From Ferrimonas kyonanensis DSM 18153 (lineage in GTDB: Bacteria; Pseudomonadota; Gammaproteobacteria; Enterobacterales; Shewanellaceae): 64,000 nt of DNA. The notes under the pieces are model-generated. The model ran no database searches, was not told the origin of the DNA, and saw nothing but the letters and a program-made list of their open reading frames with translations. The translations under genes and the position numbers were made by a program. Numbering within the stretch: position 1 is the first letter of the stretch; the number at the start of each line of letters is the position of its first letter. Of this stretch, positions 1 to 64,000 are shown piece by piece. The DNA is taken from positions 235,373 to 299,372 of the forward strand of contig NZ_KE384365.1 in assembly GCF_000425405.1 (NCBI RefSeq). The letters run 5' to 3'.

Positions 1-74
1 AGCGGGAACGGCTGCTGGCCAGTCGACCGGAATTTGCGGCGAACCTCAATCGCAGTGGCCGCCACGCCGCTTAA
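1..74 (+). CDS. 3' end of an unidentified gene (partial)
   Basis: The frame starting at base 3 is open from the window edge to a TAA at 72-74, giving 23 codons that end in RSGRHAA. It is convergent with the TetR gene and the two stop codons overlap (71-74), a common arrangement for real convergent genes. The fragment is too short to name a family. It could also be a chance open frame. Confidence 0.4.
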   Translation, partial: RERLLASRPEFAANLNRSGRHAA

Positions 75-835
75 AAGGCTGCGGCCAGTTCATGCTCCTG
101 TTCCAGCGCCAATAGCTGCTCTTCCACCGCCTTGATGACCCGCTCTCGGGACTCGCTGGTCAAGCCGACCCGCCAGTTCAAGGTGTTGGTGATCAGAGCC
201 AGACTCTGATACAGCTTCGCCATCTCATCAAAATTCAGATTCTTGGCGATCATTGGATTGTTGATCATGGTGGTCGCACCGCGCTGACAGGCCACCATGG
301 TGGCATGGGCCACCTCGATTTCCGAATCGTCGGACACCAGTTGCCCTTCGATTCGCGCCGCTTCCACTACTCGTTTCGCCGTCGAGCACGCTTGCTCAAC
401 GAACATCTGCATCTCCTGCAGCCGATAGTCACTGACCTTATCGACAATGCCGTGCGCCCCAGCCAGCGCATTGAACCCCAGGGTCCAGCTGGTTTGTTTG
501 ACGGCCATGGCACCGTACAGGTGCATCGCCAGCCAACGCTCGGCATGGTTGAGGTCGGCACTCATCAGCTCGGGCTGACGCTCTGTTAACAACTCAACGT
601 GCTTGGCGAAGATCGCCACCAGCAAATCTTCTTTGCAGTTGAAATGTTTGTACAGAGTGCCGGCACTGCATCCCGCGCGGGGTGCCAATTCGGAGAAACG
701 AAATGAAACAATGCCCTGTTCTTTAACCAGGCTTTCTCCCAATCTCAGCAGTGCCTGGTCCCGTTGCCGGAAACGCGCATGCACAGGCGAAGCCCAATGG
801 CTCGAGTTAAGCCCTGACTTGGCTTCCTGCTCCAT
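71..835 (-). CDS. TetR/AcrR family transcriptional regulator
   Basis: A 254-residue DNA-binding repressor-type protein. The N-terminal third (about residues 22-75) has the TetR helix-turn-helix with the typical stretch SAGTLYKHFNCKEDLLVAIF. The rest is an all-helical ligand and dimer domain with no recognisable effector. It is longer than the usual 190-220 residues, mainly through an N-terminal tail of about 20 residues. The ATG at 835 is preceded by AGGAG at a good distance, which supports this start. No divergent partner gene lies within 650 bp, so its target is not evident from context. Family assignment is firm; the regulated function is unknown. Confidence 0.88.
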   Translation of the reverse strand: MEQEAKSGLNSSHWASPVHARFRQRDQALLRLGESLVKEQGIVSFRFSELAPRAGCSAGTLYKHFNCKEDLLVAIFAKHVELLTERQPELMSADLNHAERWLAMHLYGAMAVKQTSWTLGFNALAGAHGIVDKVSDYRLQEMQMFVEQACSTAKRVVEAARIEGQLVSDDSEIEVAHATMVACQRGATTMINNPMIAKNLNFDEMAKLYQSLALITNTLNWRVGLTSESRERVIKAVEEQLLALEQEHELAAAF

Positions 836-1489
836 ATACTAGAACTCCTTAATTTTTGAATCTAAAGCAACTGTACGCCTCTAAACTGAAACCGAATGTT
901 AGCTACACCACGTTTAATGAAAGCCAGTAACGAAAATTTTGAAGGCCCGCACATTCAATAACAACAATTCGCCCTCAACGACAAAATGAAACCGCCGAAG
1001 GGCAACCGACTCAGCCCCGCCATCCGCCGCCTGGCGCCGCTTTGCGGGCCCGAAACGGGGCCACGTCACATCCCACTCAGACACCGGCATGCGGTCGATC
1101 CCAGTCTGCGACCACCGGCCAGGGGCCTGCCACTGCGGTGGCCGAGAGACGGTGAAAATAGGAAATAACCGCAGTCATTAACAATTTTTCCCGTTTCTTA
1201 ACCAAGAGCAAAACTAATTATCTGCAATTATCAAATGACAACCAATTTGTTTTTTTCGGCCAGATTCAGGCGCTCGCTTTTATTCTCACAATGATTAATT
1301 ACTGTATTACGAGGATAATTCGACAACTTGTCCAGTGTCGCTGGCAATAATATATCGGCGACAGTGCACGCTCCTCCGCCGCCCTCGCCCGCCCCGACAA
1401 ATCGTGACCAAATTGTGATAAATCCGTGAAACCTTGTTGAGATCCCCCTCCTAGACTGGAGTGAACCTTAACCCAGGAGACGGAAAACC
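836..1489. other. intergenic region, 654 bp
   Basis: No convincing gene. A 60-codon open frame at 986-1168 has arginine/proline-rich composition typical of non-coding GC-rich sequence. From about 1165 to 1360 the sequence is markedly AT-rich, so it probably carries promoters for the TetR gene (leftward) and the spondin genes (rightward). I see no clear -35/-10 pair or operator. Confidence 0.5.
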
Positions 1490-2185
1490 ATGACCCTCAA
1501 ACCCCTCGCATTGGCCGCCCTGCTGGCCGTACCGGCCGCCGGCGCCCAGACCGTCAACGTTGAAATCACCAACCTGACTCAGGGCATCTACTTTACCCCA
1601 CTGCTCGTCAGTGCCCACGACGCCCAATACCACCTGTTTCAATCCGGTACCGACGCCTCTGCCGAGTTGACCGCCATGGCCGAGGGCGGAGACATTACCG
1701 GACTGGTGACCCTGGCCGACAGCATCGGCGCCGTTTCCGCGGCCAATCCGGCTCAGGGCCTGCTGGCGCCGGCGGCCAGCACCAATGCCAGCCTGGAGGT
1801 GGACAGCGGCATGGTGCTGTCGGTCACCGCCATGATCCTGCCCAGCAACGACGGCTTTGTCGGCCTGGACAGCTGGCCGATTCCCTCCGAGCCCGGCACC
1901 TACACCATCAACCTCAACGCCTACGATGCCGGTACCGAAGCCAATGATGAGGTGCTGGTCGCCGGCGCCGGTGGCGCACCCGGCACACCGGGAATGCCCG
2001 CCATTCCCGGCACCAATGGCGGCAGCGGTGCCAGCGGCGTCACCACCGAAGAACCCAACACCAAGGTGCACATTCACCGCGGCAACCTCGGTGACAGCAA
2101 TGCCAGTGGTGGCATCAGCGACGTCGACAGCCGCATTCATCGCTGGCTGAACCCCGTCGCCCGCATCACTGTTACCGTACAGTAA
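1490..2185 (+). CDS. secreted spondin_N domain protein
   Basis: A 231-residue exported protein. Residues 1-19 form a signal peptide ending in AGA before QTVNVEITNL. The body matches the bacterial spondin_N pattern: an N-terminal strand VEITNLTQGIYFTPLLV, a central segment on which small polar and hydrophobic residues alternate, the hallmark YDAGTEANDE near residue 145, a short Gly/Pro stretch (about 160-175) and a C-terminal NPVARITVTV strand. Spondin_N is a C2-like beta fold; in bacteria such proteins are extracytoplasmic and their role is unknown. It is paired with a related lipoprotein 10 bp downstream and with a two-component system, probably as one operon. A stretch HIHRGNLGD may bind metal (inference). 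Confidence 0.82.
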   Translation: MTLKPLALAALLAVPAAGAQTVNVEITNLTQGIYFTPLLVSAHDAQYHLFQSGTDASAELTAMAEGGDITGLVTLADSIGAVSAANPAQGLLAPAASTNASLEVDSGMVLSVTAMILPSNDGFVGLDSWPIPSEPGTYTINLNAYDAGTEANDEVLVAGAGGAPGTPGMPAIPGTNGGSGASGVTTEEPNTKVHIHRGNLGDSNASGGISDVDSRIHRWLNPVARITVTVQ

Positions 2186-2195
2186 GGAGGTCGGC

Positions 2196-2906
2196 ATGAA
2201 TCGCTCGCTCCCCATCCTCACCCTGACCGCCGCCAGCCTGCTGGCCGGTTGCAGCGACAATGACAGCAACGCCATCATTCCCGAGCCGCAGGAGCCCGAG
2301 ATGGCCACCTTCGAGGTCACGGTGATCAACCTGACCGCGGCTCAACCGATGTCGCCGGTGGCCGCCTACCTGCACAACGGCACCGCCAGTGGCTGGCGCT
2401 TCGGTCAAGCCGCCAGCGTCGAACTGGAGCAACTGGCGGAAGCCGGTGACGGCAGTGGTTGGCTCAGCCGTGCCACTGACAACGGCGCCTTCGCCACGGC
2501 CAGCGGTGACGGCATCCTGATGCCCGGGGCCAGCCAGACCCTGAGCCTGACCCTGGAGACCGGCAACACCCTGATGCTGACCAGCGCCACCATGCTGGTT
2601 AATACCAATGATGCCTTTGCCGGCATCAACGGCTGGGACCTCACCGATCTGGCGGTGGGTGACAGCATGACCGTCACCCTGCCGGTGTACGACGCCGGCA
2701 CCGAAGCCAACTCGGAATTGGCGGCCACCATTCCCGGTCCGGCAGGCGGTGGCGCCGGGTTCGACAGCAGCCGCGATGACGTCGACTTCGTCGCCCGTCA
2801 CCCCGGCGTGGTCGGTAATCAGGACGGCGCCGCCGACTCGGCTCTGGACGGCCGCCATAGCTTCGACGCCCCGGTAGCAAGATTGACTGTAATGCGAAGC
2901 CAGTAA
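2196..2906 (+). CDS. spondin_N domain lipoprotein
   Basis: A 236-residue paralogue of the preceding protein with a lipobox (LLAGC, Cys19), so it is predicted to be anchored to a membrane facing the periplasm or surface. After a short DNDSN linker come the family landmarks: FEVTVINLTAAQPMSPVA, NTNDAFAGINGWDL, YDAGTEANSELAATIPGPA and a final PVARLTV. The strong ribosome site AAGGAGG overlaps the stop codon of the upstream gene, so the two are translationally linked. Tandem spondin_N genes beside a response regulator and kinase suggest that the pair is the target or input of that system (inference). Confidence 0.85.
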   Translation: MNRSLPILTLTAASLLAGCSDNDSNAIIPEPQEPEMATFEVTVINLTAAQPMSPVAAYLHNGTASGWRFGQAASVELEQLAEAGDGSGWLSRATDNGAFATASGDGILMPGASQTLSLTLETGNTLMLTSATMLVNTNDAFAGINGWDLTDLAVGDSMTVTLPVYDAGTEANSELAATIPGPAGGGAGFDSSRDDVDFVARHPGVVGNQDGAADSALDGRHSFDAPVARLTVMRSQ

Positions 2907-2924
2907 CCCCGGTCTACTCTGCTG

Positions 2925-2950
2925 TTGCCCCGGCGCCGCGCCCGGGGCAA
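2925..2950. other. GC-rich stem-loop between spondin gene and response regulator
   Basis: Perfect 9-bp arms TTGCCCCGG and CCGGGGCAA enclose an 8-base GC loop, 28 bp before the response regulator start. There is no T-run, so it is more likely an intercistronic stabiliser or partial terminator than a full terminator. Confidence 0.55.
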
Positions 2951-2977
2951 CGGCAACCGACTGGCAAGGGAGGCCGT

Positions 2978-3676
2978 ATGGCACGATTACTGGTGATTGA
3001 AGACGATGCCGACATCAACGCATTGGTGTCCCTGCATCTGCAAGCGCTGAATCACGATATCCACCGCTGTCACGATGGCCACGACGGCTATCAGCAAGCC
3101 CGCCGTGGCGATTTCGACCTGATTGTTCTGGACCTGATGTTACCGGGGATGGACGGTCTGACCCTGTGTCAAACCCTGCGCCGGGAAGGCTGCAACACCC
3201 CGATCCTGATGCTGACCGCCCGCAACAGCGAGACCGACCGGGTGGTGGGGCTGGAGAGCGGCGCCGACGACTACCTCAGCAAGCCCTTCAGCGTTCGCGA
3301 GCTGCAGGCCCGGGTCAAATCCCACCTGAGGCGGGCCCAACTGACCCAGGCGCCCCCCAGCACCAGCCTGGTCAACCACGGCGATCTGCAGCTGGATCCG
3401 GAGCGGCGCGAACTGCAGTTGCAAGGTAAGCCGGTGGATCTCACCAGCACCGAATTTGACCTGCTGTGGTACCTGGCGCAACACCCGGGCCGGGTATACC
3501 GCCGGGATCAGTTGCTGGAAGCGGTCTGGGGCTATCAGCACAACGGCTATCAGCACACCGTCAACTCCCACATCAACCGACTCAGGGCCAAGCTGGAGCA
3601 CGATCCCGGCAACCCCAGGTACGTCCTCACCGTGTGGGGCATAGGGTACAAATTCAATGACAGGCTTTCGATTTAA
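2978..3676 (+). CDS. OmpR/PhoB-type response regulator
   Basis: A 232-residue two-component regulator. The receiver domain (about 1-115) shows the acidic pair at D9/D10, phosphoacceptor D52 in VLDLMLPGMDG, T80 and K102 (LSKPF). A winged-helix DNA-binding domain follows (about 130-230) with LTSTEFDLLWYL, the recognition segment HTVNSHINRLRAKLE and the C-terminal wing VWGIGYKF. Its last 20 bp overlap the next gene, which encodes its kinase. It lies immediately downstream of the two spondin_N genes and may control them. Confidence 0.95.
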   Translation: MARLLVIEDDADINALVSLHLQALNHDIHRCHDGHDGYQQARRGDFDLIVLDLMLPGMDGLTLCQTLRREGCNTPILMLTARNSETDRVVGLESGADDYLSKPFSVRELQARVKSHLRRAQLTQAPPSTSLVNHGDLQLDPERRELQLQGKPVDLTSTEFDLLWYLAQHPGRVYRRDQLLEAVWGYQHNGYQHTVNSHINRLRAKLEHDPGNPRYVLTVWGIGYKFNDRLSI

Positions 3677-5132
3677 CTCGCTGTTTTCCCGACTGGCACT
3701 GGTACTGCTGAGCAGTTTCCTGCTGCTGGCGCTGATGCTGGTATGGTTCAGCCGCCAGTTGGACAACAACTTTCAGGATGAGGTTACCCAAAGGCTGCAC
3801 TTCTCCCTGTCCGAACACATTGTCCATGAAGGGCCGCTGTTTAAAGGCGATGAGCCGGACCCGGTGGCGGTGGAAAAGGCGTTCCACAACATGATGATTC
3901 TCGGCAAGGGGTTTGAGTTCTACCTGCTTTCTCCCAGCGGAAAGGTGCTGAACTACTCGGCCCCCAAGGAGAAGATTCAACGCTTTACCCTACCGATGAC
4001 CGCCATTCATGAGGCGCTGTCCGGCCAGGCCAGGTTGCCGCTGCGGGGACCGGATCCCCGCTCTGGCGATCGCAACAAGATCTTTTCGGTGGCGCCGGTG
4101 GTGATGGACGAGCGCCTGCAGGGCTACCTGTACATCATCATCAACGGCGAGATCTACGATTCGCTGGCCTCGGAGGTGGAAGCCAGTGGCTGGCTGCCAC
4201 TGGCAATGCTGATGCTGATCAGCGGTGCCCTGTTTCTGCTGCTGACCACCCTGGGGCTGTTTGCCTGGCTGACCCGGCCCCTGAGTCGGCTCAGTGGCGC
4301 CATCAGCCAGCTGCAGCGCCAGGGCTTCCACGCCCCGGCGCTGCAGCTGGACAGCCGCGCCCCGGCGCGGGAGATTCAGCAACTGGAACAGGCGTTCAAT
4401 ACCCTGTCGCAGCGACTGCAGAAACAATATAAGAAGGTCAAAAGCGTCGATGAGATGCGGCGGGAATTGCTGGCCCACGTCAGCCACGATCTGCGCACGC
4501 CGCTGGCATCGCTGCAGGGCTACCTGGAAACCTGGATGATGCAGCACCGACAGGGCCAACAGCCCGATCCCACCTACATCGATATCGCCCACCAGAATGC
4601 CGGTAAGATCCATAAGATGGTGGACCAACTGATGGAGCTGGCGCGACTGGAAAGCGACCAGGTACCGATGCAGATGGAGTCCGTCGGCATCGCCGAGCTG
4701 GTTCAGGATGTGCTGCAGAAATACCGCCCCGCCGCCGAGGCCAAACAGGTGCTGCTGGATCTGCACCCCAAGGATCCCGGCCTGCAGGTGGTGGCCGACA
4801 TCGAAAAGCTGGAGCGAGTATTCACCAATCTGGTGGATAACGCCTTGCGCCACTGCCAGGCCGGCGACACCATCACCGTCCGCTTTGTGGCCGCCAGCGA
4901 CGCCCTGGAGGTGTCGGTCAGCGACAGCGGCATCGGCATCCCCGCCTCAGACCTGCCCCACATCTTCGATGCCCACTACAAAGCCGCCAACAGCATTCGC
5001 GGCGACAGCGCCCACAGTGGCCTGGGACTGGCCATTACCAAGCGACTGCTGGCCCTGCACCGCAGCCAGATTGAGGTTTCCAGTCAGGTACAGCAGGGCA
5101 CCGAATTCCGCTTCCAGCTGCAATGGGCCTAG
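3657..5132 (+). CDS. membrane sensor histidine kinase
   Basis: A 491-residue EnvZ/PhoR-like kinase, cognate to the overlapping response regulator. A membrane helix at about 11-31, a periplasmic sensing region (about 32-178) of no recognised family, a second helix at about 180-204, then HAMP (about 205-257). The dimerisation domain has the H-box SHDLRTPLASLQGYLE with phospho-His277. The ATPase domain has the N box (NLVDNALRHC), G1 (DSGIGIP) and G2 (GLGLAITKRLL). The signal is unknown. The 3' end overlaps by 4 bp the stop of the convergent lipoprotein gene. Confidence 0.95.
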   Translation: MTGFRFNSLFSRLALVLLSSFLLLALMLVWFSRQLDNNFQDEVTQRLHFSLSEHIVHEGPLFKGDEPDPVAVEKAFHNMMILGKGFEFYLLSPSGKVLNYSAPKEKIQRFTLPMTAIHEALSGQARLPLRGPDPRSGDRNKIFSVAPVVMDERLQGYLYIIINGEIYDSLASEVEASGWLPLAMLMLISGALFLLLTTLGLFAWLTRPLSRLSGAISQLQRQGFHAPALQLDSRAPAREIQQLEQAFNTLSQRLQKQYKKVKSVDEMRRELLAHVSHDLRTPLASLQGYLETWMMQHRQGQQPDPTYIDIAHQNAGKIHKMVDQLMELARLESDQVPMQMESVGIAELVQDVLQKYRPAAEAKQVLLDLHPKDPGLQVVADIEKLERVFTNLVDNALRHCQAGDTITVRFVAASDALEVSVSDSGIGIPASDLPHIFDAHYKAANSIRGDSAHSGLGLAITKRLLALHRSQIEVSSQVQQGTEFRFQLQWA

Positions 5133-5632
5133 GGCGCTGACTCTGGGCACCAGCGGCCGCTGCCGAACGGCTGCGCCAGCCCTTCGGCCAGCAACAGCGG
5201 CCCGAGCTGGTGGCCATCGAGGTGGGCCTGAGCCAGCACGCTGCGATCGCCACTGCGGCGCTGCTGGCTCAGCACCAGCCGAGCGCCCTGGTCCAACTGC
5301 TGCTGCAGCCAGTAGCTCAGTCCCCGGGCCAGATTCCTCTCCAGCGGACAGCGGTCACTGAGCCCGGGCAAGTCCACATCCGTCAGAGTCACCCACTGCT
5401 CCGTCGCCGATGACGCCAGCTGCAACCGCATCTGCCGCTGCGGTGTCATCCCCAACACGGCCACCACCTGCACCTCTCCGGCCTCGGCACGAGTCTGCGA
5501 CAACGGCTCGGGCGGCGGTTCCGCGGCCGAAGCCGCAACCGACTCCGGCTGCGCATAGGGGCGATTAAAGGTGGTATTGAGGTTGCTGCATCCCGCCAAC
5601 AGCAATGCCCCCCAGATAAGGGCTGTCTTCAT
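5129..5632 (-). CDS. lipoprotein with a degenerate staphylococcal-nuclease-like domain
   Basis: A 167-residue lipoprotein. MKTALIWGALLLAGC is a classical lipoprotein signal with Cys15, followed by a Pro/Ala/Glu-rich linker (about 25-50). Residues 53-165 follow the layout of the SNase/thermonuclease fold: LTDVDLPGLSDRCPLERNLA in the position of the substrate loop, AQAHLDGHQLGPLLLAEGLA matching the usual YLDG...NELLVREGLA, and a final W-C. The catalytic Arg/Asp/Glu set is not clearly intact, so activity is doubtful. The start at 5632 is chosen because it gives a perfect signal; a much longer in-frame extension upstream runs antisense through two other genes and is rejected. Confidence 0.7.
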   Translation of the reverse strand: MKTALIWGALLLAGCSNLNTTFNRPYAQPESVAASAAEPPPEPLSQTRAEAGEVQVVAVLGMTPQRQMRLQLASSATEQWVTLTDVDLPGLSDRCPLERNLARGLSYWLQQQLDQGARLVLSQQRRSGDRSVLAQAHLDGHQLGPLLLAEGLAQPFGSGRWCPESAP

Positions 5633-5703
5633 GTCGCGATTCCCTGCTGGTGAAAACTTCACCATAGCCGAATCCCGGGCTGACGTCCTGCTCAATTCAA
5701 TTT

Positions 5704-5723
5704 TTGTTGCTAATGAAACAAAA
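5704..5723 (+). promoter_or_regulatory. operator-like repeat, copy 1
   Basis: TTGTTGC-TAA-TGAAACAAAA. It is imperfectly palindromic (TTTTGTT ... AACAAAA, 7-bp arms including base 5702) and recurs 42 bp downstream. It lies in the AT-rich promoter region of the HlyD/DUF2955/MarR operon and is a likely binding site for that MarR protein (inference). Confidence 0.6.
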
Positions 5724-5745
5724 TCTGCTATCCTTACTGCCAATA

Positions 5746-5765
5746 TTGTTGCAGGTGAAACATAA
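5746..5765 (+). promoter_or_regulatory. operator-like repeat, copy 2, touching the start codon
   Basis: TTGTTGC-AGG-TGAAACATAA, 16 of 20 bases the same as copy 1 or better in the arms, ending on the first base of the HlyD start codon. The spacing of 42 bp is four helical turns, so two dimers would sit on the same DNA face. Confidence 0.55.
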
Positions 5766-6814
5766 TGAGCAAATACATCTATCAATGGGGCCTGTACCTG
5801 GTGCTGGGGAGCGCCCTGACTTTTTCGCTGTTTCTGATCAGCTCCGATAACCAGGCTCCCTTTACCACACAGGCAGAAGTCCGAAAATCCATCGCCGAAA
5901 TCGCCCCGGAAGTGTCGGCGGAGATCACCGCCATCGCAGTCAACAACGGTGACCATGTCCACCAGGGCCAGTTGCTGATGCAGCTCGATGACAGCCGCTA
6001 CCAACTGGCCTTCAAGCAAGCCCAGGCCGAGCTGAAGCAGGCTCGCCAGGATCATCAGGCCAAATTTGAAGAACTGCACGTCGCCGAAGCCACCCTGGTG
6101 CAGAAGCAGCAACAGGCCAGTAATGCCCACCTGAAACTGGATCGTCACCAGACTCTGGTCACCCAGGGCCTGGTCACTCAAGAAAGTGTCGACGACAGCC
6201 TTAACGCGGCTGCGGTGGCCGACTCGGCCGTGGTCGCCGCACAGGCTGACATTCAGCGGCTGCGGGTACAGCTGGCCGAACACGACGGCAACGCCGCCGT
6301 TGCCCTGGCCGAAGCCAAACTTGAAACTGCCCGGCTGGACCTGATCCGCACCCGCATCACCGCCCCCACCGATGGCACCATCACCAACCTGCAGTTGCGC
6401 CCGGGCACCTACGTCGGCAGCGGCACCGCGGTGCTGTTTCTGGTTAACGACAACGACAGCTGGATCAACGCCGACTTCAACGAGAAAGGCCTGGCGTTGC
6501 TGCAACCGGGGGCCAAAGTGCTGGTGGCCTTCGATGCCATTCCCGGGAAACTGTTTGAAGGGGCCATCACCAGCCGCGAACAGGCCATCTACGACGCCTC
6601 TTCCGAGACCAGTGGCCTGGCAAACATCACCAACGACAGCCGCTGGATCCGCGAACAACAGAAGGTGCGCACCCGCATCCAGGTGCCACAGCTGGATCCG
6701 CGCCTGTTCTCCGGCTCCCGAGCCAGCATTATGATTCATCGCTCCGACAGCCTGTGGGGAAGCGGCGCCCGGCTGTGGATGCAAGTAGTCAGCAATTTGC
6801 GCTATCTGTACTAA
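5765..6814 (+). CDS. HlyD/EmrA-family membrane fusion protein
   Basis: A 349-residue periplasmic adaptor. A single membrane anchor at about 8-27 is followed by the N-terminal half of a biotinyl-lipoyl domain (EIAPEVSAEITAIAVNNGDHVHQGQLLMQLDD), a long alpha-helical hairpin (about 85-195, rich in Ala/Gln/Glu), the second lipoyl half (RTRITAPTDGTITNLQLRPGTYV) and a beta-barrel region. It should bridge an inner membrane pump and an outer membrane channel. The next gene, 12 bp on, is a DUF2955 membrane protein, the usual partner of AaeA/YibH-like adaptors. No TolC gene is present here. Confidence 0.9.
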   Translation: MSKYIYQWGLYLVLGSALTFSLFLISSDNQAPFTTQAEVRKSIAEIAPEVSAEITAIAVNNGDHVHQGQLLMQLDDSRYQLAFKQAQAELKQARQDHQAKFEELHVAEATLVQKQQQASNAHLKLDRHQTLVTQGLVTQESVDDSLNAAAVADSAVVAAQADIQRLRVQLAEHDGNAAVALAEAKLETARLDLIRTRITAPTDGTITNLQLRPGTYVGSGTAVLFLVNDNDSWINADFNEKGLALLQPGAKVLVAFDAIPGKLFEGAITSREQAIYDASSETSGLANITNDSRWIREQQKVRTRIQVPQLDPRLFSGSRASIMIHRSDSLWGSGARLWMQVVSNLRYLY

Positions 6815-6826
6815 GGGGAGCCCCGA

Positions 6827-7843
6827 ATGAAACGCACTACCGACTGGAACGAAGTGGGCCGCATTGCCGGTACGGTCACCCTGTGTATGCTGGCCGGCCG
6901 CTACCTGCACCTGAGCTCTCCGGTGTACCTGGCCCTGTTTCCGATCCTGTCGGTGACCAAGGCCCGCGATTACCGTTGGTCCGGTTTGATCAAGATGTTT
7001 CTGCCGGTGGTGGTTGCCGCCACCCTGGCCCTGTTGACCGTAGAGCTGTTCAGCGATCACCCCTTCATCGTCTGGAGCCTGAGCCTGGTGGGGTTCGATC
7101 AGCTTCGGCGCCGGGCCACCACCCCGGCCAAGCTCGGCGGCCTGATTCTGCCGACCTTTAACTGGATGATGATCGTGGTCTTTGCTCAGCAGCCCAGCTT
7201 CGTCATGGCGGATCGAATTCGAGAGATCGCCCTGAGCCTGGTGATCACCATAGTGGTGATGAAAGCGATGAACGGCCTGTTTCCCCGCACCAGCCAAGCG
7301 GCCGCTTGCGCACCGCCGCCGCAGCCGGTCAGCTATCGGGATCGACTCTGGTACCTGCTGTTACTGGGAGCCGGGCTGGCGTTTCTGATGATTGTCGATC
7401 TGATCTCGGCCACCTTCTGCATGGTGCCGGTGATCATCGCCGCCGCCCAGACCCGCAAGCCTGGCTACCTGGCGGTGATTCGGGCCCGCTTCACCGCCCA
7501 GGTTGGAGGCTGCGCCCTGGCCATGCTGTTTCAGCTGCTGCTGTTGTGGCACCAACAACTGGTGCTGTTTTACAGCCTGAGCGTTTTTCTGCTGGTGTTG
7601 GCCCTGGCCTGGCTCATCGGCCGCAGCCAAGGCGCAGAAAAAGATCTTCACGGCGACGCCCTGCTTGGGATAGCCTTACCCATTCAGCTGTACATGGGCA
7701 CCTCCGACATCGGCCTGCAGGACACCTTCCTGCGCGGCTGGCAATTGTCGGTGACCCTGTTTTTGCTACTGGCCCTCAGCGGGCTGATTTACGGACGCAC
7801 ACACCATGACACAGAGCATCACCTCAATCACCGCGCTGGATAA
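6827..7843 (+). CDS. DUF2955 (FUSC-like) inner membrane protein
   Basis: A 338-residue multi-spanning membrane protein with about ten hydrophobic segments in two blocks (residues 14-145 and 178-325) separated by a short cytoplasmic region with charged and proline residues (about 155-175). The first block contains SPVYLALFPILSV and FDQLRRRATTPAKLGGLILPTFNWMMIVVF, typical of DUF2955. The family is related to the aromatic-acid exporter fold and is found beside HlyD adaptors, as here. Substrate unknown. The MarR gene overlaps its last 38 bp. Confidence 0.85.
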   Translation: MKRTTDWNEVGRIAGTVTLCMLAGRYLHLSSPVYLALFPILSVTKARDYRWSGLIKMFLPVVVAATLALLTVELFSDHPFIVWSLSLVGFDQLRRRATTPAKLGGLILPTFNWMMIVVFAQQPSFVMADRIREIALSLVITIVVMKAMNGLFPRTSQAAACAPPPQPVSYRDRLWYLLLLGAGLAFLMIVDLISATFCMVPVIIAAAQTRKPGYLAVIRARFTAQVGGCALAMLFQLLLLWHQQLVLFYSLSVFLLVLALAWLIGRSQGAEKDLHGDALLGIALPIQLYMGTSDIGLQDTFLRGWQLSVTLFLLLALSGLIYGRTHHDTEHHLNHRAG

Positions 7844-8261
7844 CAGCATGACCTTTCTGATGAGCCTGGCCCAGAAGCAATACCGGGCCCTGTGCACTCA
7901 GCGACTGATGGCGGAATTCGATATTAGCCTGGAGATGGTAGGGGCAATGCGGGCGCTGCAACAGCTGGGCTGCATTCCTCAGCAACAGTTGGCAGACGTA
8001 CTGAAGCGCAACCGCTCGGTGGCCAAACGGTTGGTGGACAATGGCATTAAACGAGGGTTGATTGAAGCCAGTAAGAGCGACACCAACAAGAAGGCGCGCA
8101 TGCTATCGCTGACCGCCGAGGGTCATCGTATCAATGAGGCTTGTACCCCGGTGATTCAGGCGATGTCAGAGGAGTTCTTTGCCGGCGTCACTCCGCAGGA
8201 ACAGCAGCAATTAATGGGGATACTGAAAAAGCTGGTGCGTGACGACGTCAGGGTGGATTGA
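7806..8261 (+). CDS. MarR-family transcriptional regulator
   Basis: A 151-residue winged-helix protein. The central region contains the DNA-binding helices (QQQLADVLKRNRSVAKRLVDNGIKRGLIE) and the wing (SDTNKKARMLSLTAEG), flanked by dimerisation helices. It is the third gene of the HlyD-DUF2955 operon and overlaps it. An internal ATG at 7848, just past the upstream stop codon, is an alternative start. MarR proteins usually repress their own exporter operon and are released by phenolic or other small ligands; the twin repeats at 5704 and 5746 fit that model. Confidence 0.88.
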   Translation: MTQSITSITALDNSMTFLMSLAQKQYRALCTQRLMAEFDISLEMVGAMRALQQLGCIPQQQLADVLKRNRSVAKRLVDNGIKRGLIEASKSDTNKKARMLSLTAEGHRINEACTPVIQAMSEEFFAGVTPQEQQQLMGILKKLVRDDVRVD

Positions 8262-8291
8262 TCGGCCGGCACCGTCCTGGTGCCAACCGAT
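8261..8291. terminator. convergent stem-loop, possible bidirectional terminator
   Basis: ATCGG-CC-GGCACC, loop GTCCT, GGTGCC-AA-CCGAT: 11 pairs with one 2x2 internal loop between two convergent genes. No T-run follows, so it may rely on Rho. Confidence 0.45.
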
Positions 8292-8300
8292 CGGGGAGAG

Positions 8301-8759
8301 TTAGAAGCTCAGGCTGACCCGCTTCAGTTTGGCGTCGCCCTTGGCCAGGCCACCGCTGATGATCTTATTGTCGTGACTGTGGCTGCCACAGCACTTGTGC
8401 GACGACGACTTGGGTTTGCAGGGGCGGCCCTGAGACGCCTCGGTCAGGGTCGAGACCGACACCGCTCCGGCCAGCACGTCAGACACCGTCGCCCGGCCGC
8501 GGACACTGTCCACCTGAATGCCGGCGCCCAGCAGTCTGGCCAGGGAACGTTCACCGATGTTCTTCAGTACCACCCGGGACACCCCCAGGTGACGAAACTG
8601 CGCCATCATCTTTTTCTTCTGCTGACAGCCGCTGGCGTTGGCGTCGTTATCCAGAGTGTCCACCAGGGCGCCGCTGGCGTCGTAAATGGCGAACCCGGGG
8701 GCCTTGGCAAAGTGGCCGGCAACCCGGAAATCCGGGGTTACAGCAATCGCTAGAGTCAT
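8301..8759 (-). CDS. NifX/NifB-family iron-molybdenum cluster-binding domain protein
   Basis: A 152-residue protein. Residues 1-110 form the dinitrogenase FeMo-cofactor biosynthesis (NifX/NafY-like) domain: TLAIAVTPDFRVAGHFAKAPGFAIYD at the start and KNIGERSLARLLGAGIQVD in the middle. The C-terminal tail has a Cys/His cluster (CKPKSSSHKCCGSHSHD) that could bind a metal or Fe-S cluster. No nitrogenase genes are present, so it is probably a general metal or cluster carrier. The ATG at 8759 lies one base past the stop of the DUF134 gene, with GAGGAA ahead, so translation is coupled. Confidence 0.85.
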   Translation of the reverse strand: MTLAIAVTPDFRVAGHFAKAPGFAIYDASGALVDTLDNDANASGCQQKKKMMAQFRHLGVSRVVLKNIGERSLARLLGAGIQVDSVRGRATVSDVLAGAVSVSTLTEASQGRPCKPKSSSHKCCGSHSHDNKIISGGLAKGDAKLKRVSLSF

Positions 8760-8760
8760 G

Positions 8761-9069
8761 TTATTCCTCACTTGAATCTTGTGGGTAGGGCAACGACGAC
8801 TCCATCTCCAGGGCGTGACCCTGCACCAGGGCGCAGACCACTTTCTTTCTCGCTGAAGCCAGTATGTTGCCTAACGTTTGTCGTGAAACGCCCATCTCGT
8901 TGGCGGCCTGCTGTTGACTCATCCCCTCCATGTCCGCCAGTCGCATCGCTTCCAGCTCATCGGCACCCAGATCGATTTTCTGCAGCTGCTTACCGGGAAC
9001 GCCGTTGGGCTTATACAGGCTGTAGGGAGCACGGCAACGCACATTGCGGGTCAGTTTTGGTCTTGGCAT
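8761..9069 (-). CDS. DUF134 helix-turn-helix protein
   Basis: A 102-residue predicted regulator. It begins MPRPKLTRNVRCRAP, typical of DUF134, and contains a sigma-like helix-turn-helix (LADMEGMSQQQAANEMGVSRQTLGNILASARKKV, about residues 44-78). The start at 9069 has AGGTGG correctly placed; a longer in-frame start at 9096 has none and lies in an operator-like palindrome. DUF134 genes often precede a NifX-like gene, as here. Two matching palindromes overlap its promoter and start, which suggests autoregulation. Confidence 0.85.
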   Translation of the reverse strand: MPRPKLTRNVRCRAPYSLYKPNGVPGKQLQKIDLGADELEAMRLADMEGMSQQQAANEMGVSRQTLGNILASARKKVVCALVQGHALEMESSLPYPQDSSEE

Positions 9070-9082
9070 AACCACCTCGTAG

Positions 9083-9096
9083 TTGGCATTTGCCAA
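9083..9096. promoter_or_regulatory. palindromic operator candidate, DUF134 gene, proximal
   Basis: TTGGCA-TT-TGCCAA, a perfect inverted repeat with 6-bp arms, 14 bp ahead of the DUF134 start codon. Confidence 0.65.
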
Positions 9097-9114
9097 TTAC
9101 TCTACGCCCAGTTA

Positions 9115-9128
9115 TTGGCATATGCCAG
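9115..9128. promoter_or_regulatory. palindromic operator candidate, DUF134 gene, distal
   Basis: TTGGCA-TA-TGCCAG, 12-bp perfect palindromic core, 32 bp (three helical turns) from the proximal site and with the same half-sites. Confidence 0.65.
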
Positions 9129-9189
9129 TTATAAAGTGAGTTTAGTGATCGCCGCCACGAACCTGGCTCAGCGCCGGGCCATTGCGATC

Positions 9190-9903
9190 TCAGGAAGTGG
9201 GGTGAATGTGCAGCTGATTGTGGCTGTGTTGATAGGGGTGACGGTGCAACACCCCTTCGGTCAGGGTGCCCTCCTGCAGCAACACCGCCCGGGTCGCCAG
9301 GGTACCGATGACGCCGGAGTCGTGAGACACCAGAATCATCGCCTGGGGCAGGCTCAGCAGGTGGGCCAGCAACCGTTGGCGGGCGTTGTCGTCCAGGCCA
9401 TTGGTGGGCTCATCCAGCAGCAGCACCTTAGGCTGCATCGCCAGCACCGAGGCCAGGGCCACCAGGCGTTTCTCGCCACCGGAGAGGCGGTGAGTAATGC
9501 GCATGGCGAAAGCTTCCATCCCCAGGCTGGCCAGGGTGCGCATCGCCACCGCCTTGGCCTGGGTCTCATCCAGGCCCTGATTCAGCGGCCCGAAGGCCAC
9601 ATCTTCCAGCACCGTCGGGCAGAACAACTGATCATCGGAATCCTGAAACAGCAGCCCCACCTGGCCACGCATCGGCTGAAACTCCGCTTCGCTGCTGCAG
9701 CGCTGCCCCAGCAGCTGTACCGAACCGAAACTGGGCTGACGCAGCCCCACCATCAACTCCAGCAAAGTCGACTTGCCGGCGCCGTTACCACCCACCAGTG
9801 CCAGTCGCTCCCCGGCCTGCAGGCTCAGGTTCACGCCGGAGAAAACCGGCCGTCCGGCGTAACCAAAGGCGATCTCCTCAAGTTGGATCAACGGCTCGCT
9901 CAT
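9190..9903 (-). CDS. nikO: nickel ECF transporter ATP-binding protein NikO/CbiO
   Basis: A 237-residue ABC ATPase. Walker A GGNGAGKST (about 39-47), Q-loop LLFQDSDDQLF, signature LSGGEKRLVALA, Walker B VLLLDEPTNGLD and the switch His in LVSHDSG. It powers metal uptake by the membrane proteins NikM and NikQ. It is the last gene of the five-gene leftward operon; its ATGA start overlaps the stop of nikQ. Assignment as nickel rather than cobalt comes from the NikK and NikL partners. Confidence 0.92.
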   Translation of the reverse strand: MSEPLIQLEEIAFGYAGRPVFSGVNLSLQAGERLALVGGNGAGKSTLLELMVGLRQPSFGSVQLLGQRCSSEAEFQPMRGQVGLLFQDSDDQLFCPTVLEDVAFGPLNQGLDETQAKAVAMRTLASLGMEAFAMRITHRLSGGEKRLVALASVLAMQPKVLLLDEPTNGLDDNARQRLLAHLLSLPQAMILVSHDSGVIGTLATRAVLLQEGTLTEGVLHRHPYQHSHNQLHIHPTS

Positions 9904-10661
9904 AACAGGTACTCCAGCAACAGCGGCAGCGACATCAGGCCACCAAAGGACAACAACAATCCGGTCTCAGCCGGGCACCAGGATTGCGGATTCAGCAGGT
10001 AAAACCGGCCCTTGAAGCCACGACACTTCATCGCCTGAGTGACTCGCTGCGACCGCTCCATCGAGCGCACCAACAGCATGCCCACCAACCATCCCAGGCT
10101 GCGCCAGCTATGGCGATTGGATCGGGCCACAAACCCGCGCGCCCGCATCGCCGTACGCAGGCGCCGATACTCCTCCTGCAGTACCACCAGGTAACGAGCA
10201 GTAAACAGAAACAGGTGCACCAGTTTATCCGGCAACCGCAGTCGACCCAGAGCATGACCGAGCTGCTCCGGCGCCAATGCCCCCAGCAACACCACCATGG
10301 CGATCACCACAATGTTGGCCCGCAAGGCCACCACCGCCGCCCGTTCCAGCCCTTGCAGACTCAGCGTCAGGCTGTGCCATTGCCACAGCGGGTCGCCAGG
10401 CACGGTAAATGGCAGCGTCAGCAGCAGCATGATCATCAAGCCTTCCAGCGCCAACAGCCGCCGTCCCAGAGTGCGCCAGTTGGTGCCCAGCAGGGCGGCC
10501 AGGGCCAGCATCAACGCCAACTGCAACAGCAGCGCTGGCAACTGGCTCAGACACACGGCGGTAACCGCCGCCAGCAGCGCGCACAGGGTCGGCAGGCGCG
10601 GATCCCGCGCCGCGGCCCAGGCGGGCCAGCTCGATGCCCCGGTCGCGGGCAGCAGACTCAT
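9900..10661 (-). CDS. nikQ: ECF transporter transmembrane T component NikQ/CbiQ
   Basis: A 253-residue membrane protein of the CbiQ family that couples the ATPase to the metal-binding S component. Five or so hydrophobic helices lie in the first two thirds; the cytoplasmic coupling region has EYRRLRTAMRARGF and, further on, TQAMKCRGFKG, matching the two A-R-G coupling motifs of the family. The start at 10661 forms an ATGA overlap with nikL; a GTG six codons earlier is possible. Confidence 0.88.
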   Translation of the reverse strand: MSLLPATGASSWPAWAAARDPRLPTLCALLAAVTAVCLSQLPALLLQLALMLALAALLGTNWRTLGRRLLALEGLMIMLLLTLPFTVPGDPLWQWHSLTLSLQGLERAAVVALRANIVVIAMVVLLGALAPEQLGHALGRLRLPDKLVHLFLFTARYLVVLQEEYRRLRTAMRARGFVARSNRHSWRSLGWLVGMLLVRSMERSQRVTQAMKCRGFKGRFYLLNPQSWCPAETGLLLSFGGLMSLPLLLEYLL

Positions 10662-11194
10662 CGGCGCCCGCGCCACCACATCAGGCCAAAGGCGATGCCA
10701 AAGATCATTCCCAGGCCGCCGACAATGTCAGACAGACGCGCCCGGGCCTCACTGGCCTGCAACTCCTGGCGCAGCGGCCCCACCTGGCGGGCGACGGCCT
10801 GCTCCACCAACTTGGCCAACGCATCCGCATCCAGGGCCGCATTCACCGGGGTCACAGGTTGTGGCGCCGACACCGTCGGCGCCGCAGTCCGCTGCAATGG
10901 CCAGCGAGCCTGATGGCCATCACCAATCACCGCCACCACTTCGGTGACCTCGGCGGGCAACGACATCTGGGCAAACTCACCGTTGGCATCGGGCACCAGT
11001 GTCGCCACCGACTCACCGCTGCCATTATGCAGTTCAATGCGGGCGCCGGTGGCCGGGCCGCCGCCGGCAAAATAGGCGTTGCCGTGCAGGGCCTCGCCCT
11101 CCACGTAGGCAAACACCTTCAGCAGGTGGGCCTGACAGGCACCACTGACCAGCATCAACAGTGCGGCCATCATCGAAATTCGTCGTTTCATCAT
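10658..11194 (-). CDS. nikL: nickel transporter accessory protein NikL
   Basis: A 178-residue exported protein with a signal peptide (about 1-22, ending in CQA before HLLKVFAYVEG). Residues 23-100 resemble the Ig-like NikL/carboxypeptidase-regulatory-like domain (YFAGGGPATGARIELHNGSGES). An alanine-rich helical segment (about 120-150) leads to one C-terminal membrane helix (GLGMIFGIAFGLMWW). NikL is a small auxiliary subunit of NikKMLQO systems. The start overlaps the nikM stop as ATGA. Confidence 0.78.
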   Translation of the reverse strand: MMKRRISMMAALLMLVSGACQAHLLKVFAYVEGEALHGNAYFAGGGPATGARIELHNGSGESVATLVPDANGEFAQMSLPAEVTEVVAVIGDGHQARWPLQRTAAPTVSAPQPVTPVNAALDADALAKLVEQAVARQVGPLRQELQASEARARLSDIVGGLGMIFGIAFGLMWWRGRR

Positions 11195-11802
11195 ACTCTC
11201 CCAGCCAGCAGCAACTCAGGTGCTACCCGCTGCATAAAACTCAGCGCCGCCGCGGTCACCGCCGCCTCGGCCACCATCAACGGCAGATAGGTGAGCGCCA
11301 CCACCTTGCCTGCCGGCAGGTATTCCGGTCCGCTGAGCAGCAGCGACAGGCTCACCATCACCGCGGTCAGGGCCACCGCCAGCCCTCCGGCCAGCGCCCC
11401 CCACATCAGGGTGGCCCGGCCTTCGCTGGCGTGCAACCTGGGCGCGATCAGCGCCCCGCACAACAGCGCCGGCAGGGCGATGTTGGCGGTATTGACCCCC
11501 AACACCATCAGGCCGCCATAACCAAAGAACATCGCCTGCATCAACAGCGCAATCAGCACCGCCGGCACCGCCGCCCAGCCCAGCAGCACCCCCATCAGGC
11601 CATTCAAGATCAGGTGCACACTGGAGGGCCCCACCGGCACCGTGACCAGCGACGCCACGAAAAACGCCGCCGCCAACACCGCCGCCTGAGGAATGCGATC
11701 GTAATCCATGCGCCGGGTCGCCACCGCCACCGTGGCTGCGGTCACTACCGCACCGGTGATCAGCACCGGCAGCGACAACACTCCGTCAGGGATGTGTGCC
11801 AT
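11191..11802 (-). CDS. nikM: substrate-specific component NikM/CbiM
   Basis: A 203-residue integral membrane S component that binds the metal. It starts MAHIPDGVL; in this family the extreme N-terminus and the adjacent His form part of the Ni/Co site, and a second conserved His lies in VPVGPSSVHLILNG. About six membrane helices. It follows nikK by 9 bp and overlaps nikL. The extra Ala after Met is noteworthy: if Met is removed, Ala1-His2 would present the same amino-terminal chelate (inference). Confidence 0.9.
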   Translation of the reverse strand: MAHIPDGVLSLPVLITGAVVTAATVAVATRRMDYDRIPQAAVLAAAFFVASLVTVPVGPSSVHLILNGLMGVLLGWAAVPAVLIALLMQAMFFGYGGLMVLGVNTANIALPALLCGALIAPRLHASEGRATLMWGALAGGLAVALTAVMVSLSLLLSGPEYLPAGKVVALTYLPLMVAEAAVTAAALSFMQRVAPELLLAGRV

Positions 11803-11811
11803 GGTTTGCTC

Positions 11812-12579
11812 CTACTTCATGTCACGGGCATTGACCCAGATCAGCGCCCCCAGTTCCACCGGTACCTTATCCCCTTCCGGGTTGGTCATCGGTGTTTCGG
11901 ATTCCAGCAAGGCAGCAAAGCCCCACCAGCCGCCACGAGGCATGGCGTAACTGAATAGGCCATTGGCGTCGGCACGAATCACCTGGGTCACAAAGGCGTC
12001 GGCCGGGGCCTCAACGCTGCCGTCGTTTTTCCACTCCACCTCAACCTCGGCGAACGGCACCGGCTGGCCATCCTGCTTGACGATGCCCTGGAACAGGTTG
12101 CCGGTCCACAACCCGAACGGCCGCACCAGGGGCTCAATCTCCACCGGGAAACCCACGTCGGCGTCCCAGCCCTCCTGATAGCCATAGGCATCGACCACCA
12201 CCTTGGTGTAATGGACGATCATCTTGCCCTCACCCGGCTCCCAGTAAGGCGCCGGCTCGACATAGAACAGGTAGTCACCGGGGCGGGTAACCCGGTAGCG
12301 GGCCAGGTAGTTAGGTTGACCGTCGACCTGGTGCGGCACCAGCCGATCACGCAGGTCCTGATGCCCTGCCGGACCCAGTACGCCGAACTGCACCGGCTGG
12401 CCCATGGCCATGGCCGGGCCACGCTCCATCGGGTGGGTAAAGGTCAGGGCCAGCTCCAACTCAGCCGGTCCCTGGTCGGTGACCAGGCTCGACGAGGGAA
12501 TCAGCTCCTGAAAATGGGCCGAAGTAGAACAAGAGATCAGCGCCAGCGCGGCCAGCAGGGTACGAGAAAAGCGGTTCAT
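11812..12579 (-). CDS. nikK: periplasmic DUF4198 protein NikK
   Basis: A 255-residue exported protein. A signal peptide (about 1-21) precedes HFQELIPSS, the usual start of mature DUF4198 proteins. It contains the family segments [38 protein letters not shown] and [24 protein letters not shown]4198 proteins head nickel ECF operons and probably present metal to NikM. The chosen ATG at 12579 gives a compact signal; a GTG two codons upstream is equally open. First gene of the operon. Confidence 0.82.
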
Positions 12580-12932
12580 CAACACAATCCAGTATCAGGG
12601 TTACTGGAGAAAATATTACTCTTACGAAAATCTTCATACAATTTAATGGCGCAGTTTCTGCACAGGCTTATGTCGAATCTGTGACCTGAAGCATGAGTTA
12701 GATTCAGGCTTCACCCGTACCCGACGAAGACCTGCCACCGCTTCGAAACCGCATTCTAACGCCGCAGAGTACCAATCAACGCACAACCGAGGGCAACAAG
12801 CGCCACCTTAATCGGCGATATCGATATGATATTTATTGTGAAACTGATTCATGCTGCGACAAGCTTCACTTCAATACAATTTGTGTTAGCTTGCAAAATA
12901 ACCACTGTCCCCAAGGAGTCGGAGCACAGCCT
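12580..12932. other. intergenic region between divergent nikK and gltS
   Basis: About 350 bp, AT-rich at both ends, expected to hold both promoters. It has an inverted repeat CCTGAA (12685-12690) / TTCAGG (12703-12708). I find no nickel-regulator NikR site (GTATGA-N16-TCATAC) and no cobalamin riboswitch motif that I can support. Confidence 0.45.
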
Positions 12933-14159
12933 ATGGATCTCATTCTGGACAACAACGTCCTGACCATCAGCCCATTTTTTACCATCACCATAGGCATTTT
13001 TGTGCTGTTTCTGGGGCGACGCCTCAACGCCAGCGTCGGTTTTTTGCGGGAGTTCAGCATTCCCGAGCCGGTAACCGGCGGCCTGCTGGTCTCTCTGCTG
13101 CTGACCCTGGTGTACCTGCTGACCGCCGTCGAGATCGAGTTTACCCTCAACGCCCGCGACGTGTTGCTGGTGTACTTTTTCACCACCATCGGCATCAACG
13201 CCAGCCTGGGCGATCTGCTTAAAGGCGGAAAACCACTGCTGATTCTGCTGGCGGTGACCATCGGCTACATGGTGCTGCAGAACCTCACCGGCATCGGCGT
13301 CGCCGGCCTGTTTGATTTAGGCACCCCGGTTGGCCTGCTGGGCGGCAGCGTCTCTCTGATCGGTGGCCACGGCACCGCCATCGCCTGGGCCCCCTCCATT
13401 GGCGAACAGTTCGGCATCAGCAACGCCATGGAGATCGGCATCGCCAGCGCCACCTTTGGCCTGATCCTCGCCAGCCTGATGGGCGGCCCCATCGCCAAGT
13501 ATCTGATCAACAAGCATGACCTTAAGCCAGCCAAACATGATCAACCCAATGTCGGCCTGGCCAACGACGACGACAGCACCATCAACGCCTTCGATTTTCT
13601 GGACGCCATCTTCGCCATCCACATGTGCATCATCGTCGGTTTCCTGCTCAACGAAGGGGTTGAGCAACTGGGTCTGCAGCTGCCTCTGTTTGTCACTTGC
13701 CTGTTTGCCGGCATCCTGATCACCAACATCATGCCCAACGGCTTTCCCCGCATCACCGGAACTCAGTGGCCGGCGCGCAAGCCCGCCCTGGCGCTGATCG
13801 CCGACATCTCTCTGGGCACCTTCCTAGCGATGTCGCTGATGAGCATGCAGTTGTGGACACTGGTGGATCTGGCCGGGCCGATCTTCGCCATTCTGAGCGC
13901 GCAGTTCCTGGTGGCCATCGCCATCAACCTGCTGGTGGTGTTCCCCGCCATGGGCAAAAACTACGACGCCGCGGTGGTGTGTGCCGGCTTCGGCGGCATC
14001 TCGCTGGGCTCCACCCCCACCGCCATGGCCAACATGTCGGCGGTGTCGCACAAGTACGGCAACTCGCAACTGGCCTTCATTGTGGTACCGCTGGTGTGCG
14101 CCTTCTTCATCGATCTGGCCAACGCACTGATGATTCCCTATTTCTTGAGCAATTTTTAA
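12933..14159 (+). CDS. gltS: sodium/glutamate symporter GltS
   Basis: A 408-residue membrane transporter of the ESS family that takes up glutamate with Na+. About ten membrane helices in two inverted halves; the family re-entrant loops are visible as GGSVSLIGGHGTAIAWAP (about 139-156) and AGFGGISLGSTPTAMANM (about 350-367). Length agrees with E. coli GltS (401). The ATG at 12933 has GGAG 8 bp ahead; an in-frame codon 42 bp upstream lacks one. Single-gene unit with hairpins downstream. Confidence 0.95.
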   Translation: MDLILDNNVLTISPFFTITIGIFVLFLGRRLNASVGFLREFSIPEPVTGGLLVSLLLTLVYLLTAVEIEFTLNARDVLLVYFFTTIGINASLGDLLKGGKPLLILLAVTIGYMVLQNLTGIGVAGLFDLGTPVGLLGGSVSLIGGHGTAIAWAPSIGEQFGISNAMEIGIASATFGLILASLMGGPIAKYLINKHDLKPAKHDQPNVGLANDDDSTINAFDFLDAIFAIHMCIIVGFLLNEGVEQLGLQLPLFVTCLFAGILITNIMPNGFPRITGTQWPARKPALALIADISLGTFLAMSLMSMQLWTLVDLAGPIFAILSAQFLVAIAINLLVVFPAMGKNYDAAVVCAGFGGISLGSTPTAMANMSAVSHKYGNSQLAFIVVPLVCAFFIDLANALMIPYFLSNF

Positions 14160-14209
14160 CGGCTTGATGAAAACAGGGGGCAAACAGGAAGGAGTGTGTC
14201 AAAGGTGTC

Positions 14210-14242
14210 GCCGCTAGGGAGAAGCGTCGCCCGCCTAGCGGC
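14210..14242. terminator. stem-loop downstream of gltS
   Basis: Perfect 9-bp arms GCCGCTAGG / CCTAGCGGC with a 15-base loop, 51 bp past gltS. No T-run, so termination here is uncertain; the next hairpin is better. Confidence 0.45.
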
Positions 14243-14260
14243 ACAAATGCCACAAACGAA

Positions 14261-14290
14261 AAAGGCCCAGTCTTTCGACTGGGCCTTTCT
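14261..14290. terminator. bidirectional Rho-independent terminator, gltS / tRNA-Leu
   Basis: AAAGGCCCAGTC, loop TTTC, GACTGGGCCTTT: 12 perfect pairs. Read leftward it is followed by a T-run just past the tRNA-Leu 3' end; read rightward it ends in CTTTCTCTT. Confidence 0.88.
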
Positions 14291-14297
14291 CTTAATT

Positions 14298-14384
14298 TGG
14301 TACCGAGAGAGGGACTTGAACCCTCAAGGTGTCACCACCGGCGGATTTTGAATCCGCTGCGTCTACCAATTCCGCCACCTCGGC
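14298..14384 (-). tRNA. tRNA-Leu (CAA)
   Basis: An 87-base class II tRNA with encoded CCA. The acceptor GCCGAGG pairs with its 3' arm, the anticodon loop is TTCAAAA (anticodon CAA), there is a long variable arm and the T-loop GGTTCAAGTCC. It closely resembles enterobacterial tRNA-Leu. Confidence 0.95.
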
Positions 14385-14397
14385 TTAGTGGAGTTGC

Positions 14398-14425
14398 ATT
14401 ATAGACAGCTCAGCGTTGAGCGCAA
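14398..14425 (-). promoter_or_regulatory. sigma-70 promoter of tRNA-Leu
   Basis: Leftward: TTGCGC, 16 bases, TATAAT (perfect -10), about 14 bp before the tRNA 5' end. Confidence 0.75.
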
Positions 14426-14490
14426 CCCCTTGCTGATTCAATTGCATAGAAATCCGCCGAACCGGGGCCAACGCCCCGGTCCTGTCGGCA

Positions 14491-16167
14491 TTAAACCTTG
14501 AACTGACCCACCAACTGCCGCAGCTGATTGCCGGAGTGACCCAGCTGCTCGGAGATCTGCGCCGACTCTTCACTGGCGTGCACCAGTTCAGTCACGATGT
14601 CGCGGATGGAAACCATGTTGCGGTTGATCTCCTCGGTCACCGAGCTCTGCTCGGTGGCCGCCGTGGCGATCTGGCTGGTCATGTCGTTGATCTCAGTCAC
14701 CGCCCCGGACACCGCGTTCAGGCTGGTGGTGATCTCCGACGACGACTGCACCGTGGTTTCGCAGTTGGACTGGCTGTTGCCCATGGTTACCACCGCCTTG
14801 GACACCGACTGATGCAGCTCATCCAGCATCTCTTTAATTTCGTGGGTGCTGGTCTGGGTGCGACTGGCGAGGCCACGCACCTCATCGGCCACCACCGCGA
14901 AGCCACGGCCCTGATCGCCGGCGCGGGCCGCTTCGATGGCGGCGTTCAGCGCCAGCAGGTTGGTCTGATCGGCAATGTCGCCAATCACCCCAAGCACACT
15001 GTGAATCTTGGACGACTGCTCGCTGAGGCGGTCGATATGCTGAGCCGCCAGGTCCACTTCACCCACCAGCTCGTTGATGGAGTTGACCGAGTTGCCCAGC
15101 TTGTCCTGGGCGGTGTTGGCGTCATCGGTGGCAGCCTGGGTGGCATCGGCCACCTGGTTGGCGTTGCCGGCAATCTGTGCCGCCGCCGTGCTCATCTCGG
15201 TGACCGCGGTCACCACCTGCTCGGTTTCGTCGTTGTGCACCGCCAACTGCTGAGTAATGGTGGAGGTCTGGCTGTTGATGTTGTCCACCGCCATGCCCAC
15301 CTGCTCGGTGGCATCGGCCACCTGGCTGATGGTCTCCTGCAGCTTGGAGGTAAACTGGTTGAAGGCCTGCCCCAACTGGGCAATCTCATCCTCACCGGTC
15401 ACTACCAGCCGCTTGGTCAGATCCCCTTCACCCTGGGCAATCTCCTGCAGGTTCTCCAGCATGTCGTTCACCGGCCGCACGGTGCGGCGGGAGATGATGA
15501 TGATGCCCACCACCGCCAGCGCCATGATCACGATGGACACCAGGATGTTGGTGGTGGTCTCTTTCTGAGCCATGGCTTCGGCATCGGACTTGAATGACGC
15601 CACCGCGGCATCGATTTCATCCACGTAAACACCGGTGCCCAGCCACCAGCCGAATTCATCCAGCGGTTTCACGTAGCTGATCTTCTCAACCAGGTTGGCA
15701 ACGCCGGGCTTCTGATAGAAATAGGAGGAGGTGCCACCGCCACGCTTGGCGGCGTTGATCAGATCCACAATAAAGGCGGTGCCGTTGGGATCTTTAAGGT
15801 GGATGAGGTTCTTACCTTCCACCTCCGGCTTGAGGCCATGGAACAGGTTGGTCCCGGCCATGTCGTACACAAAGAAATAGCCGCCATCACCAAACTCAAT
15901 TTTGGCCAGGGTTTCGCTCACCACTTCCAGCGGATCACGACCGGGCTGAGCGGCAATCTGGTTGCGGACCACGCCAACGGCGATGGTCACCGCATCTTCC
16001 ACCTGCTTGATCTTCTGGTCGCGAAGATCCTGGGTGAAAGTGGCGACCTGCTCTTCCAGCGTCTGAGTCTTGAAGTACACCGAGCTGCCCGAAACGACCA
16101 CGATGGTCATGATTAACGGCAACGCCGCCAATAACAACATCTTGCCCATTAATCCGAGTCGTTTCAT
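14491..16167 (-). CDS. methyl-accepting chemotaxis protein with sCache sensor
   Basis: A 558-residue chemoreceptor. Membrane helices at about 8-28 and 190-210 bracket a periplasmic single-Cache domain ([58 protein letters not shown]). HAMP follows (about 212-265), then the signalling coiled coil whose hairpin tip reads [34 protein letters not shown] (given here as the family hallmark; its core [16 protein letters not shown] is intact). No C-terminal CheR pentapeptide. GGAGAA lies 7 bp before the ATG. sCache domains often sense organic acids; the ligand is unknown. Confidence 0.94.
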
Positions 16168-16741
16168 ACACTTTCTCCATTAACCACATAGTTATGTTGT
16201 GCGGGTCTACGCCCTTAGATGGCAACCATTGCCCCTCCCCGATCACAAAAACGTGTTCGAGGTGACTGAACTTCACAACCTTGTGATTCTGACGCCCGGA
16301 TCTCCTGCCCCGGTTATAGCCCTGTTATCGGCTGGCAAGCACTGAACTTGATACAGATTCGGCCTGTTCGACCGTAAACGGCTGCCCGGTTCCTGGTCAG
16401 CATCGCCGATTAAAACTCAATACATTGATAATAAAGAAATAAATCCCAGATCACCGATTCGAGTCAAGTACGACTAAAAGACTCAAAAAAATGGCCATAA
16501 GAAGCTATCTACTTCTCAAAGCGACCCGAAACCGAAGCGAGTGTAATTTGTCACAAAACAGCCACCTACTGAAGCGAATCTCTCAAAATCACCAGTGACT
16601 TGTAACCCTACTCACAGAACCTTGGCGTTCTGTGCTTTCGGCGCACACCAGATTGCCAGTCCGCGTGATCGGCGCCACAACTTCAGCCTCCGCCTCTATC
16701 TCTGATACACTGCTGCCAATTCAGTAATAAGGAAGTTGTTC
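16168..16741. other. intergenic region, 574 bp
   Basis: No gene seen. It separates the divergent chemoreceptor and RDD genes. One weak CRP-like sequence (GTGT-N6-TCAC, 16541-16554) is present. The middle is AT-rich and may hold promoters for both genes, but I see no clear consensus. Confidence 0.4.
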
Positions 16742-17239
16742 ATGCACCCTCACGCCAATGCCCCCCGGGCCAGCCTAAAGCGTCGACTGGCCACCTTGCT
16801 CTACGACAGCCTGCTGGGCCTGGCGGTGTACATGGCCTTTGGGGCGGTGTTCTTTATGCTGTTCGGTGCCCTGGTGTCACAGGGGATCATCAGCAATCCC
16901 GAGCAGCAGCATGCCATCGATATCCTACAGAGCAGCCCCGGCTGGACTCTGGCCAACGAAGGCTTCAAATGGGGTGGTGTGATGTTGTTTTTCAGCTACT
17001 TCTGGCAGAAAAGCGGCCAGACCATCGGCATGCGTGCCTGGCGGCTGAAACTGCAGAACATCGACGGCAGTTTGATCAGCTGGCACCAGGCACTGATCCG
17101 CCTCATCACCTCCGGCTTCGGGCTGATGGCCCTGACCATGGTCTTCAGCGACGACAAGCGCAGCCTGCACGATAAGTGGAGCCACACCGAGCTGGTGGAG
17201 CTGAGCATCGAGCAGAACCGCGCCCGCCTGGGGCAGTAA
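16742..17239 (+). CDS. RDD-family membrane protein
   Basis: A 165-residue inner membrane protein with the RDD signature: ASLKRRLATLLYDSLLGLAVYM in the first helix, GQTIGMRAWRLKL and SWHQALIRLI in the middle, and DDKRSLHDKWSHTELV at the end. About three or four membrane helices. Function unknown; some RDD proteins act as ion or drug antiporters. The ATG at 16742 has AAGGAA ahead; an upstream TTG two codons earlier is less likely. Confidence 0.88.
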   Translation: MHPHANAPRASLKRRLATLLYDSLLGLAVYMAFGAVFFMLFGALVSQGIISNPEQQHAIDILQSSPGWTLANEGFKWGGVMLFFSYFWQKSGQTIGMRAWRLKLQNIDGSLISWHQALIRLITSGFGLMALTMVFSDDKRSLHDKWSHTELVELSIEQNRARLGQ

Positions 17240-17322
17240 CCCAACGCCACAATTTCCCGCTTGCCCTGACGCCACTCGGCTACGCTTAGTGTTGGAAAAT
17301 CAACGCAAAGAGGCAAAACACC

Positions 17323-17568
17323 ATGGGCATACTGACCTGGATTGTGCTGGGATTGGCGGTGGGAATTCTGGCCAAATGGATCATGCCGGGCAAAGACGGC
17401 GGCGGCTTTATCATGACTACTCTGCTGGGGATCGTCGGCGCCGTGGTCGGCGGCTACCTGGCGACCCTGATGGGTTTTGGCGCCGTCACCGGCTTCAACA
17501 TCAGCAGCCTGGTGGTGGCCACCCTGGGGGCCTTGCTGGTGCTGTTTATCTACAACAAAATGAAGTAG
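17323..17568 (+). CDS. GlsB/YeaQ/YmgE-family membrane protein
   Basis: An 81-residue, very hydrophobic protein with three membrane helices and the family motifs GLAVGILAKWIMPGKDGGGF, TTLLGIVGAVVGGYL and a final LLVLFIYNKMK. Members are called transglycosylase-associated or stress-response proteins; their biochemical role is not established. AAAGAGG lies ahead of the ATG. A strong terminator follows directly. Confidence 0.9.
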   Translation: MGILTWIVLGLAVGILAKWIMPGKDGGGFIMTTLLGIVGAVVGGYLATLMGFGAVTGFNISSLVVATLGALLVLFIYNKMK

Positions 17569-17573
17569 ACCAT

Positions 17574-17609
17574 CATCAAAAAAGGCGCCTCAGGGCGCCT
17601 TTTTTGATG
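17574..17609. terminator. bidirectional terminator between convergent glsB-like gene and lptG
   Basis: CATCAAAAAAGGCGCC, loop TCAG, GGCGCCTTTTTTGATG: 16 perfect pairs including A- and T-runs, working in both directions. Confidence 0.92.
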
Positions 17610-17619
17610 GACCATACAG

Positions 17620-18684
17620 CTAGCGTTTCTGCAGCAAATAGATGGCCACCGCCGCGAACAGCATCGCCGGCAGGAAGGCCCCCAAAAACGGCGGCAGGTT
17701 GGCCACCAGGCTCATGGGGCCGAAGATCTCACTGGTCAGGTAGAATCCAAAACCGGTGATCACCCCCAGCAGAATCCGGGCGCCCATGGTCACGGAGCGC
17801 AGCGGACCGAAGATAAACGACAACGCCAACAGCATCATCACCGCCACCGTCACCGGCTGCCCCACCTTGCGCCACAGCGCCAGCTCGTAGCGGGTCGGGT
17901 CCTGCTGATTTACCTTGAGGTAATCCAGGTAATCCAGCAGGCCGCTGATGGACAACGATTCCGGATGCACCGTCACCACCTGCAGTTTGTCTGGGGTCAA
18001 AGTCGACTTCCAGCGGCCCTGTTCGCGATGGGTCACGGTCACCTGCGGCTTGGTCAGCCGAGTATCTGTGATGTCGATGATGCGCCAGGCATCGCCGTCA
18101 AACACCGCCTGCTTGGCGAAGGTCACCTCATCCAGGTGCTTGTCTTTGCCGAAGTGGTAGATGGTGATGTTGGCCAGATGGCCGGTGTCCTGAACCCGGC
18201 CGATGTTGACGAAGCTGTCGCCGTCTTTGGCCCAGGAGCCCCGGGCACCGCCAATCAGATCACCGCCGGAGATCTTCTGCGCCTTCATCTCACGGGCGGT
18301 GGCCTCTGACGCCGGCGCCACATACTCACCCACCAGCATGATGGTCAGCATCAGCGGAATGGCGGTCTTCATCACCGACATGGTGATCTCAAACTTGGAC
18401 ATTCCCGCCGCCTGCATCACCACCAGCTCGGAGCTGGAGGCCAGCATACCAACGCCGATCAGCGCCCCCAGCATGGCGGCAATGGGGAAGAACATCTCGA
18501 TGTCTCGCGGCACCAGGAACAGCACGTACAGGCCGACATCGAAGATGTCGAAATCACCACGGCCGACGTAGCGCAACTGGTCGACAAACTTGATCAAACC
18601 GGACAGCCCGGTCAGCACCAACAGGCACAGGGCCGAGGTACTGATGATGGTACGGCCAATGTAGAGGTCGAGGATCTTCAGCAT
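17620..18684 (-). CDS. lptG: LPS export permease LptG
   Basis: A 354-residue inner membrane subunit of the LptB2FG ABC exporter that extracts lipopolysaccharide and passes it to LptC. Six membrane helices flank a large periplasmic beta-jellyroll (about 130-270). The coupling region GMLASSSELVVMQAAGMSKFEI is typical. The ATG shares a base with the lptF stop (TGATG); a GTG one codon upstream is possible. The ATPase gene lptB is not in the window. Confidence 0.95.
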   Translation of the reverse strand: MLKILDLYIGRTIISTSALCLLVLTGLSGLIKFVDQLRYVGRGDFDIFDVGLYVLFLVPRDIEMFFPIAAMLGALIGVGMLASSSELVVMQAAGMSKFEITMSVMKTAIPLMLTIMLVGEYVAPASEATAREMKAQKISGGDLIGGARGSWAKDGDSFVNIGRVQDTGHLANITIYHFGKDKHLDEVTFAKQAVFDGDAWRIIDITDTRLTKPQVTVTHREQGRWKSTLTPDKLQVVTVHPESLSISGLLDYLDYLKVNQQDPTRYELALWRKVGQPVTVAVMMLLALSFIFGPLRSVTMGARILLGVITGFGFYLTSEIFGPMSLVANLPPFLGAFLPAMLFAAVAIYLLQKR

Positions 18685-19784
18685 CACTTGGTCCTCACCA
18701 GTTTGGCGGCAATCTTCTTACCGGTTGGGCGTCCCTTACCGACGAGAATGACCCCGATCACCAGCGCCGCCAGATGGATGCCCCACATGCCGAAGGTGGC
18801 GGGAATCACCTCATCTTCGATGGCCTTACGCCCGGCCATCATCAGGGCAAAGTACCCCAGATACATCAGGATCGCCGGCATCATCTTGGCAAACTTACCC
18901 TGACGCACATTGGTTCGGGCCATGGGCACCGCGATCAACGTCAGCAGTGGAATCGCCAGCGGCACCGCCAGTCGCCAGTGGATCTCCGCCCAGGCGTGGG
19001 GGGTGCCCTCTTCCAGCAACTGAGTCATGGAATAGGCCGACAGCTTGCGCCGTTTCTTGTCCACCTCCTGCTCTTTGATCTCCATCTGGTAGGTATCAAA
19101 GGTGATCTGGTTGGACTCCGGCGTGCCCGAGAACATGTTGTAGCGGGTGCCCTGGCTTAGCTGCAGCCGCTGCGAACCATTGCGCTCCTCCACCATGGAA
19201 CCGGCCTCGGCGATCACGATGGAAGTTTCACTGTCGGGCTTGTCGTTCGGCGGCAGCATGGCCACGAACACGTTCTCCAGCTTGCCCTTGGACAGGCCTT
19301 CGACGTAGATCACCGCCTTGCCGTTGGACGCCTGCTGGAACCGGCCCTGAACCAGTGCCGCCAGCCCCGCTTCCGATTCCGCCTTCTCCAACACCTGGTA
19401 TTCGGTCTCTTTGGCCCAGGGCGCCACGTTAATGGCGATCACTCCGGAGAGTATGGCCATGATCACCGCCAGCACCAGGGTCACCCGAGTCACGTACCAC
19501 TCGGACACCCCCACCGCGTGCAGCACGGTCATCTCGCTGTCGGCGTACAAACGCCCATGAGCGAGCAAAATGCCCAAAAACAGCGATAAAGGCAGGATTA
19601 ATGACAACAATTCAGGCATGTTTAAGGCCACCAGAGTAGCGATCAGCTTCCCTGGCAACTGGCCTTCGGCGGCATCCGCCAGAATGCGGACAAATTGTTG
19701 ACTAACAAAAATGGAAACCAGCACAGCCAATACGGCAATCTGTGCTCTAAACGCTTCCTTCAACAAGTAGCGAAAGATAATCAA
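18684..19784 (-). CDS. lptF: LPS export permease LptF
   Basis: A 366-residue partner of LptG with the same design: helices at about 12-115, a periplasmic domain (about 125-265) and helices at 270-350. Landmarks are RYLLKEAFRAQIAVLAVL, ADSEMTVLHAVGVSEW (coupling helix) and MPAILMYLGYFALMM. It is divergent from pepA across 237 bp, the same order as in E. coli, where lptFG expression depends on sigma-E-independent housekeeping promoters in this gap. Confidence 0.95.
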   Translation of the reverse strand: MIIFRYLLKEAFRAQIAVLAVLVSIFVSQQFVRILADAAEGQLPGKLIATLVALNMPELLSLILPLSLFLGILLAHGRLYADSEMTVLHAVGVSEWYVTRVTLVLAVIMAILSGVIAINVAPWAKETEYQVLEKAESEAGLAALVQGRFQQASNGKAVIYVEGLSKGKLENVFVAMLPPNDKPDSETSIVIAEAGSMVEERNGSQRLQLSQGTRYNMFSGTPESNQITFDTYQMEIKEQEVDKKRRKLSAYSMTQLLEEGTPHAWAEIHWRLAVPLAIPLLTLIAVPMARTNVRQGKFAKMMPAILMYLGYFALMMAGRKAIEDEVIPATFGMWGIHLAALVIGVILVGKGRPTGKKIAAKLVRTK

Positions 19785-20021
19785 AGTCGGAGCTCAACTT
19801 GCAAACTTGTAATTTCTCTGGAAACGAGAAGTTATTTAAGTAAACTGGTTACTTTCAGATGTTTTTGTAACCAGCCCGGGCCTTCTGATCCCAGTGAAGG
19901 GAACAAGCAATACCGCAGGGAGTTTAGCAAAACCCACCTTGCAATGAAGCTTTCAGAAGCCGATAAAGGGACCATTATCTAACAATTAACACGCTTTGTC
20001 TTTACGAAACCGGGAGATGGC

Positions 20022-21527
20022 ATGGAGTTCAGTGTAAAAAGCGGTAGCCCAGAGAAGCAACGTAGCGCGTGCATCGTCGTAGGCGTATTTGAACCGCGCA
20101 GGTTGTCCGCCGTAGGTGAGCAGCTGGATCGCATCAGCGACGGCTACATCAGCAACCTGCTGCGTCGGGGCGACCTGGAGGGAAAACCCGGTCAGATGCT
20201 GCTGTTGCATCATGTACCTAATGTGCTGTCCGAGCGGGTCTTGTTGGTTGGCTGTGGCAAGGAGCGGGAGCTGGACGAGCGCCAGTACAAGCAGATCATC
20301 GCAAAAACCATCAACACCCTCAACGAGACCGGCTCCATGGAAGCGGTGTGCTTCCTGACCGAACTGCACGTTAAGGGCCGCGACACCTACTGGAAGGTGC
20401 GCCAGGCGATTGAGACCACTCAGTCCACCCTGTACACCTTTGACGCTCTGAAGAGCAAAAAGGACGAAACCCGTCGGCCCCTGCGCAAGATGGTATTCAA
20501 CGTACCAACCCGCCGCGAGCTGACCATCGGCGAAAAGGCGATCACCCATGGTTTGGGTGTGGCCGCCGGCAGCAAGATGTGCCGCGACGTGGCCAACATG
20601 CCACCGAACATCTGCAACCCGGCCTACCTGGCCAGCCAGGCCCGCCAACTGGCGGAGCAATACGACCGCCTGCGGGTGGAAGTGATCGGCGAAGAGCAGA
20701 TGGCCGAACTGGGCATGAACAGCTACCTGGCCGTGGGCCGTGGCAGTGAAAACGAATCGCTGATGACCGTGTGTCACTACCGCGGCGGCAGCGACGAACA
20801 GCGCCCCATCGTGCTGGTGGGCAAAGGCCTGACCTTCGATTCCGGCGGTATCTCCCTGAAACCCGGGGAAGGCATGGATGAGATGAAGTACGACATGGGC
20901 GGCGCCGCCGGTGTCCTGGGCACCATGAAGGCAGTGTGCGCACTGGGCCTGAACATCAACATCGTGTTCGTACTGGCCGGCTGCGAAAACATGCCCGACG
21001 GCAAGAGCTATCGCCCCGGTGACATCCTCACCACCATGTCCGGCCAGACCGTGGAGGTGCTCAACACCGACGCCGAAGGCCGCCTGGTATTGTGTGATGC
21101 CCTCACCTACGTCGAGCGCTTCGACCCTGAGCTGGTGATCGACACCGCCACCCTCACCGGTGCCTGCGTCATCGCCCTGGGTAAGCATGCTTCCGGCCTG
21201 CTGTCCAACCAGAACTCCCTGGCCCACGACCTGCAACACGCCGGCGATCAAGCCGGTGACCGCTGCTGGCGCATGCCGCTGTGGGACGACTACCAGGAGC
21301 AGCTGAAGAGCCCGTTTGCCGACATGACCAACCTGGGTGGCCGCCCGGCCGGTACCATTACCGCCGCCGCGTTCCTGTCCCGCTTTACCAAGAAGTACAG
21401 CTGGGCTCACCTGGACATCGCCGGTACGGCCTGGGAAAGTGGCGCCAACAAGGGGTCTACCGGTCGTCCGGTACCGCTGTTGACCCAGTTCCTGCTGTCC
21501 AAGGCAGGCGAACTCGACGCCGAGTAA
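20022..21527 (+). CDS. pepA: leucyl aminopeptidase PepA
   Basis: A 501-residue M17 cytosol aminopeptidase that removes N-terminal residues using two metal ions. The C-terminal catalytic domain shows [17 protein letters not shown], the metal-binding DMGGAAG region and the family signature NTDAEGRL with its Asp and Glu ligands. In enterobacteria PepA also acts as a DNA-binding accessory factor in Xer recombination and carAB control. Length agrees with E. coli (503). Divergent from lptF; own terminator follows. Confidence 0.97.
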
Positions 21528-21546
21528 TTGGTCTCGACACCGAATC

Positions 21547-21572
21547 AGGGCGCCGTTGGGCGCCCTTTTTTT
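21547..21572 (+). terminator. Rho-independent terminator of pepA
   Basis: AGGGCGCC, loop GTTG, GGCGCCCT, then seven T. Confidence 0.92.
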
Positions 21573-21662
21573 ATCGCCACACCACCCCGGTGCGACTGCC
21601 TGTCCCTGGCCGCATGAACCGGGTAGAATAACGCCTTCACCACCAGAGGAAGCCCCGCGAAC

Positions 21663-22112
21663 ATGGCCAATGCCACCTTCTATGTAATGGCGCCCGACGC
21701 CGAGCCGGATCACCTGACCCTGGCCTGCCTGCTGGCATCCGACTGCTACCGCCGCGGCCAGCCGGTGTACATTCACTGCCAGGATCAAGGCCAGAGCCAT
21801 GAGATCGACGAGAAGTTATGGCAATTTGACCCACAGCGATTCGTGCCCCACAACCTGGTTGGCGAGGGCCCCAGGGGTGGCGCTCCGGTGGAAATCGGTC
21901 ATAATGACCAGTTCAGCTCAAAAAAACGGCCAGTTTTAATAAACCTGTCCGCCACTGTGCCGCAATTTGCGGTAGAATTTGCCCAAATTTTCGATTTTGT
22001 GCCGGCTGCAGACGATGCCAAGGTTCAGGCTCGGGAGCGCTTTCGCGCCTACCGACAGCTTAAGGTGGCCCTAACCACCCATGACCTGGCCAAGCAGCCG
22101 CTTTCGTTTTAA
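21663..22112 (+). CDS. holC: DNA polymerase III chi subunit HolC
   Basis: A 149-residue clamp-loader accessory protein that links the replisome to SSB. It has the family pattern: [13 protein letters not shown] at the start, [17 protein letters not shown], a [17 protein letters not shown] segment and [15 protein letters not shown]. Gene order pepA-holC-valS is the classical gammaproteobacterial arrangement. valS starts 17 bp downstream. Confidence 0.94.
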
Positions 22113-22129
22113 CTGATTTCGGAACACCC

Positions 22130-24976
22130 ATGGATAAGACTTACAATCCTAACTCGATTGAACAGCGCCATTATCAGCGTTGGGAAGATGCGGGTTACTT
22201 CAAGCCTCACGGCGACACCAGCAAAGACGCCTACAGCATCATGATCCCGCCGCCGAACGTCACCGGCAGCCTGCACATGGGTCACGCCTTCCAGGACACC
22301 ATCATGGACACCATGATTCGGTTCCAGCGGATGCAGGGCAAAAACACCCTGTGGCAGGTAGGTACCGACCACGCCGGCATCGCCACCCAGATGGTGGTAG
22401 AGCGCCAACTGGCTGCTCAGGGCCAGACTCGCCAGCAGCTGGGTCGTGACGCCTTCATCGACAAGGTGTGGGATTGGAAAGCCGAGTCCGGCGGCACCAT
22501 CACCAAGCAGCTGCGTCGCCTCGGCGCCTCTGTGGACTGGGATCGTGAGCGCTTCACCATGGACGAAGGCCTGTCCAAAGCAGTTCAGGAAGTGTTCGTG
22601 CGCCTGTACGAAGACGACTTGATCTACCGCGGCAAGCGCCTGGTTAACTGGGATCCGAAACTGCACACCGCCATCTCTGACCTTGAAGTGGAAAACAAGG
22701 AAAAGAAAGGCTTCATGTGGCACTTCCGCTACCCGCTGGCCGACGGCGTTACAACCGCCGATGGCAAAGACTACATCGTGGTAGCCACCACCCGTCCGGA
22801 AACCATGCTGGGCGACACCGGTGTGGCGGTGAATCCGGAAGATCCGCGCTACAAAGATCTGATCGGCAAAGAGCTGCTACTGCCCATCGTTGGCCGTCGC
22901 ATCCCGATTGTCGCCGACGAACACGCCGACATGGAAAAGGGCACCGGTTGTGTGAAGATCACCCCGGCCCACGACTTCAACGATTACGAAGTGGGTAAGC
23001 GCAACAAGCTGCCGATGATCAACATCCTGACCTTCAACGGCGACATTCGTGACGCCGCCGAAGTGTTCGACTTCAACGGTGAAGCCTCCGACGTCTACAG
23101 CGACGAGCTGCCGGCCAAATACCACGGCATGGAGCGCTTTGCCGCCCGCCGCGCCGTGGTTGCCGAGTTTGAAGAGCTGGGTCTGCTGGAAGAGATCAAA
23201 GACCACGTGCTGCAGGTGCCTTACGGCGACCGTGGCGGTGTGGTGATCGAACCGATGCTGACCGACCAATGGTACGTGCGCGCCGCGCCGCTGGCCAAAA
23301 CCGCCACCGAAGCGGTGGAGAACGGCGACATCGAGTTCGTGCCAAAACAGTACGAAAACATGTACTTCAGCTGGATGCGCGACATTCAGGACTGGTGCAT
23401 CTCCCGCCAGCTGTGGTGGGGCCACCGCATTCCGGCCTGGTACGACGAATCCGGTAAGGTGTACGTCGGCCGCAACGAAGCCGAAGTGCGTGCCAACAAC
23501 GACATCGCCGCCGACGCCGTGCTGCGCCAGGACGACGACGTGCTGGATACCTGGTTCTCCTCCGCCCTGTGGACCTTCTCCACCCTGGGTTGGCCGGACA
23601 ACCTGGAAGATCTGAAGACCTTCCACCCCACCGACGTGCTGGTCACCGGTTTCGACATCATCTTCTTCTGGGTTGCCCGGATGATCATGATGACCATGCA
23701 CTTCATCAAAGATGAAGACGGCAAGCCTCAGGTTCCATTCAAAACCGTGTACGTCACCGGTCTGATCCGCGACGAGAACGGCGACAAGATGTCCAAGTCC
23801 AAGGGCAACGTCCTGGACCCGCTGGACATGATCGACGGCATCGATCTGGAAGCCCTGGTTGAAAAGCGCACCGGCAACATGATGCAGCCGCAACTGGCCG
23901 CCAAGATTGAGAAGAGCACCCGCAAGCAGTTCCCTGACGGCATCGCCCCTCACGGCACCGACGCCCTGCGCTTCACCCTGGCCGCCATGGCCTCTACCGG
24001 TCGTGACATCAACTGGGACATGAACCGCCTGGAAGGTTACCGCAACTTCGCTAACAAGCTGTGGAACGCCAGCCGCTACGTGCTGATGAACACCGAAGAG
24101 CACGACTGTGGCTTTGGCGGTGGCGAACTGGAGCTGTCTCTGGCGGATCGCTGGATCCTGGCCCAGTACAACGACACCGTGAAAAACATCCGCGAAGCGA
24201 TGGAAGGCTACCGCTTCGACATCGCCGCCAACATCGCCTACGAGTTCACCTGGAACCAGTTCTGTGACTGGTACCTGGAGCTGACCAAGCCGGTTCTGAG
24301 CTCCGGCAGCGACGCCCAGCAGCGTGGCACCCGCCACACTCTGCTGACCGTTCTGGAAGGGATGCTGCGGATGCTGCACCCACTGATGCCGTACATCACC
24401 GAAGAGATCTGGCTGACCGTCTCTAAGCTGGTGGGCATCGAGGCCGACACCATCATGCTGCAGGAATTCCCAAGCTTCGACGCCGCCCTGGTGGACGCCG
24501 ACGCGCAAGCGGACCTGGAGTGGGTGAAGCAGTTCATCGTCGCGGTTCGTAACATCCGCGGTGAACTGAACGTGGCCCCCTCCAAGCCGCTGAACGTGCT
24601 GCTGAAGCACGCCAGCGAGCAGGATCTGGCCCGAGTGGAAACCAACCGCACCTTCCTCAACCGTCTGGCGAACCTGGAGTCCATCGAGGTGCTGTCCGGC
24701 GACGCGCCGATGTGCACCACCCAGCTGATTGGCGAAATGGAGCTGTTGATCCCCATGGCCGGCCTCATCGACGTGGCTGCCGAAGTGGCCCGCATCGACA
24801 AGCAGATCGCCAAGCTGGCCCAGGACGCCGAGCGAGTGGAGAAGAAACTCTCCAACCAGGGCTTCCTGGCCAAGGCACCGGAAGCGGTGGTGGCCAAGGA
24901 ACAAGCCAAGCTGGATGAAGCCAAGCGCGACATCAGCAAGCTGGAAGAGCAGAAAGAGCAGCTCAAAGCGCTGTAA
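22130..24976 (+). CDS. valS: valyl-tRNA synthetase
   Basis: A 948-residue class Ia enzyme that charges tRNA-Val. Class I motifs are [13 protein letters not shown] (HIGH-type) near residue 42 and KMSKSKGNV near residue 550. The CP1 editing domain spans about 200-340 ([19 protein letters not shown]), followed by the anticodon-binding domain. The C-terminal coiled coil characteristic of ValS is seen at about 885-948. Full length and intact. Confidence 0.98.
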
Positions 24977-24994
24977 ACTCTGACTGCAGAGACC

Positions 24995-25024
24995 AAAAAG
25001 CCACCGCATGCGGTGGCTTTTTTT
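24995..25024 (+). terminator. Rho-independent terminator of valS
   Basis: AAAAAGCCACCGCATGCGGTGGCTTTTT, a perfect palindrome whose arms meet at GCATGC (two half-sites of 14 bp), followed by more T. It marks the end of unique sequence before the repeat array. Confidence 0.9.
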
Positions 25025-25036
25025 GTGCCCGCTCCT

Positions 25037-26405
25037 CCGTCGTGCCCGCGGGTATCCAGTGGCTGTGCCTCTCGTCATTCTTGCGCAAGCGAGAATCCAG
25101 CGGCTTTAACGCCTTAAAACCTAAGACACTGGCCCCTCGCGTTCGCAAGGGCGACGGTGCGAATTGGATGAATTGGTAGTAAACCTGCAGTTATTCCGGT
25201 TTCGGCAGAGCTCGGTGTTGATCGTTACCCACGTACCTCAACCATCCCTCCGTCGTGCCCGCGCACGCGGGTACCCAGTGGCTTTGTTGCTCCAACCCAA
25301 AACCAAAGACACTGGCCCCTCGCGTTCGCAAGGGCGACGGTGCTCATGGGCAGGGTTGGTGCTAAATGAGCTGTTATTGCGGTTTCGGCAAAGCACGGTA
25401 CTGATGGTTACCCACGTACCCCAACCATCCCTTCCGTCGTGCCCGCGCACGAGGGTACCCAGTGGCTTTGTTGCACCCAACCCAAAACCGAAGACACTGG
25501 CCCCTCGCCTTCGCAAGGGCGACAGTGCTCATGGGCAGGGCTGGTGCTAACTGAACAGTTATTGCGGTATCGGCAGAGCTCGGTGCAGTTCGTTACCCAC
25601 GTGCCCCAACCATCCCTCCGTCGTGCCCGCGCACGCGGGTACCCAGCGGCTTTGTTGCACTAAACCAGAACCAAAGACACTGGGCCCTCGCGTTCGCAAG
25701 GGCGACGGGATGAAGACACTGAGCCCTCGCGTTCGCAAGGGCGACGGGATGAAGACACTGGGCCCTCACGTTCGTAAGGGCGACAGTGCTCATCGGCAGG
25801 GTTTCTGCTAAGTAAGCAGTTCTTGCAGTATCGGTAGCGCTCGGTGCTGACCGATACCCACGTACCCCAACCATCCCTCCGTCGTGCCCGCGCACGCGGG
25901 TACCCAGTGGCTTTGTTGCGCCCAACCAAAACCAAAGACACTGGCCCCTCGCGTTCGCAAGGGCGACGGTGCTCATGGGCAGGGCTGGTACTAACTGAGC
26001 AGTTATTGCGGTTTCGGCAGAGTTCGGCGCTTATCGTTACCCACGTACCCCAACCATCCCTCCGTCGTGCCCGCGCACGCGAGTATCCAGTGGCTTTGTT
26101 GCGCCCAACCCAAAACCGAAGACACTGGACCCTCGCGTTCGCAAGGGCGACGGGATGAAGACACTGGCCCCTCGCGTTCGCAAGGGCGACGGTGCTCATG
26201 GGCAGGGCTGGTACTAACTGAGCAGTTATTGCGGTTTCGGCAGCGCTCGGTGTTGACGTTACCCACGTACTCCAACCATCCCTCCGTCGTGCCCGCGTAC
26301 GCGGGTACCCAGTTGCTTTGTTACTCCAACCCAAAACCAAAGTCACTGGACCCTCGCGTTCGCAAGGGCGACGGGGTGGAGACACTGACCTCTCGCATCC
26401 GCAAT
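25037..26405. repeat. tandem array of seven ~184-bp units built of two hairpin modules
   Basis: Units begin with CCGTCGTGCCCGCG at 25037, 25250, 25434, 25618, 25879, 26062 and 26284; the last is truncated. Each holds module A, a small hairpin CCCGCG-CA-CGCGGG, then GTACCCAGTGGCTTTGTTG, then module B, GACACTGGCCCCTCGCG-TT-CGCAAGGGCGACG (hairpin with one mismatch), then a conserved linker containing GCAGTTATTGCGGTTTCGGC and ACCCACGTACCCCAACCATC. The basic period is 183-184 bp; longer intervals are explained by extra copies of module B. Unit 1 also carries a diverged module A of the common REP style. All six frames give arginine-rich repetitive nonsense, so it is not coding. Confidence 0.93.
25676..25792. 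repeat. three tandem 39-bp copies of module B inside unit 4
   Basis: GACACTG-starting copies at 25676, 25715 and 25754, each with the CCCTCGCG/CGCAAGGG hairpin and the joint GACGGGATGAA. Unit 6 has a two-copy version near 26125-26195. The copies are near identical, which points to recent slippage or local duplication. Confidence 0.88.
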
Positions 26406-26480
26406 CAGCCCTCTTCTCCGGCGCATCAACCTCACTTTTTTCAAAATTCGATTTAAGTTTGTGGATTCAGGGGTCGCATT

Positions 26481-26504
26481 AGCCCACGGTAGTGGGCTTT
26501 TTTT
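26481..26504 (+). terminator. terminator-like hairpin in the leader of parM
   Basis: AGCCCAC, loop GGTA, GTGGGCT followed by seven T, ending 12 bp before the parM start codon and just ahead of its ribosome site AGGAACTGGG. It looks like a full Rho-independent terminator. Confidence 0.8.
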
Positions 26505-26516
26505 ACAGGAACTGGG

Positions 26517-27530
26517 ATGCAGTCAGCCAACATGAAATTCGCCATCGATGATGGCTCCACCAACGTTAAAATCAGCTGGATCGAAAAGGGCCTGGTGCGC
26601 AGTGTCACCTCCCCCAACTCCTTTAGAAAAGACTGGAAAAGCGCCGCGCTGCTGAGCGACCGCAAGGTCTTCAACTACCAGATTGGTGCCACCAAATACA
26701 CCTACGACGCCACCTCCGACAAAGCCCTGTCCACCACTCACGTGGCCTTTCAGTACGACGATCTGAACCTGCTGTCGGTACACCACGCTCTGCTGCAAAC
26801 CGGCGTAAAACCCGGCCCGGTCAGCATTCTGGTGACCCTGCCAATCACCGAGTACTACAAAGCTGATGATTGTCAGAAGAACGAAGACAACATCGCTCGT
26901 AAGAAAGCCAACCTGATGCGCGACATCAGCCTCAACAAGGGCGAGCTGTTTGAAATTGTCGACGTCGAAGTGCTGCCAGAAAGCCTGCCGGCGGTACTGA
27001 CCACCCTGATGGATTCCGGCGTCAACGAATTCACCAAATCACTGGTCATCGACTGCGGCGGCACCACCCTGGACATGGGCGTGATCGTCGGTGAATTCGA
27101 TGACGTGTCGGCGGTGTACGGCAATGCCGAAATTGGCGTGTCCATGGTCACCAATGCCGCCCGTAAGGCACTGGCCGCCGCCGACAGCGACGCCAGTTAC
27201 CTGGTCGCCAACGAACTGATTAAGCGCCGCCACGACCGCGACTTCGTCAACGAGGTGATCAACGACCTGTCCAAAGTTGACTGGGTACTGGAGCGCATCG
27301 AAGACAAGATCACCGAACTGGGCGCCGCCGTTGCTTACGAAGCCAAAACCTTCACCCGCAACCCCAACCGCATCTACCTGGTGGGCGGTGGCGCCATGCT
27401 GATCGAAACCGCCATTCGCGCCGCCTACCCGACCCTGGGCGACAAGATTGTGCTGGTTCAGGAGCCGCAGGAAGCCCTGTCTCGGGAGATCTGCTGCTAC
27501 CACGCCGCCGAGCCGGCCGAAGCGGTTTAA
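26517..27530 (+). CDS. parM: ParM/StbA-family actin-like partition protein
   Basis: A 337-residue actin-fold ATPase very like plasmid R1 ParM from end to end: IDDGSTNVKISW (phosphate 1), SPNSFRKDW, KVFNYQIG, VHHALLQTG, TLPITEYY, ERKKAN-like IARKKANL, LVIDCGGTTLDMGV (phosphate 2) and YLVGGGAML (adenosine). ParM forms filaments that push apart DNA bound by ParR. The ATG at 26517 has a ribosome site; alignment with R1 would favour the Met at 26532, which has none. It is followed 12 bp on by a likely partner. Surrounding genes are chromosomal, so this is a chromosomal or captured plasmid-type locus. Confidence 0.92.
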   Translation: MQSANMKFAIDDGSTNVKISWIEKGLVRSVTSPNSFRKDWKSAALLSDRKVFNYQIGATKYTYDATSDKALSTTHVAFQYDDLNLLSVHHALLQTGVKPGPVSILVTLPITEYYKADDCQKNEDNIARKKANLMRDISLNKGELFEIVDVEVLPESLPAVLTTLMDSGVNEFTKSLVIDCGGTTLDMGVIVGEFDDVSAVYGNAEIGVSMVTNAARKALAAADSDASYLVANELIKRRHDRDFVNEVINDLSKVDWVLERIEDKITELGAAVAYEAKTFTRNPNRIYLVGGGAMLIETAIRAAYPTLGDKIVLVQEPQEALSREICCYHAAEPAEAV

Positions 27531-27542
27531 TAAGGGCAGCCC

Positions 27543-28295
27543 ATGCGCATTCGATGCAGCTTTACCCTGGAACCTGAGCTCCACGGCTCACACCAGTACG
27601 CCGTGGATACCCTGCGCCAATGGCAGCAGCAGGAGAAGGGGCGCGGCGACAGCAATGAGGTGGCACAGCTGCGCCGCAATGGCTTCCATCGCGACCTGTA
27701 TCTGTCTGGCCTGTTTCTGCAGCAGTTGTCGCCGCAGTTGCCGGCGATGCTGGCCCAGGCGTTGGTGGAAGAGCGGTTGCAGGGGCAGACCCTGACTCAA
27801 CTGCTGGCCGCCAGCGGCGTCAGTGTCGATAGCGACAGCGGCGCCGGCCTGTCTGAGGGCCAGTGGACCAAGCTGACCTCGATGCTCAAGACCTCCATGG
27901 CGGCCCCCAAGGCCAGCGCCGAGGTCAACCTGGCACCGCTGCAGCAACAGCTGGAGCAGCTGGTTAACCGGCCGCAACCGGCACAATCCGGCAGCGACCT
28001 GTCCGGCGCACTGGCCCAGTTGGAGCAGCAACAGCAGCAGATTCTGGCCCAGCTACAGCAGTTGGCCAGCCAGAGTAACAACACACCGACGGCTCAACCG
28101 GATGCGCATGTCGACCTTGGCAGCCAGTTTGTGGCACTGAAGCAGGGGCAGGATAAGTTGATGACCCAACTGAAAGCACTGCGCAGCCAGATCAGCAGTG
28201 GCAGCTCGGCATCGGTGCAAGCCGATGCCGAGGCGCCCAGCCTGGATACCCAACTGGCGCTGGCCAGTAAAGTGAAATCGAAAGGAATCTGGTAA
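27543..28295 (+). CDS. putative ParR/StbB-like partner of ParM
   Basis: A 250-residue protein of unknown family. The first 95 residues start with a strand (MRIRCSFTLEP) and continue with helices, a plausible ribbon-helix-helix-like ParR layout. Residues 95-250 are rich in Gln, Ala and Leu (LEQQQQQILAQLQQLASQ) and look like low-complexity coiled coil, ending in KVKSKGIW. R1 ParR is only about 117 residues and its C-terminus contacts ParM, so this would be a longer version. Position directly after parM is the main argument; similarity is weak. Confidence 0.55.
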   Translation: MRIRCSFTLEPELHGSHQYAVDTLRQWQQQEKGRGDSNEVAQLRRNGFHRDLYLSGLFLQQLSPQLPAMLAQALVEERLQGQTLTQLLAASGVSVDSDSGAGLSEGQWTKLTSMLKTSMAAPKASAEVNLAPLQQQLEQLVNRPQPAQSGSDLSGALAQLEQQQQQILAQLQQLASQSNNTPTAQPDAHVDLGSQFVALKQGQDKLMTQLKALRSQISSGSSASVQADAEAPSLDTQLALASKVKSKGIW

Positions 28296-28300
28296 CGCGA

Positions 28301-29542
28301 CTACACCAGCCGCTTTTCGCCGCCGATGGTGACCCAAGGCACCGGCTTGCCATCGTCCACCACCAGACAGTTGCGGCCGCGACTTTTACCCCGATACAGC
28401 GCCTTATCGGCCCGAGCCAGCACCGCATCGACGCTGTCGTCCTGAGGGCTGTGCTGAGCCAGACCGATGGTGACGGTAATCTGCTGGGGCTGCAACGGCG
28501 TCGCCGCTTGCTGCGCTGGCGCATTCAGCGGCTGGCGCACCGTAAACGGATAATGGGCCACCATCTCCCGCACCGCCTGCAGCGCGCCGATACAGGCGTT
28601 ACGGTCACGGCTGACGAACACCACCACGAACTCCTCACCGCCGAGACGAAACACCTTGCCGCCAGCACCAACTCGCTCCAGCACCTTGGCCACCGCCCGC
28701 AGCACCTCGTCCCCGACGTCGTGACCAAAGGCGTCGTTGAAGTGTTTGAAATGATCAATGTCGACCATCGCCAGGTGGTAGCCTTTCGGATGGTCCAGCA
28801 GCATGCTTAACAGGCTGCGGCGGTTGCGCAAACCGGTGAGCGGATCGAAAAATGCCAATCGGTAACTGTGCAGCACCTGCATGGTGACCACCATCAGGGC
28901 AAACAAGCCGAAGCTGACCTCGGGCCCACACTCGGTATTAAAACCACAGAAGCCAAACCCCATGCTCAGCAACGCCAGCAGCGCCACGCCGTCACTGGTT
29001 TCCTGGCGGCGAATCAGCGACAACCCGGTGACCAGCAAGTACAGGGTCAGCAGCAGCAGTGGCACCACCGGGGGCATGCCCGGCTCCAACGCCAGCAGTT
29101 GTTGCATCCAGTACGAGGTTTGCTGCGGAAACTGCTGCAACAGGTTGAGAGACACCACCCCGATGGTGGCGATGATCAGGTAACACTGCCAGTTATTGGC
29201 TTCACCGGTCATCTCCTCCGGCAGCCAGCTGAATACCATGATCAACAGCGGCCCCAGCAGGCACAACAACCAGAATGCCACCTCAGTATTGATCGCCAGC
29301 TCAGGGTGCAGCCGCTGACTTTGCAACAATGAGTAGGTCAACAGACTGATGAGAATGAGAAAACTGACTTTAGGTTGGCGGTACAGGCGACTGACCACCC
29401 AAGCGATGGGCAGCAGCAGCCACGGCAGCAGTAGCACCCCCTGATGCACCAGCGGCTGTGCCTGAGCCACCAGCGCCGGCAAAAGCGCCGCCAATGCACC
29501 CAACAGCACAGGCAACAGCAGCTGCACTGAACGAAAAACCAT
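28301..29542 (-). CDS. membrane diguanylate cyclase (GGDEF)
   Basis: A 413-residue enzyme predicted to make cyclic di-GMP. Residues 1-215 hold about seven membrane helices of no named sensor family. The GGDEF domain begins after FFDPLTGLRNRRSL, with VDIDHFKHFNDAFGHDVGD and the active loop GGEEF at 301-305. The RxxD inhibitory site five residues ahead is absent (RVGA). It ends 5 bp from the convergent gene. It is a close paralogue of the next gene upstream. Confidence 0.93.
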   Translation of the reverse strand: MVFRSVQLLLPVLLGALAALLPALVAQAQPLVHQGVLLLPWLLLPIAWVVSRLYRQPKVSFLILISLLTYSLLQSQRLHPELAINTEVAFWLLCLLGPLLIMVFSWLPEEMTGEANNWQCYLIIATIGVVSLNLLQQFPQQTSYWMQQLLALEPGMPPVVPLLLLTLYLLVTGLSLIRRQETSDGVALLALLSMGFGFCGFNTECGPEVSFGLFALMVVTMQVLHSYRLAFFDPLTGLRNRRSLLSMLLDHPKGYHLAMVDIDHFKHFNDAFGHDVGDEVLRAVAKVLERVGAGGKVFRLGGEEFVVVFVSRDRNACIGALQAVREMVAHYPFTVRQPLNAPAQQAATPLQPQQITVTIGLAQHSPQDDSVDAVLARADKALYRGKSRGRNCLVVDDGKPVPWVTIGGEKRLV

Positions 29543-29662
29543 AAGGACATCCTATCCGATTGTCGCGGTTCTGATGGGCCGCGTTTTGTATCCAATCAGT
29601 AAAGGGTAGTCGACTATCGCCTAAGGAGTAGGCAAAGGCATATAAAAATCAGGGGTAATGGC

Positions 29663-30910
29663 TTACGCCGCCACCCGGCGACGGCTGGGACGCCGGTTGA
29701 GCAGGCGATCGGCCTTGATGCAGTTGCGACCGGCTTGCTTGGCCTGGTATAAGGCCTCGTCGGCGCGCTTCACCACCTGGTCGACACTGGCATCGTCGGC
29801 CCGGGGCTGTGCCAGCCCCATGCTAACGGTGATGGTTTGCGGTGCCACCTTAGGCGCCTGGCTGCGGCCTCGGCGGGCCACCCCGGCACTTTGCGGGCTG
29901 CGCACGTAAAACGGGTAGGCGGCAATCTCTTCACGAATGGCGTCCAGCGCCGCCAGGCAGCGTTTGCGCTCGCGGCTGCGGAACACGATGGTGAACTCCT
30001 CGCCGCCATAGCGGTAAACGGTGCCGCCAGCCTTTACTCGAGTCAGCATCTGCGCCACCAGTCGCAATACGTCATCGCCGACGTCGTGGCCAAAGGTGTC
30101 GTTGAATTTCTTGAAGTGGTCGATATCGACCATCGCCAGTTGATAACGGCCGGACAACCCCTGCATCAGCGCATCCAGGCTGCGGCGGTTGCGCACCCCG
30201 GTCAGCAAGTCGAAGAACGCCAGCCGGTAGCTGTGCAGTACCAGCAACACCAGCAGGCACAGCCCCAAAATGGTGAACATGGAGGAGGACACCCCAGGGG
30301 TGTCGAACTGATAGCAGGTCAGGCCCAGTGCCATCAGGCACAGCAGCGCCGCCGAGTCGCCTTTATCGCGGCGGCGGGTCTGAATCAGGGTGGAGATGAC
30401 AAAATAGCAGGCCATCATCAGGGTCAGCACCCAGGGCAGCGGGTAGCCACCCAGCGCCGTTACCCAGGACGCCAGCCATTGGTGAGTGGCCTCGGCACTG
30501 GAGCTGAGCAGCATCGAGAACAGGGCAACCGGAGCCAGCAGCAGTGCGTAAGCGAAACCGTTATGACCGGTGGCGATCCACTTCTCCGGCATCACATCAA
30601 ACAGGAACACCAGCAGCGGCGCCAGCAGGCACAGGCCCCAGAAAATAAGCTCGGTGTTGCCCTGCGGCAGCGGCACCTGCAGCTTCCACTGGATCACCAA
30701 ATAACTGGCCAGCGACACCAGCACCATGAAGCTGAGTTTTTGCAGGCGATAGATGCGACTGACGATCCAGGCACTGGTCAGCAGCACCCAGGGCAGGTTT
30801 TGCATCAACCATTGAATTTCATTGCTGGACGACACCAGCCAGGAGGGTAGAAACAGCACACTGGCCGCCAGAAACAGCGCCAGACTCAACTGGATCAGGC
30901 GATGCGACAT
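29663..30910 (-). CDS. membrane diguanylate cyclase (GGDEF), paralogue
   Basis: A 415-residue paralogue of the neighbouring cyclase, with the same seven-helix N-terminal region and a GGDEF domain (FFDLLTGVRNRRSLDAL, VDIDHFKKFNDTFGHDVGD, GGEEF at 302-306). It too lacks an RxxD site. The two lie head to tail, 120 bp apart, and probably arose by tandem duplication followed by divergence of the sensing half. Confidence 0.93.
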   Translation of the reverse strand: MSHRLIQLSLALFLAASVLFLPSWLVSSSNEIQWLMQNLPWVLLTSAWIVSRIYRLQKLSFMVLVSLASYLVIQWKLQVPLPQGNTELIFWGLCLLAPLLVFLFDVMPEKWIATGHNGFAYALLLAPVALFSMLLSSSAEATHQWLASWVTALGGYPLPWVLTLMMACYFVISTLIQTRRRDKGDSAALLCLMALGLTCYQFDTPGVSSSMFTILGLCLLVLLVLHSYRLAFFDLLTGVRNRRSLDALMQGLSGRYQLAMVDIDHFKKFNDTFGHDVGDDVLRLVAQMLTRVKAGGTVYRYGGEEFTIVFRSRERKRCLAALDAIREEIAAYPFYVRSPQSAGVARRGRSQAPKVAPQTITVSMGLAQPRADDASVDQVVKRADEALYQAKQAGRNCIKADRLLNRRPSRRRVAA

Positions 30911-31014
30911 ACCATGAGTCCTTGTAATCTCCGCCTCAAATAAACTGCCTTTTCAAAAACCTATTGTGACACCCACCTAAAATACCGCATCCGGTAATGG
31001 GATCTCCAGCAATA

Positions 31015-31056
31015 GTTGGCTTAAAGCGACCCCGAAAAGGCAAACTTTAAGCCAAC
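31015..31056. other. long inverted repeat after the nucleoside hydrolase gene
   Basis: Perfect 12-bp arms GTTGGCTTAAAG / CTTTAAGCCAAC with an 18-base spacer, between the nucleoside hydrolase stop and the cyclase start. It lacks a T-run, so it may be a processing or protein-binding site or a Rho-assisted terminator. Confidence 0.6.
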
Positions 31057-31074
31057 CGATTCTATCGCACGAAT

Positions 31075-32037
31075 TTACGCCAGCGAGTTGATGCTGTCTT
31101 GGTACATCTGCAGCAGACGCTGGTTGTCGACCTCGACGCACACCTGCTGCGCCCGGAAGCAAGACCACTCGTCGTGATGGTAGAAACGCTCGTCGCTCTT
31201 CTGGATGGTCATGCCGATGGCCGGACCTTCGGTGACCACCCGTACCGGGCCTTTGCGCACCCCGAACAGGCTCGGATCGGCCACGTAGGCCACCGCCGAT
31301 GGATCGTGCACATGGCAGCCATCGACGCCCACTTTCTCGGAGTAGAACTTGAGGTAGAAGCGGCTCACCTGCCAGATGAACTCCCCCACCTCGCCGGCAC
31401 TGTGGCGCAGCTTATCCAGGTAGTCGCCGGTAAAGAAGGTCTGGTGGGTTACGTCCAGACCGACAATGGTCACCGGCCAGTCGGCGCAGAACACCTGATC
31501 GGCGGCGTGAGGGTCGTCGTGAATGTTGGCCTCGGCCACCGGTGACACGTTACCGCGATGGCCGCCTTCGCCAAAGGCCGCCCCCATGATCACCACCTCT
31601 TTAACGTTGTTGACGATCTCCGGGTCGTGCTGCAGCGCCAGCGCCAGGTTGGTCAGCGGACCCACCGCCACCAGGGTGATCTCACCGGGGTTCTCGCGAG
31701 CCATATCGCACATGTATTCGTGGGCCGGGCGAGGGTCGATGTTGATGGGGTAATCCAGCGGCACCTCCACCGTACCCAGGCCATGCTCACCGTGCACCAC
31801 CACCGTAGGGCCAACTGGCTCGCGGGTCAGCGGACCAGCCGCGCCCTGCACCACCGTGGCGCCCATGTTAAAGGTGTCGTTGATGTAACAGGCATTACGG
31901 GTGCAATCTTCGATAACGCCGTTGCCGTACACCGTGGTGATCGCCACCATATCGACGTTGTCGTGGGCGTGGGCAAACAGCAGGGCCATGGCATCATCGA
32001 TGCCCGGATCGGTATCAAAAATAATCTTTTGCGACAT
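31075..32037 (-). CDS. inosine/uridine-preferring nucleoside hydrolase
   Basis: A 320-residue enzyme that splits ribonucleosides into base and ribose for salvage. The Ca-binding signature DTDPGIDDAMALLFA is at residues 8-22, the middle has AVGPLTNLALAL and VVIMGAAF, and the C-terminal catalytic segment reads VHDPSAVAYV. Length agrees with RihA/RihB-type enzymes (about 311-320). Start chosen at MSQKIIFD; an in-frame upstream codon adds an unlikely tail. Substrate preference cannot be read from sequence alone. Confidence 0.92.
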   Translation of the reverse strand: MSQKIIFDTDPGIDDAMALLFAHAHDNVDMVAITTVYGNGVIEDCTRNACYINDTFNMGATVVQGAAGPLTREPVGPTVVVHGEHGLGTVEVPLDYPINIDPRPAHEYMCDMARENPGEITLVAVGPLTNLALALQHDPEIVNNVKEVVIMGAAFGEGGHRGNVSPVAEANIHDDPHAADQVFCADWPVTIVGLDVTHQTFFTGDYLDKLRHSAGEVGEFIWQVSRFYLKFYSEKVGVDGCHVHDPSAVAYVADPSLFGVRKGPVRVVTEGPAIGMTIQKSDERFYHHDEWSCFRAQQVCVEVDNQRLLQMYQDSINSLA

Positions 32038-32239
32038 AGTAGACTCGTTTTTTATTCTTCTGCCCGAAGGCAATACCACAGAGATGACGCCATTATCGGC
32101 AACCCTCAGCAGGATTTCTGCGCGCTCTACCGCGTTTACCGGATAAGGTCAAATCTAAGACTTCATTGATGATTTGTATTATTCCACACTCTGAAACGAG
32201 AGTATTCTGTGGACACTGACAGCACAGAGTAACCCATAG

Positions 32240-33433
32240 ATGGCAACCCTCGCCGGCCGCAACTACCTCAAAGCCCTGACCGCCCTCACCCTGGCGGCGA
32301 TGGTGGTGTTCTGCAACCTGTACGTGGCACAGCCAATGCTGCCGATGCTGGCCGAAGCCTTTGAGCTGGACGCCGCCACCGCCAACTGGCTGCACGCCGG
32401 GGCGCCGCTGGCGCTGGCAATATTCCTGATCCCCTGGGCCATGGTCTCCGACGCCATCGGTCGCCGCCCCATTATGCTGTTGTCGCTCACCAGCCTGCCG
32501 CTGATCAACCTGGCGCTGCTCAACACCAGCAGCGTCGAGTGGTTCATTGTGCTGCGCATTGTTCACGGCATTATGCTGGCCGGCTTTGTGGCGGTGGCCG
32601 CCGCCTGGATGTCGGAAGAGATTGGCGCCCAGCGCCTGCCCGCCGCCATGGGCAGCTACGTGGCCGCCAACGCCATCGGTGGCCTTAGCGGCCGGTTGAT
32701 CGGCGGCATGGCCAGCTACTTCGACGACTGGCAGGTGCCGTTTATTACCCTGGTGGTGCTCAGCTGCGCTGCCGCACTGATGCTCAGTACAATGCTGCCG
32801 CAACAACGCAACTTTCAGCCCAGCACCACCTCGCTGCGCCACGCCGCCAAGGGGCTGATAGCCCACCTGAAAAACCCGCAGCTGCAACCGGCGTTCCTGA
32901 TTGCCGGGCTGACCTTCGGCACCTTCGTTAACCTGTTTACCGTGCTGACGTTCCAGCTGTCTCAGACCCCGTGGAGCCTGACCACCTTTCAGCTGTCACT
33001 GCTGTTTTTGACCTACCTGGCCGGCAGCATCTCGGCCCAGCTGTCGGGCCGCTGGCTGCGCTACTACACCGCCCCGGCGGGGATGCAGACCGGCGCCCTG
33101 TTCCTGATCATGGGCACGGTGATCACCCTGTCGGCGGACCTGCGCATCATCATTGTTGGCTTGCTGTTGTGTTCGGTGGGTTTTTTCCAGATTCACAGCC
33201 TGGCCTACAGCTGGGTGGGCAAAAACGCGGTCAAAGAGCGGGCCAAGGCCAGCTCCCTGTATTTGGTGCATTACTACCTGGGCGCCAGCCTCGGTGGCTT
33301 TGTGCTGTTGCCGATTTGGGAATACGGCGGCTGGCACCTGGTGGTGGCCACCAGCCTCGGCTGCTACGCGCTGATCGTGCTGCTGGCACACAAGCTGCAA
33401 CTGGTAACTCGGGTCGCGCGCACCGCCTCCTGA
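32240..33433 (+). CDS. MFS transporter, YnfM-like
   Basis: A 397-residue transporter with twelve membrane helices. It has CNLYVAQPMLPMLAEAFEL in the first helix and the MFS loop motif SDAIGRRPIML between helices 2 and 3, and a second-half VGKNAVKERAKASSLYLVHYY. This pattern fits the YnfM/CmlA-like drug or sugar exporter group. Substrate unknown. Divergent from the nucleoside hydrolase gene over 202 bp; there is no partner regulator. Confidence 0.88.
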   Translation: MATLAGRNYLKALTALTLAAMVVFCNLYVAQPMLPMLAEAFELDAATANWLHAGAPLALAIFLIPWAMVSDAIGRRPIMLLSLTSLPLINLALLNTSSVEWFIVLRIVHGIMLAGFVAVAAAWMSEEIGAQRLPAAMGSYVAANAIGGLSGRLIGGMASYFDDWQVPFITLVVLSCAAALMLSTMLPQQRNFQPSTTSLRHAAKGLIAHLKNPQLQPAFLIAGLTFGTFVNLFTVLTFQLSQTPWSLTTFQLSLLFLTYLAGSISAQLSGRWLRYYTAPAGMQTGALFLIMGTVITLSADLRIIIVGLLLCSVGFFQIHSLAYSWVGKNAVKERAKASSLYLVHYYLGASLGGFVLLPIWEYGGWHLVVATSLGCYALIVLLAHKLQLVTRVARTAS

Positions 33434-33491
33434 GCCGACACCCCAGCCCCTGAACCAATGCTCTAACCGCTTACTGAGCCAGCACCGGCCG

Positions 33492-33935
33492 TTACTCTTT
33501 GCTACGCACCGTCAGCACGTCGCAGTCGACGCTGTGCAGCACCCGGTTGGCGGTGGAGCCCAGCAGCCGCTGCAGGCCGGAGTGGCCATGGGTGCCCATC
33601 ACAACCAGGTCGATGCCCAGCTCGGTGACCGTGGCCTCAATCGCCTTGGCAGCCTTGCCTTCTCGCACCAGCACGTGGTCGTCGTCCAGTTGCATATCCT
33701 TAGCCAGTGCCCGCATTCGCTGCTGCGACTCCTGGCAGATCTCCTGCTTAAACCCCTTCAGGTGGCCACTGAAACTGGCCGACTCAAACAGGTAGCGCTC
33801 CGCCAGCGTCTCATCCACATGCAGCAGAAACAATTCGGCGCCATGATCGGCCGCCACCTTCATGCCCTTGGCAACGATCCACTCATTGTCACCATGAAAA
33901 TCGAGCGGTATTAAAACCTTGCTGTAAACGCTCAT
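33492..33935 (-). CDS. universal stress protein, UspA family
   Basis: A 147-residue single-domain Usp. It begins YSKVLIPLDFHGDN and has the nucleotide-binding signature GTHGHSGLQRLLGSTANRVL (G-2x-G-9x-G-S/T), so it should bind ATP. It ends CDVLTVRSKE. Usp proteins help survival under starvation and respiratory stress. A paralogue lies 270 bp away on the same strand. Confidence 0.93.
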   Translation of the reverse strand: MSVYSKVLIPLDFHGDNEWIVAKGMKVAADHGAELFLLHVDETLAERYLFESASFSGHLKGFKQEICQESQQRMRALAKDMQLDDDHVLVREGKAAKAIEATVTELGIDLVVMGTHGHSGLQRLLGSTANRVLHSVDCDVLTVRSKE

Positions 33936-34204
33936 TTCAAACCTCCCGCGATGGCTGGCTTCGGCGGCGCCAGTGTCGGCTTTGGCCAGACAACAGCCCT
34001 AGCCTGACCACGGCAACAGCGAAAACCCTGTTAATCCCCATTAATTGTAGGTGATTGAATCGACAGCGGCGCAATCAACAAACAAAGGGGATTGAGAAAA
34101 CAGCCTTAGATGGCGGCAAACCGGTGGCGCTAAAGGGGCCGAGAGCCAACGCCCACTTCCCCTGCCATTCACCGCCGAATCCGCGCTCGAAGCGCGCCTG
34201 ACGC

Positions 34205-34648
34205 TTACTCTTTAATGCGCACCGTCAGCACGTCGCAATCGACGTGGTTAAGCACGCTGTTGGCGGTGGAGCCCAGCAGCCGCTGCAGGCCGGAGTGACC
34301 ATGGGTGCCCATAACGACCAGATCGATGCCAAAGTCGTTGACCACCTCTTCAATCTCGCGCGACGCCTTGCCTTCACGAATCAGTTGCCGTTCCGGGGCA
34401 ATGCCCAGATCGCCGGCAAACTGGTTCAGACGCTCTCTGGCTTCACTGCGGATTCGCTCTTTGAACTCTTCCATCTGATCGCCAAAGCTGACCGCCTCGA
34501 AGGTATAGACCCCGGCCATGGGTTCGTTGACGTGCAGCAGGTACATCTCAGCGTCATTGGCTTCGGCCATCTGCCGGCCCTTGGCCATGATCTGATCGTT
34601 ATCACTGTGAAAATCCAGTGGCATCAATACCTTTTTGTATGCGTTCAT
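34205..34648 (-). CDS. universal stress protein, UspA family, paralogue
   Basis: A 147-residue protein with the same length and layout as its neighbour: YKKVLMPLDFHSDNDQIMAKG, then GTHGHSGLQRLLGSTANSVL and a CDVLTVRIKE ending. The ATP-loop block is nearly identical in the two genes, while the middle (about 45-95) has diverged. AGAATCAGGATG-type leader suggests normal translation. The pair probably forms homo- or heterodimers. Confidence 0.93.
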   Translation of the reverse strand: MNAYKKVLMPLDFHSDNDQIMAKGRQMAEANDAEMYLLHVNEPMAGVYTFEAVSFGDQMEEFKERIRSEARERLNQFAGDLGIAPERQLIREGKASREIEEVVNDFGIDLVVMGTHGHSGLQRLLGSTANSVLNHVDCDVLTVRIKE

Positions 34649-34969
34649 CCTGATTCTCCATCGGTTAGTGAAACGGTACGAAGTAAATGCCTAAGCTAAC
34701 ACACTCCTTCGCAGACCCTGCCCTCACCGCCATAGCACCACAGTGACCGCTGGCAAACCATGATCCTAATCAACGCCGGCGCCGCTACTTGGCCACCACA
34801 AACACAGCTGGTTTTTACCCATGTTCGAACCCCAATTCGCCCTCACTGGCGTTTTCTTAAGCAAACGCCACTGGCAACGGCTTTTCACGCCCACAGAGCG
34901 GATGACAACGGGATTTGGCTTGGATATACTCAGCAGCTCAGTGGGCCTCTAAGCTCGCTAAACAGATAA
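34649..34969. other. intergenic region with tRNA-Ile2 promoter
   Basis: 321 bp without a gene. The only clear element is the promoter described at 34902-34930. A 69-codon open frame at 34760 has no ribosome site or protein-like composition. Confidence 0.5.
34902..34930 (+). promoter_or_regulatory. sigma-70 promoter of tRNA-Ile2
   Basis: ATGACA, 17 bases, TATACT; five of six matches in each box. Transcription would start about 33 bp before the tRNA. Confidence 0.65.
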
Positions 34970-35046
34970 GGCCCCTTAGCTCAGTTGGTTAGAGCAGGCG
35001 ACTCATAATCGCTTGGTCGTGGGTTCAAGTCCCCCAGGGGCCACCA
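34970..35046 (+). tRNA. tRNA-Ile2 (CAU, lysidine-modified)
   Basis: 77 bases with encoded CCA. The acceptor GGCCCCT pairs with AGGGGCC. The anticodon loop CTCATAA has CAT. The body, GGCCCCTTAGCTCAG and GCAGGCGACTCATAATCGC, matches E. coli ileX/ileY rather than elongator or initiator Met, so it should read AUA after lysidine modification by TilS. It stands at the left edge of the defence island. Confidence 0.93.
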
Positions 35047-35054
35047 TATACAGG

Positions 35055-35089
35055 AAGGCGCAGCCGGTTAGTAACCGCTGCGCCTTTTT
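35055..35089 (+). terminator. terminator of tRNA-Ile2
   Basis: AAGGCGCAGCCGGTT, loop AGT, AACCGCTGCGCCTTTTT with one bulged C. A very similar hairpin with the same bulge is at 53345. Confidence 0.85.
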
Positions 35090-35308
35090 AGTTTGTGCTG
35101 CGAATGCACAGGCCTTGGGTTAACAGGCATCAAACATAACTGAATAGTGCAACTTCAAAAGACGTCTTCAGGCTCAATCAGGCAGGAAACTATGTGAGGA
35201 CGAGCCGGTTTTACGATTTGAATTAGGAAGGTAGTTCAGTAGGTTACAAAGCTAGTCAAATTTCTCTTTCGAATTGTTCGGCATCAACGTAGAATGAAAC
35301 AATCCCCT

Positions 35309-35358
35309 ACGTCATTCCGATAACGTAATGAACGTCATTTGACATTATCAAGATAACG
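35309..35358 (+). promoter_or_regulatory. repeated motif in the dndB promoter
   Basis: ACGTCATT occurs at 35309-35316 and 35332-35339; GATAACG follows each, at 35319-35325 and 35352-35358. An inverted repeat AATGA/TCATT spans 35328-35340. The block overlaps the -35 box, so it is a likely operator for the dnd operon. Confidence 0.5.
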
Positions 35359-35367
35359 AACCATAAC
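35339..35367 (+). promoter_or_regulatory. promoter of the dnd operon
   Basis: TTGACA (perfect), 17 bases, CATAAC (four of six), 33 bp before the chosen dndB start. Confidence 0.6.
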
Positions 35368-35399
35368 TATGGTCACGTTTGATTAACGGTGCTTCTAAG

Positions 35400-36509
35400 A
35401 TGACCTCCGCAAAAGACGGCTACTGCTATTCATTCCCTGCTGTTAAAGGCCTTCAAGCAGGAAAGCCCTTCTACATAGCGACTTGCCCACTCAGCACTAT
35501 TCCCAAAATATTCATGTTCAACGAATATGAAGTGCCACCAGAGTTACGTGCACAACGTACGTTAAATAAATCACGAATTCCCGATATGGTACGTTATCTT
35601 GTAGAAAACCCCAAAGATTACGTTTTTTCTGCATTAACCGTATCTGTTGGTACTGGAGTAGACTTCGAGGAAGCATCGCAAGGAGACATGCCAAACCTAG
35701 GTACCTTAAAGGTGCCTATGGATGCGCAGATTCTTATCAATGATGGGCAACATCGTCGGGCAGCGATTGAAGCCGCGCTCAGAGAAAAGCCTGAGCTAGG
35801 GCACGACAACATTCCTGTCCTGTTTTTCGTTGATGAGGGGCTAGAGCGCAGCCAGCAGATGTTTGCGGACCTAAATAAGTACGCAGTCAAGCCAAGTCCA
35901 TCCTTGTCGGCATTGTATGACCACCGAGATGAGAGTGCAGAACTTGCCCGCCACCTTGCAAGTAATGTGATGCCATTTAAGGGTTTCACGGAGATGGAGA
36001 AATCCAGTATTAGCTCGAAAAGCGGTAAGTTGTTCACTTTGAGTAGCTTAAAGCAAGCAAATCGTGCCCTACTCGGTAAAGGTGCCAAAGATGGTTTTAC
36101 TGATGAGGAAAGAGCTCTCGCTGCAGAGTACTGGCAAGCGGTGTTTGATGCGACGCCAGAATGGCAAATGGTCTTGAACAAAGAGCTCTCGCCATATCAA
36201 TTACGGCAAGAATTTATCCATGCACACGGCGTTGGTCTTCACGCCCTTGGCGCCCTCGGGTGTGCCTTGATTACCGCCCAGCCAGACTCGTGGCAAGACA
36301 CTATCAAGCAGCTTCGGAAAGTTGATTGGCGTAAGGCAAACCCTCTATGGGCCAACCGCAGTATGCTTCACGGAAAGCTGAGCAAGGCCTCGACAAACAT
36401 TGCGTTGACTACCAACGCATTAAAACAAATTCTCTCTCTTCCGCTATCGCCAGATGAGCGTGCGTTAGAGCAGCAACACATTCTAAACAGCGAGGCATTC
36501 CATGGCTGA
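35400..36509 (+). CDS. dndB: DNA sulfur modification protein DndB
   Basis: A 369-residue DGQHR-domain protein. It has the DndB opening GYCYSFPAVKGLQAGKPFY, then RAQRTLNKSRIPDMVRYLVEN and the motif DGQHR at 115-119. In other systems DndB binds the dnd promoter and represses the operon, and tunes how many sites are modified. The ATG at 35400 is preferred; a TTG at 35379 would add seven residues, and neither has a strong ribosome site. It overlaps dndC by 8 bp. AT-rich relative to the host flank. Confidence 0.94.
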   Translation: MTSAKDGYCYSFPAVKGLQAGKPFYIATCPLSTIPKIFMFNEYEVPPELRAQRTLNKSRIPDMVRYLVENPKDYVFSALTVSVGTGVDFEEASQGDMPNLGTLKVPMDAQILINDGQHRRAAIEAALREKPELGHDNIPVLFFVDEGLERSQQMFADLNKYAVKPSPSLSALYDHRDESAELARHLASNVMPFKGFTEMEKSSISSKSGKLFTLSSLKQANRALLGKGAKDGFTDEERALAAEYWQAVFDATPEWQMVLNKELSPYQLRQEFIHAHGVGLHALGALGCALITAQPDSWQDTIKQLRKVDWRKANPLWANRSMLHGKLSKASTNIALTTNALKQILSLPLSPDERALEQQHILNSEAFHG

Positions 36510-38430
36510 GTTATTTCAGGCCGAGGCGCTGGACGAAGAACAGTATCAATACATTCAAAATGAGTTCTTTGCTGGTTTTAAACGTTACGGCAACCATCTA
36601 AAGCTTCCTTCTGCTCTTCAAGGGTTCGATAACCTTGGTGAGGATCTGAAGCACCCAAATAGTATCGCCTTGAGTCGTGAACTTGCTCGCGAGAGCGCAG
36701 TAGAAGGTAAACCACTTCGTCATTTTATTGATGATGTTCAAGCTGTGTATAGCGCTGACAATCGCCCTTGGGTGATTGGCTACAGTGGCGGAAAAGACTC
36801 TACTGCGGTGGTGATTCTGGTTTACCTAGCGCTGCAGGCGCTTGATGAAAAAAAACGTACCAAGCCAGTATACGTAGTTGCCTCGGACACACTGGTTGAA
36901 ACTCCATTAGTGGTTGACCATGTAAACCGTTCATTGGATGCAATCGGCACTCAAGCGAAGCGCGATAACTTGCCAATGACGACCCACAAGGTATTACCTA
37001 AACCCAACCAGACATTTTGGTCTTGCTTGTTGGGGAAAGGCTACCCTGCGCCAACCCAAAGCTTTCGTTGGTGTACTGAGCGGATGAAGATCGATCCTGT
37101 AAGTGACTTCATCAAAGACAAGATCTCTCGCCACGATGAGGTGATTGTTGTTCTTGGTTCTCGTAGCCAAGAAAGTGCGTCGCGTGCTCAGGTAATTGCG
37201 AAACACAAGATTGAAAACTCTCGCTTGGCTCGCCATACCACATTGCCAAACGCATTTATCTATACCCCAATTGATACTTGGAGCATGGATGACGTTTGGA
37301 AGGTAATTCGTCAGTGCAGCCTTGACGTGACAATTTCACCAATGGGCATTGGTAAGAAATGGAAAAATGACTACGACCTAGAGTGGGAAAACCCGTGGGG
37401 TTCTAAAAACCTAACCTTATGGAATCTTTATAAAGATTCATCAGATCAAGGCGAGTGCCCACTGGTTATCGATGACAGTACACCTTCCTGTGGTAATTCA
37501 CGTTTCGGCTGTTGGACCTGTACCGTTGTAACCAAGGATCGCGCCATGGAAAGCTTGATCCAAAATGGCGAAGGCTGGATGCAGCCTCTGTTGACGTTCC
37601 GCAATAAACTGGCTGCAACCAACGAAACCAAGAACAAAGATACCTACCGGAACTTTAAGCGCCGCACTGGTAAAGTTCATGAGCAGCGTAAAGCGCTTCC
37701 AAAGGACATTAAATCGTCAGAGCAAGTTGAAGCGCTTCTACGCAAAGCTGGAAATGACTATCTGGAGCTTTTACCAACTCAACAATTTGAGTTAGCTGAA
37801 AATGGTGACATTGCTGAGCTGAAAGATGGCGAAACGACTATTGCGATGGTTCAACGCAATAGCGAGAAAAAGATCTGGGAGTTATTCCGATATATTCCAG
37901 GTCCTTACTGGCTGAAATACCGCAAAGCATGGCTGAAAGAACTATTGGAGAAAGAAAAGGCCTTCAATGAAGATGGCTACCAAGTAGCGCTAATTACAGA
38001 GCCTGAGTTGCATGCCATTCGCCAAGAGTGGTTGAACGACCCAAACGAGCCAGATTGGGCAGATTCGTTACCAAAAATCTACCGAGAGGTGTATGGCAGA
38101 GACTTAGACTGGGTCGTTAACGATAACGCTGCCTTCGGTGAAATCGAGGTTCAGATCCTTGAAGAGCTGGGCGAAAAATACGCTGTGGCACCAGAGATGG
38201 TACAGAAACTGTTGGACTTAGAAGTCTCTATGGAAGGCTTGAGCCGTCGTACCGGTGTCTTTGAGCGAATTGGCACTTTGTTACGGCAAGACTGGGGTTC
38301 GTATGAACAGATCAAAGCGCGAACCAGCCAAGTTCAGGGTAAGTCTGAGTTTGATGCCTTTAAAGGTCAGATTGAAGAATATGAAAACGCCATTGCGGAG
38401 CTAAATAAGCAAGCGACGGTGGAGCTGTAA
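36502..38430 (+). CDS. dndC: DNA phosphorothioation protein DndC
   Basis: A 642-residue PAPS-reductase-like ATP pyrophosphatase that activates the DNA backbone for sulfur insertion. The PP-loop SGGKDS is at 95-100. Four cysteines at 319, 330, 337 and 340 (C-x10-C-x6-C-x2-C, second part CGNSRFGCWTC) fit the 4Fe-4S ligands known for DndC. It starts inside the dndB stop region and ends 1 bp before dndD. No cysteine desulfurase DndA is encoded near; a chromosomal IscS may supply sulfur, as described in other dnd systems lacking dndA. Confidence 0.97.
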   Translation: MAELFQAEALDEEQYQYIQNEFFAGFKRYGNHLKLPSALQGFDNLGEDLKHPNSIALSRELARESAVEGKPLRHFIDDVQAVYSADNRPWVIGYSGGKDSTAVVILVYLALQALDEKKRTKPVYVVASDTLVETPLVVDHVNRSLDAIGTQAKRDNLPMTTHKVLPKPNQTFWSCLLGKGYPAPTQSFRWCTERMKIDPVSDFIKDKISRHDEVIVVLGSRSQESASRAQVIAKHKIENSRLARHTTLPNAFIYTPIDTWSMDDVWKVIRQCSLDVTISPMGIGKKWKNDYDLEWENPWGSKNLTLWNLYKDSSDQGECPLVIDDSTPSCGNSRFGCWTCTVVTKDRAMESLIQNGEGWMQPLLTFRNKLAATNETKNKDTYRNFKRRTGKVHEQRKALPKDIKSSEQVEALLRKAGNDYLELLPTQQFELAENGDIAELKDGETTIAMVQRNSEKKIWELFRYIPGPYWLKYRKAWLKELLEKEKAFNEDGYQVALITEPELHAIRQEWLNDPNEPDWADSLPKIYREVYGRDLDWVVNDNAAFGEIEVQILEELGEKYAVAPEMVQKLLDLEVSMEGLSRRTGVFERIGTLLRQDWGSYEQIKARTSQVQGKSEFDAFKGQIEEYENAIAELNKQATVEL

Positions 38431-38431
38431 T

Positions 38432-40426
38432 ATGATTATCAAAAGCTTAGTGCTAAATAACTTTCGTGTTTTTCGTGGTGTCCATGAGATCGATCTTGAG
38501 CCGAGAAAAGCGAGCGTACGACAGTCTAAAGCTGCACCAATCGTGCTTTTTGGCGGTCTAAATGGTGCAGGTAAAACGTCAATTTTGACAGCCGTACGGG
38601 TTGCCTTATATGGCCGCGCCGCATTCGGTCGAGGCCTGAATAATGCCGATTATCAGGAGCAGCTCAATGCCCTAATCCACAAAGGTGTTGGCATCAGTGA
38701 AGGGAAAACCTCAATTGAGCTATTGTTCACCCACAGCCAAAATGGAGTTGAGAGTGAATATCGTGTTGTACGTGGATGGAAACGCAACCACAAAGATAAG
38801 TTATTGCTTATCCAAGATGGTAACGAGTTATCCAATATGTCACCTGAACAGTGTCAAAGCTTCTTGAATGAATTGGTTCCAACAGGGATCTCTGAATTGT
38901 TCTTCTTTGACGGTGAGAAGATAGCTGAGTTGGCTGAGGATGAGTCAGGGCAGGTCTTGCAAACGGCTGTGCGTCGTTTGTTGGGTATCGACGTCGCAGA
39001 GCGCTTGCGTAATGATTTGGCGCTCTACCTTAAACGCCATGATGCTGCGGCAATGCCCGACAGCATTAAAGCACAGATCGAAAAATTGGAAGTTGAGCAT
39101 CAGGACGCCGCTCAGAAAGCTGAGTCTATGAAAAACGATGTGGCCATGAGTCGAGCTCGTATTGATCTGGTTGCAGCAGAAATTCATAAGGCTGAGCATG
39201 AGCTTTCCGCTCGAGGCGGTGCCTGGGCGCAAAGTCGTGAGCAAGAGCAAAAGCGCCAGCTAGAGCTTGAAGCCGAACGCAAAGAACTGGAGAAAACCCT
39301 CAGAGCTGAAATGGATGGCAGTTTGCCTTTGGCCTTGGCTCCAAAGGCAATGGCAAAACTGTTATCGCAGTTGGAAGCTGAGCAAGCATTGAAGCAAAAG
39401 TTAACGTTTCAAGCGGAATTGGATGGCTTTTTGAGTCAACTGGAAGCAAAAACTGACGATTTGAGTACGCTTAAAGCCGCTCGTTTACTGGCCACTGAGC
39501 AAGCAAAAGGTCTTAGCCGTAATGACATTAAATTGGACTTGTCTGACCGAGAATTTAGCCAGCTAGATGCTCAAATTAACGTTTCGGCGAAAGGCTCTTT
39601 TCAGCGATTTGATGAAGCTCGCAAGCGACTATCCGAAGTGGAAGCACTTATTGCAGAGCTGTCGGTAAACATTGCTCGAGCTCCGGAGCAAGAGCAGATT
39701 CAGGACAAAGTGGACGCTTTGCAAGCGCTTAATGCAAAGCGCGCTGAAATATTGTTGGAGCACCAAGCCAAGACCGAAGAAGCGAAAAAGCAGTATCGTG
39801 TTGCTGTTGAGTTAGCTCGTAAGATTCAGCGACTACATGATAAGCATAAGGTTGCGGCCAATGCCGAATCATCACTAGTTAATGCACAGAATACTCATGC
39901 GATGCTGGCGGAGTTCAGCGACAGCCTAACTCAGGTTCGAGTAAAGCAGCTGGAATCAGAGTTCATTAAGAGCTACCAGAAGCTTGCACGCAAAGAAGAT
40001 CTACAGCTCTCTGCCCGTATTAATACCACCACCTTTGATGTGGAGTTAATCGATGAACATGAGCGCGTCATTAACCGTAAGGCCCTATCAGCAGGCGAAA
40101 AGCAGATTTATGCTATCTCCATTCTTGAGGCACTAGCTAAGACGTCCGGTAAAAAACTGCCGATTATTATCGATACCCCATTGGGTCGACTGGATTCGAA
40201 GCACCGTGACAAGTTGATTGAACATTACTTCCCAGAAGCCAGTCATCAGGTCATTATCTTGTCTACAGATACTGAGATCGATGAAACCTACTTTGGTGAT
40301 AGTTACTTGAAAGACGATATCTCACATGCATTTGAGATCGTCTTTGATGCCAAGACTAAGTCCTCTAGCCTTCGTGAAGGCTACTTTTGGGAGCGTGATA
40401 ACGCTCAAGCTGTAGGAGCCAACTAA
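38432..40426 (+). CDS. dndD: DNA sulfur modification ATPase DndD
   Basis: A 664-residue SMC/Rad50-like ATPase. Walker A GGLNGAGKTS is at 41-50, a long coiled coil (about 190-290 and 390-490) follows, then the ABC signature LSAGEKQIYAISILEAL and Walker B LPIIIDTPLGRLDS with the D-loop. DndD is thought to nick or open DNA and provide energy for phosphorothioation. There is no zinc-hook CxxC in the coil. Third gene of the operon, 1 bp from dndC and dndE. Confidence 0.96.
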   Translation: MIIKSLVLNNFRVFRGVHEIDLEPRKASVRQSKAAPIVLFGGLNGAGKTSILTAVRVALYGRAAFGRGLNNADYQEQLNALIHKGVGISEGKTSIELLFTHSQNGVESEYRVVRGWKRNHKDKLLLIQDGNELSNMSPEQCQSFLNELVPTGISELFFFDGEKIAELAEDESGQVLQTAVRRLLGIDVAERLRNDLALYLKRHDAAAMPDSIKAQIEKLEVEHQDAAQKAESMKNDVAMSRARIDLVAAEIHKAEHELSARGGAWAQSREQEQKRQLELEAERKELEKTLRAEMDGSLPLALAPKAMAKLLSQLEAEQALKQKLTFQAELDGFLSQLEAKTDDLSTLKAARLLATEQAKGLSRNDIKLDLSDREFSQLDAQINVSAKGSFQRFDEARKRLSEVEALIAELSVNIARAPEQEQIQDKVDALQALNAKRAEILLEHQAKTEEAKKQYRVAVELARKIQRLHDKHKVAANAESSLVNAQNTHAMLAEFSDSLTQVRVKQLESEFIKSYQKLARKEDLQLSARINTTTFDVELIDEHERVINRKALSAGEKQIYAISILEALAKTSGKKLPIIIDTPLGRLDSKHRDKLIEHYFPEASHQVIILSTDTEIDETYFGDSYLKDDISHAFEIVFDAKTKSSSLREGYFWERDNAQAVGAN

Positions 40427-40427
40427 G

Positions 40428-40778
40428 ATGCTACCCAATCGCATGAACCTTCCCAAGCAAGTGGAAGAGCAGTTGAAAAGGCTAAAACAATATACAGGCG
40501 TGACCCCCAACGTAGCCGCCCGTATTGCTTTTTTCCGCTCAATTGAGTCCGGCTTCCGTTATCATGATGATGGCCGAAAGCTAGACGGAGCTTTAGTTCT
40601 CGATAAAGTGACTTGGCTGGGGGAAACCAGTCAAGTCACCGAGCTGATGCTTCAGTTAGAGTATCCTGAGCTGGATGACAAAGAGAGTATGAAAGCTTGG
40701 TCAGCACATGTTGAAGATGGAATATCTTCGATCAGGAGCAGCAAATCAATAGTAGAACTTTCGGTGAGGCTGGTATGA
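40428..40778 (+). CDS. dndE: DNA sulfur modification protein DndE
   Basis: A 116-residue basic helical protein; DndE binds nicked DNA and completes the modification complex. Family landmarks are the basic N-terminus RMNLPKQVEEQLKRLKQYTG, PNVAARIAFFRSIESGFRY and LDKVTWLGE. Its stop codon overlaps by 4 bp (ATGA) the start of the methyltransferase gene, so that gene is transcribed and translated with the dnd operon. Confidence 0.94.
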   Translation: MLPNRMNLPKQVEEQLKRLKQYTGVTPNVAARIAFFRSIESGFRYHDDGRKLDGALVLDKVTWLGETSQVTELMLQLEYPELDDKESMKAWSAHVEDGISSIRSSKSIVELSVRLV

Positions 40779-42172
40779 GCCAAATTGATAAGGGTTCTTG
40801 TTTCTCGCCTTTATTATGTGAGCACGTTGAAATTTTTGAATCAACTTCTAAGGATAAAGTTAAATTTATTGATATGCAGAGTAGTAATTCTGAGATTCGT
40901 TCAGATAAATGCTATATCGAAATAAATTCCAATACTTCAAAGCCTGATGTTCCGAAGTCCTTTGGAGGGCTGCATGCTTCAGAGATCACAGCGATAGGAT
41001 CTATATTAGCAGTTTTAGGATCTATTATTCTAACTGCCCACACAATTAGAAAATATTCGCGGGATTACAAAATGCAGCAGAAATCACATGAGAAGGAATT
41101 AGCAGACTCAAGGATTCGTTTTGCGAAAGAGAAGATTGAAAATTTCTTTGGTCCTTGCAAGGCTTTATTAGAAGAATCGGCTACGATATATGAGTTTTTT
41201 GCTTTAAAAGAAAAAAAAGAACAACGTAAAAATGGTGGTTACTTTAGAACCTTACGTTTTCTAACCGAAAATACTCATGACGGACTTAAGGGGTCAAGCA
41301 AGCTAAGTGAATACGATCAAAAGTTGCTGGGACAAATAGTTGAAATATCAGAAAAAGTTAGAGTGCTTATTGAAGAAAAAAGTGGTTATGTCGACAACCC
41401 ATCTCTACATAGCTTATTAGGAAAGCTGTCGGCTCATTATCGAACACTAGCGTTAGCGCATCAGGGTGGACTTGATGGACTAGGTAAAGAGCTTGAGGAT
41501 ATTGTTTTCCCATTAGAGATTAATGGTGCAATCGAAAGTGAGATAAACCGGTTGTTGGATATCATTTCGGGCGCCAAACAAAGTGAGTTCTCTCTTAATA
41601 ATACAGTCAGTTTTTACGATAGAAATCATCTAGATTACTACTACAAAACTCATGAACTAGATATGAAAGAAGTTTATGATAAAGTTAGGAAGTATGTGAA
41701 AAATGGTTCGCATATTTTGGACGCTGGTTGTGGTACAGGAAGAGATACGCGTTATTTTATCCAACACGGATTCAAGGTTGTTTCTTTTGATGCCTCAAAA
41801 AGAATGGTTGAACTATGTAATGAATATCCTTTTTCATATTGCATAAATGAAACATTCGGAAGTATAAAGTTTCCTCCGAAGTTTGATTTAGTTTGGGCAT
41901 GTGCATCTTTGCTCCATCTAAGTAAAGAGCAGATGATCAGTGCAGGCCATAAGTTACATAGGTCATTGAAGCCTAGAGGTTACCTTTATTTCTCATTGAA
42001 AAAACAGGAGCCTTCAAACTTTGATGGTAGAACGTTTTATACTTACTCGAGAAGTGAGATTTCAGAAATATTTGAAAACAAATTAAGTTTAAAGCATGTG
42101 GAGTCTTGGGAAACTAACAGTCAAAAGGGTAACTCAGAGATATTTGTTAATTACATTTTCCAAAAGCTGTAA
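40775..42172 (+). CDS. membrane-anchored class I SAM methyltransferase, fifth gene of the dnd operon
   Basis: A 465-residue protein of unusual design. Residues 1-65 are polar; one membrane helix lies at about 68-90 (EITAIGSILAVLGSIILTAH); a charged helical region follows (95-275); the C-terminal 185 residues form a class I methyltransferase with motif I LDAGCGTGRDTRYF (315-328), acidic FDAS after strand 2 (338-341) and LVWACASLLHL as motif IV. The GRDT form resembles small-molecule or TehB-like enzymes rather than base-modifying DNA methylases (no NPPY or PC motif). It is much more AT-rich than dndC-E. Its substrate is unknown. The ATGA overlap with dndE argues that it works with the Dnd system or is cargo expressed by it. 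Confidence 0.82.
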   Translation: MSQIDKGSCFSPLLCEHVEIFESTSKDKVKFIDMQSSNSEIRSDKCYIEINSNTSKPDVPKSFGGLHASEITAIGSILAVLGSIILTAHTIRKYSRDYKMQQKSHEKELADSRIRFAKEKIENFFGPCKALLEESATIYEFFALKEKKEQRKNGGYFRTLRFLTENTHDGLKGSSKLSEYDQKLLGQIVEISEKVRVLIEEKSGYVDNPSLHSLLGKLSAHYRTLALAHQGGLDGLGKELEDIVFPLEINGAIESEINRLLDIISGAKQSEFSLNNTVSFYDRNHLDYYYKTHELDMKEVYDKVRKYVKNGSHILDAGCGTGRDTRYFIQHGFKVVSFDASKRMVELCNEYPFSYCINETFGSIKFPPKFDLVWACASLLHLSKEQMISAGHKLHRSLKPRGYLYFSLKKQEPSNFDGRTFYTYSRSEISEIFENKLSLKHVESWETNSQKGNSEIFVNYIFQKL

Positions 42173-42209
42173 TCGATAGGGGCATTAATTGCCCCTATAA
42201 ATTGAATAA

Positions 42210-43166
42210 TCAAATAATATCCTCTTCTTCTAGAATAGAAAATTCGACAGCTTTCATAAGATTGCTTCCAGAAGCTGTATCGAATATCGCATCAGCATCT
42301 ACTAATTCTAATATTCTTTGTCGGTCAAATATAATATCTGTTGTGATTTTTCCATCTTCAGAAAAATCCCTATCGGAATCCCTTAGGTCATATGAAATAT
42401 AGAGTACATTTTGTACTTTTTTTGGAAGTGTTAAATAGTTATCCATCCTGTCAACACTTCCTTGTTTATTGGACCAATTTTTACCTATAGCACTTTGACC
42501 AAAAAATATCTGTTTCCTGTTCTGGTTCATATCGCCTTTAAATGGTACCCAAGCAACGATATCAACTCCACCATCTCCATTGTCATACTGGATGAATGTT
42601 TTATCTTCACATTTTATCTTGCAATTCAGTTCAATCGATAGTGATGTAACTTTATCTTTTAAGCTACCTATAAATTTTTTGTTTGAAAAACTAGAAGTAC
42701 CAAAAATATGAACCTCAGAGGTTTCTGGCAAATAAGCCTTCATTGCAAAGTAAGACACTAATTCAAAAGAGTCAGTAAAGATATTTCTTCCTTTGGATAT
42801 ATAAGAAAGAGATGAGCACAACAGTAACCCCAAATATAATTTTTGACCAACAGTAAGGTCTGACTTCAACTTTATTCTAGAACTTTCCAAATAAAAAGGG
42901 TAATACTCTAGATAGTTATTTGATCTCACTTCTAACTCAGTGAACCACAGTTGTATCCTGGTACGCCAATCTTCTATTGATGAGGCCCCATCGGCCTCTC
43001 CAATTTGTGTAACTTTTTCGTTCTCATAAAATCGGTCATATACGTCATGTTGAGATGTGCCATCATCACCATCAACAAGTGCTAGTAGCTCAATGTAGTC
43101 ACAATAATAATGTGTATTACAGTAAGGATAGTCTGGCGTATTAGATAATGATTTTAGCTCAATCAT
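42210..43166 (-). CDS. nuclease-like protein of unknown family, coupled to a ParB-like gene
   Basis: A 318-residue soluble protein that I cannot name with confidence. Residues 152-245 have the look of a PD-(D/E)XK-type core: strand EVHIFGTSSF, helix with Glu179, GDGGVDIVAW with Asp202 at its strand, then FFGQSAIGKNW (Gln224, Lys229). The first half is helical and acidic. The start at 43166 overlaps the upstream stop by 8 bp; Met codons at 43178 and a longer one at 43199 are alternatives. It is very AT-rich, like its partner. Function as a restriction nuclease is inference from motif layout and position in a defence island. Confidence 0.6.
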   Translation of the reverse strand: MIELKSLSNTPDYPYCNTHYYCDYIELLALVDGDDGTSQHDVYDRFYENEKVTQIGEADGASSIEDWRTRIQLWFTELEVRSNNYLEYYPFYLESSRIKLKSDLTVGQKLYLGLLLCSSLSYISKGRNIFTDSFELVSYFAMKAYLPETSEVHIFGTSSFSNKKFIGSLKDKVTSLSIELNCKIKCEDKTFIQYDNGDGGVDIVAWVPFKGDMNQNRKQIFFGQSAIGKNWSNKQGSVDRMDNYLTLPKKVQNVLYISYDLRDSDRDFSEDGKITTDIIFDRQRILELVDADAIFDTASGSNLMKAVEFSILEEEDII

Positions 43167-44253
43167 CCCATTCACCATCAGCCATAGATTCAATTGCAAC
43201 CTTCATGTTTTTGGCTAGTCGGAAAATCTCCTTTAATTTTCCATTTACTGATTCGTGGTGCTTATCCACTTTGTGAATAATGTCATTTGCTTGTTTTAGC
43301 GTCGATAAGGCAATATCAATTTTTTGATTAAAAGAATCTGTTGTTACAGAAATTGTATCGTAAGCATCTTGAATACTGCCGCTACCGGTTTTGAAGTATT
43401 CAGTTGCACATTCATCGGATAGTACCTTATCAAGCATTGATAAATGCTTACTATCACCTAGCAATCGAGTTCTTTGATTCTCATTTTTTTCAAAAAACCA
43501 TGTTGTTAGAAGTTTTAGATTTTCAACGTTAACATTGGCAGTTGGGTCTGAAGATGCCATATCAACATTTATAAAATTTCTAATATTGTCTCTGGAGAGT
43601 GAATCAGAGTAATAATTGAAGTAAATTGTTGTTTCATCTAGCCCTCTAATTCTGAAAAATGCTTCATCCTCCACTATTTCATATATAGCATATGCTACTA
43701 ATAGTTTTCTAACATAGTCACTTCGACTCCCTATAGATTTTGCCAGCTCCCTACACTGGTCAATAAAATCTTGAGCATCAAGCTCTGACTTTAGCTGATT
43801 TAGATATCTGGCTTTTGGTAAGATCCCCCAGGACTTTATTCCTGTTACATGTCGATAACCAAGATATTTAGTGATTTCGGCTCGATTTTTGAACACAATG
43901 CAAGGAATTTCTTGTGGTCTATGGGGGGTCTCGCTTAAAACCTTTGAAATCTTCTTCTTGTGTACTTTAGCAATATCTGGATTACTTAACAAAATGGTTG
44001 AAGTTAGTCTTCGGTTTCCTTCAATGACCACATATTTATTTTTTTCTTCTATTACAAGGAGACTCTCGCCAATAAAAAAGCCTTGTTGACCAATAGCAAG
44101 CATCAATTCAATAATAGATGCGTCCTCAAGCATCCAATTAACAATTTTTTCCTGAGTTACTCTTCCTTTCCTAAATTGAGATGGAAGCCTTGGATTATCT
44201 TTGTCTAACTCTAGCTTACTCAAGCTAATGAAATCTATCTTTTGATGGGACAT
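43159..44253 (-). CDS. ParB/Srx-fold N-terminal domain protein
   Basis: A 364-residue protein. Residues 5-105 form a ParB-like domain: FISLSKLELDKDNPRLP, then LLVIEEKNKYVVIEGNRRLTS with the EGNRR motif at 78-82 in place of the GxRR box. The remainder is helical (SIGSRSDYVRKLLVAY resembles the ParB helix-turn-helix) with a coiled-coil tail (about 300-355). ParB-like domains can bind CTP and DNA, and several are ATPase or nuclease switches in defence systems. It lies 69 bp after dptH on the same strand and overlaps the nuclease-like gene, so the two form one unit. Confidence 0.75.
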   Translation of the reverse strand: MSHQKIDFISLSKLELDKDNPRLPSQFRKGRVTQEKIVNWMLEDASIIELMLAIGQQGFFIGESLLVIEEKNKYVVIEGNRRLTSTILLSNPDIAKVHKKKISKVLSETPHRPQEIPCIVFKNRAEITKYLGYRHVTGIKSWGILPKARYLNQLKSELDAQDFIDQCRELAKSIGSRSDYVRKLLVAYAIYEIVEDEAFFRIRGLDETTIYFNYYSDSLSRDNIRNFINVDMASSDPTANVNVENLKLLTTWFFEKNENQRTRLLGDSKHLSMLDKVLSDECATEYFKTGSGSIQDAYDTISVTTDSFNQKIDIALSTLKQANDIIHKVDKHHESVNGKLKEIFRLAKNMKVAIESMADGEWDD

Positions 44254-44322
44254 TTTTTACCTATTGGATTTTTATCAAGTGTTAATGGCTTGTTTTCATA
44301 AGCCATTAGTCTAAAAATTAAG

Positions 44323-47300
44323 TTATGTGATTTCCCAAAACGCCTTATCTTTAATCTTCTTGACCCTTTTATCCCCATCTACATAGAGGCTGTGGTGCTT
44401 TTCAAGCACACCAATGCTCTTCATCAAGGCATCTTGTTCAGCTTTCGCATCGATATTGAATATCGATTTGATGTCCTGATTCTTGATCTGCGAGACCCGG
44501 TGAACAATCCAAGTTAAGACGTAAGATGAGTAATCGTTCTCGCTGGTCTTAAAGTGGGTAATGTCCTGTGTCGAGAGGATTACACCGACGCCATATTCTC
44601 GCCCTTCTTTAAGTACTTTACGCAGGCTTGGGAAGTTCTGCGACATGAAGTTGTCGGCTTCATCCACAAGAATCATCTTGGTCATCTGGCGGAAGTCACC
44701 ACGAACCTCTGGTTTGCCCATCTTCTGCATTTGCGAATAGAACAAGTCCATGGTCAGTGCCACAATCAGATTCTGGATCTCGCCAGGGTATCCGGCTAAC
44801 TCGATAACGGTAATGCCTTCGACCAACTCATAGAGGCTGGTGCACTTGGTGATATCGTCTTCAAAAATCTCAAACTCTTGCAGGCTCATCAGAGCGGCAT
44901 AGAGCGAATCCTCAGCAGGCTCACTGGCTTCAAACAAGGCCCAAATATCAGCAATGGTTGGGGCTGGTCGGCTCCAGGTTGATTTATCGGCCTTCTTAAT
45001 CCCTGCAAGTTCATACGCTTCACCCACTAACCGCTGCAGCTTGTTTTGCTGGACTTTGCCGAGACCAAAGGCCTTGGTCATAGTTTCAGCAAAACCACGT
45101 GCAGTGTGTACCGGCAGCATCGGCATATCACCAAACAGGCTTAGCGGGTTGTAGGGCAGCTTGTACAGATTGAATTTTTTACCGTTTGTGGCATTAAGGA
45201 ACTTGTCATCAACGTAGTCGGATTTGTAGTCAAAGATCAGCAGGCCAATTGGCTTGCCATCCACGTTTAAGTGCTGATTGCGATGCAATTGGGTCACCAC
45301 AGACTTAGTGCACTGAGTTTTGCCCGTACCCATGGTGCCAATAATGCCGGTGTTGGTATTCATGAACTTGGCAGTATTGGTCGGCTCCCACAACATCGGC
45401 TCTTGATTACGAACGTCGTGACCAACCAATACTTTTAGCGATTCCGCGCCGTCTTTAATCATCGGCTGAACATCGACTGAGGGTGTTGGATTTGTTGTGG
45501 CAGGCAGAGCTGGATCAATTGTGTCGACTTCGGTGGCAGACCCTGGCTCATGTTGAGCTTCAGAAGCATCCGGCGTTGCGCTGCTACACTTTGAATCCGC
45601 AGAATTGCTGGAAGTTTTTCCTTTTAGGATGTACTGCTCCGGTATCGCACACAGCTTTTCCGGGCGGATGTCGTTGATGAGTGTCTGTAATGGCGTGACA
45701 ATAAACTTGGTCACGTCACTGACGGGCAGTTCGATCTTAAGAATCTCATCTACTTCTTCAAAGCTTTCACAGATGAAGGTGTCATTTTCAACCATTGAGA
45801 CCAAGAAGCCTTTCGGGTACTCAGCAATGTCCGTTAGGTCATAATCACCTTGAAGCCACCATTCGCGTTGACTGAGGAATGGGTCGAAGTAATTGTCTTG
45901 GTACAGATCGTAAAGCTGGTACTTATCTACCTGCATCAGCACTTGGCGGACAAACAAGCCACGATAGAGGTTACCGGCTAAGTCATCTCTGCCGAGAATG
46001 TCTTCCGATAAGTAGCGTTTCAGCTCAAGCGCTTGCTTCACCCCTTTGCTATGAGTTTGCTTTTGGCCTGCTTTTACCTCAAGTGGTAGCAAATACATTT
46101 GTTGATCTTTAAAGCCAACAAACAGCACATCGTCTGAAATGGCACCAGACTTATAGCCTTGTGCTTTACGAGAAAAGTCACTGTCCGACATGTTGAGGCC
46201 TATGTTACCGGCGACACGTAGCATCTCGGCGACAGACATTGGTACCCACGTAATGTCAGACTGCGCCAATAGGCAGTTTACAAATTTGTAGGCACCAATG
46301 ATGCCGCGTTTCTCTTTGCGGCTGTTGGCTATTGCCGTTGGATTGCCCGTTGCTGCAACCATCTTCAGTAGCCACTCACCATTGAAGGCATTGAACTCTT
46401 CGATGATACCGCCTTCCCCTTGTTCTAAGACCTTTTTATAGAGCTCGGTTTGCTTAGTGACGGTGATGGCATCGTAATTGGTGGAGTTCGTATAATTATC
46501 CGAGTAATGGATAAGCACGATGTCCTTGGAGGCATCAAAGAAGTCCAAAGTGACTTTTGGATCGATGATGGTAGTCCAAATAGAGTTCTGATAAGAACGG
46601 TCTAGCAACGTCTTGAAGTCATCACTGACCATCAAACTCATCGACTTGGCGTTACTGGTTTTTTCGCCAGAGCGTCGAGCCGGTTTGATCAGGCTATTTA
46701 GTTTTTGTGCTATTTGTAAATGTGGTTGATTGGCGCAATCTACCCCACGCAGACCAAAGGCGGTGTTGTAACTGCCTTCCTCTGACTCGGAGGCTTCGCC
46801 AGCCATCAGGCCATGGCACACAATGCCGCTAAGCTGCTTTTCAACGTTAACATCGCGGGCTTCAACCTTACTGTTGTTGCGGAAAAAGCTTAGGTGAGCA
46901 TAGGCCTGTTCACCATCGACTTTACCATTTTCGAACTTGCTGTAAGTGATGCGAGAGCGGAGTAAGTCGACCACCATATCGGCCTGCTCACGGGCTTTAG
47001 CGCTGCCCTTATCCAGATCGTACAGAGCTTTCAGTTCGTCATAACTACCGGTTTCGGCAAACCGGTCGAATTCGCTATAGAGCAATTTATCGTCATACAG
47101 GTTTACGTGGATCTGACAGACTTTGTCTTTCTGACTTTTAACGTAATCGACCAAGCCCAAGAACAATTCACGGTTCTTATGGTTGTTGACGGAGTTGATG
47201 ATCAGGGTCGATTGCGAGCCCGCAGAGAACAGTGCAGAAAATGCCTCTTTAAACTCAGTCACCTTATCTTTCACCAGGCGTCGGACAAAGGCGTAGCTAG

Positions 47301-49536
47301 TTTCCTGTTGTGGCATCAGTGCCATCCAGAAGGCGTTGTCCTTTTCTTCTTGGCTAAATGCAAAACCATTGCGTGCATCATAGAGGTAGGGCAATAGGCC
47401 ACGGGCATTCAATCGTTCGACGGTAACCGGTGGTAGCTCCTTAAAACTATCTGCACTATCAGCTTCGATTCGTTGAGCTAATTCAAGCGAATGAGCGAGG
47501 ACTAGCGGGCTAAATGGTGAGATAAACTCTCGCCCTTCCGCGTTGACAAAACCGATCGCGATCAGCTGCTTTTGCTGCTTGGTCAGCAACACATCATTAT
47601 CGATGGTCTCAAGTGCGTCATAGTAGTGTTGGACGACCGCTTTCACTAGCTCACGGAATTCAGGCCCCCATCCAGCCAAGCTAATCAGGGTGCGGTTGTC
47701 CTCGCAGTAATCGAACAGCTCACGGTAGGCCAGATGCAAATAGGGATAACTGGCTTCAAGGTCTAAAACGCTGAGCCGTTCTCTCTCTCGGCTCCCATCG
47801 ACAATCTCACCACTAAGCAAGCGCTGATCAACCAGCTGGGCTTCCCACTGTAATAGAGTTAAGCGGCGGCCCTTCGGGGAGGTCTCTTTGTTATCGAGTA
47901 CAACCTTGGTGTTTGCTCGGAATTGGCCAAAGTAATCATCGTGCTTAAACAGCTTGACGTGTCGGCTTTGATCGAGCATTAAAGGTAGTGTTAGCGAGTC
48001 GGTTGCGATGGCTCCCTCGATATTGAAGGTAAGAGAAGCTTCACCGCTGCTGACAGTGAAATGAAGCTCATCGGATTCGTTCGCGACCTTTTGAAAGTCA
48101 ACGGCTCCAACCTCGGTACGGTCGAAAACCTGCCCAATTGTGTCTAGTACGACTTTTGAGCCTTGTTCTGCAATAACTAAGGAGTGCTCTCCAGTCTGCA
48201 GCACTACCTGAGGTGTTTTCTTTGCTGAAGTTGCTGGCTGAATTAAGAAGTTGGTACGAAACGCATCAACATGGAAATCGCTTGCACGGATAGCTAGAAC
48301 TTTAAATTTAAAACGCTCTGCGGTTTTGTCTCGCTTTAATGACAGGGTAAAGAAAACGGGCTTGCCAGTGTAAGCCCCTTTTAATAGAACCCGACTGCGT
48401 TTACCACCAGCATTGATGATGTCGGTGAATTCAACAGCGTCATCGTAATCATGCTGGATTAAGCATTGTTTCTTCTCCACCCGGCCATTTAAGAAGCTTA
48501 ATTCGAGATTGAAGGTTTGCTGTTCATCTTCCAGTAGCAGGATGAGGTGGCGTTCACGTTGTCCCGCTTTGGTATCCGCTTTGCTCCTTGGGATGAGTTC
48601 ACCCAAGGCAAGACTTTCGGTTTCCAGCTCCAGCACATTCTGTTTGTTTTTTTGTTGCTCTTGAAAGCACTCTCCAAGAGTTAGACTGTCTCTCCAGCTA
48701 GAGGTATCATTGCCACCAAAGTGGTCAGTAATAAACTTGTCGCTAAAGTCGAGTTCAGCGAGTTTATCTTTCAGCTCAGTCGGGTAGTACTGAGTGATGG
48801 CGTCAATCCGGTCGTGTAGCTTTCGGTTTTGTTCTAGCCGCTCTTCGATTTGTTTTGGGTTGTCTTGCCAATCTAATATTTTGGGATCATTCAACAGGTT
48901 CAACTCTCGGAACTGTAGGTCACCATCTTCGATAACTTTATACAGCTCCTCGAAGCCAAACATGGTTGCGCCATCTTCGGTGATCTGTGCGAAGCGCTGC
49001 TCTAGCAAACACTCTGAAACCTTACGAGACTCACAGTCGACATCAATCAGGTCTGACAGTGCTTTTTTGATTCGTTCCGGGCACCAGATTGCTCCGGGCT
49101 GTGCGATGTCTTCGGCTGAGTTGATGAGTGTATCGAGCATACTGTTGTGGATAACCAGCAGAGCACAGCCTCTAAAGATGCCATTTTGACCAGCAATATC
49201 GTCCCGCAGGCGAGAGATGAAGTTCTCTGAAAAGCTGCTCTGTTGATCCAAATTGATTGCAGGCTTTGATTCGACTTCCTCTTTACCTTGCCGTTCGACC
49301 GTTTCATCTCGGTGCAACACTGGCACCAGTTTTACTGCTCCGCAATCTAGCACGGGCAAACGAACGTCAAATGCTTCAATGTTGCTTGTCGATTTTGCTA
49401 ACAATGCTTCGTATAGGTGGGCGCTATTTTCACTATTCGGCGATTGAAACTGATAGCGAAACCCGGCTTTTATGGTCGATTTGCTGTCCGCTAGAAACAG
49501 CTTTGCCAGGAACTCTTCAAACGGTTTTACGGACAT
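44323..49536 (-). CDS. dptH: phosphorothioation-dependent restriction protein DptH/DndH
   Basis: A protein of about 1737 residues, the large subunit of the DptFGH complex that attacks DNA lacking phosphorothioate. The C-terminal third is a HerA/FtsK-like ATPase: Walker A GTMGTGKTQ (about residue 1400) and Walker B MILVDEADNF (about 1620), followed by LSTQDITHF as sensor motif. The long N-terminal part has no recognisable domain by eye; a Ser/Pro/Thr/Glu-rich linker precedes the ATPase (about 1310-1365). The ATG at 49536 has GGAG 9 bp ahead; a GTG at 49551 is also open. It overlaps dptG by 20 bp. Confidence 0.92.
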   Translation of the reverse strand: MSVKPFEEFLAKLFLADSKSTIKAGFRYQFQSPNSENSAHLYEALLAKSTSNIEAFDVRLPVLDCGAVKLVPVLHRDETVERQGKEEVESKPAINLDQQSSFSENFISRLRDDIAGQNGIFRGCALLVIHNSMLDTLINSAEDIAQPGAIWCPERIKKALSDLIDVDCESRKVSECLLEQRFAQITEDGATMFGFEELYKVIEDGDLQFRELNLLNDPKILDWQDNPKQIEERLEQNRKLHDRIDAITQYYPTELKDKLAELDFSDKFITDHFGGNDTSSWRDSLTLGECFQEQQKNKQNVLELETESLALGELIPRSKADTKAGQRERHLILLLEDEQQTFNLELSFLNGRVEKKQCLIQHDYDDAVEFTDIINAGGKRSRVLLKGAYTGKPVFFTLSLKRDKTAERFKFKVLAIRASDFHVDAFRTNFLIQPATSAKKTPQVVLQTGEHSLVIAEQGSKVVLDTIGQVFDRTEVGAVDFQKVANESDELHFTVSSGEASLTFNIEGAIATDSLTLPLMLDQSRHVKLFKHDDYFGQFRANTKVVLDNKETSPKGRRLTLLQWEAQLVDQRLLSGEIVDGSRERERLSVLDLEASYPYLHLAYRELFDYCEDNRTLISLAGWGPEFRELVKAVVQHYYDALETIDNDVLLTKQQKQLIAIGFVNAEGREFISPFSPLVLAHSLELAQRIEADSADSFKELPPVTVERLNARGLLPYLYDARNGFAFSQEEKDNAFWMALMPQQETSYAFVRRLVKDKVTEFKEAFSALFSAGSQSTLIINSVNNHKNRELFLGLVDYVKSQKDKVCQIHVNLYDDKLLYSEFDRFAETGSYDELKALYDLDKGSAKAREQADMVVDLLRSRITYSKFENGKVDGEQAYAHLSFFRNNSKVEARDVNVEKQLSGIVCHGLMAGEASESEEGSYNTAFGLRGVDCANQPHLQIAQKLNSLIKPARRSGEKTSNAKSMSLMVSDDFKTLLDRSYQNSIWTTIIDPKVTLDFFDASKDIVLIHYSDNYTNSTNYDAITVTKQTELYKKVLEQGEGGIIEEFNAFNGEWLLKMVAATGNPTAIANSRKEKRGIIGAYKFVNCLLAQSDITWVPMSVAEMLRVAGNIGLNMSDSDFSRKAQGYKSGAISDDVLFVGFKDQQMYLLPLEVKAGQKQTHSKGVKQALELKRYLSEDILGRDDLAGNLYRGLFVRQVLMQVDKYQLYDLYQDNYFDPFLSQREWWLQGDYDLTDIAEYPKGFLVSMVENDTFICESFEEVDEILKIELPVSDVTKFIVTPLQTLINDIRPEKLCAIPEQYILKGKTSSNSADSKCSSATPDASEAQHEPGSATEVDTIDPALPATTNPTPSVDVQPMIKDGAESLKVLVGHDVRNQEPMLWEPTNTAKFMNTNTGIIGTMGTGKTQCTKSVVTQLHRNQHLNVDGKPIGLLIFDYKSDYVDDKFLNATNGKKFNLYKLPYNPLSLFGDMPMLPVHTARGFAETMTKAFGLGKVQQNKLQRLVGEAYELAGIKKADKSTWSRPAPTIADIWALFEASEPAEDSLYAALMSLQEFEIFEDDITKCTSLYELVEGITVIELAGYPGEIQNLIVALTMDLFYSQMQKMGKPEVRGDFRQMTKMILVDEADNFMSQNFPSLRKVLKEGREYGVGVILSTQDITHFKTSENDYSSYVLTWIVHRVSQIKNQDIKSIFNIDAKAEQDALMKSIGVLEKHHSLYVDGDKRVKKIKDKAFWEIT

Positions 49537-50860
49537 AAACTGCGTCTCCACTGTCGCTCATTCTCTCTACATTCCCAATGCGCTCATAGAACGCGATTAA
49601 TGCGGCATGGCTTTGTTTATCGAAAAACACACCACGAGACTCAAATGCTAAAACCAGCTCGTGGAAACGCACTTTATCTTGGCTGCCGATGGCAAGGTTG
49701 GTTAGCAGCATCAAATAATCTTGATTGATCACTAAAACTTTACCGATACGTCCTCGGGTATAGATAAAGTTTGAACACAGCTCTTTTTGAATCGTTCGGA
49801 CATACTCAATGTTAATTGAGTGTTTGGACATGGTTCGACCAAACTCATCTTTCGATAATTTGAGCAATTGTTGCAAGGCGGCCAAGGGATCTTCCGTTTG
49901 CACTAGTTGCTGGTTGAGGCCTCGGCGTTCGTTGAAAGCTTCTGCGTAATTATTCAATTTTTCGGTAAAACCCGGAAACTCCTGAAGCTGCTGCGCGAGC
50001 CTCCAGATAGGTTGCTTGCGCTCTTTTGGCATCTGCAAACTATCGTTCATCGCCAAGTAGGGGAAGATATTGTGCATTGCACGATTCAACTGGCCAAAGC
50101 CAAAATCCTTCACTTTGATCCGCTCTTCACTGGCTTTTTCACTGTCTAAAATGAAGTAGCAAGGCTTAGGTTTAGGCTCACCGTCTCGCCAGCTGCCTAA
50201 ATTTAATGCCAGTTGAGAGGTATAGAGCGCAGCATACAGGCGCAGAAAATCCGTAAAAGTAGAAAGAAGGTACTTGGGGTGTTCTTCGAGAAAGTGAAGA
50301 TCTTGTTGGAACTGCTTAGTCAAGAAGGGCAGGTACGGGTGCTCATTATTGCCATAAACTTGACCATTTTTCTTGCTTTTTAGAGGCTTATTAAGTTGTT
50401 CTTGCAACACTTCGTAAAGCTGCCGTTCGAGAAAGTTCATCGACACGTTAAGCTTCTCAGTTGGAATAAAGTCCTGCATCAAACTTGAGTACATGTCACC
50501 CAGACGGGAGCTGGCGGTTGCTCCTGACTTCTTATTTGCTTTGAACAACAAAAATTCAGGTGCAATTTTGTAAAATCCTTCACATTCGAAGTACATTTGT
50601 TCGAGAACTTGCCAAAATTCCGCTTCATCGAGCTTGTCGACAAAACGGGCTTCCACTTCGGCTTTAAAGGCCTCAATATCGAGCTCTTGGGGCTTGCGAT
50701 AAGCATTTTTTACTGTGAATCCAAGTACGGCATCCCAATCAAAAATATCTTTGTTTTTCCTGTCACTTGTCCGGATAGGAAAGTAACTGTTTAAGGAGTT
50801 GCTTGGGCTCACGTCTTCACCTGTCTGAGGGAGATCCGCCCTGATTGCTGCAACCGTCAT
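49517..50860 (-). CDS. dptG: phosphorothioation-dependent restriction protein DptG/DndG
   Basis: A 447-residue protein with no catalytic motif visible, placed between dptF and dptH as in all known systems. Typical stretches are LNSYFPIRTSDRKNKDIFDWD near the start and HEYP-like YLPFLTKQFQQDLHFLEEHPKYLL in the middle. DptG is required for restriction but its activity is not defined. Its start overlaps the dptF stop as ATGA and its end overlaps dptH, so the three are tightly coupled. Confidence 0.9.
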   Translation of the reverse strand: MTVAAIRADLPQTGEDVSPSNSLNSYFPIRTSDRKNKDIFDWDAVLGFTVKNAYRKPQELDIEAFKAEVEARFVDKLDEAEFWQVLEQMYFECEGFYKIAPEFLLFKANKKSGATASSRLGDMYSSLMQDFIPTEKLNVSMNFLERQLYEVLQEQLNKPLKSKKNGQVYGNNEHPYLPFLTKQFQQDLHFLEEHPKYLLSTFTDFLRLYAALYTSQLALNLGSWRDGEPKPKPCYFILDSEKASEERIKVKDFGFGQLNRAMHNIFPYLAMNDSLQMPKERKQPIWRLAQQLQEFPGFTEKLNNYAEAFNERRGLNQQLVQTEDPLAALQQLLKLSKDEFGRTMSKHSINIEYVRTIQKELCSNFIYTRGRIGKVLVINQDYLMLLTNLAIGSQDKVRFHELVLAFESRGVFFDKQSHAALIAFYERIGNVERMSDSGDAVYVRKTV

Positions 50861-52500
50861 AGTCCACTTACCTCAAAATCTTCATCTTCGATATTGCTGA
50901 CTTTTACTTTCTTTCCATTAACCAAAACATGGAGAGACTTCGCCTTACTGGCAACCTCAGCGATGTGGTCGGTTACTTCGTCCAACATAACTACAGTTGT
51001 TTTATCGTGTTTGTTGGGCATGTAACCCTGGAGGATGCGCTGCATCAAGCTCAACAGGTTGATGCTTATCGGCATTACAATGGTCGCCTCACCGATCTTG
51101 AAGTACGCATTAAAATGCCCGGTATTGTTTTCGCCATCAGCCTGAATTTTTTCAAATGATGGTTTTATGTCCAATTCAGCGGCTAGCTGAATACCGTTAT
51201 GGCTAGAAACAAAGTATTCACCTTTGCTCAGTTCTGGCGCATTACGGTTGATGTACTTGTGAATGGCTGCGACAGCAGTATCTCGATAGAACTCACGCAG
51301 CATCTTACGCTCAGCTCCCTCATTGCTGTAATTCACATGGGTTTGCCAAAGATTCGAGTACTGCGACAAGAGAGGCTCGTCAAAGTCATTGGAAAACTGA
51401 TGATGATAGTTGTTGCTTAAATGAGCATGGCGCAATAGATAGAACAACCTGACATAGGAACTTGCATTGATATTGCTTTGTGTCCCTAGCTCCACCAGTT
51501 CCGCACGAAAGGCGTCGAATTCTGAGTCTTCCAGTCTTAGGTTGCGGGCCAGGACGAAGGCATCCAGCTCTTTAGAACGAATGTTAGCCGGGTCAAAATC
51601 TGCAATCTTACTGGTAAGTTCGTTTTCTTGGGATGCAAACAGGTTGTCTTGAAGTGGGCCGGGACCGGCCAGTAAGTGGAAGATAAAATCGAGCAAAGAG
51701 CGTGCAGTTAAGAACTGATCTTTCATCAATCTGGCTTTGAACAGCACGTCGATAATGACTGCCTGAACCTCTGCTCGGCTAAGGAGCTGATAATTAGATA
51801 CTAGGCGTCGATTCGGCTTTACTGATTGCAGTTCTTTATCAAAGTACTGGCGAATCAAGTTGTCTTCTGGCGCTGTGATTTTTGCTAGCAAGTCGCTGAC
51901 AAACTGAGAGCAATGTCCTTCGTCTTTGAAGGTAAATCTTGGGTAGTCTTCAAAGTTGAGATAGATGTGGCTATCCGGCGTAGCTTTTCGCTCTAGATAG
52001 TTCTTTATCGAAGTCCGAACTGAAGTTACATCACCTTCTTCTGCATAGTTGCCCATCATCCCAACATTGATACCGACAACCAGCGATTTTTCTTCCTGCT
52101 CAAAATTGGAAAAGAGTTCGTCCAAGGTTTGAATTGCACTGTCTGTTGGTCGGAAGCTGTGTGTCGCATCTAGGTGGAAGTCGGCTCTCTGTGCAAACGT
52201 AAGATTATATTTGGTTAGGATCTCGGATTTGCCGTCACCACTACTGCCACACAGAAAAATGAGCTTTTTTTCGCCTTGAGTCGAGATCCCCTTTAGGATG
52301 CGCTCAAACTCAAGCTCGATCTCGGTTTTGATGTACAAGTACTTTTTGACTTCATCGAGAGCTTGAGAGAGAGCTTCTTTTCGTTCTGTCGAGACTGCAT
52401 ATGGTGATGATTTCGACATCACACTCAATGCTTCAAGGAACGTGTGTCCACGTTCCTTTTGAGGTGTTTCGTTCATAAACTGTCCGGTAGAAATTGTCAT
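50857..52500 (-). CDS. dptF: phosphorothioation-dependent restriction protein DptF/DndF
   Basis: A 547-residue P-loop protein, first gene of the restriction operon. Walker A GSSGDGKSE is at about 85-93 (IFLCGSSGDGKSEILTKY), and SLVVGINVGMMGNY is a likely Walker B region. The start at 52500 has AGGTGG 11 bp ahead; a GTG at 52515 and an ATG at 52476 are alternatives. It is transcribed leftward towards the dnd operon, so the modification and restriction units converge. Upstream it borders a host-like gene, marking the right edge of the island. Confidence 0.92.
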   Translation of the reverse strand: MTISTGQFMNETPQKERGHTFLEALSVMSKSSPYAVSTERKEALSQALDEVKKYLYIKTEIELEFERILKGISTQGEKKLIFLCGSSGDGKSEILTKYNLTFAQRADFHLDATHSFRPTDSAIQTLDELFSNFEQEEKSLVVGINVGMMGNYAEEGDVTSVRTSIKNYLERKATPDSHIYLNFEDYPRFTFKDEGHCSQFVSDLLAKITAPEDNLIRQYFDKELQSVKPNRRLVSNYQLLSRAEVQAVIIDVLFKARLMKDQFLTARSLLDFIFHLLAGPGPLQDNLFASQENELTSKIADFDPANIRSKELDAFVLARNLRLEDSEFDAFRAELVELGTQSNINASSYVRLFYLLRHAHLSNNYHHQFSNDFDEPLLSQYSNLWQTHVNYSNEGAERKMLREFYRDTAVAAIHKYINRNAPELSKGEYFVSSHNGIQLAAELDIKPSFEKIQADGENNTGHFNAYFKIGEATIVMPISINLLSLMQRILQGYMPNKHDKTTVVMLDEVTDHIAEVASKAKSLHVLVNGKKVKVSNIEDEDFEVSGL

Positions 52501-52530
52501 AAGTGTATGTGCCACCTGAATAGTTAGAAT

Positions 52531-53193
52531 TTAACTACTCAATACTTTAGGCGCAATAAAAACGAGGTTATTGCTACCGTCTTTTGGCTTGGTCAGCACC
52601 ACGGTCTGCCACTGCACACCGTCGCGACCCATGGCATCAACCTGAGGGTCTGATCTTAGGCTGACCACTAGGCCATAGCGGCCCGCCAGCTGTTCCAGCT
52701 CCTCGGCCGATACGCCATAAGCCTTACGCACATCATCAAAGGAGCCGTGGCGCAAGGTAATCACCAGATGACCACCGGCTTTTAGCTGATGAGCGAGCTT
52801 ACGAAAAGCGCGTTCCCGTTCACCGGCGGCGATGTGCATCCACACCGCACTGACCAGAATCAGGTCGAAGCGCATCGCCAGTTCGATGGTGGTGCTCAGC
52901 TTTGGCAGTGTATCGTCGAGCCAGTTCACGGCCATGCCTTTGGTGAACGCCTGGCCGACCATCCGCAATCCCGGGCTGGGCTCTACCGCAACCACCTGGG
53001 CACCGCGCCGAGCCAACCAGTGGGCATCGCGACCACTGCCGGCGCCTACGTCCAGTACCGTCAAGTTGTCTGCCGGCTCCTGAGGCCAGAACTTCGCCCA
53101 CGACCGATGCACCTCGGTGAACGGCAAGGCGTTGTAGCTGTCAGCCAGCGACTGAGCATTGTCGCGATAAAACTCGGCAGTCGGGGAATGCAT
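52531..53193 (-). CDS. class I SAM-dependent methyltransferase
   Basis: A 220-residue soluble methyltransferase: SYNALPFTEVHRSWAKFWP, motif I VLDVGAGSGRDAHWLARRG (about 48-66), acidic VEPS after strand 2, and LVSAVWMHIAAGERERAF as motif IV. Likely TehB- or UbiE-like small-molecule enzyme; substrate unknown. GC-rich and host-like, except for its last dozen codons (VFIAPKVLSS), which drift to AT-rich next to the island border. Confidence 0.85.
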   Translation of the reverse strand: MHSPTAEFYRDNAQSLADSYNALPFTEVHRSWAKFWPQEPADNLTVLDVGAGSGRDAHWLARRGAQVVAVEPSPGLRMVGQAFTKGMAVNWLDDTLPKLSTTIELAMRFDLILVSAVWMHIAAGERERAFRKLAHQLKAGGHLVITLRHGSFDDVRKAYGVSAEELEQLAGRYGLVVSLRSDPQVDAMGRDGVQWQTVVLTKPKDGSNNLVFIAPKVLSS

Positions 53194-53344
53194 GGGGCGA
53201 ACCTAAAGGGCTGTATTGGCCTGTCATTGCTAACTAATCTACGGCATATCACCATAAATACCAATGAGTTACACCGTTAAGGTGACGCTTTACTGAGGCG
53301 GATCAGCTGAAGGGGATTCGAAAAACGGCGGGGAGAGAAACCAA

Positions 53345-53377
53345 AAAGGCGCAGCCGGTAACCACCGCTGCGCCTTT
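53345..53377. terminator. terminator-like hairpin between cspA-like gene and methyltransferase
   Basis: AAAGGCGCAGCCGGT, loop AACC, ACCGCTGCGCCTTT with a bulged C. Read leftward it ends in five T. It is nearly the same hairpin as at 35055. Confidence 0.75.
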
Positions 53378-53410
53378 GTCTGGCTGGCCTGGCGGCAAAC
53401 GCCAGGCACA

Positions 53411-53438
53411 AAAAATGCCGGCCTCAGCCAGCATTTTT
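53411..53438 (-). terminator. Rho-independent terminator of the cold-shock gene
   Basis: AAAAATGCCGGC, loop CTCA, GCCAGCATTTTT; one G-U pair in the RNA, with a T-run leftward. Another perfect 7-bp hairpin (TCAAAGC-GAG-GCTTTGA, 53444-53460) lies between it and the stop codon. Confidence 0.85.
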
Positions 53439-53461
53439 GAAGTTCAAAGCGAGGCTTTGAC

Positions 53462-53671
53462 TTACAGAGCTACTACGTTAGCAGCTTGAGGGCCTTTCTG
53501 GCCTTGCTCAGTTTCGAAAGAAACCTGCTGACCTTCAGCCAGGGTCTTGAAACCTTCAGAAGCGATGGCACGGAAGTGAACGAATACGTCAGCACCGCCG
53601 TTGTCTGGAGTGATGAAACCGAAACCTTTCTCTTCGTTGAACCACTTAACGATACCAGTAGACTTAGACAT
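53462..53671 (-). CDS. CspA-family cold-shock protein
   Basis: A 69-residue single OB-fold RNA/DNA chaperone. RNP1 KGFGFITP and RNP2 VFVHFRAI are intact, starting [14 protein letters not shown] and ending ANVVAL. TAGGAT sits correctly before the ATG. The roughly 200-bp AT-rich leader upstream is long enough for the structured 5' untranslated RNA typical of csp genes. Which member (CspA, CspC, CspD-like) cannot be decided. Confidence 0.95.
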
Positions 53672-54061
53672 GATTAATCCTAATTTTTCAAAAAATAATT
53701 CGCATTATGCGCAGATATAGCCAAGAAATGAATTACTTATGTGAGCTAAAACTTATGATAGGAAAAACTTCATGATGCTGGATGCGTAAGCGTCCGGACG
53801 AAGCGTTCTAAAGCATAATATTGCGTTTCATATAAATAGGTCTGATTTCAGGCCGAGGCAGATGGTAACACACTTTCTTCACTTGTATAGCATTGTATCG
53901 ATCTTATCGCGATCATTTGTCAGCTGCGGTCAAGAAAGCCCGGCCCCAGGCCGCGCCCACCCTCACCATCGCCGTACTGCTCAGACCAATCACGGCGCAG
54001 ACTGGCTAGCCCCGACAACCTCTCCTATAACTAAATCATCAGCCACCGGGAGAGAGCCGCC
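53672..54061. other. intergenic region with likely csp leader
   Basis: 390 bp. The 200 bp next to the csp gene are AT-rich, contain the short palindrome CGCATTATGCG (53701-53711) and look like a promoter plus long leader. I found no cold-box consensus. The distal part, before the small gene at 54062, ends in a clear ribosome site. Confidence 0.45.
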
Positions 54062-54214
54062 ATGAAATCACCCACTACCGAACGCCGAGATCACGACCGC
54101 CGCAGCCACAAAGAGCGTCGCGGTGAAGTGCGCTTCGAAGAGGATAAGGCCGATCGCCGTCATCTGTCCGGCCGCCGCAGCGAAGATCGCCTCAGCAGTA
54201 AGATTTACGCCTGA
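54062..54214 (+). CDS. 50-residue arginine-rich charged small protein
   Basis: ATG at 54062 preceded by GGGAGAG, 50 codons, TGA at 54212. The product is MKSPTTERRDHDRRSHKERR then GEVRFEEDKADRRHLSGRRS and EDRLSSKIYA (shown in three pieces). It has repeated RR pairs alternating with acidic residues, no membrane segment and no Cys. The ribosome site and the charge pattern support a real gene. No family recognised; RRxxDRR runs resemble tails of PilZ and stress proteins. The stop is 23 bp from the convergent LysR stop. Confidence 0.6.
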   Translation: MKSPTTERRDHDRRSHKERRGEVRFEEDKADRRHLSGRRSEDRLSSKIYA

Positions 54215-54237
54215 TCCCTGCCGGGAACCGATGGCGC

Positions 54238-55248
54238 TCACAGGGCACTGCTGGCTTCGGTCGACAACCGCCGTGCATCATCGGGAATCAGCCCCGCCAG
54301 CTCCGGGCGGCTGTGCTTGAGCTGAATGTAGCGGCAAAATGAGTCGCGCAGAAACTCGATCAGCCAGTTGGTCTCCTGAGAGCCGTAGCGTGAGCGGCAC
54401 ACATACAAGCGATAGAAGCCCTGAATGGCGCTGAAGCAGTCCGGCGCCTTCAGCAGGGTGAAGTCGCTCAGGTCCCGGGGCAGGCTGGCCACCGCCGCAT
54501 AGGTAATGGCATTGGAGTAGCGCAGCATCTCGAAGATGCTGTGAACCTCCCCTATCTTCGACACCAGGTTCAGTTTCTGGTCGCGATCGCTCATCACCCG
54601 CTCCATCAGCGAATTGCCGTGGCTGTTCATGCCGCACAGGTCGTGCAGCAGCACCGGGTACATGGCCAGGTCTTCCAGCGCCACTGCGCCTTTTTGCGCC
54701 AGCGGGTGGTATTTTCGAACCACAAACACTCGGTAGCAGGGGTCCATCTCCACTTCGCACACGCCGGCGCCGTCGGCTGGCATCACGTGCACCCCAAAGT
54801 GCACCTCGCCCTTGTCCAGATCCTGGAACGAATTCAGGTGCCAGTTGCGGGCACACAATCGGGCTCGGGGCATCTGCTTCTGAAACTCCAGAAACAGCGG
54901 CGCAAACCAGCCGGTAATGGTACCGTCGGCCACCACCGACAAGTCCCGCCGTACCGCCATCGGCTCGAAGTGGCCGGCGTGCAGCAGGTCTTCCTCAATG
55001 CGCACCACCAGATCGGCGGCAATGAAGCCAATCTGCTGGCAGCGCTCGGTGGGTTTTAGGCCGCTGCCGGTGCGCAGAAACAACTCGTCTTCAAACATCA
55101 CCCGAAGGCGACGCAGCTGATAGCTGACCGACGACTGGCTCATGCCCAGCTGTTCGGCGGCCACGCTGGCGTTGCCGCACTTAAGCAGGCACAGAATTAA
55201 CTGCAGATGAGCCACCGACAAATCTCTAACATTCTGGTTAATATTCAT
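54238..55248 (-). CDS. LysR-family transcriptional regulator
   Basis: A 336-residue regulator with the helix-turn-helix at about 10-65 (LSVAHLQLILCLLKCGNASVAAEQLGMSQSSVSYQLRRL) and a two-lobed effector domain (about 95-300). It is slightly longer than usual through its C-terminus. It lies downstream of the porin and sulfotransferase genes on the same strand, separated by 186 AT-rich bp, so it may regulate them. The ATG at 55248 is chosen over a TTG two codons earlier. Confidence 0.9.
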   Translation of the reverse strand: MNINQNVRDLSVAHLQLILCLLKCGNASVAAEQLGMSQSSVSYQLRRLRVMFEDELFLRTGSGLKPTERCQQIGFIAADLVVRIEEDLLHAGHFEPMAVRRDLSVVADGTITGWFAPLFLEFQKQMPRARLCARNWHLNSFQDLDKGEVHFGVHVMPADGAGVCEVEMDPCYRVFVVRKYHPLAQKGAVALEDLAMYPVLLHDLCGMNSHGNSLMERVMSDRDQKLNLVSKIGEVHSIFEMLRYSNAITYAAVASLPRDLSDFTLLKAPDCFSAIQGFYRLYVCRSRYGSQETNWLIEFLRDSFCRYIQLKHSRPELAGLIPDDARRLSTEASSAL

Positions 55249-55434
55249 AGGCAAACCATTAATACTAATTTGGGTGGCAGGTGAAACTAAATTACGGTTA
55301 ATTTGAGTTCTAATTCAATTCGCTTTTTTAATAAAGAGCGTATTTGGCCCACAGTTGTGATCGAGGCTTATTCGCCCACCGCCATGAACCAAATACGGCG
55401 ACTGATTCCATCTGTTAATATGAGTCAGTAATAA

Positions 55435-56196
55435 TCAGAACTTATAACCAGCCTCGAACAGCAGTTCGTCGCCGGCTTCTAATGCCCCGCCCCAGCTCTT
55501 TCTGTGTTTATAAGATGTTCCGACAAAGACTCTTTTATTAACGTGATACTCCACTCCGGTGATCAATTGATGCCCATAACTGTCATAGCCAAAGGTATTT
55601 TGATGATCATCCGACCGGAAAAATTGACCTATATAATAAAACTTACCGATCAATTTTGGCGTCAACTTATACCCCAGCATCAACGATGTTGCCATTCCAC
55701 TGATCCCAGAGAAGCTTTCCTTGGTGGGCGAGAACGAGCCGTAGGCGTATTGCGCCCCCATACTCACGGTGCCGAGCAACTTGCCATAAGACAAATCGTA
55801 AGACAGACCCAGGTAGAAGTTCTCCTCCACCGCCGTGGACTTGGCCAGGGTAAACGACTGCAGCCACAGGTTGAACGGCGACTCGCCCAAACCATAATCC
55901 AGTTTCATCCAGGTTTTGGTGGCCGGTCCCAGATCCTTACCCAACTGGTTTTCGGCGCTGTCGAGCGGGTTCTCAAACCGGAACCAGCCAATGAAGCTGC
56001 CCCAGTCTGAGACCGTCATGTGGTTGACCACCAGATAGCCCTGGTCGCCGAGGTTCTTATTTTTGTCTGCCGACAGCAGGGTGTCGTAACCCACCTTGAC
56101 GCTGGTGCGTTGCACCTTCACATCGGCCAGCGCCGGCTGCGCCAGCAGTAGCCCCATCGCCAGGGCCAGCCCACTGCGTACTGTATTGATTCGCAT
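55435..56196 (-). CDS. Tsx/OmpK-like outer membrane channel protein
   Basis: A 253-residue protein with a signal peptide (about 1-24, ending ALA before DVKVQRTSVKVGY). The rest alternates in the manner of a beta barrel of about twelve strands and ends in aromatic Phe (LLFEAGYKF), the outer membrane assembly signal. It resembles the nucleoside-specific Tsx/OmpK family (KLDYGLGESPFNLWLQSF, EYHVNKRVFVGTSYKHR). Paralogue of the next gene, 23 bp away, so both are probably in the sulfotransferase operon. Confidence 0.78.
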   Translation of the reverse strand: MRINTVRSGLALAMGLLLAQPALADVKVQRTSVKVGYDTLLSADKNKNLGDQGYLVVNHMTVSDWGSFIGWFRFENPLDSAENQLGKDLGPATKTWMKLDYGLGESPFNLWLQSFTLAKSTAVEENFYLGLSYDLSYGKLLGTVSMGAQYAYGSFSPTKESFSGISGMATSLMLGYKLTPKLIGKFYYIGQFFRSDDHQNTFGYDSYGHQLITGVEYHVNKRVFVGTSYKHRKSWGGALEAGDELLFEAGYKF

Positions 56197-56219
56197 CGTC
56201 TCTCTCCCTATTTGCGACC

Positions 56220-56981
56220 TTAAAACTTCACGCCCAGTTCAAACAGCATCTCGCCGCCGTCACGCTTGGTGGCGCCCCAGCTGTCGAGATACATGTAGGA
56301 GGAGCTGAGCATCAGCCTGCTGTTGATGTGGTAGTCCACTCCCAGTTGCACCTGGTAGCCAAACTGGTCGTAGCCCAGGGCGGTCTGAAACTCGTCGTCG
56401 CGGTCGAACTGGGCCTCGTAGTAGCCTCGGGCCACCAGTGACGGCGTCAGGTTGTAGGCCAGCGCCACCACGGCCGCATAGCCATTGGCACCGTTGAAGC
56501 TGCTGTTGGCCGGGCGGAACGAGCCATAGGAGTAGTTGGCCCCCAGGCCAAAGGTACCGTTGAGGTTGTCGGCCCGAATCGAGTAGGAGCCGCCAAAGTA
56601 GAGGTTCTGTTCCATACAGGTGGTGTTACCCATAAAGAACGATTGCAGCCACAGGTTAAACGGGGTGTCGCCGAGGGCGTAATCGATTTTCAGCCAGCCT
56701 TTGGTGGTGGCGCCGGCATCGTCGCCTTGCTGGTTGTCGGCGTTATCCAGCGGGTTTTCCAGCCACAACCAGCCCAGGGCGCTGCCCCAGTCGGCCAGGG
56801 TGGTGTGGTAATAGGCCAGGTAACCCTGGTCATAACGGTTGGCATTTTTGTCTTCGGCATCCAGCAGGGTTTGATACCCCACCCGTACGCTGTTTTCCTG
56901 GTACAACACCTCAGCCTGGGCCGAAGCGTTCATCAAGGCGGTCGACGCCAGTGCAATACACAGTGCAGTTGTTTTTTTCAT
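56220..56981 (-). CDS. Tsx/OmpK-like outer membrane channel protein, paralogue
   Basis: A 253-residue barrel protein with the same layout and length as its neighbour: signal peptide to about 23, KIDYALGDTPFNLWLQSFF, DYHINSRLMLSSSYMYLDSW and a final LFELGVKF. Identity is spread along the whole length, as expected of a tandem duplication. In a cluster with a periplasmic sulfotransferase it could let aromatic sulfate esters or phenols across the outer membrane (inference). Confidence 0.78.
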   Translation of the reverse strand: MKKTTALCIALASTALMNASAQAEVLYQENSVRVGYQTLLDAEDKNANRYDQGYLAYYHTTLADWGSALGWLWLENPLDNADNQQGDDAGATTKGWLKIDYALGDTPFNLWLQSFFMGNTTCMEQNLYFGGSYSIRADNLNGTFGLGANYSYGSFRPANSSFNGANGYAAVVALAYNLTPSLVARGYYEAQFDRDDEFQTALGYDQFGYQVQLGVDYHINSRLMLSSSYMYLDSWGATKRDGGEMLFELGVKF

Positions 56982-57035
56982 TGTTGTTCTAGCCCCCGAG
57001 GGCCGTCGCAGACCCTCGGGGTGACTCTCCGACGG

Positions 57036-58826
57036 TTACTGACCAAACTGGCTGGTGGGGTTCACAATCAATGCCCGGTAGTGCGGGGTATTGGGCTTGT
57101 CTGACAGCACGTCGATCTCGACCTTGACCTTTTTGGTGTCGTAATCGATTTCGTTGATCTTACCCACGGTGCGCTCCCCCGGAGAGTACAGGTTGATGGA
57201 GCCACCAAAACCGAAGATGGTGTTGTGGTCTTTGCGGTACTCCACGTTGGAGGTGATCGGGCTGTACCACTCGTAACCGCGGTCTTTACCGTAAGACCAG
57301 GTCTGCTCCACCGTGCCCTTGGCTTCGTCAATCTTGTATTCGACGAAGCGGCTGTACTTCATGCTGGGCAGTGCCGGCTGCTCCAGACCGCGGCCGTCAC
57401 CGTTATCGAATACCGTCAGGCGATGCTTGTCGCGGTTCAGCCAAGCGGTATGCTGGGTGTAGGTAAAGTCAAAGCCTTGCTCACACTTACCCTTAGGCGT
57501 GCAGGAGATCGCCTTGCCCTTGTGATTCACTGGCGTCAGCAGCTTCGGCGCCAGCGCCTTGTTCCAGCCTTCAGACGGCGACAGGATCCACTTCACCTGC
57601 TTGTCGCGGCCAATCTTCATCACCCCCTGGTGTCGCAGTGACACGATGATGGAATCGTCCGCAGGGTCGTAATCCACCGAGTTGACGTGGGCCCAGTTGC
57701 GACCGGCGCCAACGCCGGGAATGTCGCCATAGGGGGCATCGATCTTCATCTCGGCGGTTTCACCCTGATGGTCCATGTCGACGTTCAGGCACACCGCGCC
57801 CATGTCCAGCGCTTCTAACAGCGCATCACGGTAGGGGTCGAGAATCTGTGGCAGCACCCATACGTCCACCAGGTTACCGTCCTTGTCCAACTCCAGGATG
57901 TGGTCACGCACGGTGTGCACCAGGTCGCCCTGTTGGTTGACGTAGTTCGACTTGGCCGCCCGCACCAGTGAATGGCCGTTAGGCATCAGGTTGTGCTCGT
58001 GAGACGCATCGATGTAACCGCGAGGCAAACGGCGGGAGTTAACGTTACCCAGCAGGGTAAAGGAGCCATAACGCTGACCCTGCACGAAGGAGTAACCACC
58101 ATGGCCGGTGTCGTGGAACCCCATCAGGTAACCGCGCTTATTGATGTCGATGTCGGCGGCGTTGTATACCGCATCCTGGTTGAGCCACCAGCGCACCTCA
58201 CCCTGGGTGTCGACCACGTAGGTCATCGGCGGGTTTTCAAACGGCAGTGCGCCTTTGGCGGGCGAGGACTGGAACATGTCGGCGCTCTTGCCCTTTTCCC
58301 CGGCCCAGTGAATGTCGGAGCCCTGCTGGTTGTAGGTGTGCGAGTTCACCATGTACAGCCGGTCTTCAAAACCCTTGGCCACGGTTTTCACCTTCACTTC
58401 CTGCATGGCGGTGATGTTGCGGTTGTCCAGGTAGTCGTTGCTGATGGCGCCGGTCAGTACCTGATAGGTCTCCGACACCGGCTTGCCCTGCAGCTGGTAA
58501 GACACGGTCACGGTGTTTTGAAAGTTAGCATACAGGCCAAACACCGGAATGCCGTCGTAGGTGTTGATGGTCTGAGGCCCGACCGGATAGCGAATCGCCA
58601 CGCCGTTTTTGCCTTTGCCCTGTACCTCAACCTTAACGTCGGTGGGGAACTTGCCACCCAGATCCAGGATGGCGGTCAGCGGTGAGTTTCCATAAGGGTT
58701 GACCAGCATGGCGCCCAGATTGCCCGCCGCCGGGGCAGGTTTAAACCCTGCCGCATTCACCGTGGTGGCCAACGTCGACATTCCCAATGCCGCCACAACA
58801 GAAAGTGAAATTAAGTGTTTTTTCAT
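57036..58826 (-). CDS. assT: aryl-sulfate sulfotransferase AssT
   Basis: A 596-residue periplasmic enzyme that moves sulfate from one phenolic ester to another without PAPS. The signal peptide runs to about residue 26 (NAAGFKP). It matches E. coli AssT in length and in key residues: His276 (SHEHNL), His380 (NWAHVNSVDYDP), Arg398 (SLRHQ) and the covalent His459 (TQHTAW). The structural disulfide pair is present as Cys442 and Cys448 (SCTPKGKCEQ). The neighbours dsbI and dsbL would form that disulfide. An upstream in-frame Met at 58835 is possible. Confidence 0.95.
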   Translation of the reverse strand: MKKHLISLSVVAALGMSTLATTVNAAGFKPAPAAGNLGAMLVNPYGNSPLTAILDLGGKFPTDVKVEVQGKGKNGVAIRYPVGPQTINTYDGIPVFGLYANFQNTVTVSYQLQGKPVSETYQVLTGAISNDYLDNRNITAMQEVKVKTVAKGFEDRLYMVNSHTYNQQGSDIHWAGEKGKSADMFQSSPAKGALPFENPPMTYVVDTQGEVRWWLNQDAVYNAADIDINKRGYLMGFHDTGHGGYSFVQGQRYGSFTLLGNVNSRRLPRGYIDASHEHNLMPNGHSLVRAAKSNYVNQQGDLVHTVRDHILELDKDGNLVDVWVLPQILDPYRDALLEALDMGAVCLNVDMDHQGETAEMKIDAPYGDIPGVGAGRNWAHVNSVDYDPADDSIIVSLRHQGVMKIGRDKQVKWILSPSEGWNKALAPKLLTPVNHKGKAISCTPKGKCEQGFDFTYTQHTAWLNRDKHRLTVFDNGDGRGLEQPALPSMKYSRFVEYKIDEAKGTVEQTWSYGKDRGYEWYSPITSNVEYRKDHNTIFGFGGSINLYSPGERTVGKINEIDYDTKKVKVEIDVLSDKPNTPHYRALIVNPTSQFGQ

Positions 58827-58975
58827 AATAGTCATCCAGTTTTAATATTGAGTCTGTTGCTGTCGACCGGCCGCACTTATCCAGCCCCACTGAATGGCAC
58901 AGTGAGACAAAGAACAGTCATCGACAGCGGGTATAAAAAGGACGGGCGGACCCGCCAAGCAGTGCAGGGACGAGC

Positions 58976-59596
58976 TTATTGTTGTTTTTTGATGATGCTT
59001 TTAATCCAGGCAACCGATACCGAGGCCAGCGCCACCATAAACACGCTATAGGCAATAACGCAGTAGTCAGCCATATTCATGCCCAGCAGACTCCAGTCGT
59101 CTTCACCGCAAATACCGGAAGGCTGGAATTCATACGGGAACCATTCATTAAGCGGCAGTCCCAGTGGGAACGTTGGCTCGGTAGAGCAAGCGGCACCGCC
59201 ACCACCGGCGGCAAACAGGTCGCCCCCCTGGCTAATGGCATCCGCCAGGGCGTGGGCGGTAATATGCAGTTGTTGCAGCTCAATGGACCAGGCCATGCCT
59301 CGCACCACCCCGTACCAGGCCAGCAGCAGCCCCAACGCCTTTAGAATCTGGTTGTCGGGCTTAATGGCAATCAGCAAGCCAGCAAAGAAGATGCAAAACT
59401 GGCTGAAACGGATGTAGACGCAGATTTCGCACGGGTCCATCTCCAAAAACCACTGGAAATAGAACATGGCCGAAAGAATCAGAAACGCCGCCGCCGAGCT
59501 CATCAACAGCCATATCCATCGCTGTCGCTGCCACAGCATCAGGGTGTCCATTGGAGAGGCTTTCAAGTCAGAAAAGCCTTGTTTAATGAGTTCCAT
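58976..59596 (-). CDS. dsbI: DsbB-like quinone-linked oxidase DsbI
   Basis: A 206-residue inner membrane protein with four membrane helices. The first periplasmic loop carries CEIC (MDPCEICVYIRF), which passes electrons to quinone; the second large loop has a further Cys pair, CSTEP and ICGED. This fits DsbI, the partner that reoxidises DsbL, rather than general DsbB, given its place between dsbL and assT. It begins 8 bp after dsbL. Confidence 0.93.
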   Translation of the reverse strand: MELIKQGFSDLKASPMDTLMLWQRQRWIWLLMSSAAAFLILSAMFYFQWFLEMDPCEICVYIRFSQFCIFFAGLLIAIKPDNQILKALGLLLAWYGVVRGMAWSIELQQLHITAHALADAISQGGDLFAAGGGGAACSTEPTFPLGLPLNEWFPYEFQPSGICGEDDWSLLGMNMADYCVIAYSVFMVALASVSVAWIKSIIKKQQ

Positions 59597-59604
59597 ACCG
59601 CCTC

Positions 59605-60213
59605 CTATTTCTGGGCCAGCTCGGCAACCAGGTCGTCCAACATGGTCAGCGAGGTAATGGACTTGGTGTTAATCAGGTATTTGCCATCCACCACCAGAGC
59701 AGGAATGCCCTGAATCTTGGCAATCTCCACCCCTTGGTCCCACTGCTTGAGCAGCGCCACCACCGAGTCTGAAGCCAGTTTGGCGTCGAACTCACTGTGG
59801 CTGATGCCCAGCAAGTTAATGCCGAAGTCGATCACTTCGCCGGCGGTGTCGAACTTGAGCTTCTGATCGTGATAACGGGCGTAGTAGGCCATCTTCACTT
59901 TCTTGTACTGCTCCTGGCCCAGTGTTTTGGCCACCGCAATCACACTGGCTTTCTCTTTGCCAAAGGGCGGTTTAGTGGTGATGTGATAAGCGTCGTAAGT
60001 CATTCCTTCAGGCAGGTTTTTAACCATGTTTGGAATAACGCCCAATTCATATTTATAACAAAATGGGCAATTTACAGAATAGATTTTGACAACGGAATCA
60101 GGCGCATTAAAAGACTCCGATTTTAAAACCTGATAATGAACCCCCTCTTTATAATTAGCGGCAGAAGCACCAAACGCCATAACCATGGATAATGCGACAA
60201 TGAGTTTTTTCAT
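59605..60213 (-). CDS. dsbL: DsbA-like thiol oxidase DsbL
   Basis: A 203-residue periplasmic thioredoxin-fold oxidase. A signal peptide (about 1-19, ending ASA before NYKEGVHYQVL) is followed by the active site CPFC (VNCPFCYKYE) and the cis-Pro loop GIPALVVDG. DsbL proteins specialise in forming the AssT disulfide. The start at 60213 gives a clean signal peptide; an in-frame codon 25 residues earlier does not. First gene of the dsbL-dsbI-assT-porin cluster. Confidence 0.92.
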   Translation of the reverse strand: MKKLIVALSMVMAFGASAANYKEGVHYQVLKSESFNAPDSVVKIYSVNCPFCYKYELGVIPNMVKNLPEGMTYDAYHITTKPPFGKEKASVIAVAKTLGQEQYKKVKMAYYARYHDQKLKFDTAGEVIDFGINLLGISHSEFDAKLASDSVVALLKQWDQGVEIAKIQGIPALVVDGKYLINTKSITSLTMLDDLVAELAQK

Positions 60214-60274
60214 TTTATTTCCCAACCCTGTTTTAAGTGTTGAGTTCATTCTATGGTCGGATAAAAAACAATTA

Positions 60275-60288
60275 GTGATCTTGCTCAC
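60275..60288. promoter_or_regulatory. CRP-like site upstream of dsbL
   Basis: GTGA-TCTTGC-TCAC matches the CRP core GTGA-N6-TCAC exactly, 62-75 bp before the dsbL start. Confidence 0.5.
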
Positions 60289-60349
60289 GACGAAAATTAC
60301 ATCAAAAATCCGCTTTCAATAATTCCAATGGAGTGCAGTATTTTCAGGT

Positions 60350-60372
60350 TGATATTAAATAATCCAATATCA
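60350..60372. promoter_or_regulatory. palindrome TGATATT-N9-AATATCA
   Basis: Perfect 7-bp arms in the region between divergent dsbL and the secreted protein gene. The size and T-N11-A-like symmetry fit a LysR-type site; the cluster encodes a LysR protein. Confidence 0.4.
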
Positions 60373-60539
60373 GCAATTGGTATTTTGCCGAGCGCCAGCG
60401 TGCTGCGACACATCCTTGCCGAGCCCGAAATTCACGCCCACAAAAAAGTAAGCCATTCACCTCGCCAAAAGTAAGACAATGACTATACTCCTTGGGTCTT
60501 TTCAGACGTACCAACGTCACGCATTGAAAGGAGTATGTT

Positions 60540-62015
60540 ATGAATTCAACCCTTTATCGCTTATCTAAAGGGTCCATATCAGCCCTACTACTCTCTTCCA
60601 CTCTGCTTCTCTCCCCGTCCAGCTTCTCAGAAGGCAATGAGATGCTGGGGGATGTGGCCAACACCGCCGGTAATCAGATGTTAATAGAGGCCCTGCAACG
60701 GGGCAGCAAGATCCGCATCGCCGGCACCGGGCTGCACTCGCTGCCGGAAACTCCCGGCAGCATCAGCATTACCGTCAACAGCGGCGAAACCATCGAACGG
60801 GTTCTGTTGTACTGGCAAGTGTTCGATGAAGACACCGGCTATGATCTTGATATTGATGTGGAGCGGGTCGGCTCCGGCGCCCCAACCATGGTCACCGGTG
60901 AGGTGATTGGTGAGTATGTCGAAGGGTTTGGCGGCAGCCCCAGCATCTCGTTCTACAACGCCTACAGCGCCACCATTCGAGCCGACATTACCGCATTGAA
61001 CCTGGTACAGCCGGGCAGTAATACCCTGCTGATCTCTGGCCTGGACGACATCGCTCTACCCAATCCGGATTTTGGTGATGACGGTAAAAATGGTGCAGGC
61101 ATCATGCTGATTTACAGCGATAGCTCATCCAATGCCCTGCAACTGAAAGATGGCCACGACGCCGCGTGGTGGGAACGCAACTACCCGGGCACCGACAAGT
61201 TCTCCGAGACGCTGGGCTCAACCGTTCCAGTGCGGTTTGAGTTCGCCCCCAGCGGCAGCGAACGTTTCGCCAACCTGTCGATGTTCGTCGCCAGCGTAGA
61301 AGGTGACGGCCAGACCGGTAACGATCGCCCCTCGGTGGTCGTGATTCGCGTGGGAGACAATCCGGCCAACGAAATTCGTGACGCCGACGCTCTGATGAGC
61401 AACCAAGGCGACGAGTGGGACGATTACATTCGTAACGTGCCCATTCCCGCCGGCGTCGATTTCATCGAGATTGAGATTCTGTCGGAAACCGATCCCTATG
61501 TAGATCCCCTCGCCGTGTTGAACCCGGACGGCAGCAAAACCATCGATCCGGCGTCATTTGTCTGGGTGGCCGCGGGTTTGTCAACGCCTCAGGAGCAGCA
61601 AAACGCCTGTGAGTGTCGGCCAAAGCAACTTACCTTTACCTACGTCGGTGGCAGTTGTGCGGCCTCAGACAATGACCAAGGGGACGACTTCAAGTGCACC
61701 GGCGATCTCAACAACGTCGACAACATCAATGTGGCCACTTTCCAACACAAGTTCCGCCTCGATCAGCCGCAGCGTGACATCCTGGTGCTAACCCCCAGCG
61801 TCGCCAAGGGCGGTAACCTGGTGGTGGTTGCGAACGGTACCGGTGGCCGAGCAGGACGCCTGCCGGCTCAGACCAAGCTGTTGCTGACTGCCGATGGCCT
61901 GCAGCAGACTCTGGATTTGCATACCTCCTGCTCAGTGCCTCTGAATACCGGTGATCAGTTCGGCCCTCTGGTTCTGCAGAGCTTTGTCAGCCGAGACAAC
62001 TGCAGTAACGATTAA
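60540..62015 (+). CDS. secreted protein with C-terminal Cys-rich DUF7467-like domain
   Basis: A 491-residue exported protein (signal to about residue 30, SSFSEGNEM). Residues 35-340 form a beta-rich region with GETIERVLLYWQVF and ADITALNLVQPGSNTLLISGLDD, reminiscent of DUF3344-type surface domains. Residues 355-491 have CECRPKQLTFTYVGGSC, ATFQHKFRL and a final LHTSCSVPLNTGDQFGPLVLQSF, the layout of DUF7467 domains seen at the ends of secreted proteins. The ribosome site AAAGGAG is strong. Role unknown; probably periplasmic or surface, with disulfides. Divergent from dsbL. Confidence 0.72.
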   Translation: MNSTLYRLSKGSISALLLSSTLLLSPSSFSEGNEMLGDVANTAGNQMLIEALQRGSKIRIAGTGLHSLPETPGSISITVNSGETIERVLLYWQVFDEDTGYDLDIDVERVGSGAPTMVTGEVIGEYVEGFGGSPSISFYNAYSATIRADITALNLVQPGSNTLLISGLDDIALPNPDFGDDGKNGAGIMLIYSDSSSNALQLKDGHDAAWWERNYPGTDKFSETLGSTVPVRFEFAPSGSERFANLSMFVASVEGDGQTGNDRPSVVVIRVGDNPANEIRDADALMSNQGDEWDDYIRNVPIPAGVDFIEIEILSETDPYVDPLAVLNPDGSKTIDPASFVWVAAGLSTPQEQQNACECRPKQLTFTYVGGSCAASDNDQGDDFKCTGDLNNVDNINVATFQHKFRLDQPQRDILVLTPSVAKGGNLVVVANGTGGRAGRLPAQTKLLLTADGLQQTLDLHTSCSVPLNTGDQFGPLVLQSFVSRDNCSND

Positions 62016-62023
62016 CCCCCCAA

Positions 62024-62058
62024 AGGCGGAACAAATGGAGTTATCCGCCTACATTTGT
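62024..62058. other. interlocking inverted repeats
   Basis: AGGCGGA (62024-62030) pairs with TCCGCCT (62044-62050), and ACAAATG (62031-62037) pairs with CATTTGT (62052-62058). The two 7-bp stems overlap and cannot both form easily. Located just past the stop of the secreted protein gene. Confidence 0.5.
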
Positions 62059-62218
62059 GAAACATCCCCTCAATTCGACACATTCACTAACGCTTTGGCG
62101 CCTGAAAAACCGCGTGTTTTTTGCCCACGCCTGTACCCAGGCTGAACGCACTAGGCTACTCTCTTCGCTGACAACACCCTGAATACAGGGGCACATCGTA
62201 CCCAACCAGGACATCAGC

Positions 62219-62896
62219 ATGAACCGACGACAATTCCTTATGGCGACCTCCGCCTCAATGGCCGCCGCTTCCCTGCCTCTCTATGCCAGCAGCAATCACG
62301 ACACATTTCGCATTGTCGCCCTGGTGTTTGATGACTATGAAACCCTGGACTTGCACGGCCCCATCGAGATGCTGGGCCACATGAAAGGGGTCAACATTGA
62401 GCTGGTCGGCTCCCGCAGCATCATTCGCAGCTATCAGGGGCCAAAGGTCGTGGCCGACCTGGACACCAACCAGGTGCATCACTGCGATCTGTTTATTATT
62501 CCCGGCGGTATGGGGACCCGTGCCCTGGTAAAAGATGAAGTGTTTCTGGAGTGGATGACCCGGCAGTGTCATGTCTCCAACAAGGTCTTCTCGGTGTGCA
62601 CCGGTTCGGCACTGCTGGCCTCCACTCCGCTGTTGGAAGGTTACAAGGCCACCAGCAACAAGCAGGCGTTTGAGTGGGTGCGTAGCCTCAACCACAAGGT
62701 ACAGTGGCAAACCCGGGCCCGCTGGGTCGATGATCGCCAATTCATCACCTCCTCGGGGGTTTCTGCCGGCACCGACGCGGCCCTGGCCCTGATCAGCCAA
62801 TACCGTGGCCGTGCCGAAGCAGACCGCATTGCCACCCTGGCCGAGTATCAGTGGAACGACGACCCAAACAACGACCCCTTTGCCATTGACGCGTAA
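62219..62896 (+). CDS. exported DJ-1/PfpI-family protein
   Basis: A 225-residue protein with a Tat-like N-terminus (MNRRQFLM, then a hydrophobic alanine stretch to about 23). The rest is a class I glutamine amidotransferase-like fold of the DJ-1/PfpI type: FDDYETLDLHGPIEML with the conserved Glu50, IIPGGMGTR and the nucleophile elbow SVCTGSALLA with Cys127, and a downstream QTRARWVDDRQFITSSGVSAGTDAAL. It lacks an AraC DNA-binding domain. Relatives include isonitrile hydratase and AraC-type sensors. Location outside the cytoplasm is unusual for the family. Confidence 0.85.
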   Translation: MNRRQFLMATSASMAAASLPLYASSNHDTFRIVALVFDDYETLDLHGPIEMLGHMKGVNIELVGSRSIIRSYQGPKVVADLDTNQVHHCDLFIIPGGMGTRALVKDEVFLEWMTRQCHVSNKVFSVCTGSALLASTPLLEGYKATSNKQAFEWVRSLNHKVQWQTRARWVDDRQFITSSGVSAGTDAALALISQYRGRAEADRIATLAEYQWNDDPNNDPFAIDA

Positions 62897-62987
62897 GCGG
62901 ACGGAGTAAAAGCGACTACACTGATTCGGTAAGACACCTCGACTCGAGGCCAGCAACATCACGCTTAGGTGTACAAGGAGGTACCCT

Positions 62988-63836
62988 ATGAATCGCCACT
63001 CTCTGGCTTTGGCTGTCAGCCTGAGCCTGACGTTCAGTCACTACCCCTTCACCGCCACCGCCCAGGCCCCGACACTGATGCTGGCTTCTGACTACCCACA
63101 GTCCCTGGACTTAAGTCAGTACCTGGTCAGCGAAAAGCTCGATGGCATTCGAGCCTATTGGGATGGCAGCACCCTATGGAGTCGCAGCGGAGAACGCATC
63201 CACGCCCCAAGCTGGTTTACCGCCCCGCTGCCGGCCATCGAACTGGAAGGCGAACTGTGGATGGGCCGGGGTCGCTTTCAGACCCTGATGTCCATCGTGC
63301 GCGACCAGCAACCCGACGAAAAACAGTGGCGTCAGGTGGGGTTGTACCTGTTTGATCTGCCCATGGGCACCGAACCGTTTCAACTGCGCTATCAACGGCT
63401 TCAAGCCATTGCTCGAGGCATCGACCGTTCCTTCATTGAGGTTGTTGAGCAGCGACCGATCAGCAGCCCCGAAGCATTACAGCAACAACTGCAACTGGTA
63501 ACCGAGTTAGGGGGCGAGGGACTGATGCTGCACCACAAAGACAACCTGTACCTGCCCGGCCGTTCCAGCCAACTGCTGAAATACAAGAGCTATCAGGATG
63601 CCGAGGCGGTAGTGGTGGCCCACCAGGAAGGCAAAGGCAAATACCAAGGCATGCTGGGCGCGGTAGAGGTAGAAACCCAGGATGGACGCCGCTTTCGCAT
63701 CGGCAGTGGTTTCAGCGATGCCGAACGCCAGAACCCTCCCGCCATCGGCACCGTCATCACCTACCGCTACAACGGCACCACCGACGCCGGCCTGCCCCGC
63801 TTCGCCCGTTACCTAAGGCCCCACCCGATGCTTTAA
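62988..63836 (+). CDS. periplasmic ATP-dependent DNA ligase (LigE/Lig B type)
   Basis: A 282-residue minimal DNA ligase with a signal peptide (about 1-26, AQA before PTLMLA). The adenylation motif EKLDGIRAYW has the nucleophilic Lys50; motif III is ELEGELWMGR, motif IV GGEGLMLH and motif V LLKYKSY. A short OB-fold completes it. There is no N-terminal DNA-binding or BRCT domain. Periplasmic Lig E enzymes of proteobacteria are thought to act on incoming or extracellular DNA. AAGGAGG lies before the ATG. Confidence 0.93.
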   Translation: MNRHSLALAVSLSLTFSHYPFTATAQAPTLMLASDYPQSLDLSQYLVSEKLDGIRAYWDGSTLWSRSGERIHAPSWFTAPLPAIELEGELWMGRGRFQTLMSIVRDQQPDEKQWRQVGLYLFDLPMGTEPFQLRYQRLQAIARGIDRSFIEVVEQRPISSPEALQQQLQLVTELGGEGLMLHHKDNLYLPGRSSQLLKYKSYQDAEAVVVAHQEGKGKYQGMLGAVEVETQDGRRFRIGSGFSDAERQNPPAIGTVITYRYNGTTDAGLPRFARYLRPHPML

Positions 63837-63857
63837 CAGCTTTTGGGCACGCAGCAG

Positions 63858-64000
63858 AACCAAAGACACTGGCCCCTCGCATTCGCAAGGGCGACACGTT
63901 TTGGGGGTTGTGGAACACTTGCTGCCGAGCCCGCCTCAACGTTCGGAGCTAACCGCTACAACCCACCTTCAAATAACCTCCGTCGTGCCCGCGCACGCGG
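63858..64000. repeat. dispersed copy of the repeat modules (cut by window edge)
   Basis: Module B (GACACTGGCCCCTCGC-AT-TCGCAAGGGCGAC) is at 63865-63896 and module A (CCGTCGTGCCCGCGCACGCGG) at 63980-64000. The 80 bp between them differ from the linker in the array, so the modules move or spread separately. Confidence 0.88.

Follow-up and report, generated by a model that had tools for sequence, protein, structure and literature searches.

We identified a pair of adjacent genes, here termed PARB and NUC, that with a probability of roughly two in three represents the restriction half of a restriction-modification (R-M) system whose marking half is a DNA methyltransferase in phages and the dndBCDE operon in Ferrimonas kyonanensis DSM 18153, with the pair lodged in a slot of mutually replacing AT-rich cassettes. 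The window, meaning the whole stretch of 64,000 nucleotides that we analyzed, carries this slot between dndBCDE, predicted to write phosphorothioate (PT) marks on DNA, and the convergent dptFGH genes, whose products are predicted to attack unmarked DNA:

35379..36509, plus strand: dndB (TIGR03233)
36502..38430, plus strand: dndC (TIGR03183)
38432..40426, plus strand: dndD (TIGR03185)
40428..40778, plus strand: dndE (TIGR03184); its 3' end borders the slot on one side
40775..42172, plus strand: MT, a class I SAM-dependent methyltransferase of 465 aa (Pfam Methyltransf_25), final gene of the dnd operon
42176..42198, no strand: hairpin between the convergent MT and NUC ends (by folding energy and shuffle z)
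42210..43166, minus strand: NUC, 318 aa, predicted to combine a winged helix at the N-terminus with a PD-(D/E)XK-like nuclease at the C-terminus
43159..44253, minus strand: PARB, 364 aa, ParB/Noc/KorB-like, with a ParB N-domain, a helical region and long C-terminal helices
44323..49551, minus strand: dptH (dndH; TIGR03237, 1471 bits); its 3' end borders the slot on the opposite side
49517..50860, minus strand: dptG (dndG; TIGR03236, 302 bits)
50857..52515, minus strand: dptF (dndF; TIGR03238, 532 bits)

A sequence-only reading of this DNA had described three AT-rich genes filling the gap between dndE and dptH, with overlaps that spoke for operons rather than debris, and our analysis bears out both points. 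MT starts at 40775, four bases inside dndE (end 40778), and the NUC ATG at 43166 overlaps the PARB end at 43159 by eight bases, an overlap that an upstream NUC start would enlarge. The frames are intact and conserved, which rejects debris, and PARB and NUC close the dpt operon in the order dptF-G-H-PARB-NUC. The hairpin at 42176-42198 (MFE -17.3 kcal/mol for 42165-42215, shuffle z -3.67) is a possible two-way terminator for the convergent MT and NUC ends; it is missing from the output of a terminator scan, presumably because it lacks a T run. GC content is 35.6% for MT, 34.0% for NUC and 35.1% for PARB (GC3 30.5, 27.0 and 27.9), against 46.6-48.3% for dndB-E (GC3 45.3-48.0) and 44.3-47.7% for dptF-H (GC3 48.5-53.5). 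The two-level composition proposed earlier is likewise real: the three genes at 34-36% GC lie below dnd and dpt at 44-48%, which in turn lie below the ~55-65% of most outer 1-kb windows of the stretch.

PARB is predicted to be an NTP-dependent DNA clamp of the ParB fold. Its N-domain is assigned to the ParB fold, its helical region aligns to the DNA-binding part of ParB and KorB ahead of the long C-terminal helices, and the top matches in a fold search were KorB, ParB and Noc, with KorB the best. An EGNRR motif at residues 78-82 is invariant in all 96 PARB sequences; by our own reading this is the Box II / P-motif, whose arginine (G-x-R-R) is required for NTP binding according to the available text of PMC12704722. 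We rejected an assignment of PARB to DUF262/GmrSD_N on the strength of this fold search and of a Pfam GmrSD_N score of 20.5 bits, below the cut-off of 33.2. NUC is a predicted winged-helix PD-(D/E)XK nuclease, and an alignment of 102 sequences shows conservation of D202 (100%), Q224 (99%) and K234 (96%); a lysine two positions past Q224 is present in the relatives at loci L029 and L182 and absent in the window's NUC. A sequence-profile search of the PDB with NUC gave zero matches, Foldseek alone gave nothing significant, and no PADLOC model matched NUC or four of its relatives.

PARB lies directly before NUC in 42 of 42 first-round loci, in two of which (L014 and L018) PARB is broken, and the exact 8-base overlap recurs in seven other loci. 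Genes of dnd or dpt are present at 19 of 29 genome loci of the pair, several with the pair in the same dptH-dndE slot. Other loci among these 29 carry a C5 methyltransferase gene (four), a D12 methyltransferase gene (two) or a PAPS-reductase-like gene (two, one of them scoring below the Pfam cut-off), and no modification gene was seen at two. On 79 phage contigs with the pair, whose PARBs form 49 clusters at 90% identity and 11 of which had already come up in an earlier search, PARB and NUC are accompanied by a C5 cytosine methyltransferase gene on 75 and by a D12 gene on one, with three loci cut by the contig end; the C5 gene is convergent with and downstream of the pair in 72 of the 75. Because dnd or dpt genes lie beside the pair in genomes and C5 genes do so in phages, PARB-NUC most likely forms the restriction side of an R-M-like system that has switched modification partners; and because a DNA methyltransferase gene adjoins the pair in phages, we regard it as a likely portable module of restriction that would serve chemically different marks. 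The adjoining DNA modification gene, a type II-like R-M trait, is thus a C5 or D12 methyltransferase gene in relatives and the dnd operon in the window.

We consider it possible, at low odds, that PARB-NUC is instead an abortive-infection (suicide) device that is guarded by the modification and kills if a phage inhibits or dilutes the PT marks. Suicide effectors near Dnd loci are proposed in the available text of Rakesh et al. (PMC10853773), and AIPR and HEPN genes occur in the same slot, whereas the DNA methyltransferase gene that accompanies almost all phage copies suits ordinary self/non-self restriction at least equally.

Sequence comparisons further indicate that PARB-NUC has accompanied PT loci repeatedly and for a long time. 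PT-linked PARBs (n = 21) from Gammaproteobacteria, Campylobacterota, Bacteroidota and Planctomycetota group together on a quick tree built without bootstrap, from which PARBs shorter than 340 residues, duplicates L043-L045 and near-copy L034 were excluded. Within the order, three of the 295 genomes sampled carry NUC, every time in a dnd locus adjoining dndE, with MT intervening only in the window. One of the three (G221) is missing from the 17 DptH matches in the same 295-genome draw, and 13 of 19 DndC-positive NUC genomes (11 of 17 above the DndC cut-off) gave no DptH match, so the pair may serve as a PT-linked restriction arm where Dpt is missing.

The dptH-dndE junction itself is, judging from 25 junctions, a cassette-swap site for AT-rich cargo. 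The set yields no frequencies, since the NUC search supplied five of its junctions, the window was the starting point, and eight E. coli junctions were chosen for differing content from 60 listed of 204 records. The 17 DptH-bearing genomes of the order provided 12 readable junctions including the window, with L072, L073, L079, L083 and L085 unreadable for want of a recognizable dptH end or dndE; L071 (truncated dptH) and duplicates L043, L044 and L052 were excluded from the junction counts and the dptH tree. A broad sample of the class gave DptH just once in 369, in the window, and the survey accordingly draws on the order, on E. coli and on loci that bear NUC. The cargo is AT-richer than dptH at 25 of 25 junctions and than dndE/D at 24 of 25 (L070, which contains an IS66, is the exception), and this reappearance of the step at other junctions rejects chance composition. 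Cargo across the junctions includes Mrr, AIPR, GmrSD_N+ABC, DGQHR, PIN, HEPN and HNH genes, and its content varies without signal on the dptH tree (quick, without bootstrap, and with three long rows, the window, L004 and L007, of uncertain place). In E. coli, the cargo is wholly different between near-identical flanks. Complete E. coli genomes gave no match to the window's stretch and matched L008's stretch over no more than 22% of its length, at both ends only, so that such exchange is demonstrable for other cargo and not for PARB-NUC itself. Two of these features are already in print in the available text of PMC4373003: the dnd and dpt clusters of E. coli lie apart, "often separated by 1 to 3 hypothetical proteins", and the GC content of the islands is mosaic.

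Consistent with the earlier view that none of the three genes belongs to the known Dnd/Dpt set, no Pfam, NCBIfam or PADLOC model names them as subunits. Presence in all dnd-dpt islands, the trait of a core subunit, is not seen for the slot genes: across the 25 junctions the contents vary, and the same three genes are not fixed. The proposal of a later insertion holds in part, in that the composition is foreign and the site is a cargo slot, but the genes are the tails of two operons rather than one insertion, and PARB-NUC is PT-linked across phyla. Among 41 loci above 7 kb, duplicates excluded, PARB-NUC is AT-richer than the remainder of its own locus in 39, whether dnd is present or not, so low GC cannot date an insertion here. 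Late insertion is therefore rejected as the entire story for PARB-NUC, and it is very unlikely that the three are simply unrelated AT-rich genes recently inserted into a defense island: the large GC and GC3 step and the differing E. coli contents would fit such an origin, whereas the PT linkage, the pair's AT-richness elsewhere and the return of MT at this position in a second family of the order speak against it. Likewise very unlikely is that PARB regulates dnd/dpt expression in the manner of DndB while NUC repairs or processes DNA for the modification system: DndB, of the ParB superfamily, is a reported transcriptional regulator (available text of PMC10853773) and KorB is titled a transcriptional repressor, yet the same pair accompanies cytosine methyltransferase genes on phage contigs, and many of the genes that share its slot encode nucleases or abortive-infection proteins.

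MT is, from its distribution, a separate and rarer passenger of the slot. Two of the 295 genomes from the order carry MT at near full length, both times directly 3' of dndE; the relative in G278 (locus L086), from another family, aligned over 61-464. At E <= 1e-40, MT was found in 1 of 369 in the class sample, only the window itself. The protein combines a hydrophobic, predicted membrane segment (hydropathy peak at ~70-91) with a Methyltransf_25 match at residues 314-402 (E 1.5e-13), scores 12 bits against the NCBIfam phosphorothioation-associated methyltransferase (cut-off 150), and is probably a membrane-anchored accessory.

Restriction by PARB-NUC would resemble that by DndI of Salmonella Cerro 87 (IscS-DndBCDE-DndI), described in the available text of PMC11662687 as PT-sensing, adjacent to dndBCDE and cotranscribed with dndFGH. 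Both join a ParB-superfamily sensor to a nuclease (predicted in the case of PARB-NUC) at a PT-linked locus, and PARB-NUC shares DndI's position, lying where dptH and dndE meet as part of the dpt operon. DndI, which is characterized by PT-stimulated ATPase activity and nicking, is however one protein with a DUF262 sensor and an HNH nuclease, whereas the window has two genes, one ParB/KorB-type and one for a predicted PD-(D/E)XK-like nuclease; Pfam found no HNH domain in either, and DndI and SspE chains were absent from the PARB fold-search lists. PARB also resembles the ParB-like N-terminal part of the A protein of PD-lambda-5 (PMC9519451), and its best PADLOC match places residues 6-178 on positions 4-189 of the 466 in PD-Lambda-5_A, short of the full-length protein. 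A PD-Lambda-5_B-type D12 methyltransferase gene adjoins the pair at L029, whereas no D12-class methyltransferase (B) was found among the window's slot proteins. Another close arrangement is the orf98-orf96-mth cassette of phage WPhi (NC_005056), where gp98, gp96 and mth match the PARB, NUC and C5 profiles, respectively (32% identity to PARB and 25% to NUC). Gene order is as in the window, tail to tail with the modification gene, which is a C5 cytosine methyltransferase rather than a dnd operon; the record names no function for orf98 or orf96. Nucleases of the HARE-HTH REase, HNH, PIN and HEPN types listed in the Dnd-neighborhood survey of Rakesh, Aravind and Krishnan (PMC10853773) also appear in the slot in our junctions, and the available text of that survey shows no ParB+REase pair. 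The open-licence text consulted held no account of the PARB-NUC pair; other phage R-M genes are covered in the available part of PMC3091744.

In the mechanism we propose, PARB would load onto DNA and recruit or license NUC. Host PT marks would free or silence the complex, by analogy with what is reported for DndI, and unmarked phage or plasmid DNA would be cut. PARB-NUC would then form a second restriction arm next to DptFGH, of use if a phage blocks one. A bolder version, which we put forward tentatively and at somewhat less than even odds, is that a ParB-type nucleotide-gated clamp and a winged-helix nuclease make up a portable, mark-agnostic restriction half for chemically unrelated writers, be it of m5C (P2-like phages), of adenine methylation (some Bacteroidota) or of backbone sulfur (Dnd islands); this would be the first clamp-type restriction enzyme, reaching Dnd islands via a dedicated cassette-exchange slot between convergent operons.

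If the restriction reading is correct, one module would enforce the protection conferred by two or three DNA marks of unrelated chemistry, and a long-standing puzzle, how a nuclease can tell "marked" without reading the chemistry of the mark, would become testable, with WPhi in laboratory E. coli as a simple test bed for the pair. It would also help account for the frequent extra nucleases at PT loci, give ParB-fold switches a role in defense, and make the dptH-dndE junction a predictable spot for mining new anti-phage genes.

Three genes lie between the convergent ends of the dnd and dpt operons, arranged as listed below.

Genes at the dnd-dpt junction (window coordinates, strand)
35379-40778, +, dndBCDE, all above NCBIfam cut-offs
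40775-42172, +, MT, a predicted class I SAM-dependent methyltransferase, overlapping dndE by 4 bases
43166-42210, -, NUC, a predicted winged-helix/PD-(D/E)XK nuclease, overlapping PARB by 8 bases
44253-43159, -, PARB, a ParB/KorB-like protein, 69 bases after dptH
52515-44323, -, dptFGH, all above NCBIfam cut-offs

The overlap with dndE makes MT the terminal gene of the dnd operon, and the short spacing after dptH together with the PARB/NUC overlap makes PARB and NUC the terminal genes of the dpt operon; a hairpin lies between the convergent ends of MT and NUC. The sequence-only reading had described three low-GC genes with these same 4- and 8-base overlaps, and per-gene values in the window agree: 34.0-35.6% GC for the three genes versus 46.6-48.3% for dndB-E and 44.3-47.7% for dptF-H. 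Directly ahead of the dnd island is a tRNA-Met (34970-35046). GC-rich, hairpin-like stretches that resemble each other lie at ~35055, just past the tRNA, and at ~53320; these features may mark the island ends. No second copy of the final stretch of the tRNA (12 bases or longer) was found in the window. The right flank (54238-60288) encodes a LysR regulator, two Tsx channels, and an arylsulfotransferase with DsbB/DsbA-like genes.

PARB and NUC form a conserved pair, which we interpret, with a probability of roughly two in three, as a restriction half that has swapped its modification partner. NUC matched no Pfam, NCBIfam or PADLOC model, but did match PHROG 3984 (unknown function), as PARB matched PHROG 3694. 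A search with NUC found 69 other proteins (E <= 0.001), and the 42 loci retrieved for NUC relatives comprised 29 genome contigs, 12 IMG/VR contigs and 1 plasmid. Each of the 42 has PARB immediately before NUC, with PARB broken in two of them, and the exact 8-base overlap recurs in 7 loci besides the window.

The modification genes beside the pair differ. Among the genome loci, 19 of 29 have dnd or dpt genes. In the Gammaproteobacteria loci holding both dptH and dndE (L004, L006-L008, L011, L087 and the window), the pair lies between these two, with an HNH_2 gene preceding PARB in L006 and L007 and MT present only in the window. Five Bacteroidota loci (L019, L021, L023, L024, L026) share the order dndC-dndD-HerA-like-PARB-NUC, the HerA-like protein matching only the C-terminal part of DptH in all five. 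Elsewhere, the pair is accompanied by a C5 cytosine methyltransferase (L015, L016, L027, L028, by Pfam), a D12 adenine methyltransferase (Pfam match in L029, profile match in L030), or a PAPS-reductase-like gene (L025 above cut-off, L020 below). Among the ten genome loci lacking dnd and dpt genes, L018 and L022 had no recognised modification gene with the pair. In L029 (6533-10696) and L030, two loci from uncultured Bacteroidota, an additional ParB-like gene, a D12 methyltransferase gene of the PD-Lambda-5_B type and PARB-NUC stand in a row. In two Campylobacterota loci, GmrSD_N+GmrSD_C (DndI/SspE-like) genes lie immediately upstream of PARB-NUC (L010:7177-8895, L013:7221-8939).

In phages the partner is nearly always C5, present in 11 of 12 IMG/VR contigs; the remaining contig stops just past NUC. 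A second scan with PARB as query, keeping the best 80 of 113 relatives, gave 79 new locus ids, 11 of them contigs from the NUC-based set fetched again. Among these best 80 of 113, PARB, NUC and C5 occurred together in 75 of 79 loci, PARB, NUC and D12 in 1, and 3 were cut by contig ends. Of these 75 C5 genes, 72 lay downstream and convergent, 2 downstream in the orientation of the pair and 1 upstream, at a distance of 0.9-1.4 kb in two loci (L154, L167); the 75 PARBs fall into 49 clusters at 90% identity. Phage WPhi orf98, orf96 and mth match the PARB, NUC and C5 profiles, and Pseudomonas phage vB_PaeM-D14A is annotated with a ParB domain-containing protein, a phage protein and a DNA-cytosine methyltransferase.

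A quick tree of 42 PARB rows required 3 changes for linkage to phosphorothioate (PT) genes (shuffled mean 14.3) and likewise 3 for linkage to m5C genes (shuffled mean 12.1), with 0 of 500 shuffles as low in either case. PT-linked PARBs are spread over Gammaproteobacteria, Campylobacterota, Bacteroidota and Planctomycetota. The unrooted tree thus indicates an old PT association with few partner switches. DndC is found in 19 of 29 NUC genomes (17 above cut-off) and DptH in 7. DptH has no match in 13 of the 19 DndC-positive genomes (11 of 17 above cut-off), a count that includes many MAGs, Bacteroidota loci with their own HerA-like gene, and the genome of L015, whose pair lies beside a C5 gene. 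Within the 295 genomes sampled from the window's order, NUC turned up in 3, always in dnd loci beside dndE, and for one of the three (G221) the DptH search of the same sample gave no match.

MT has a separate distribution. Its class I domain, whose Pfam match is not a DNA-methylase family, has domain-level matches in 175 of these 295 genomes, but near-full-length relatives occur in 2, the window itself and G278, whose protein is 50% identical over 61-464. The two genes are directly 3' of dndE on its strand and encode a hydrophobic segment near the N-terminus. The rest of the G278 slot between dptH and dndE is DGQHR cargo, which argues that MT and PARB-NUC travel separately. MT relatives P0104 and P0119 come from contigs equal in length to those of NUC relatives P0058 and P0016, which is a hint only. 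A second small class I methyltransferase (52531-53193, - strand, 220 aa, Methyltransf_25) lies immediately upstream of dptF, as does an MT-like match in L004.

The comparison of islands that the sequence-only reading called for, made on 25 dptH-dndE junctions (8 from E. coli, chosen for differing content; 12 from the window's order, window included; 5 from the NUC search), revealed varying cargo. In GC content this cargo falls below dptH at all 25 junctions and below dndE/D at 24. Judged from Pfam matches or from record annotation, it comprises PARB-NUC; Mrr_cat combined with HARE-HTH; a DGQHR/DndB-like protein together with a small one; GmrSD_N with an ABC-type ATPase; AIPR; PIN_8; HEPN_Swt1; HNH_2; and GHKL ATPase with Methyltransf_35. 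Further contents are an unrelated ParB_N (sub-threshold) and Mrr_cat pair and a second DndD-like operon. The former (L078:11628-13552), in which Mrr_cat comes after a ParB-like gene with 21% identity to PARB, is apparently a parallel ParB-plus-nuclease pair; the latter fills a ~7.5 kb slot (L082:1509-9045, genome G219) that includes another DndD-like ATPase and four more ORFs, perhaps of CxC/Pbe type. On a quick dptH tree, where three long rows including the window are unsurely placed, cargo type changed 15 times versus 15.1 when shuffled (126 of 200 shuffles as low). The region is matched in 204 of 5426 E. coli genomes. There, L068 (AIPR cargo) and L070 (AgrB-like/DGQHR cargo) have dptH ends 97-100% identical per 60-base window, with the first window and one or two final windows excepted, and L065 and L068 are 98-100% identical across dndE/dndD, past the final 60 bases of dndE. 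L067 and L069, with the same cargo, keep 93-100% identity right up to both ends once the first two windows are passed. The simplest reading of these alignments is that cargo is swapped by homologous recombination in the shoulders.

The closest tested precedent for PARB-NUC is DndI, which, according to PMC11662687, adjoins dndBCDE, is cotranscribed with dndFGH, has a PT-stimulated ATPase and is proposed to spare PT-marked self DNA. We propose that DndI's logic is here split over two proteins. What the sequences themselves show is the gene content, its linkage and conservation, and cargo that differs between like flanks. PARB, with its predicted ParB/KorB-like fold, would act as a nucleotide-gated DNA clamp and sensor that recruits NUC, a predicted nuclease, as the cutter, with PT as the release signal and phage restriction as the probable outcome; abortive infection (Abi) by the pair is a less likely outcome. 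Each component belongs to a known kind, and one restriction protein of the ParB superfamily with a link to PT already exists; the ability of the DndDE core to pair with cytosine methylases, reported in PMC10853773, is a conceptual precedent. As far as the open-licence literature was searched, the two-gene PARB-NUC family, its pairing with three modification types, and the slot as a site of cassette exchange are new.
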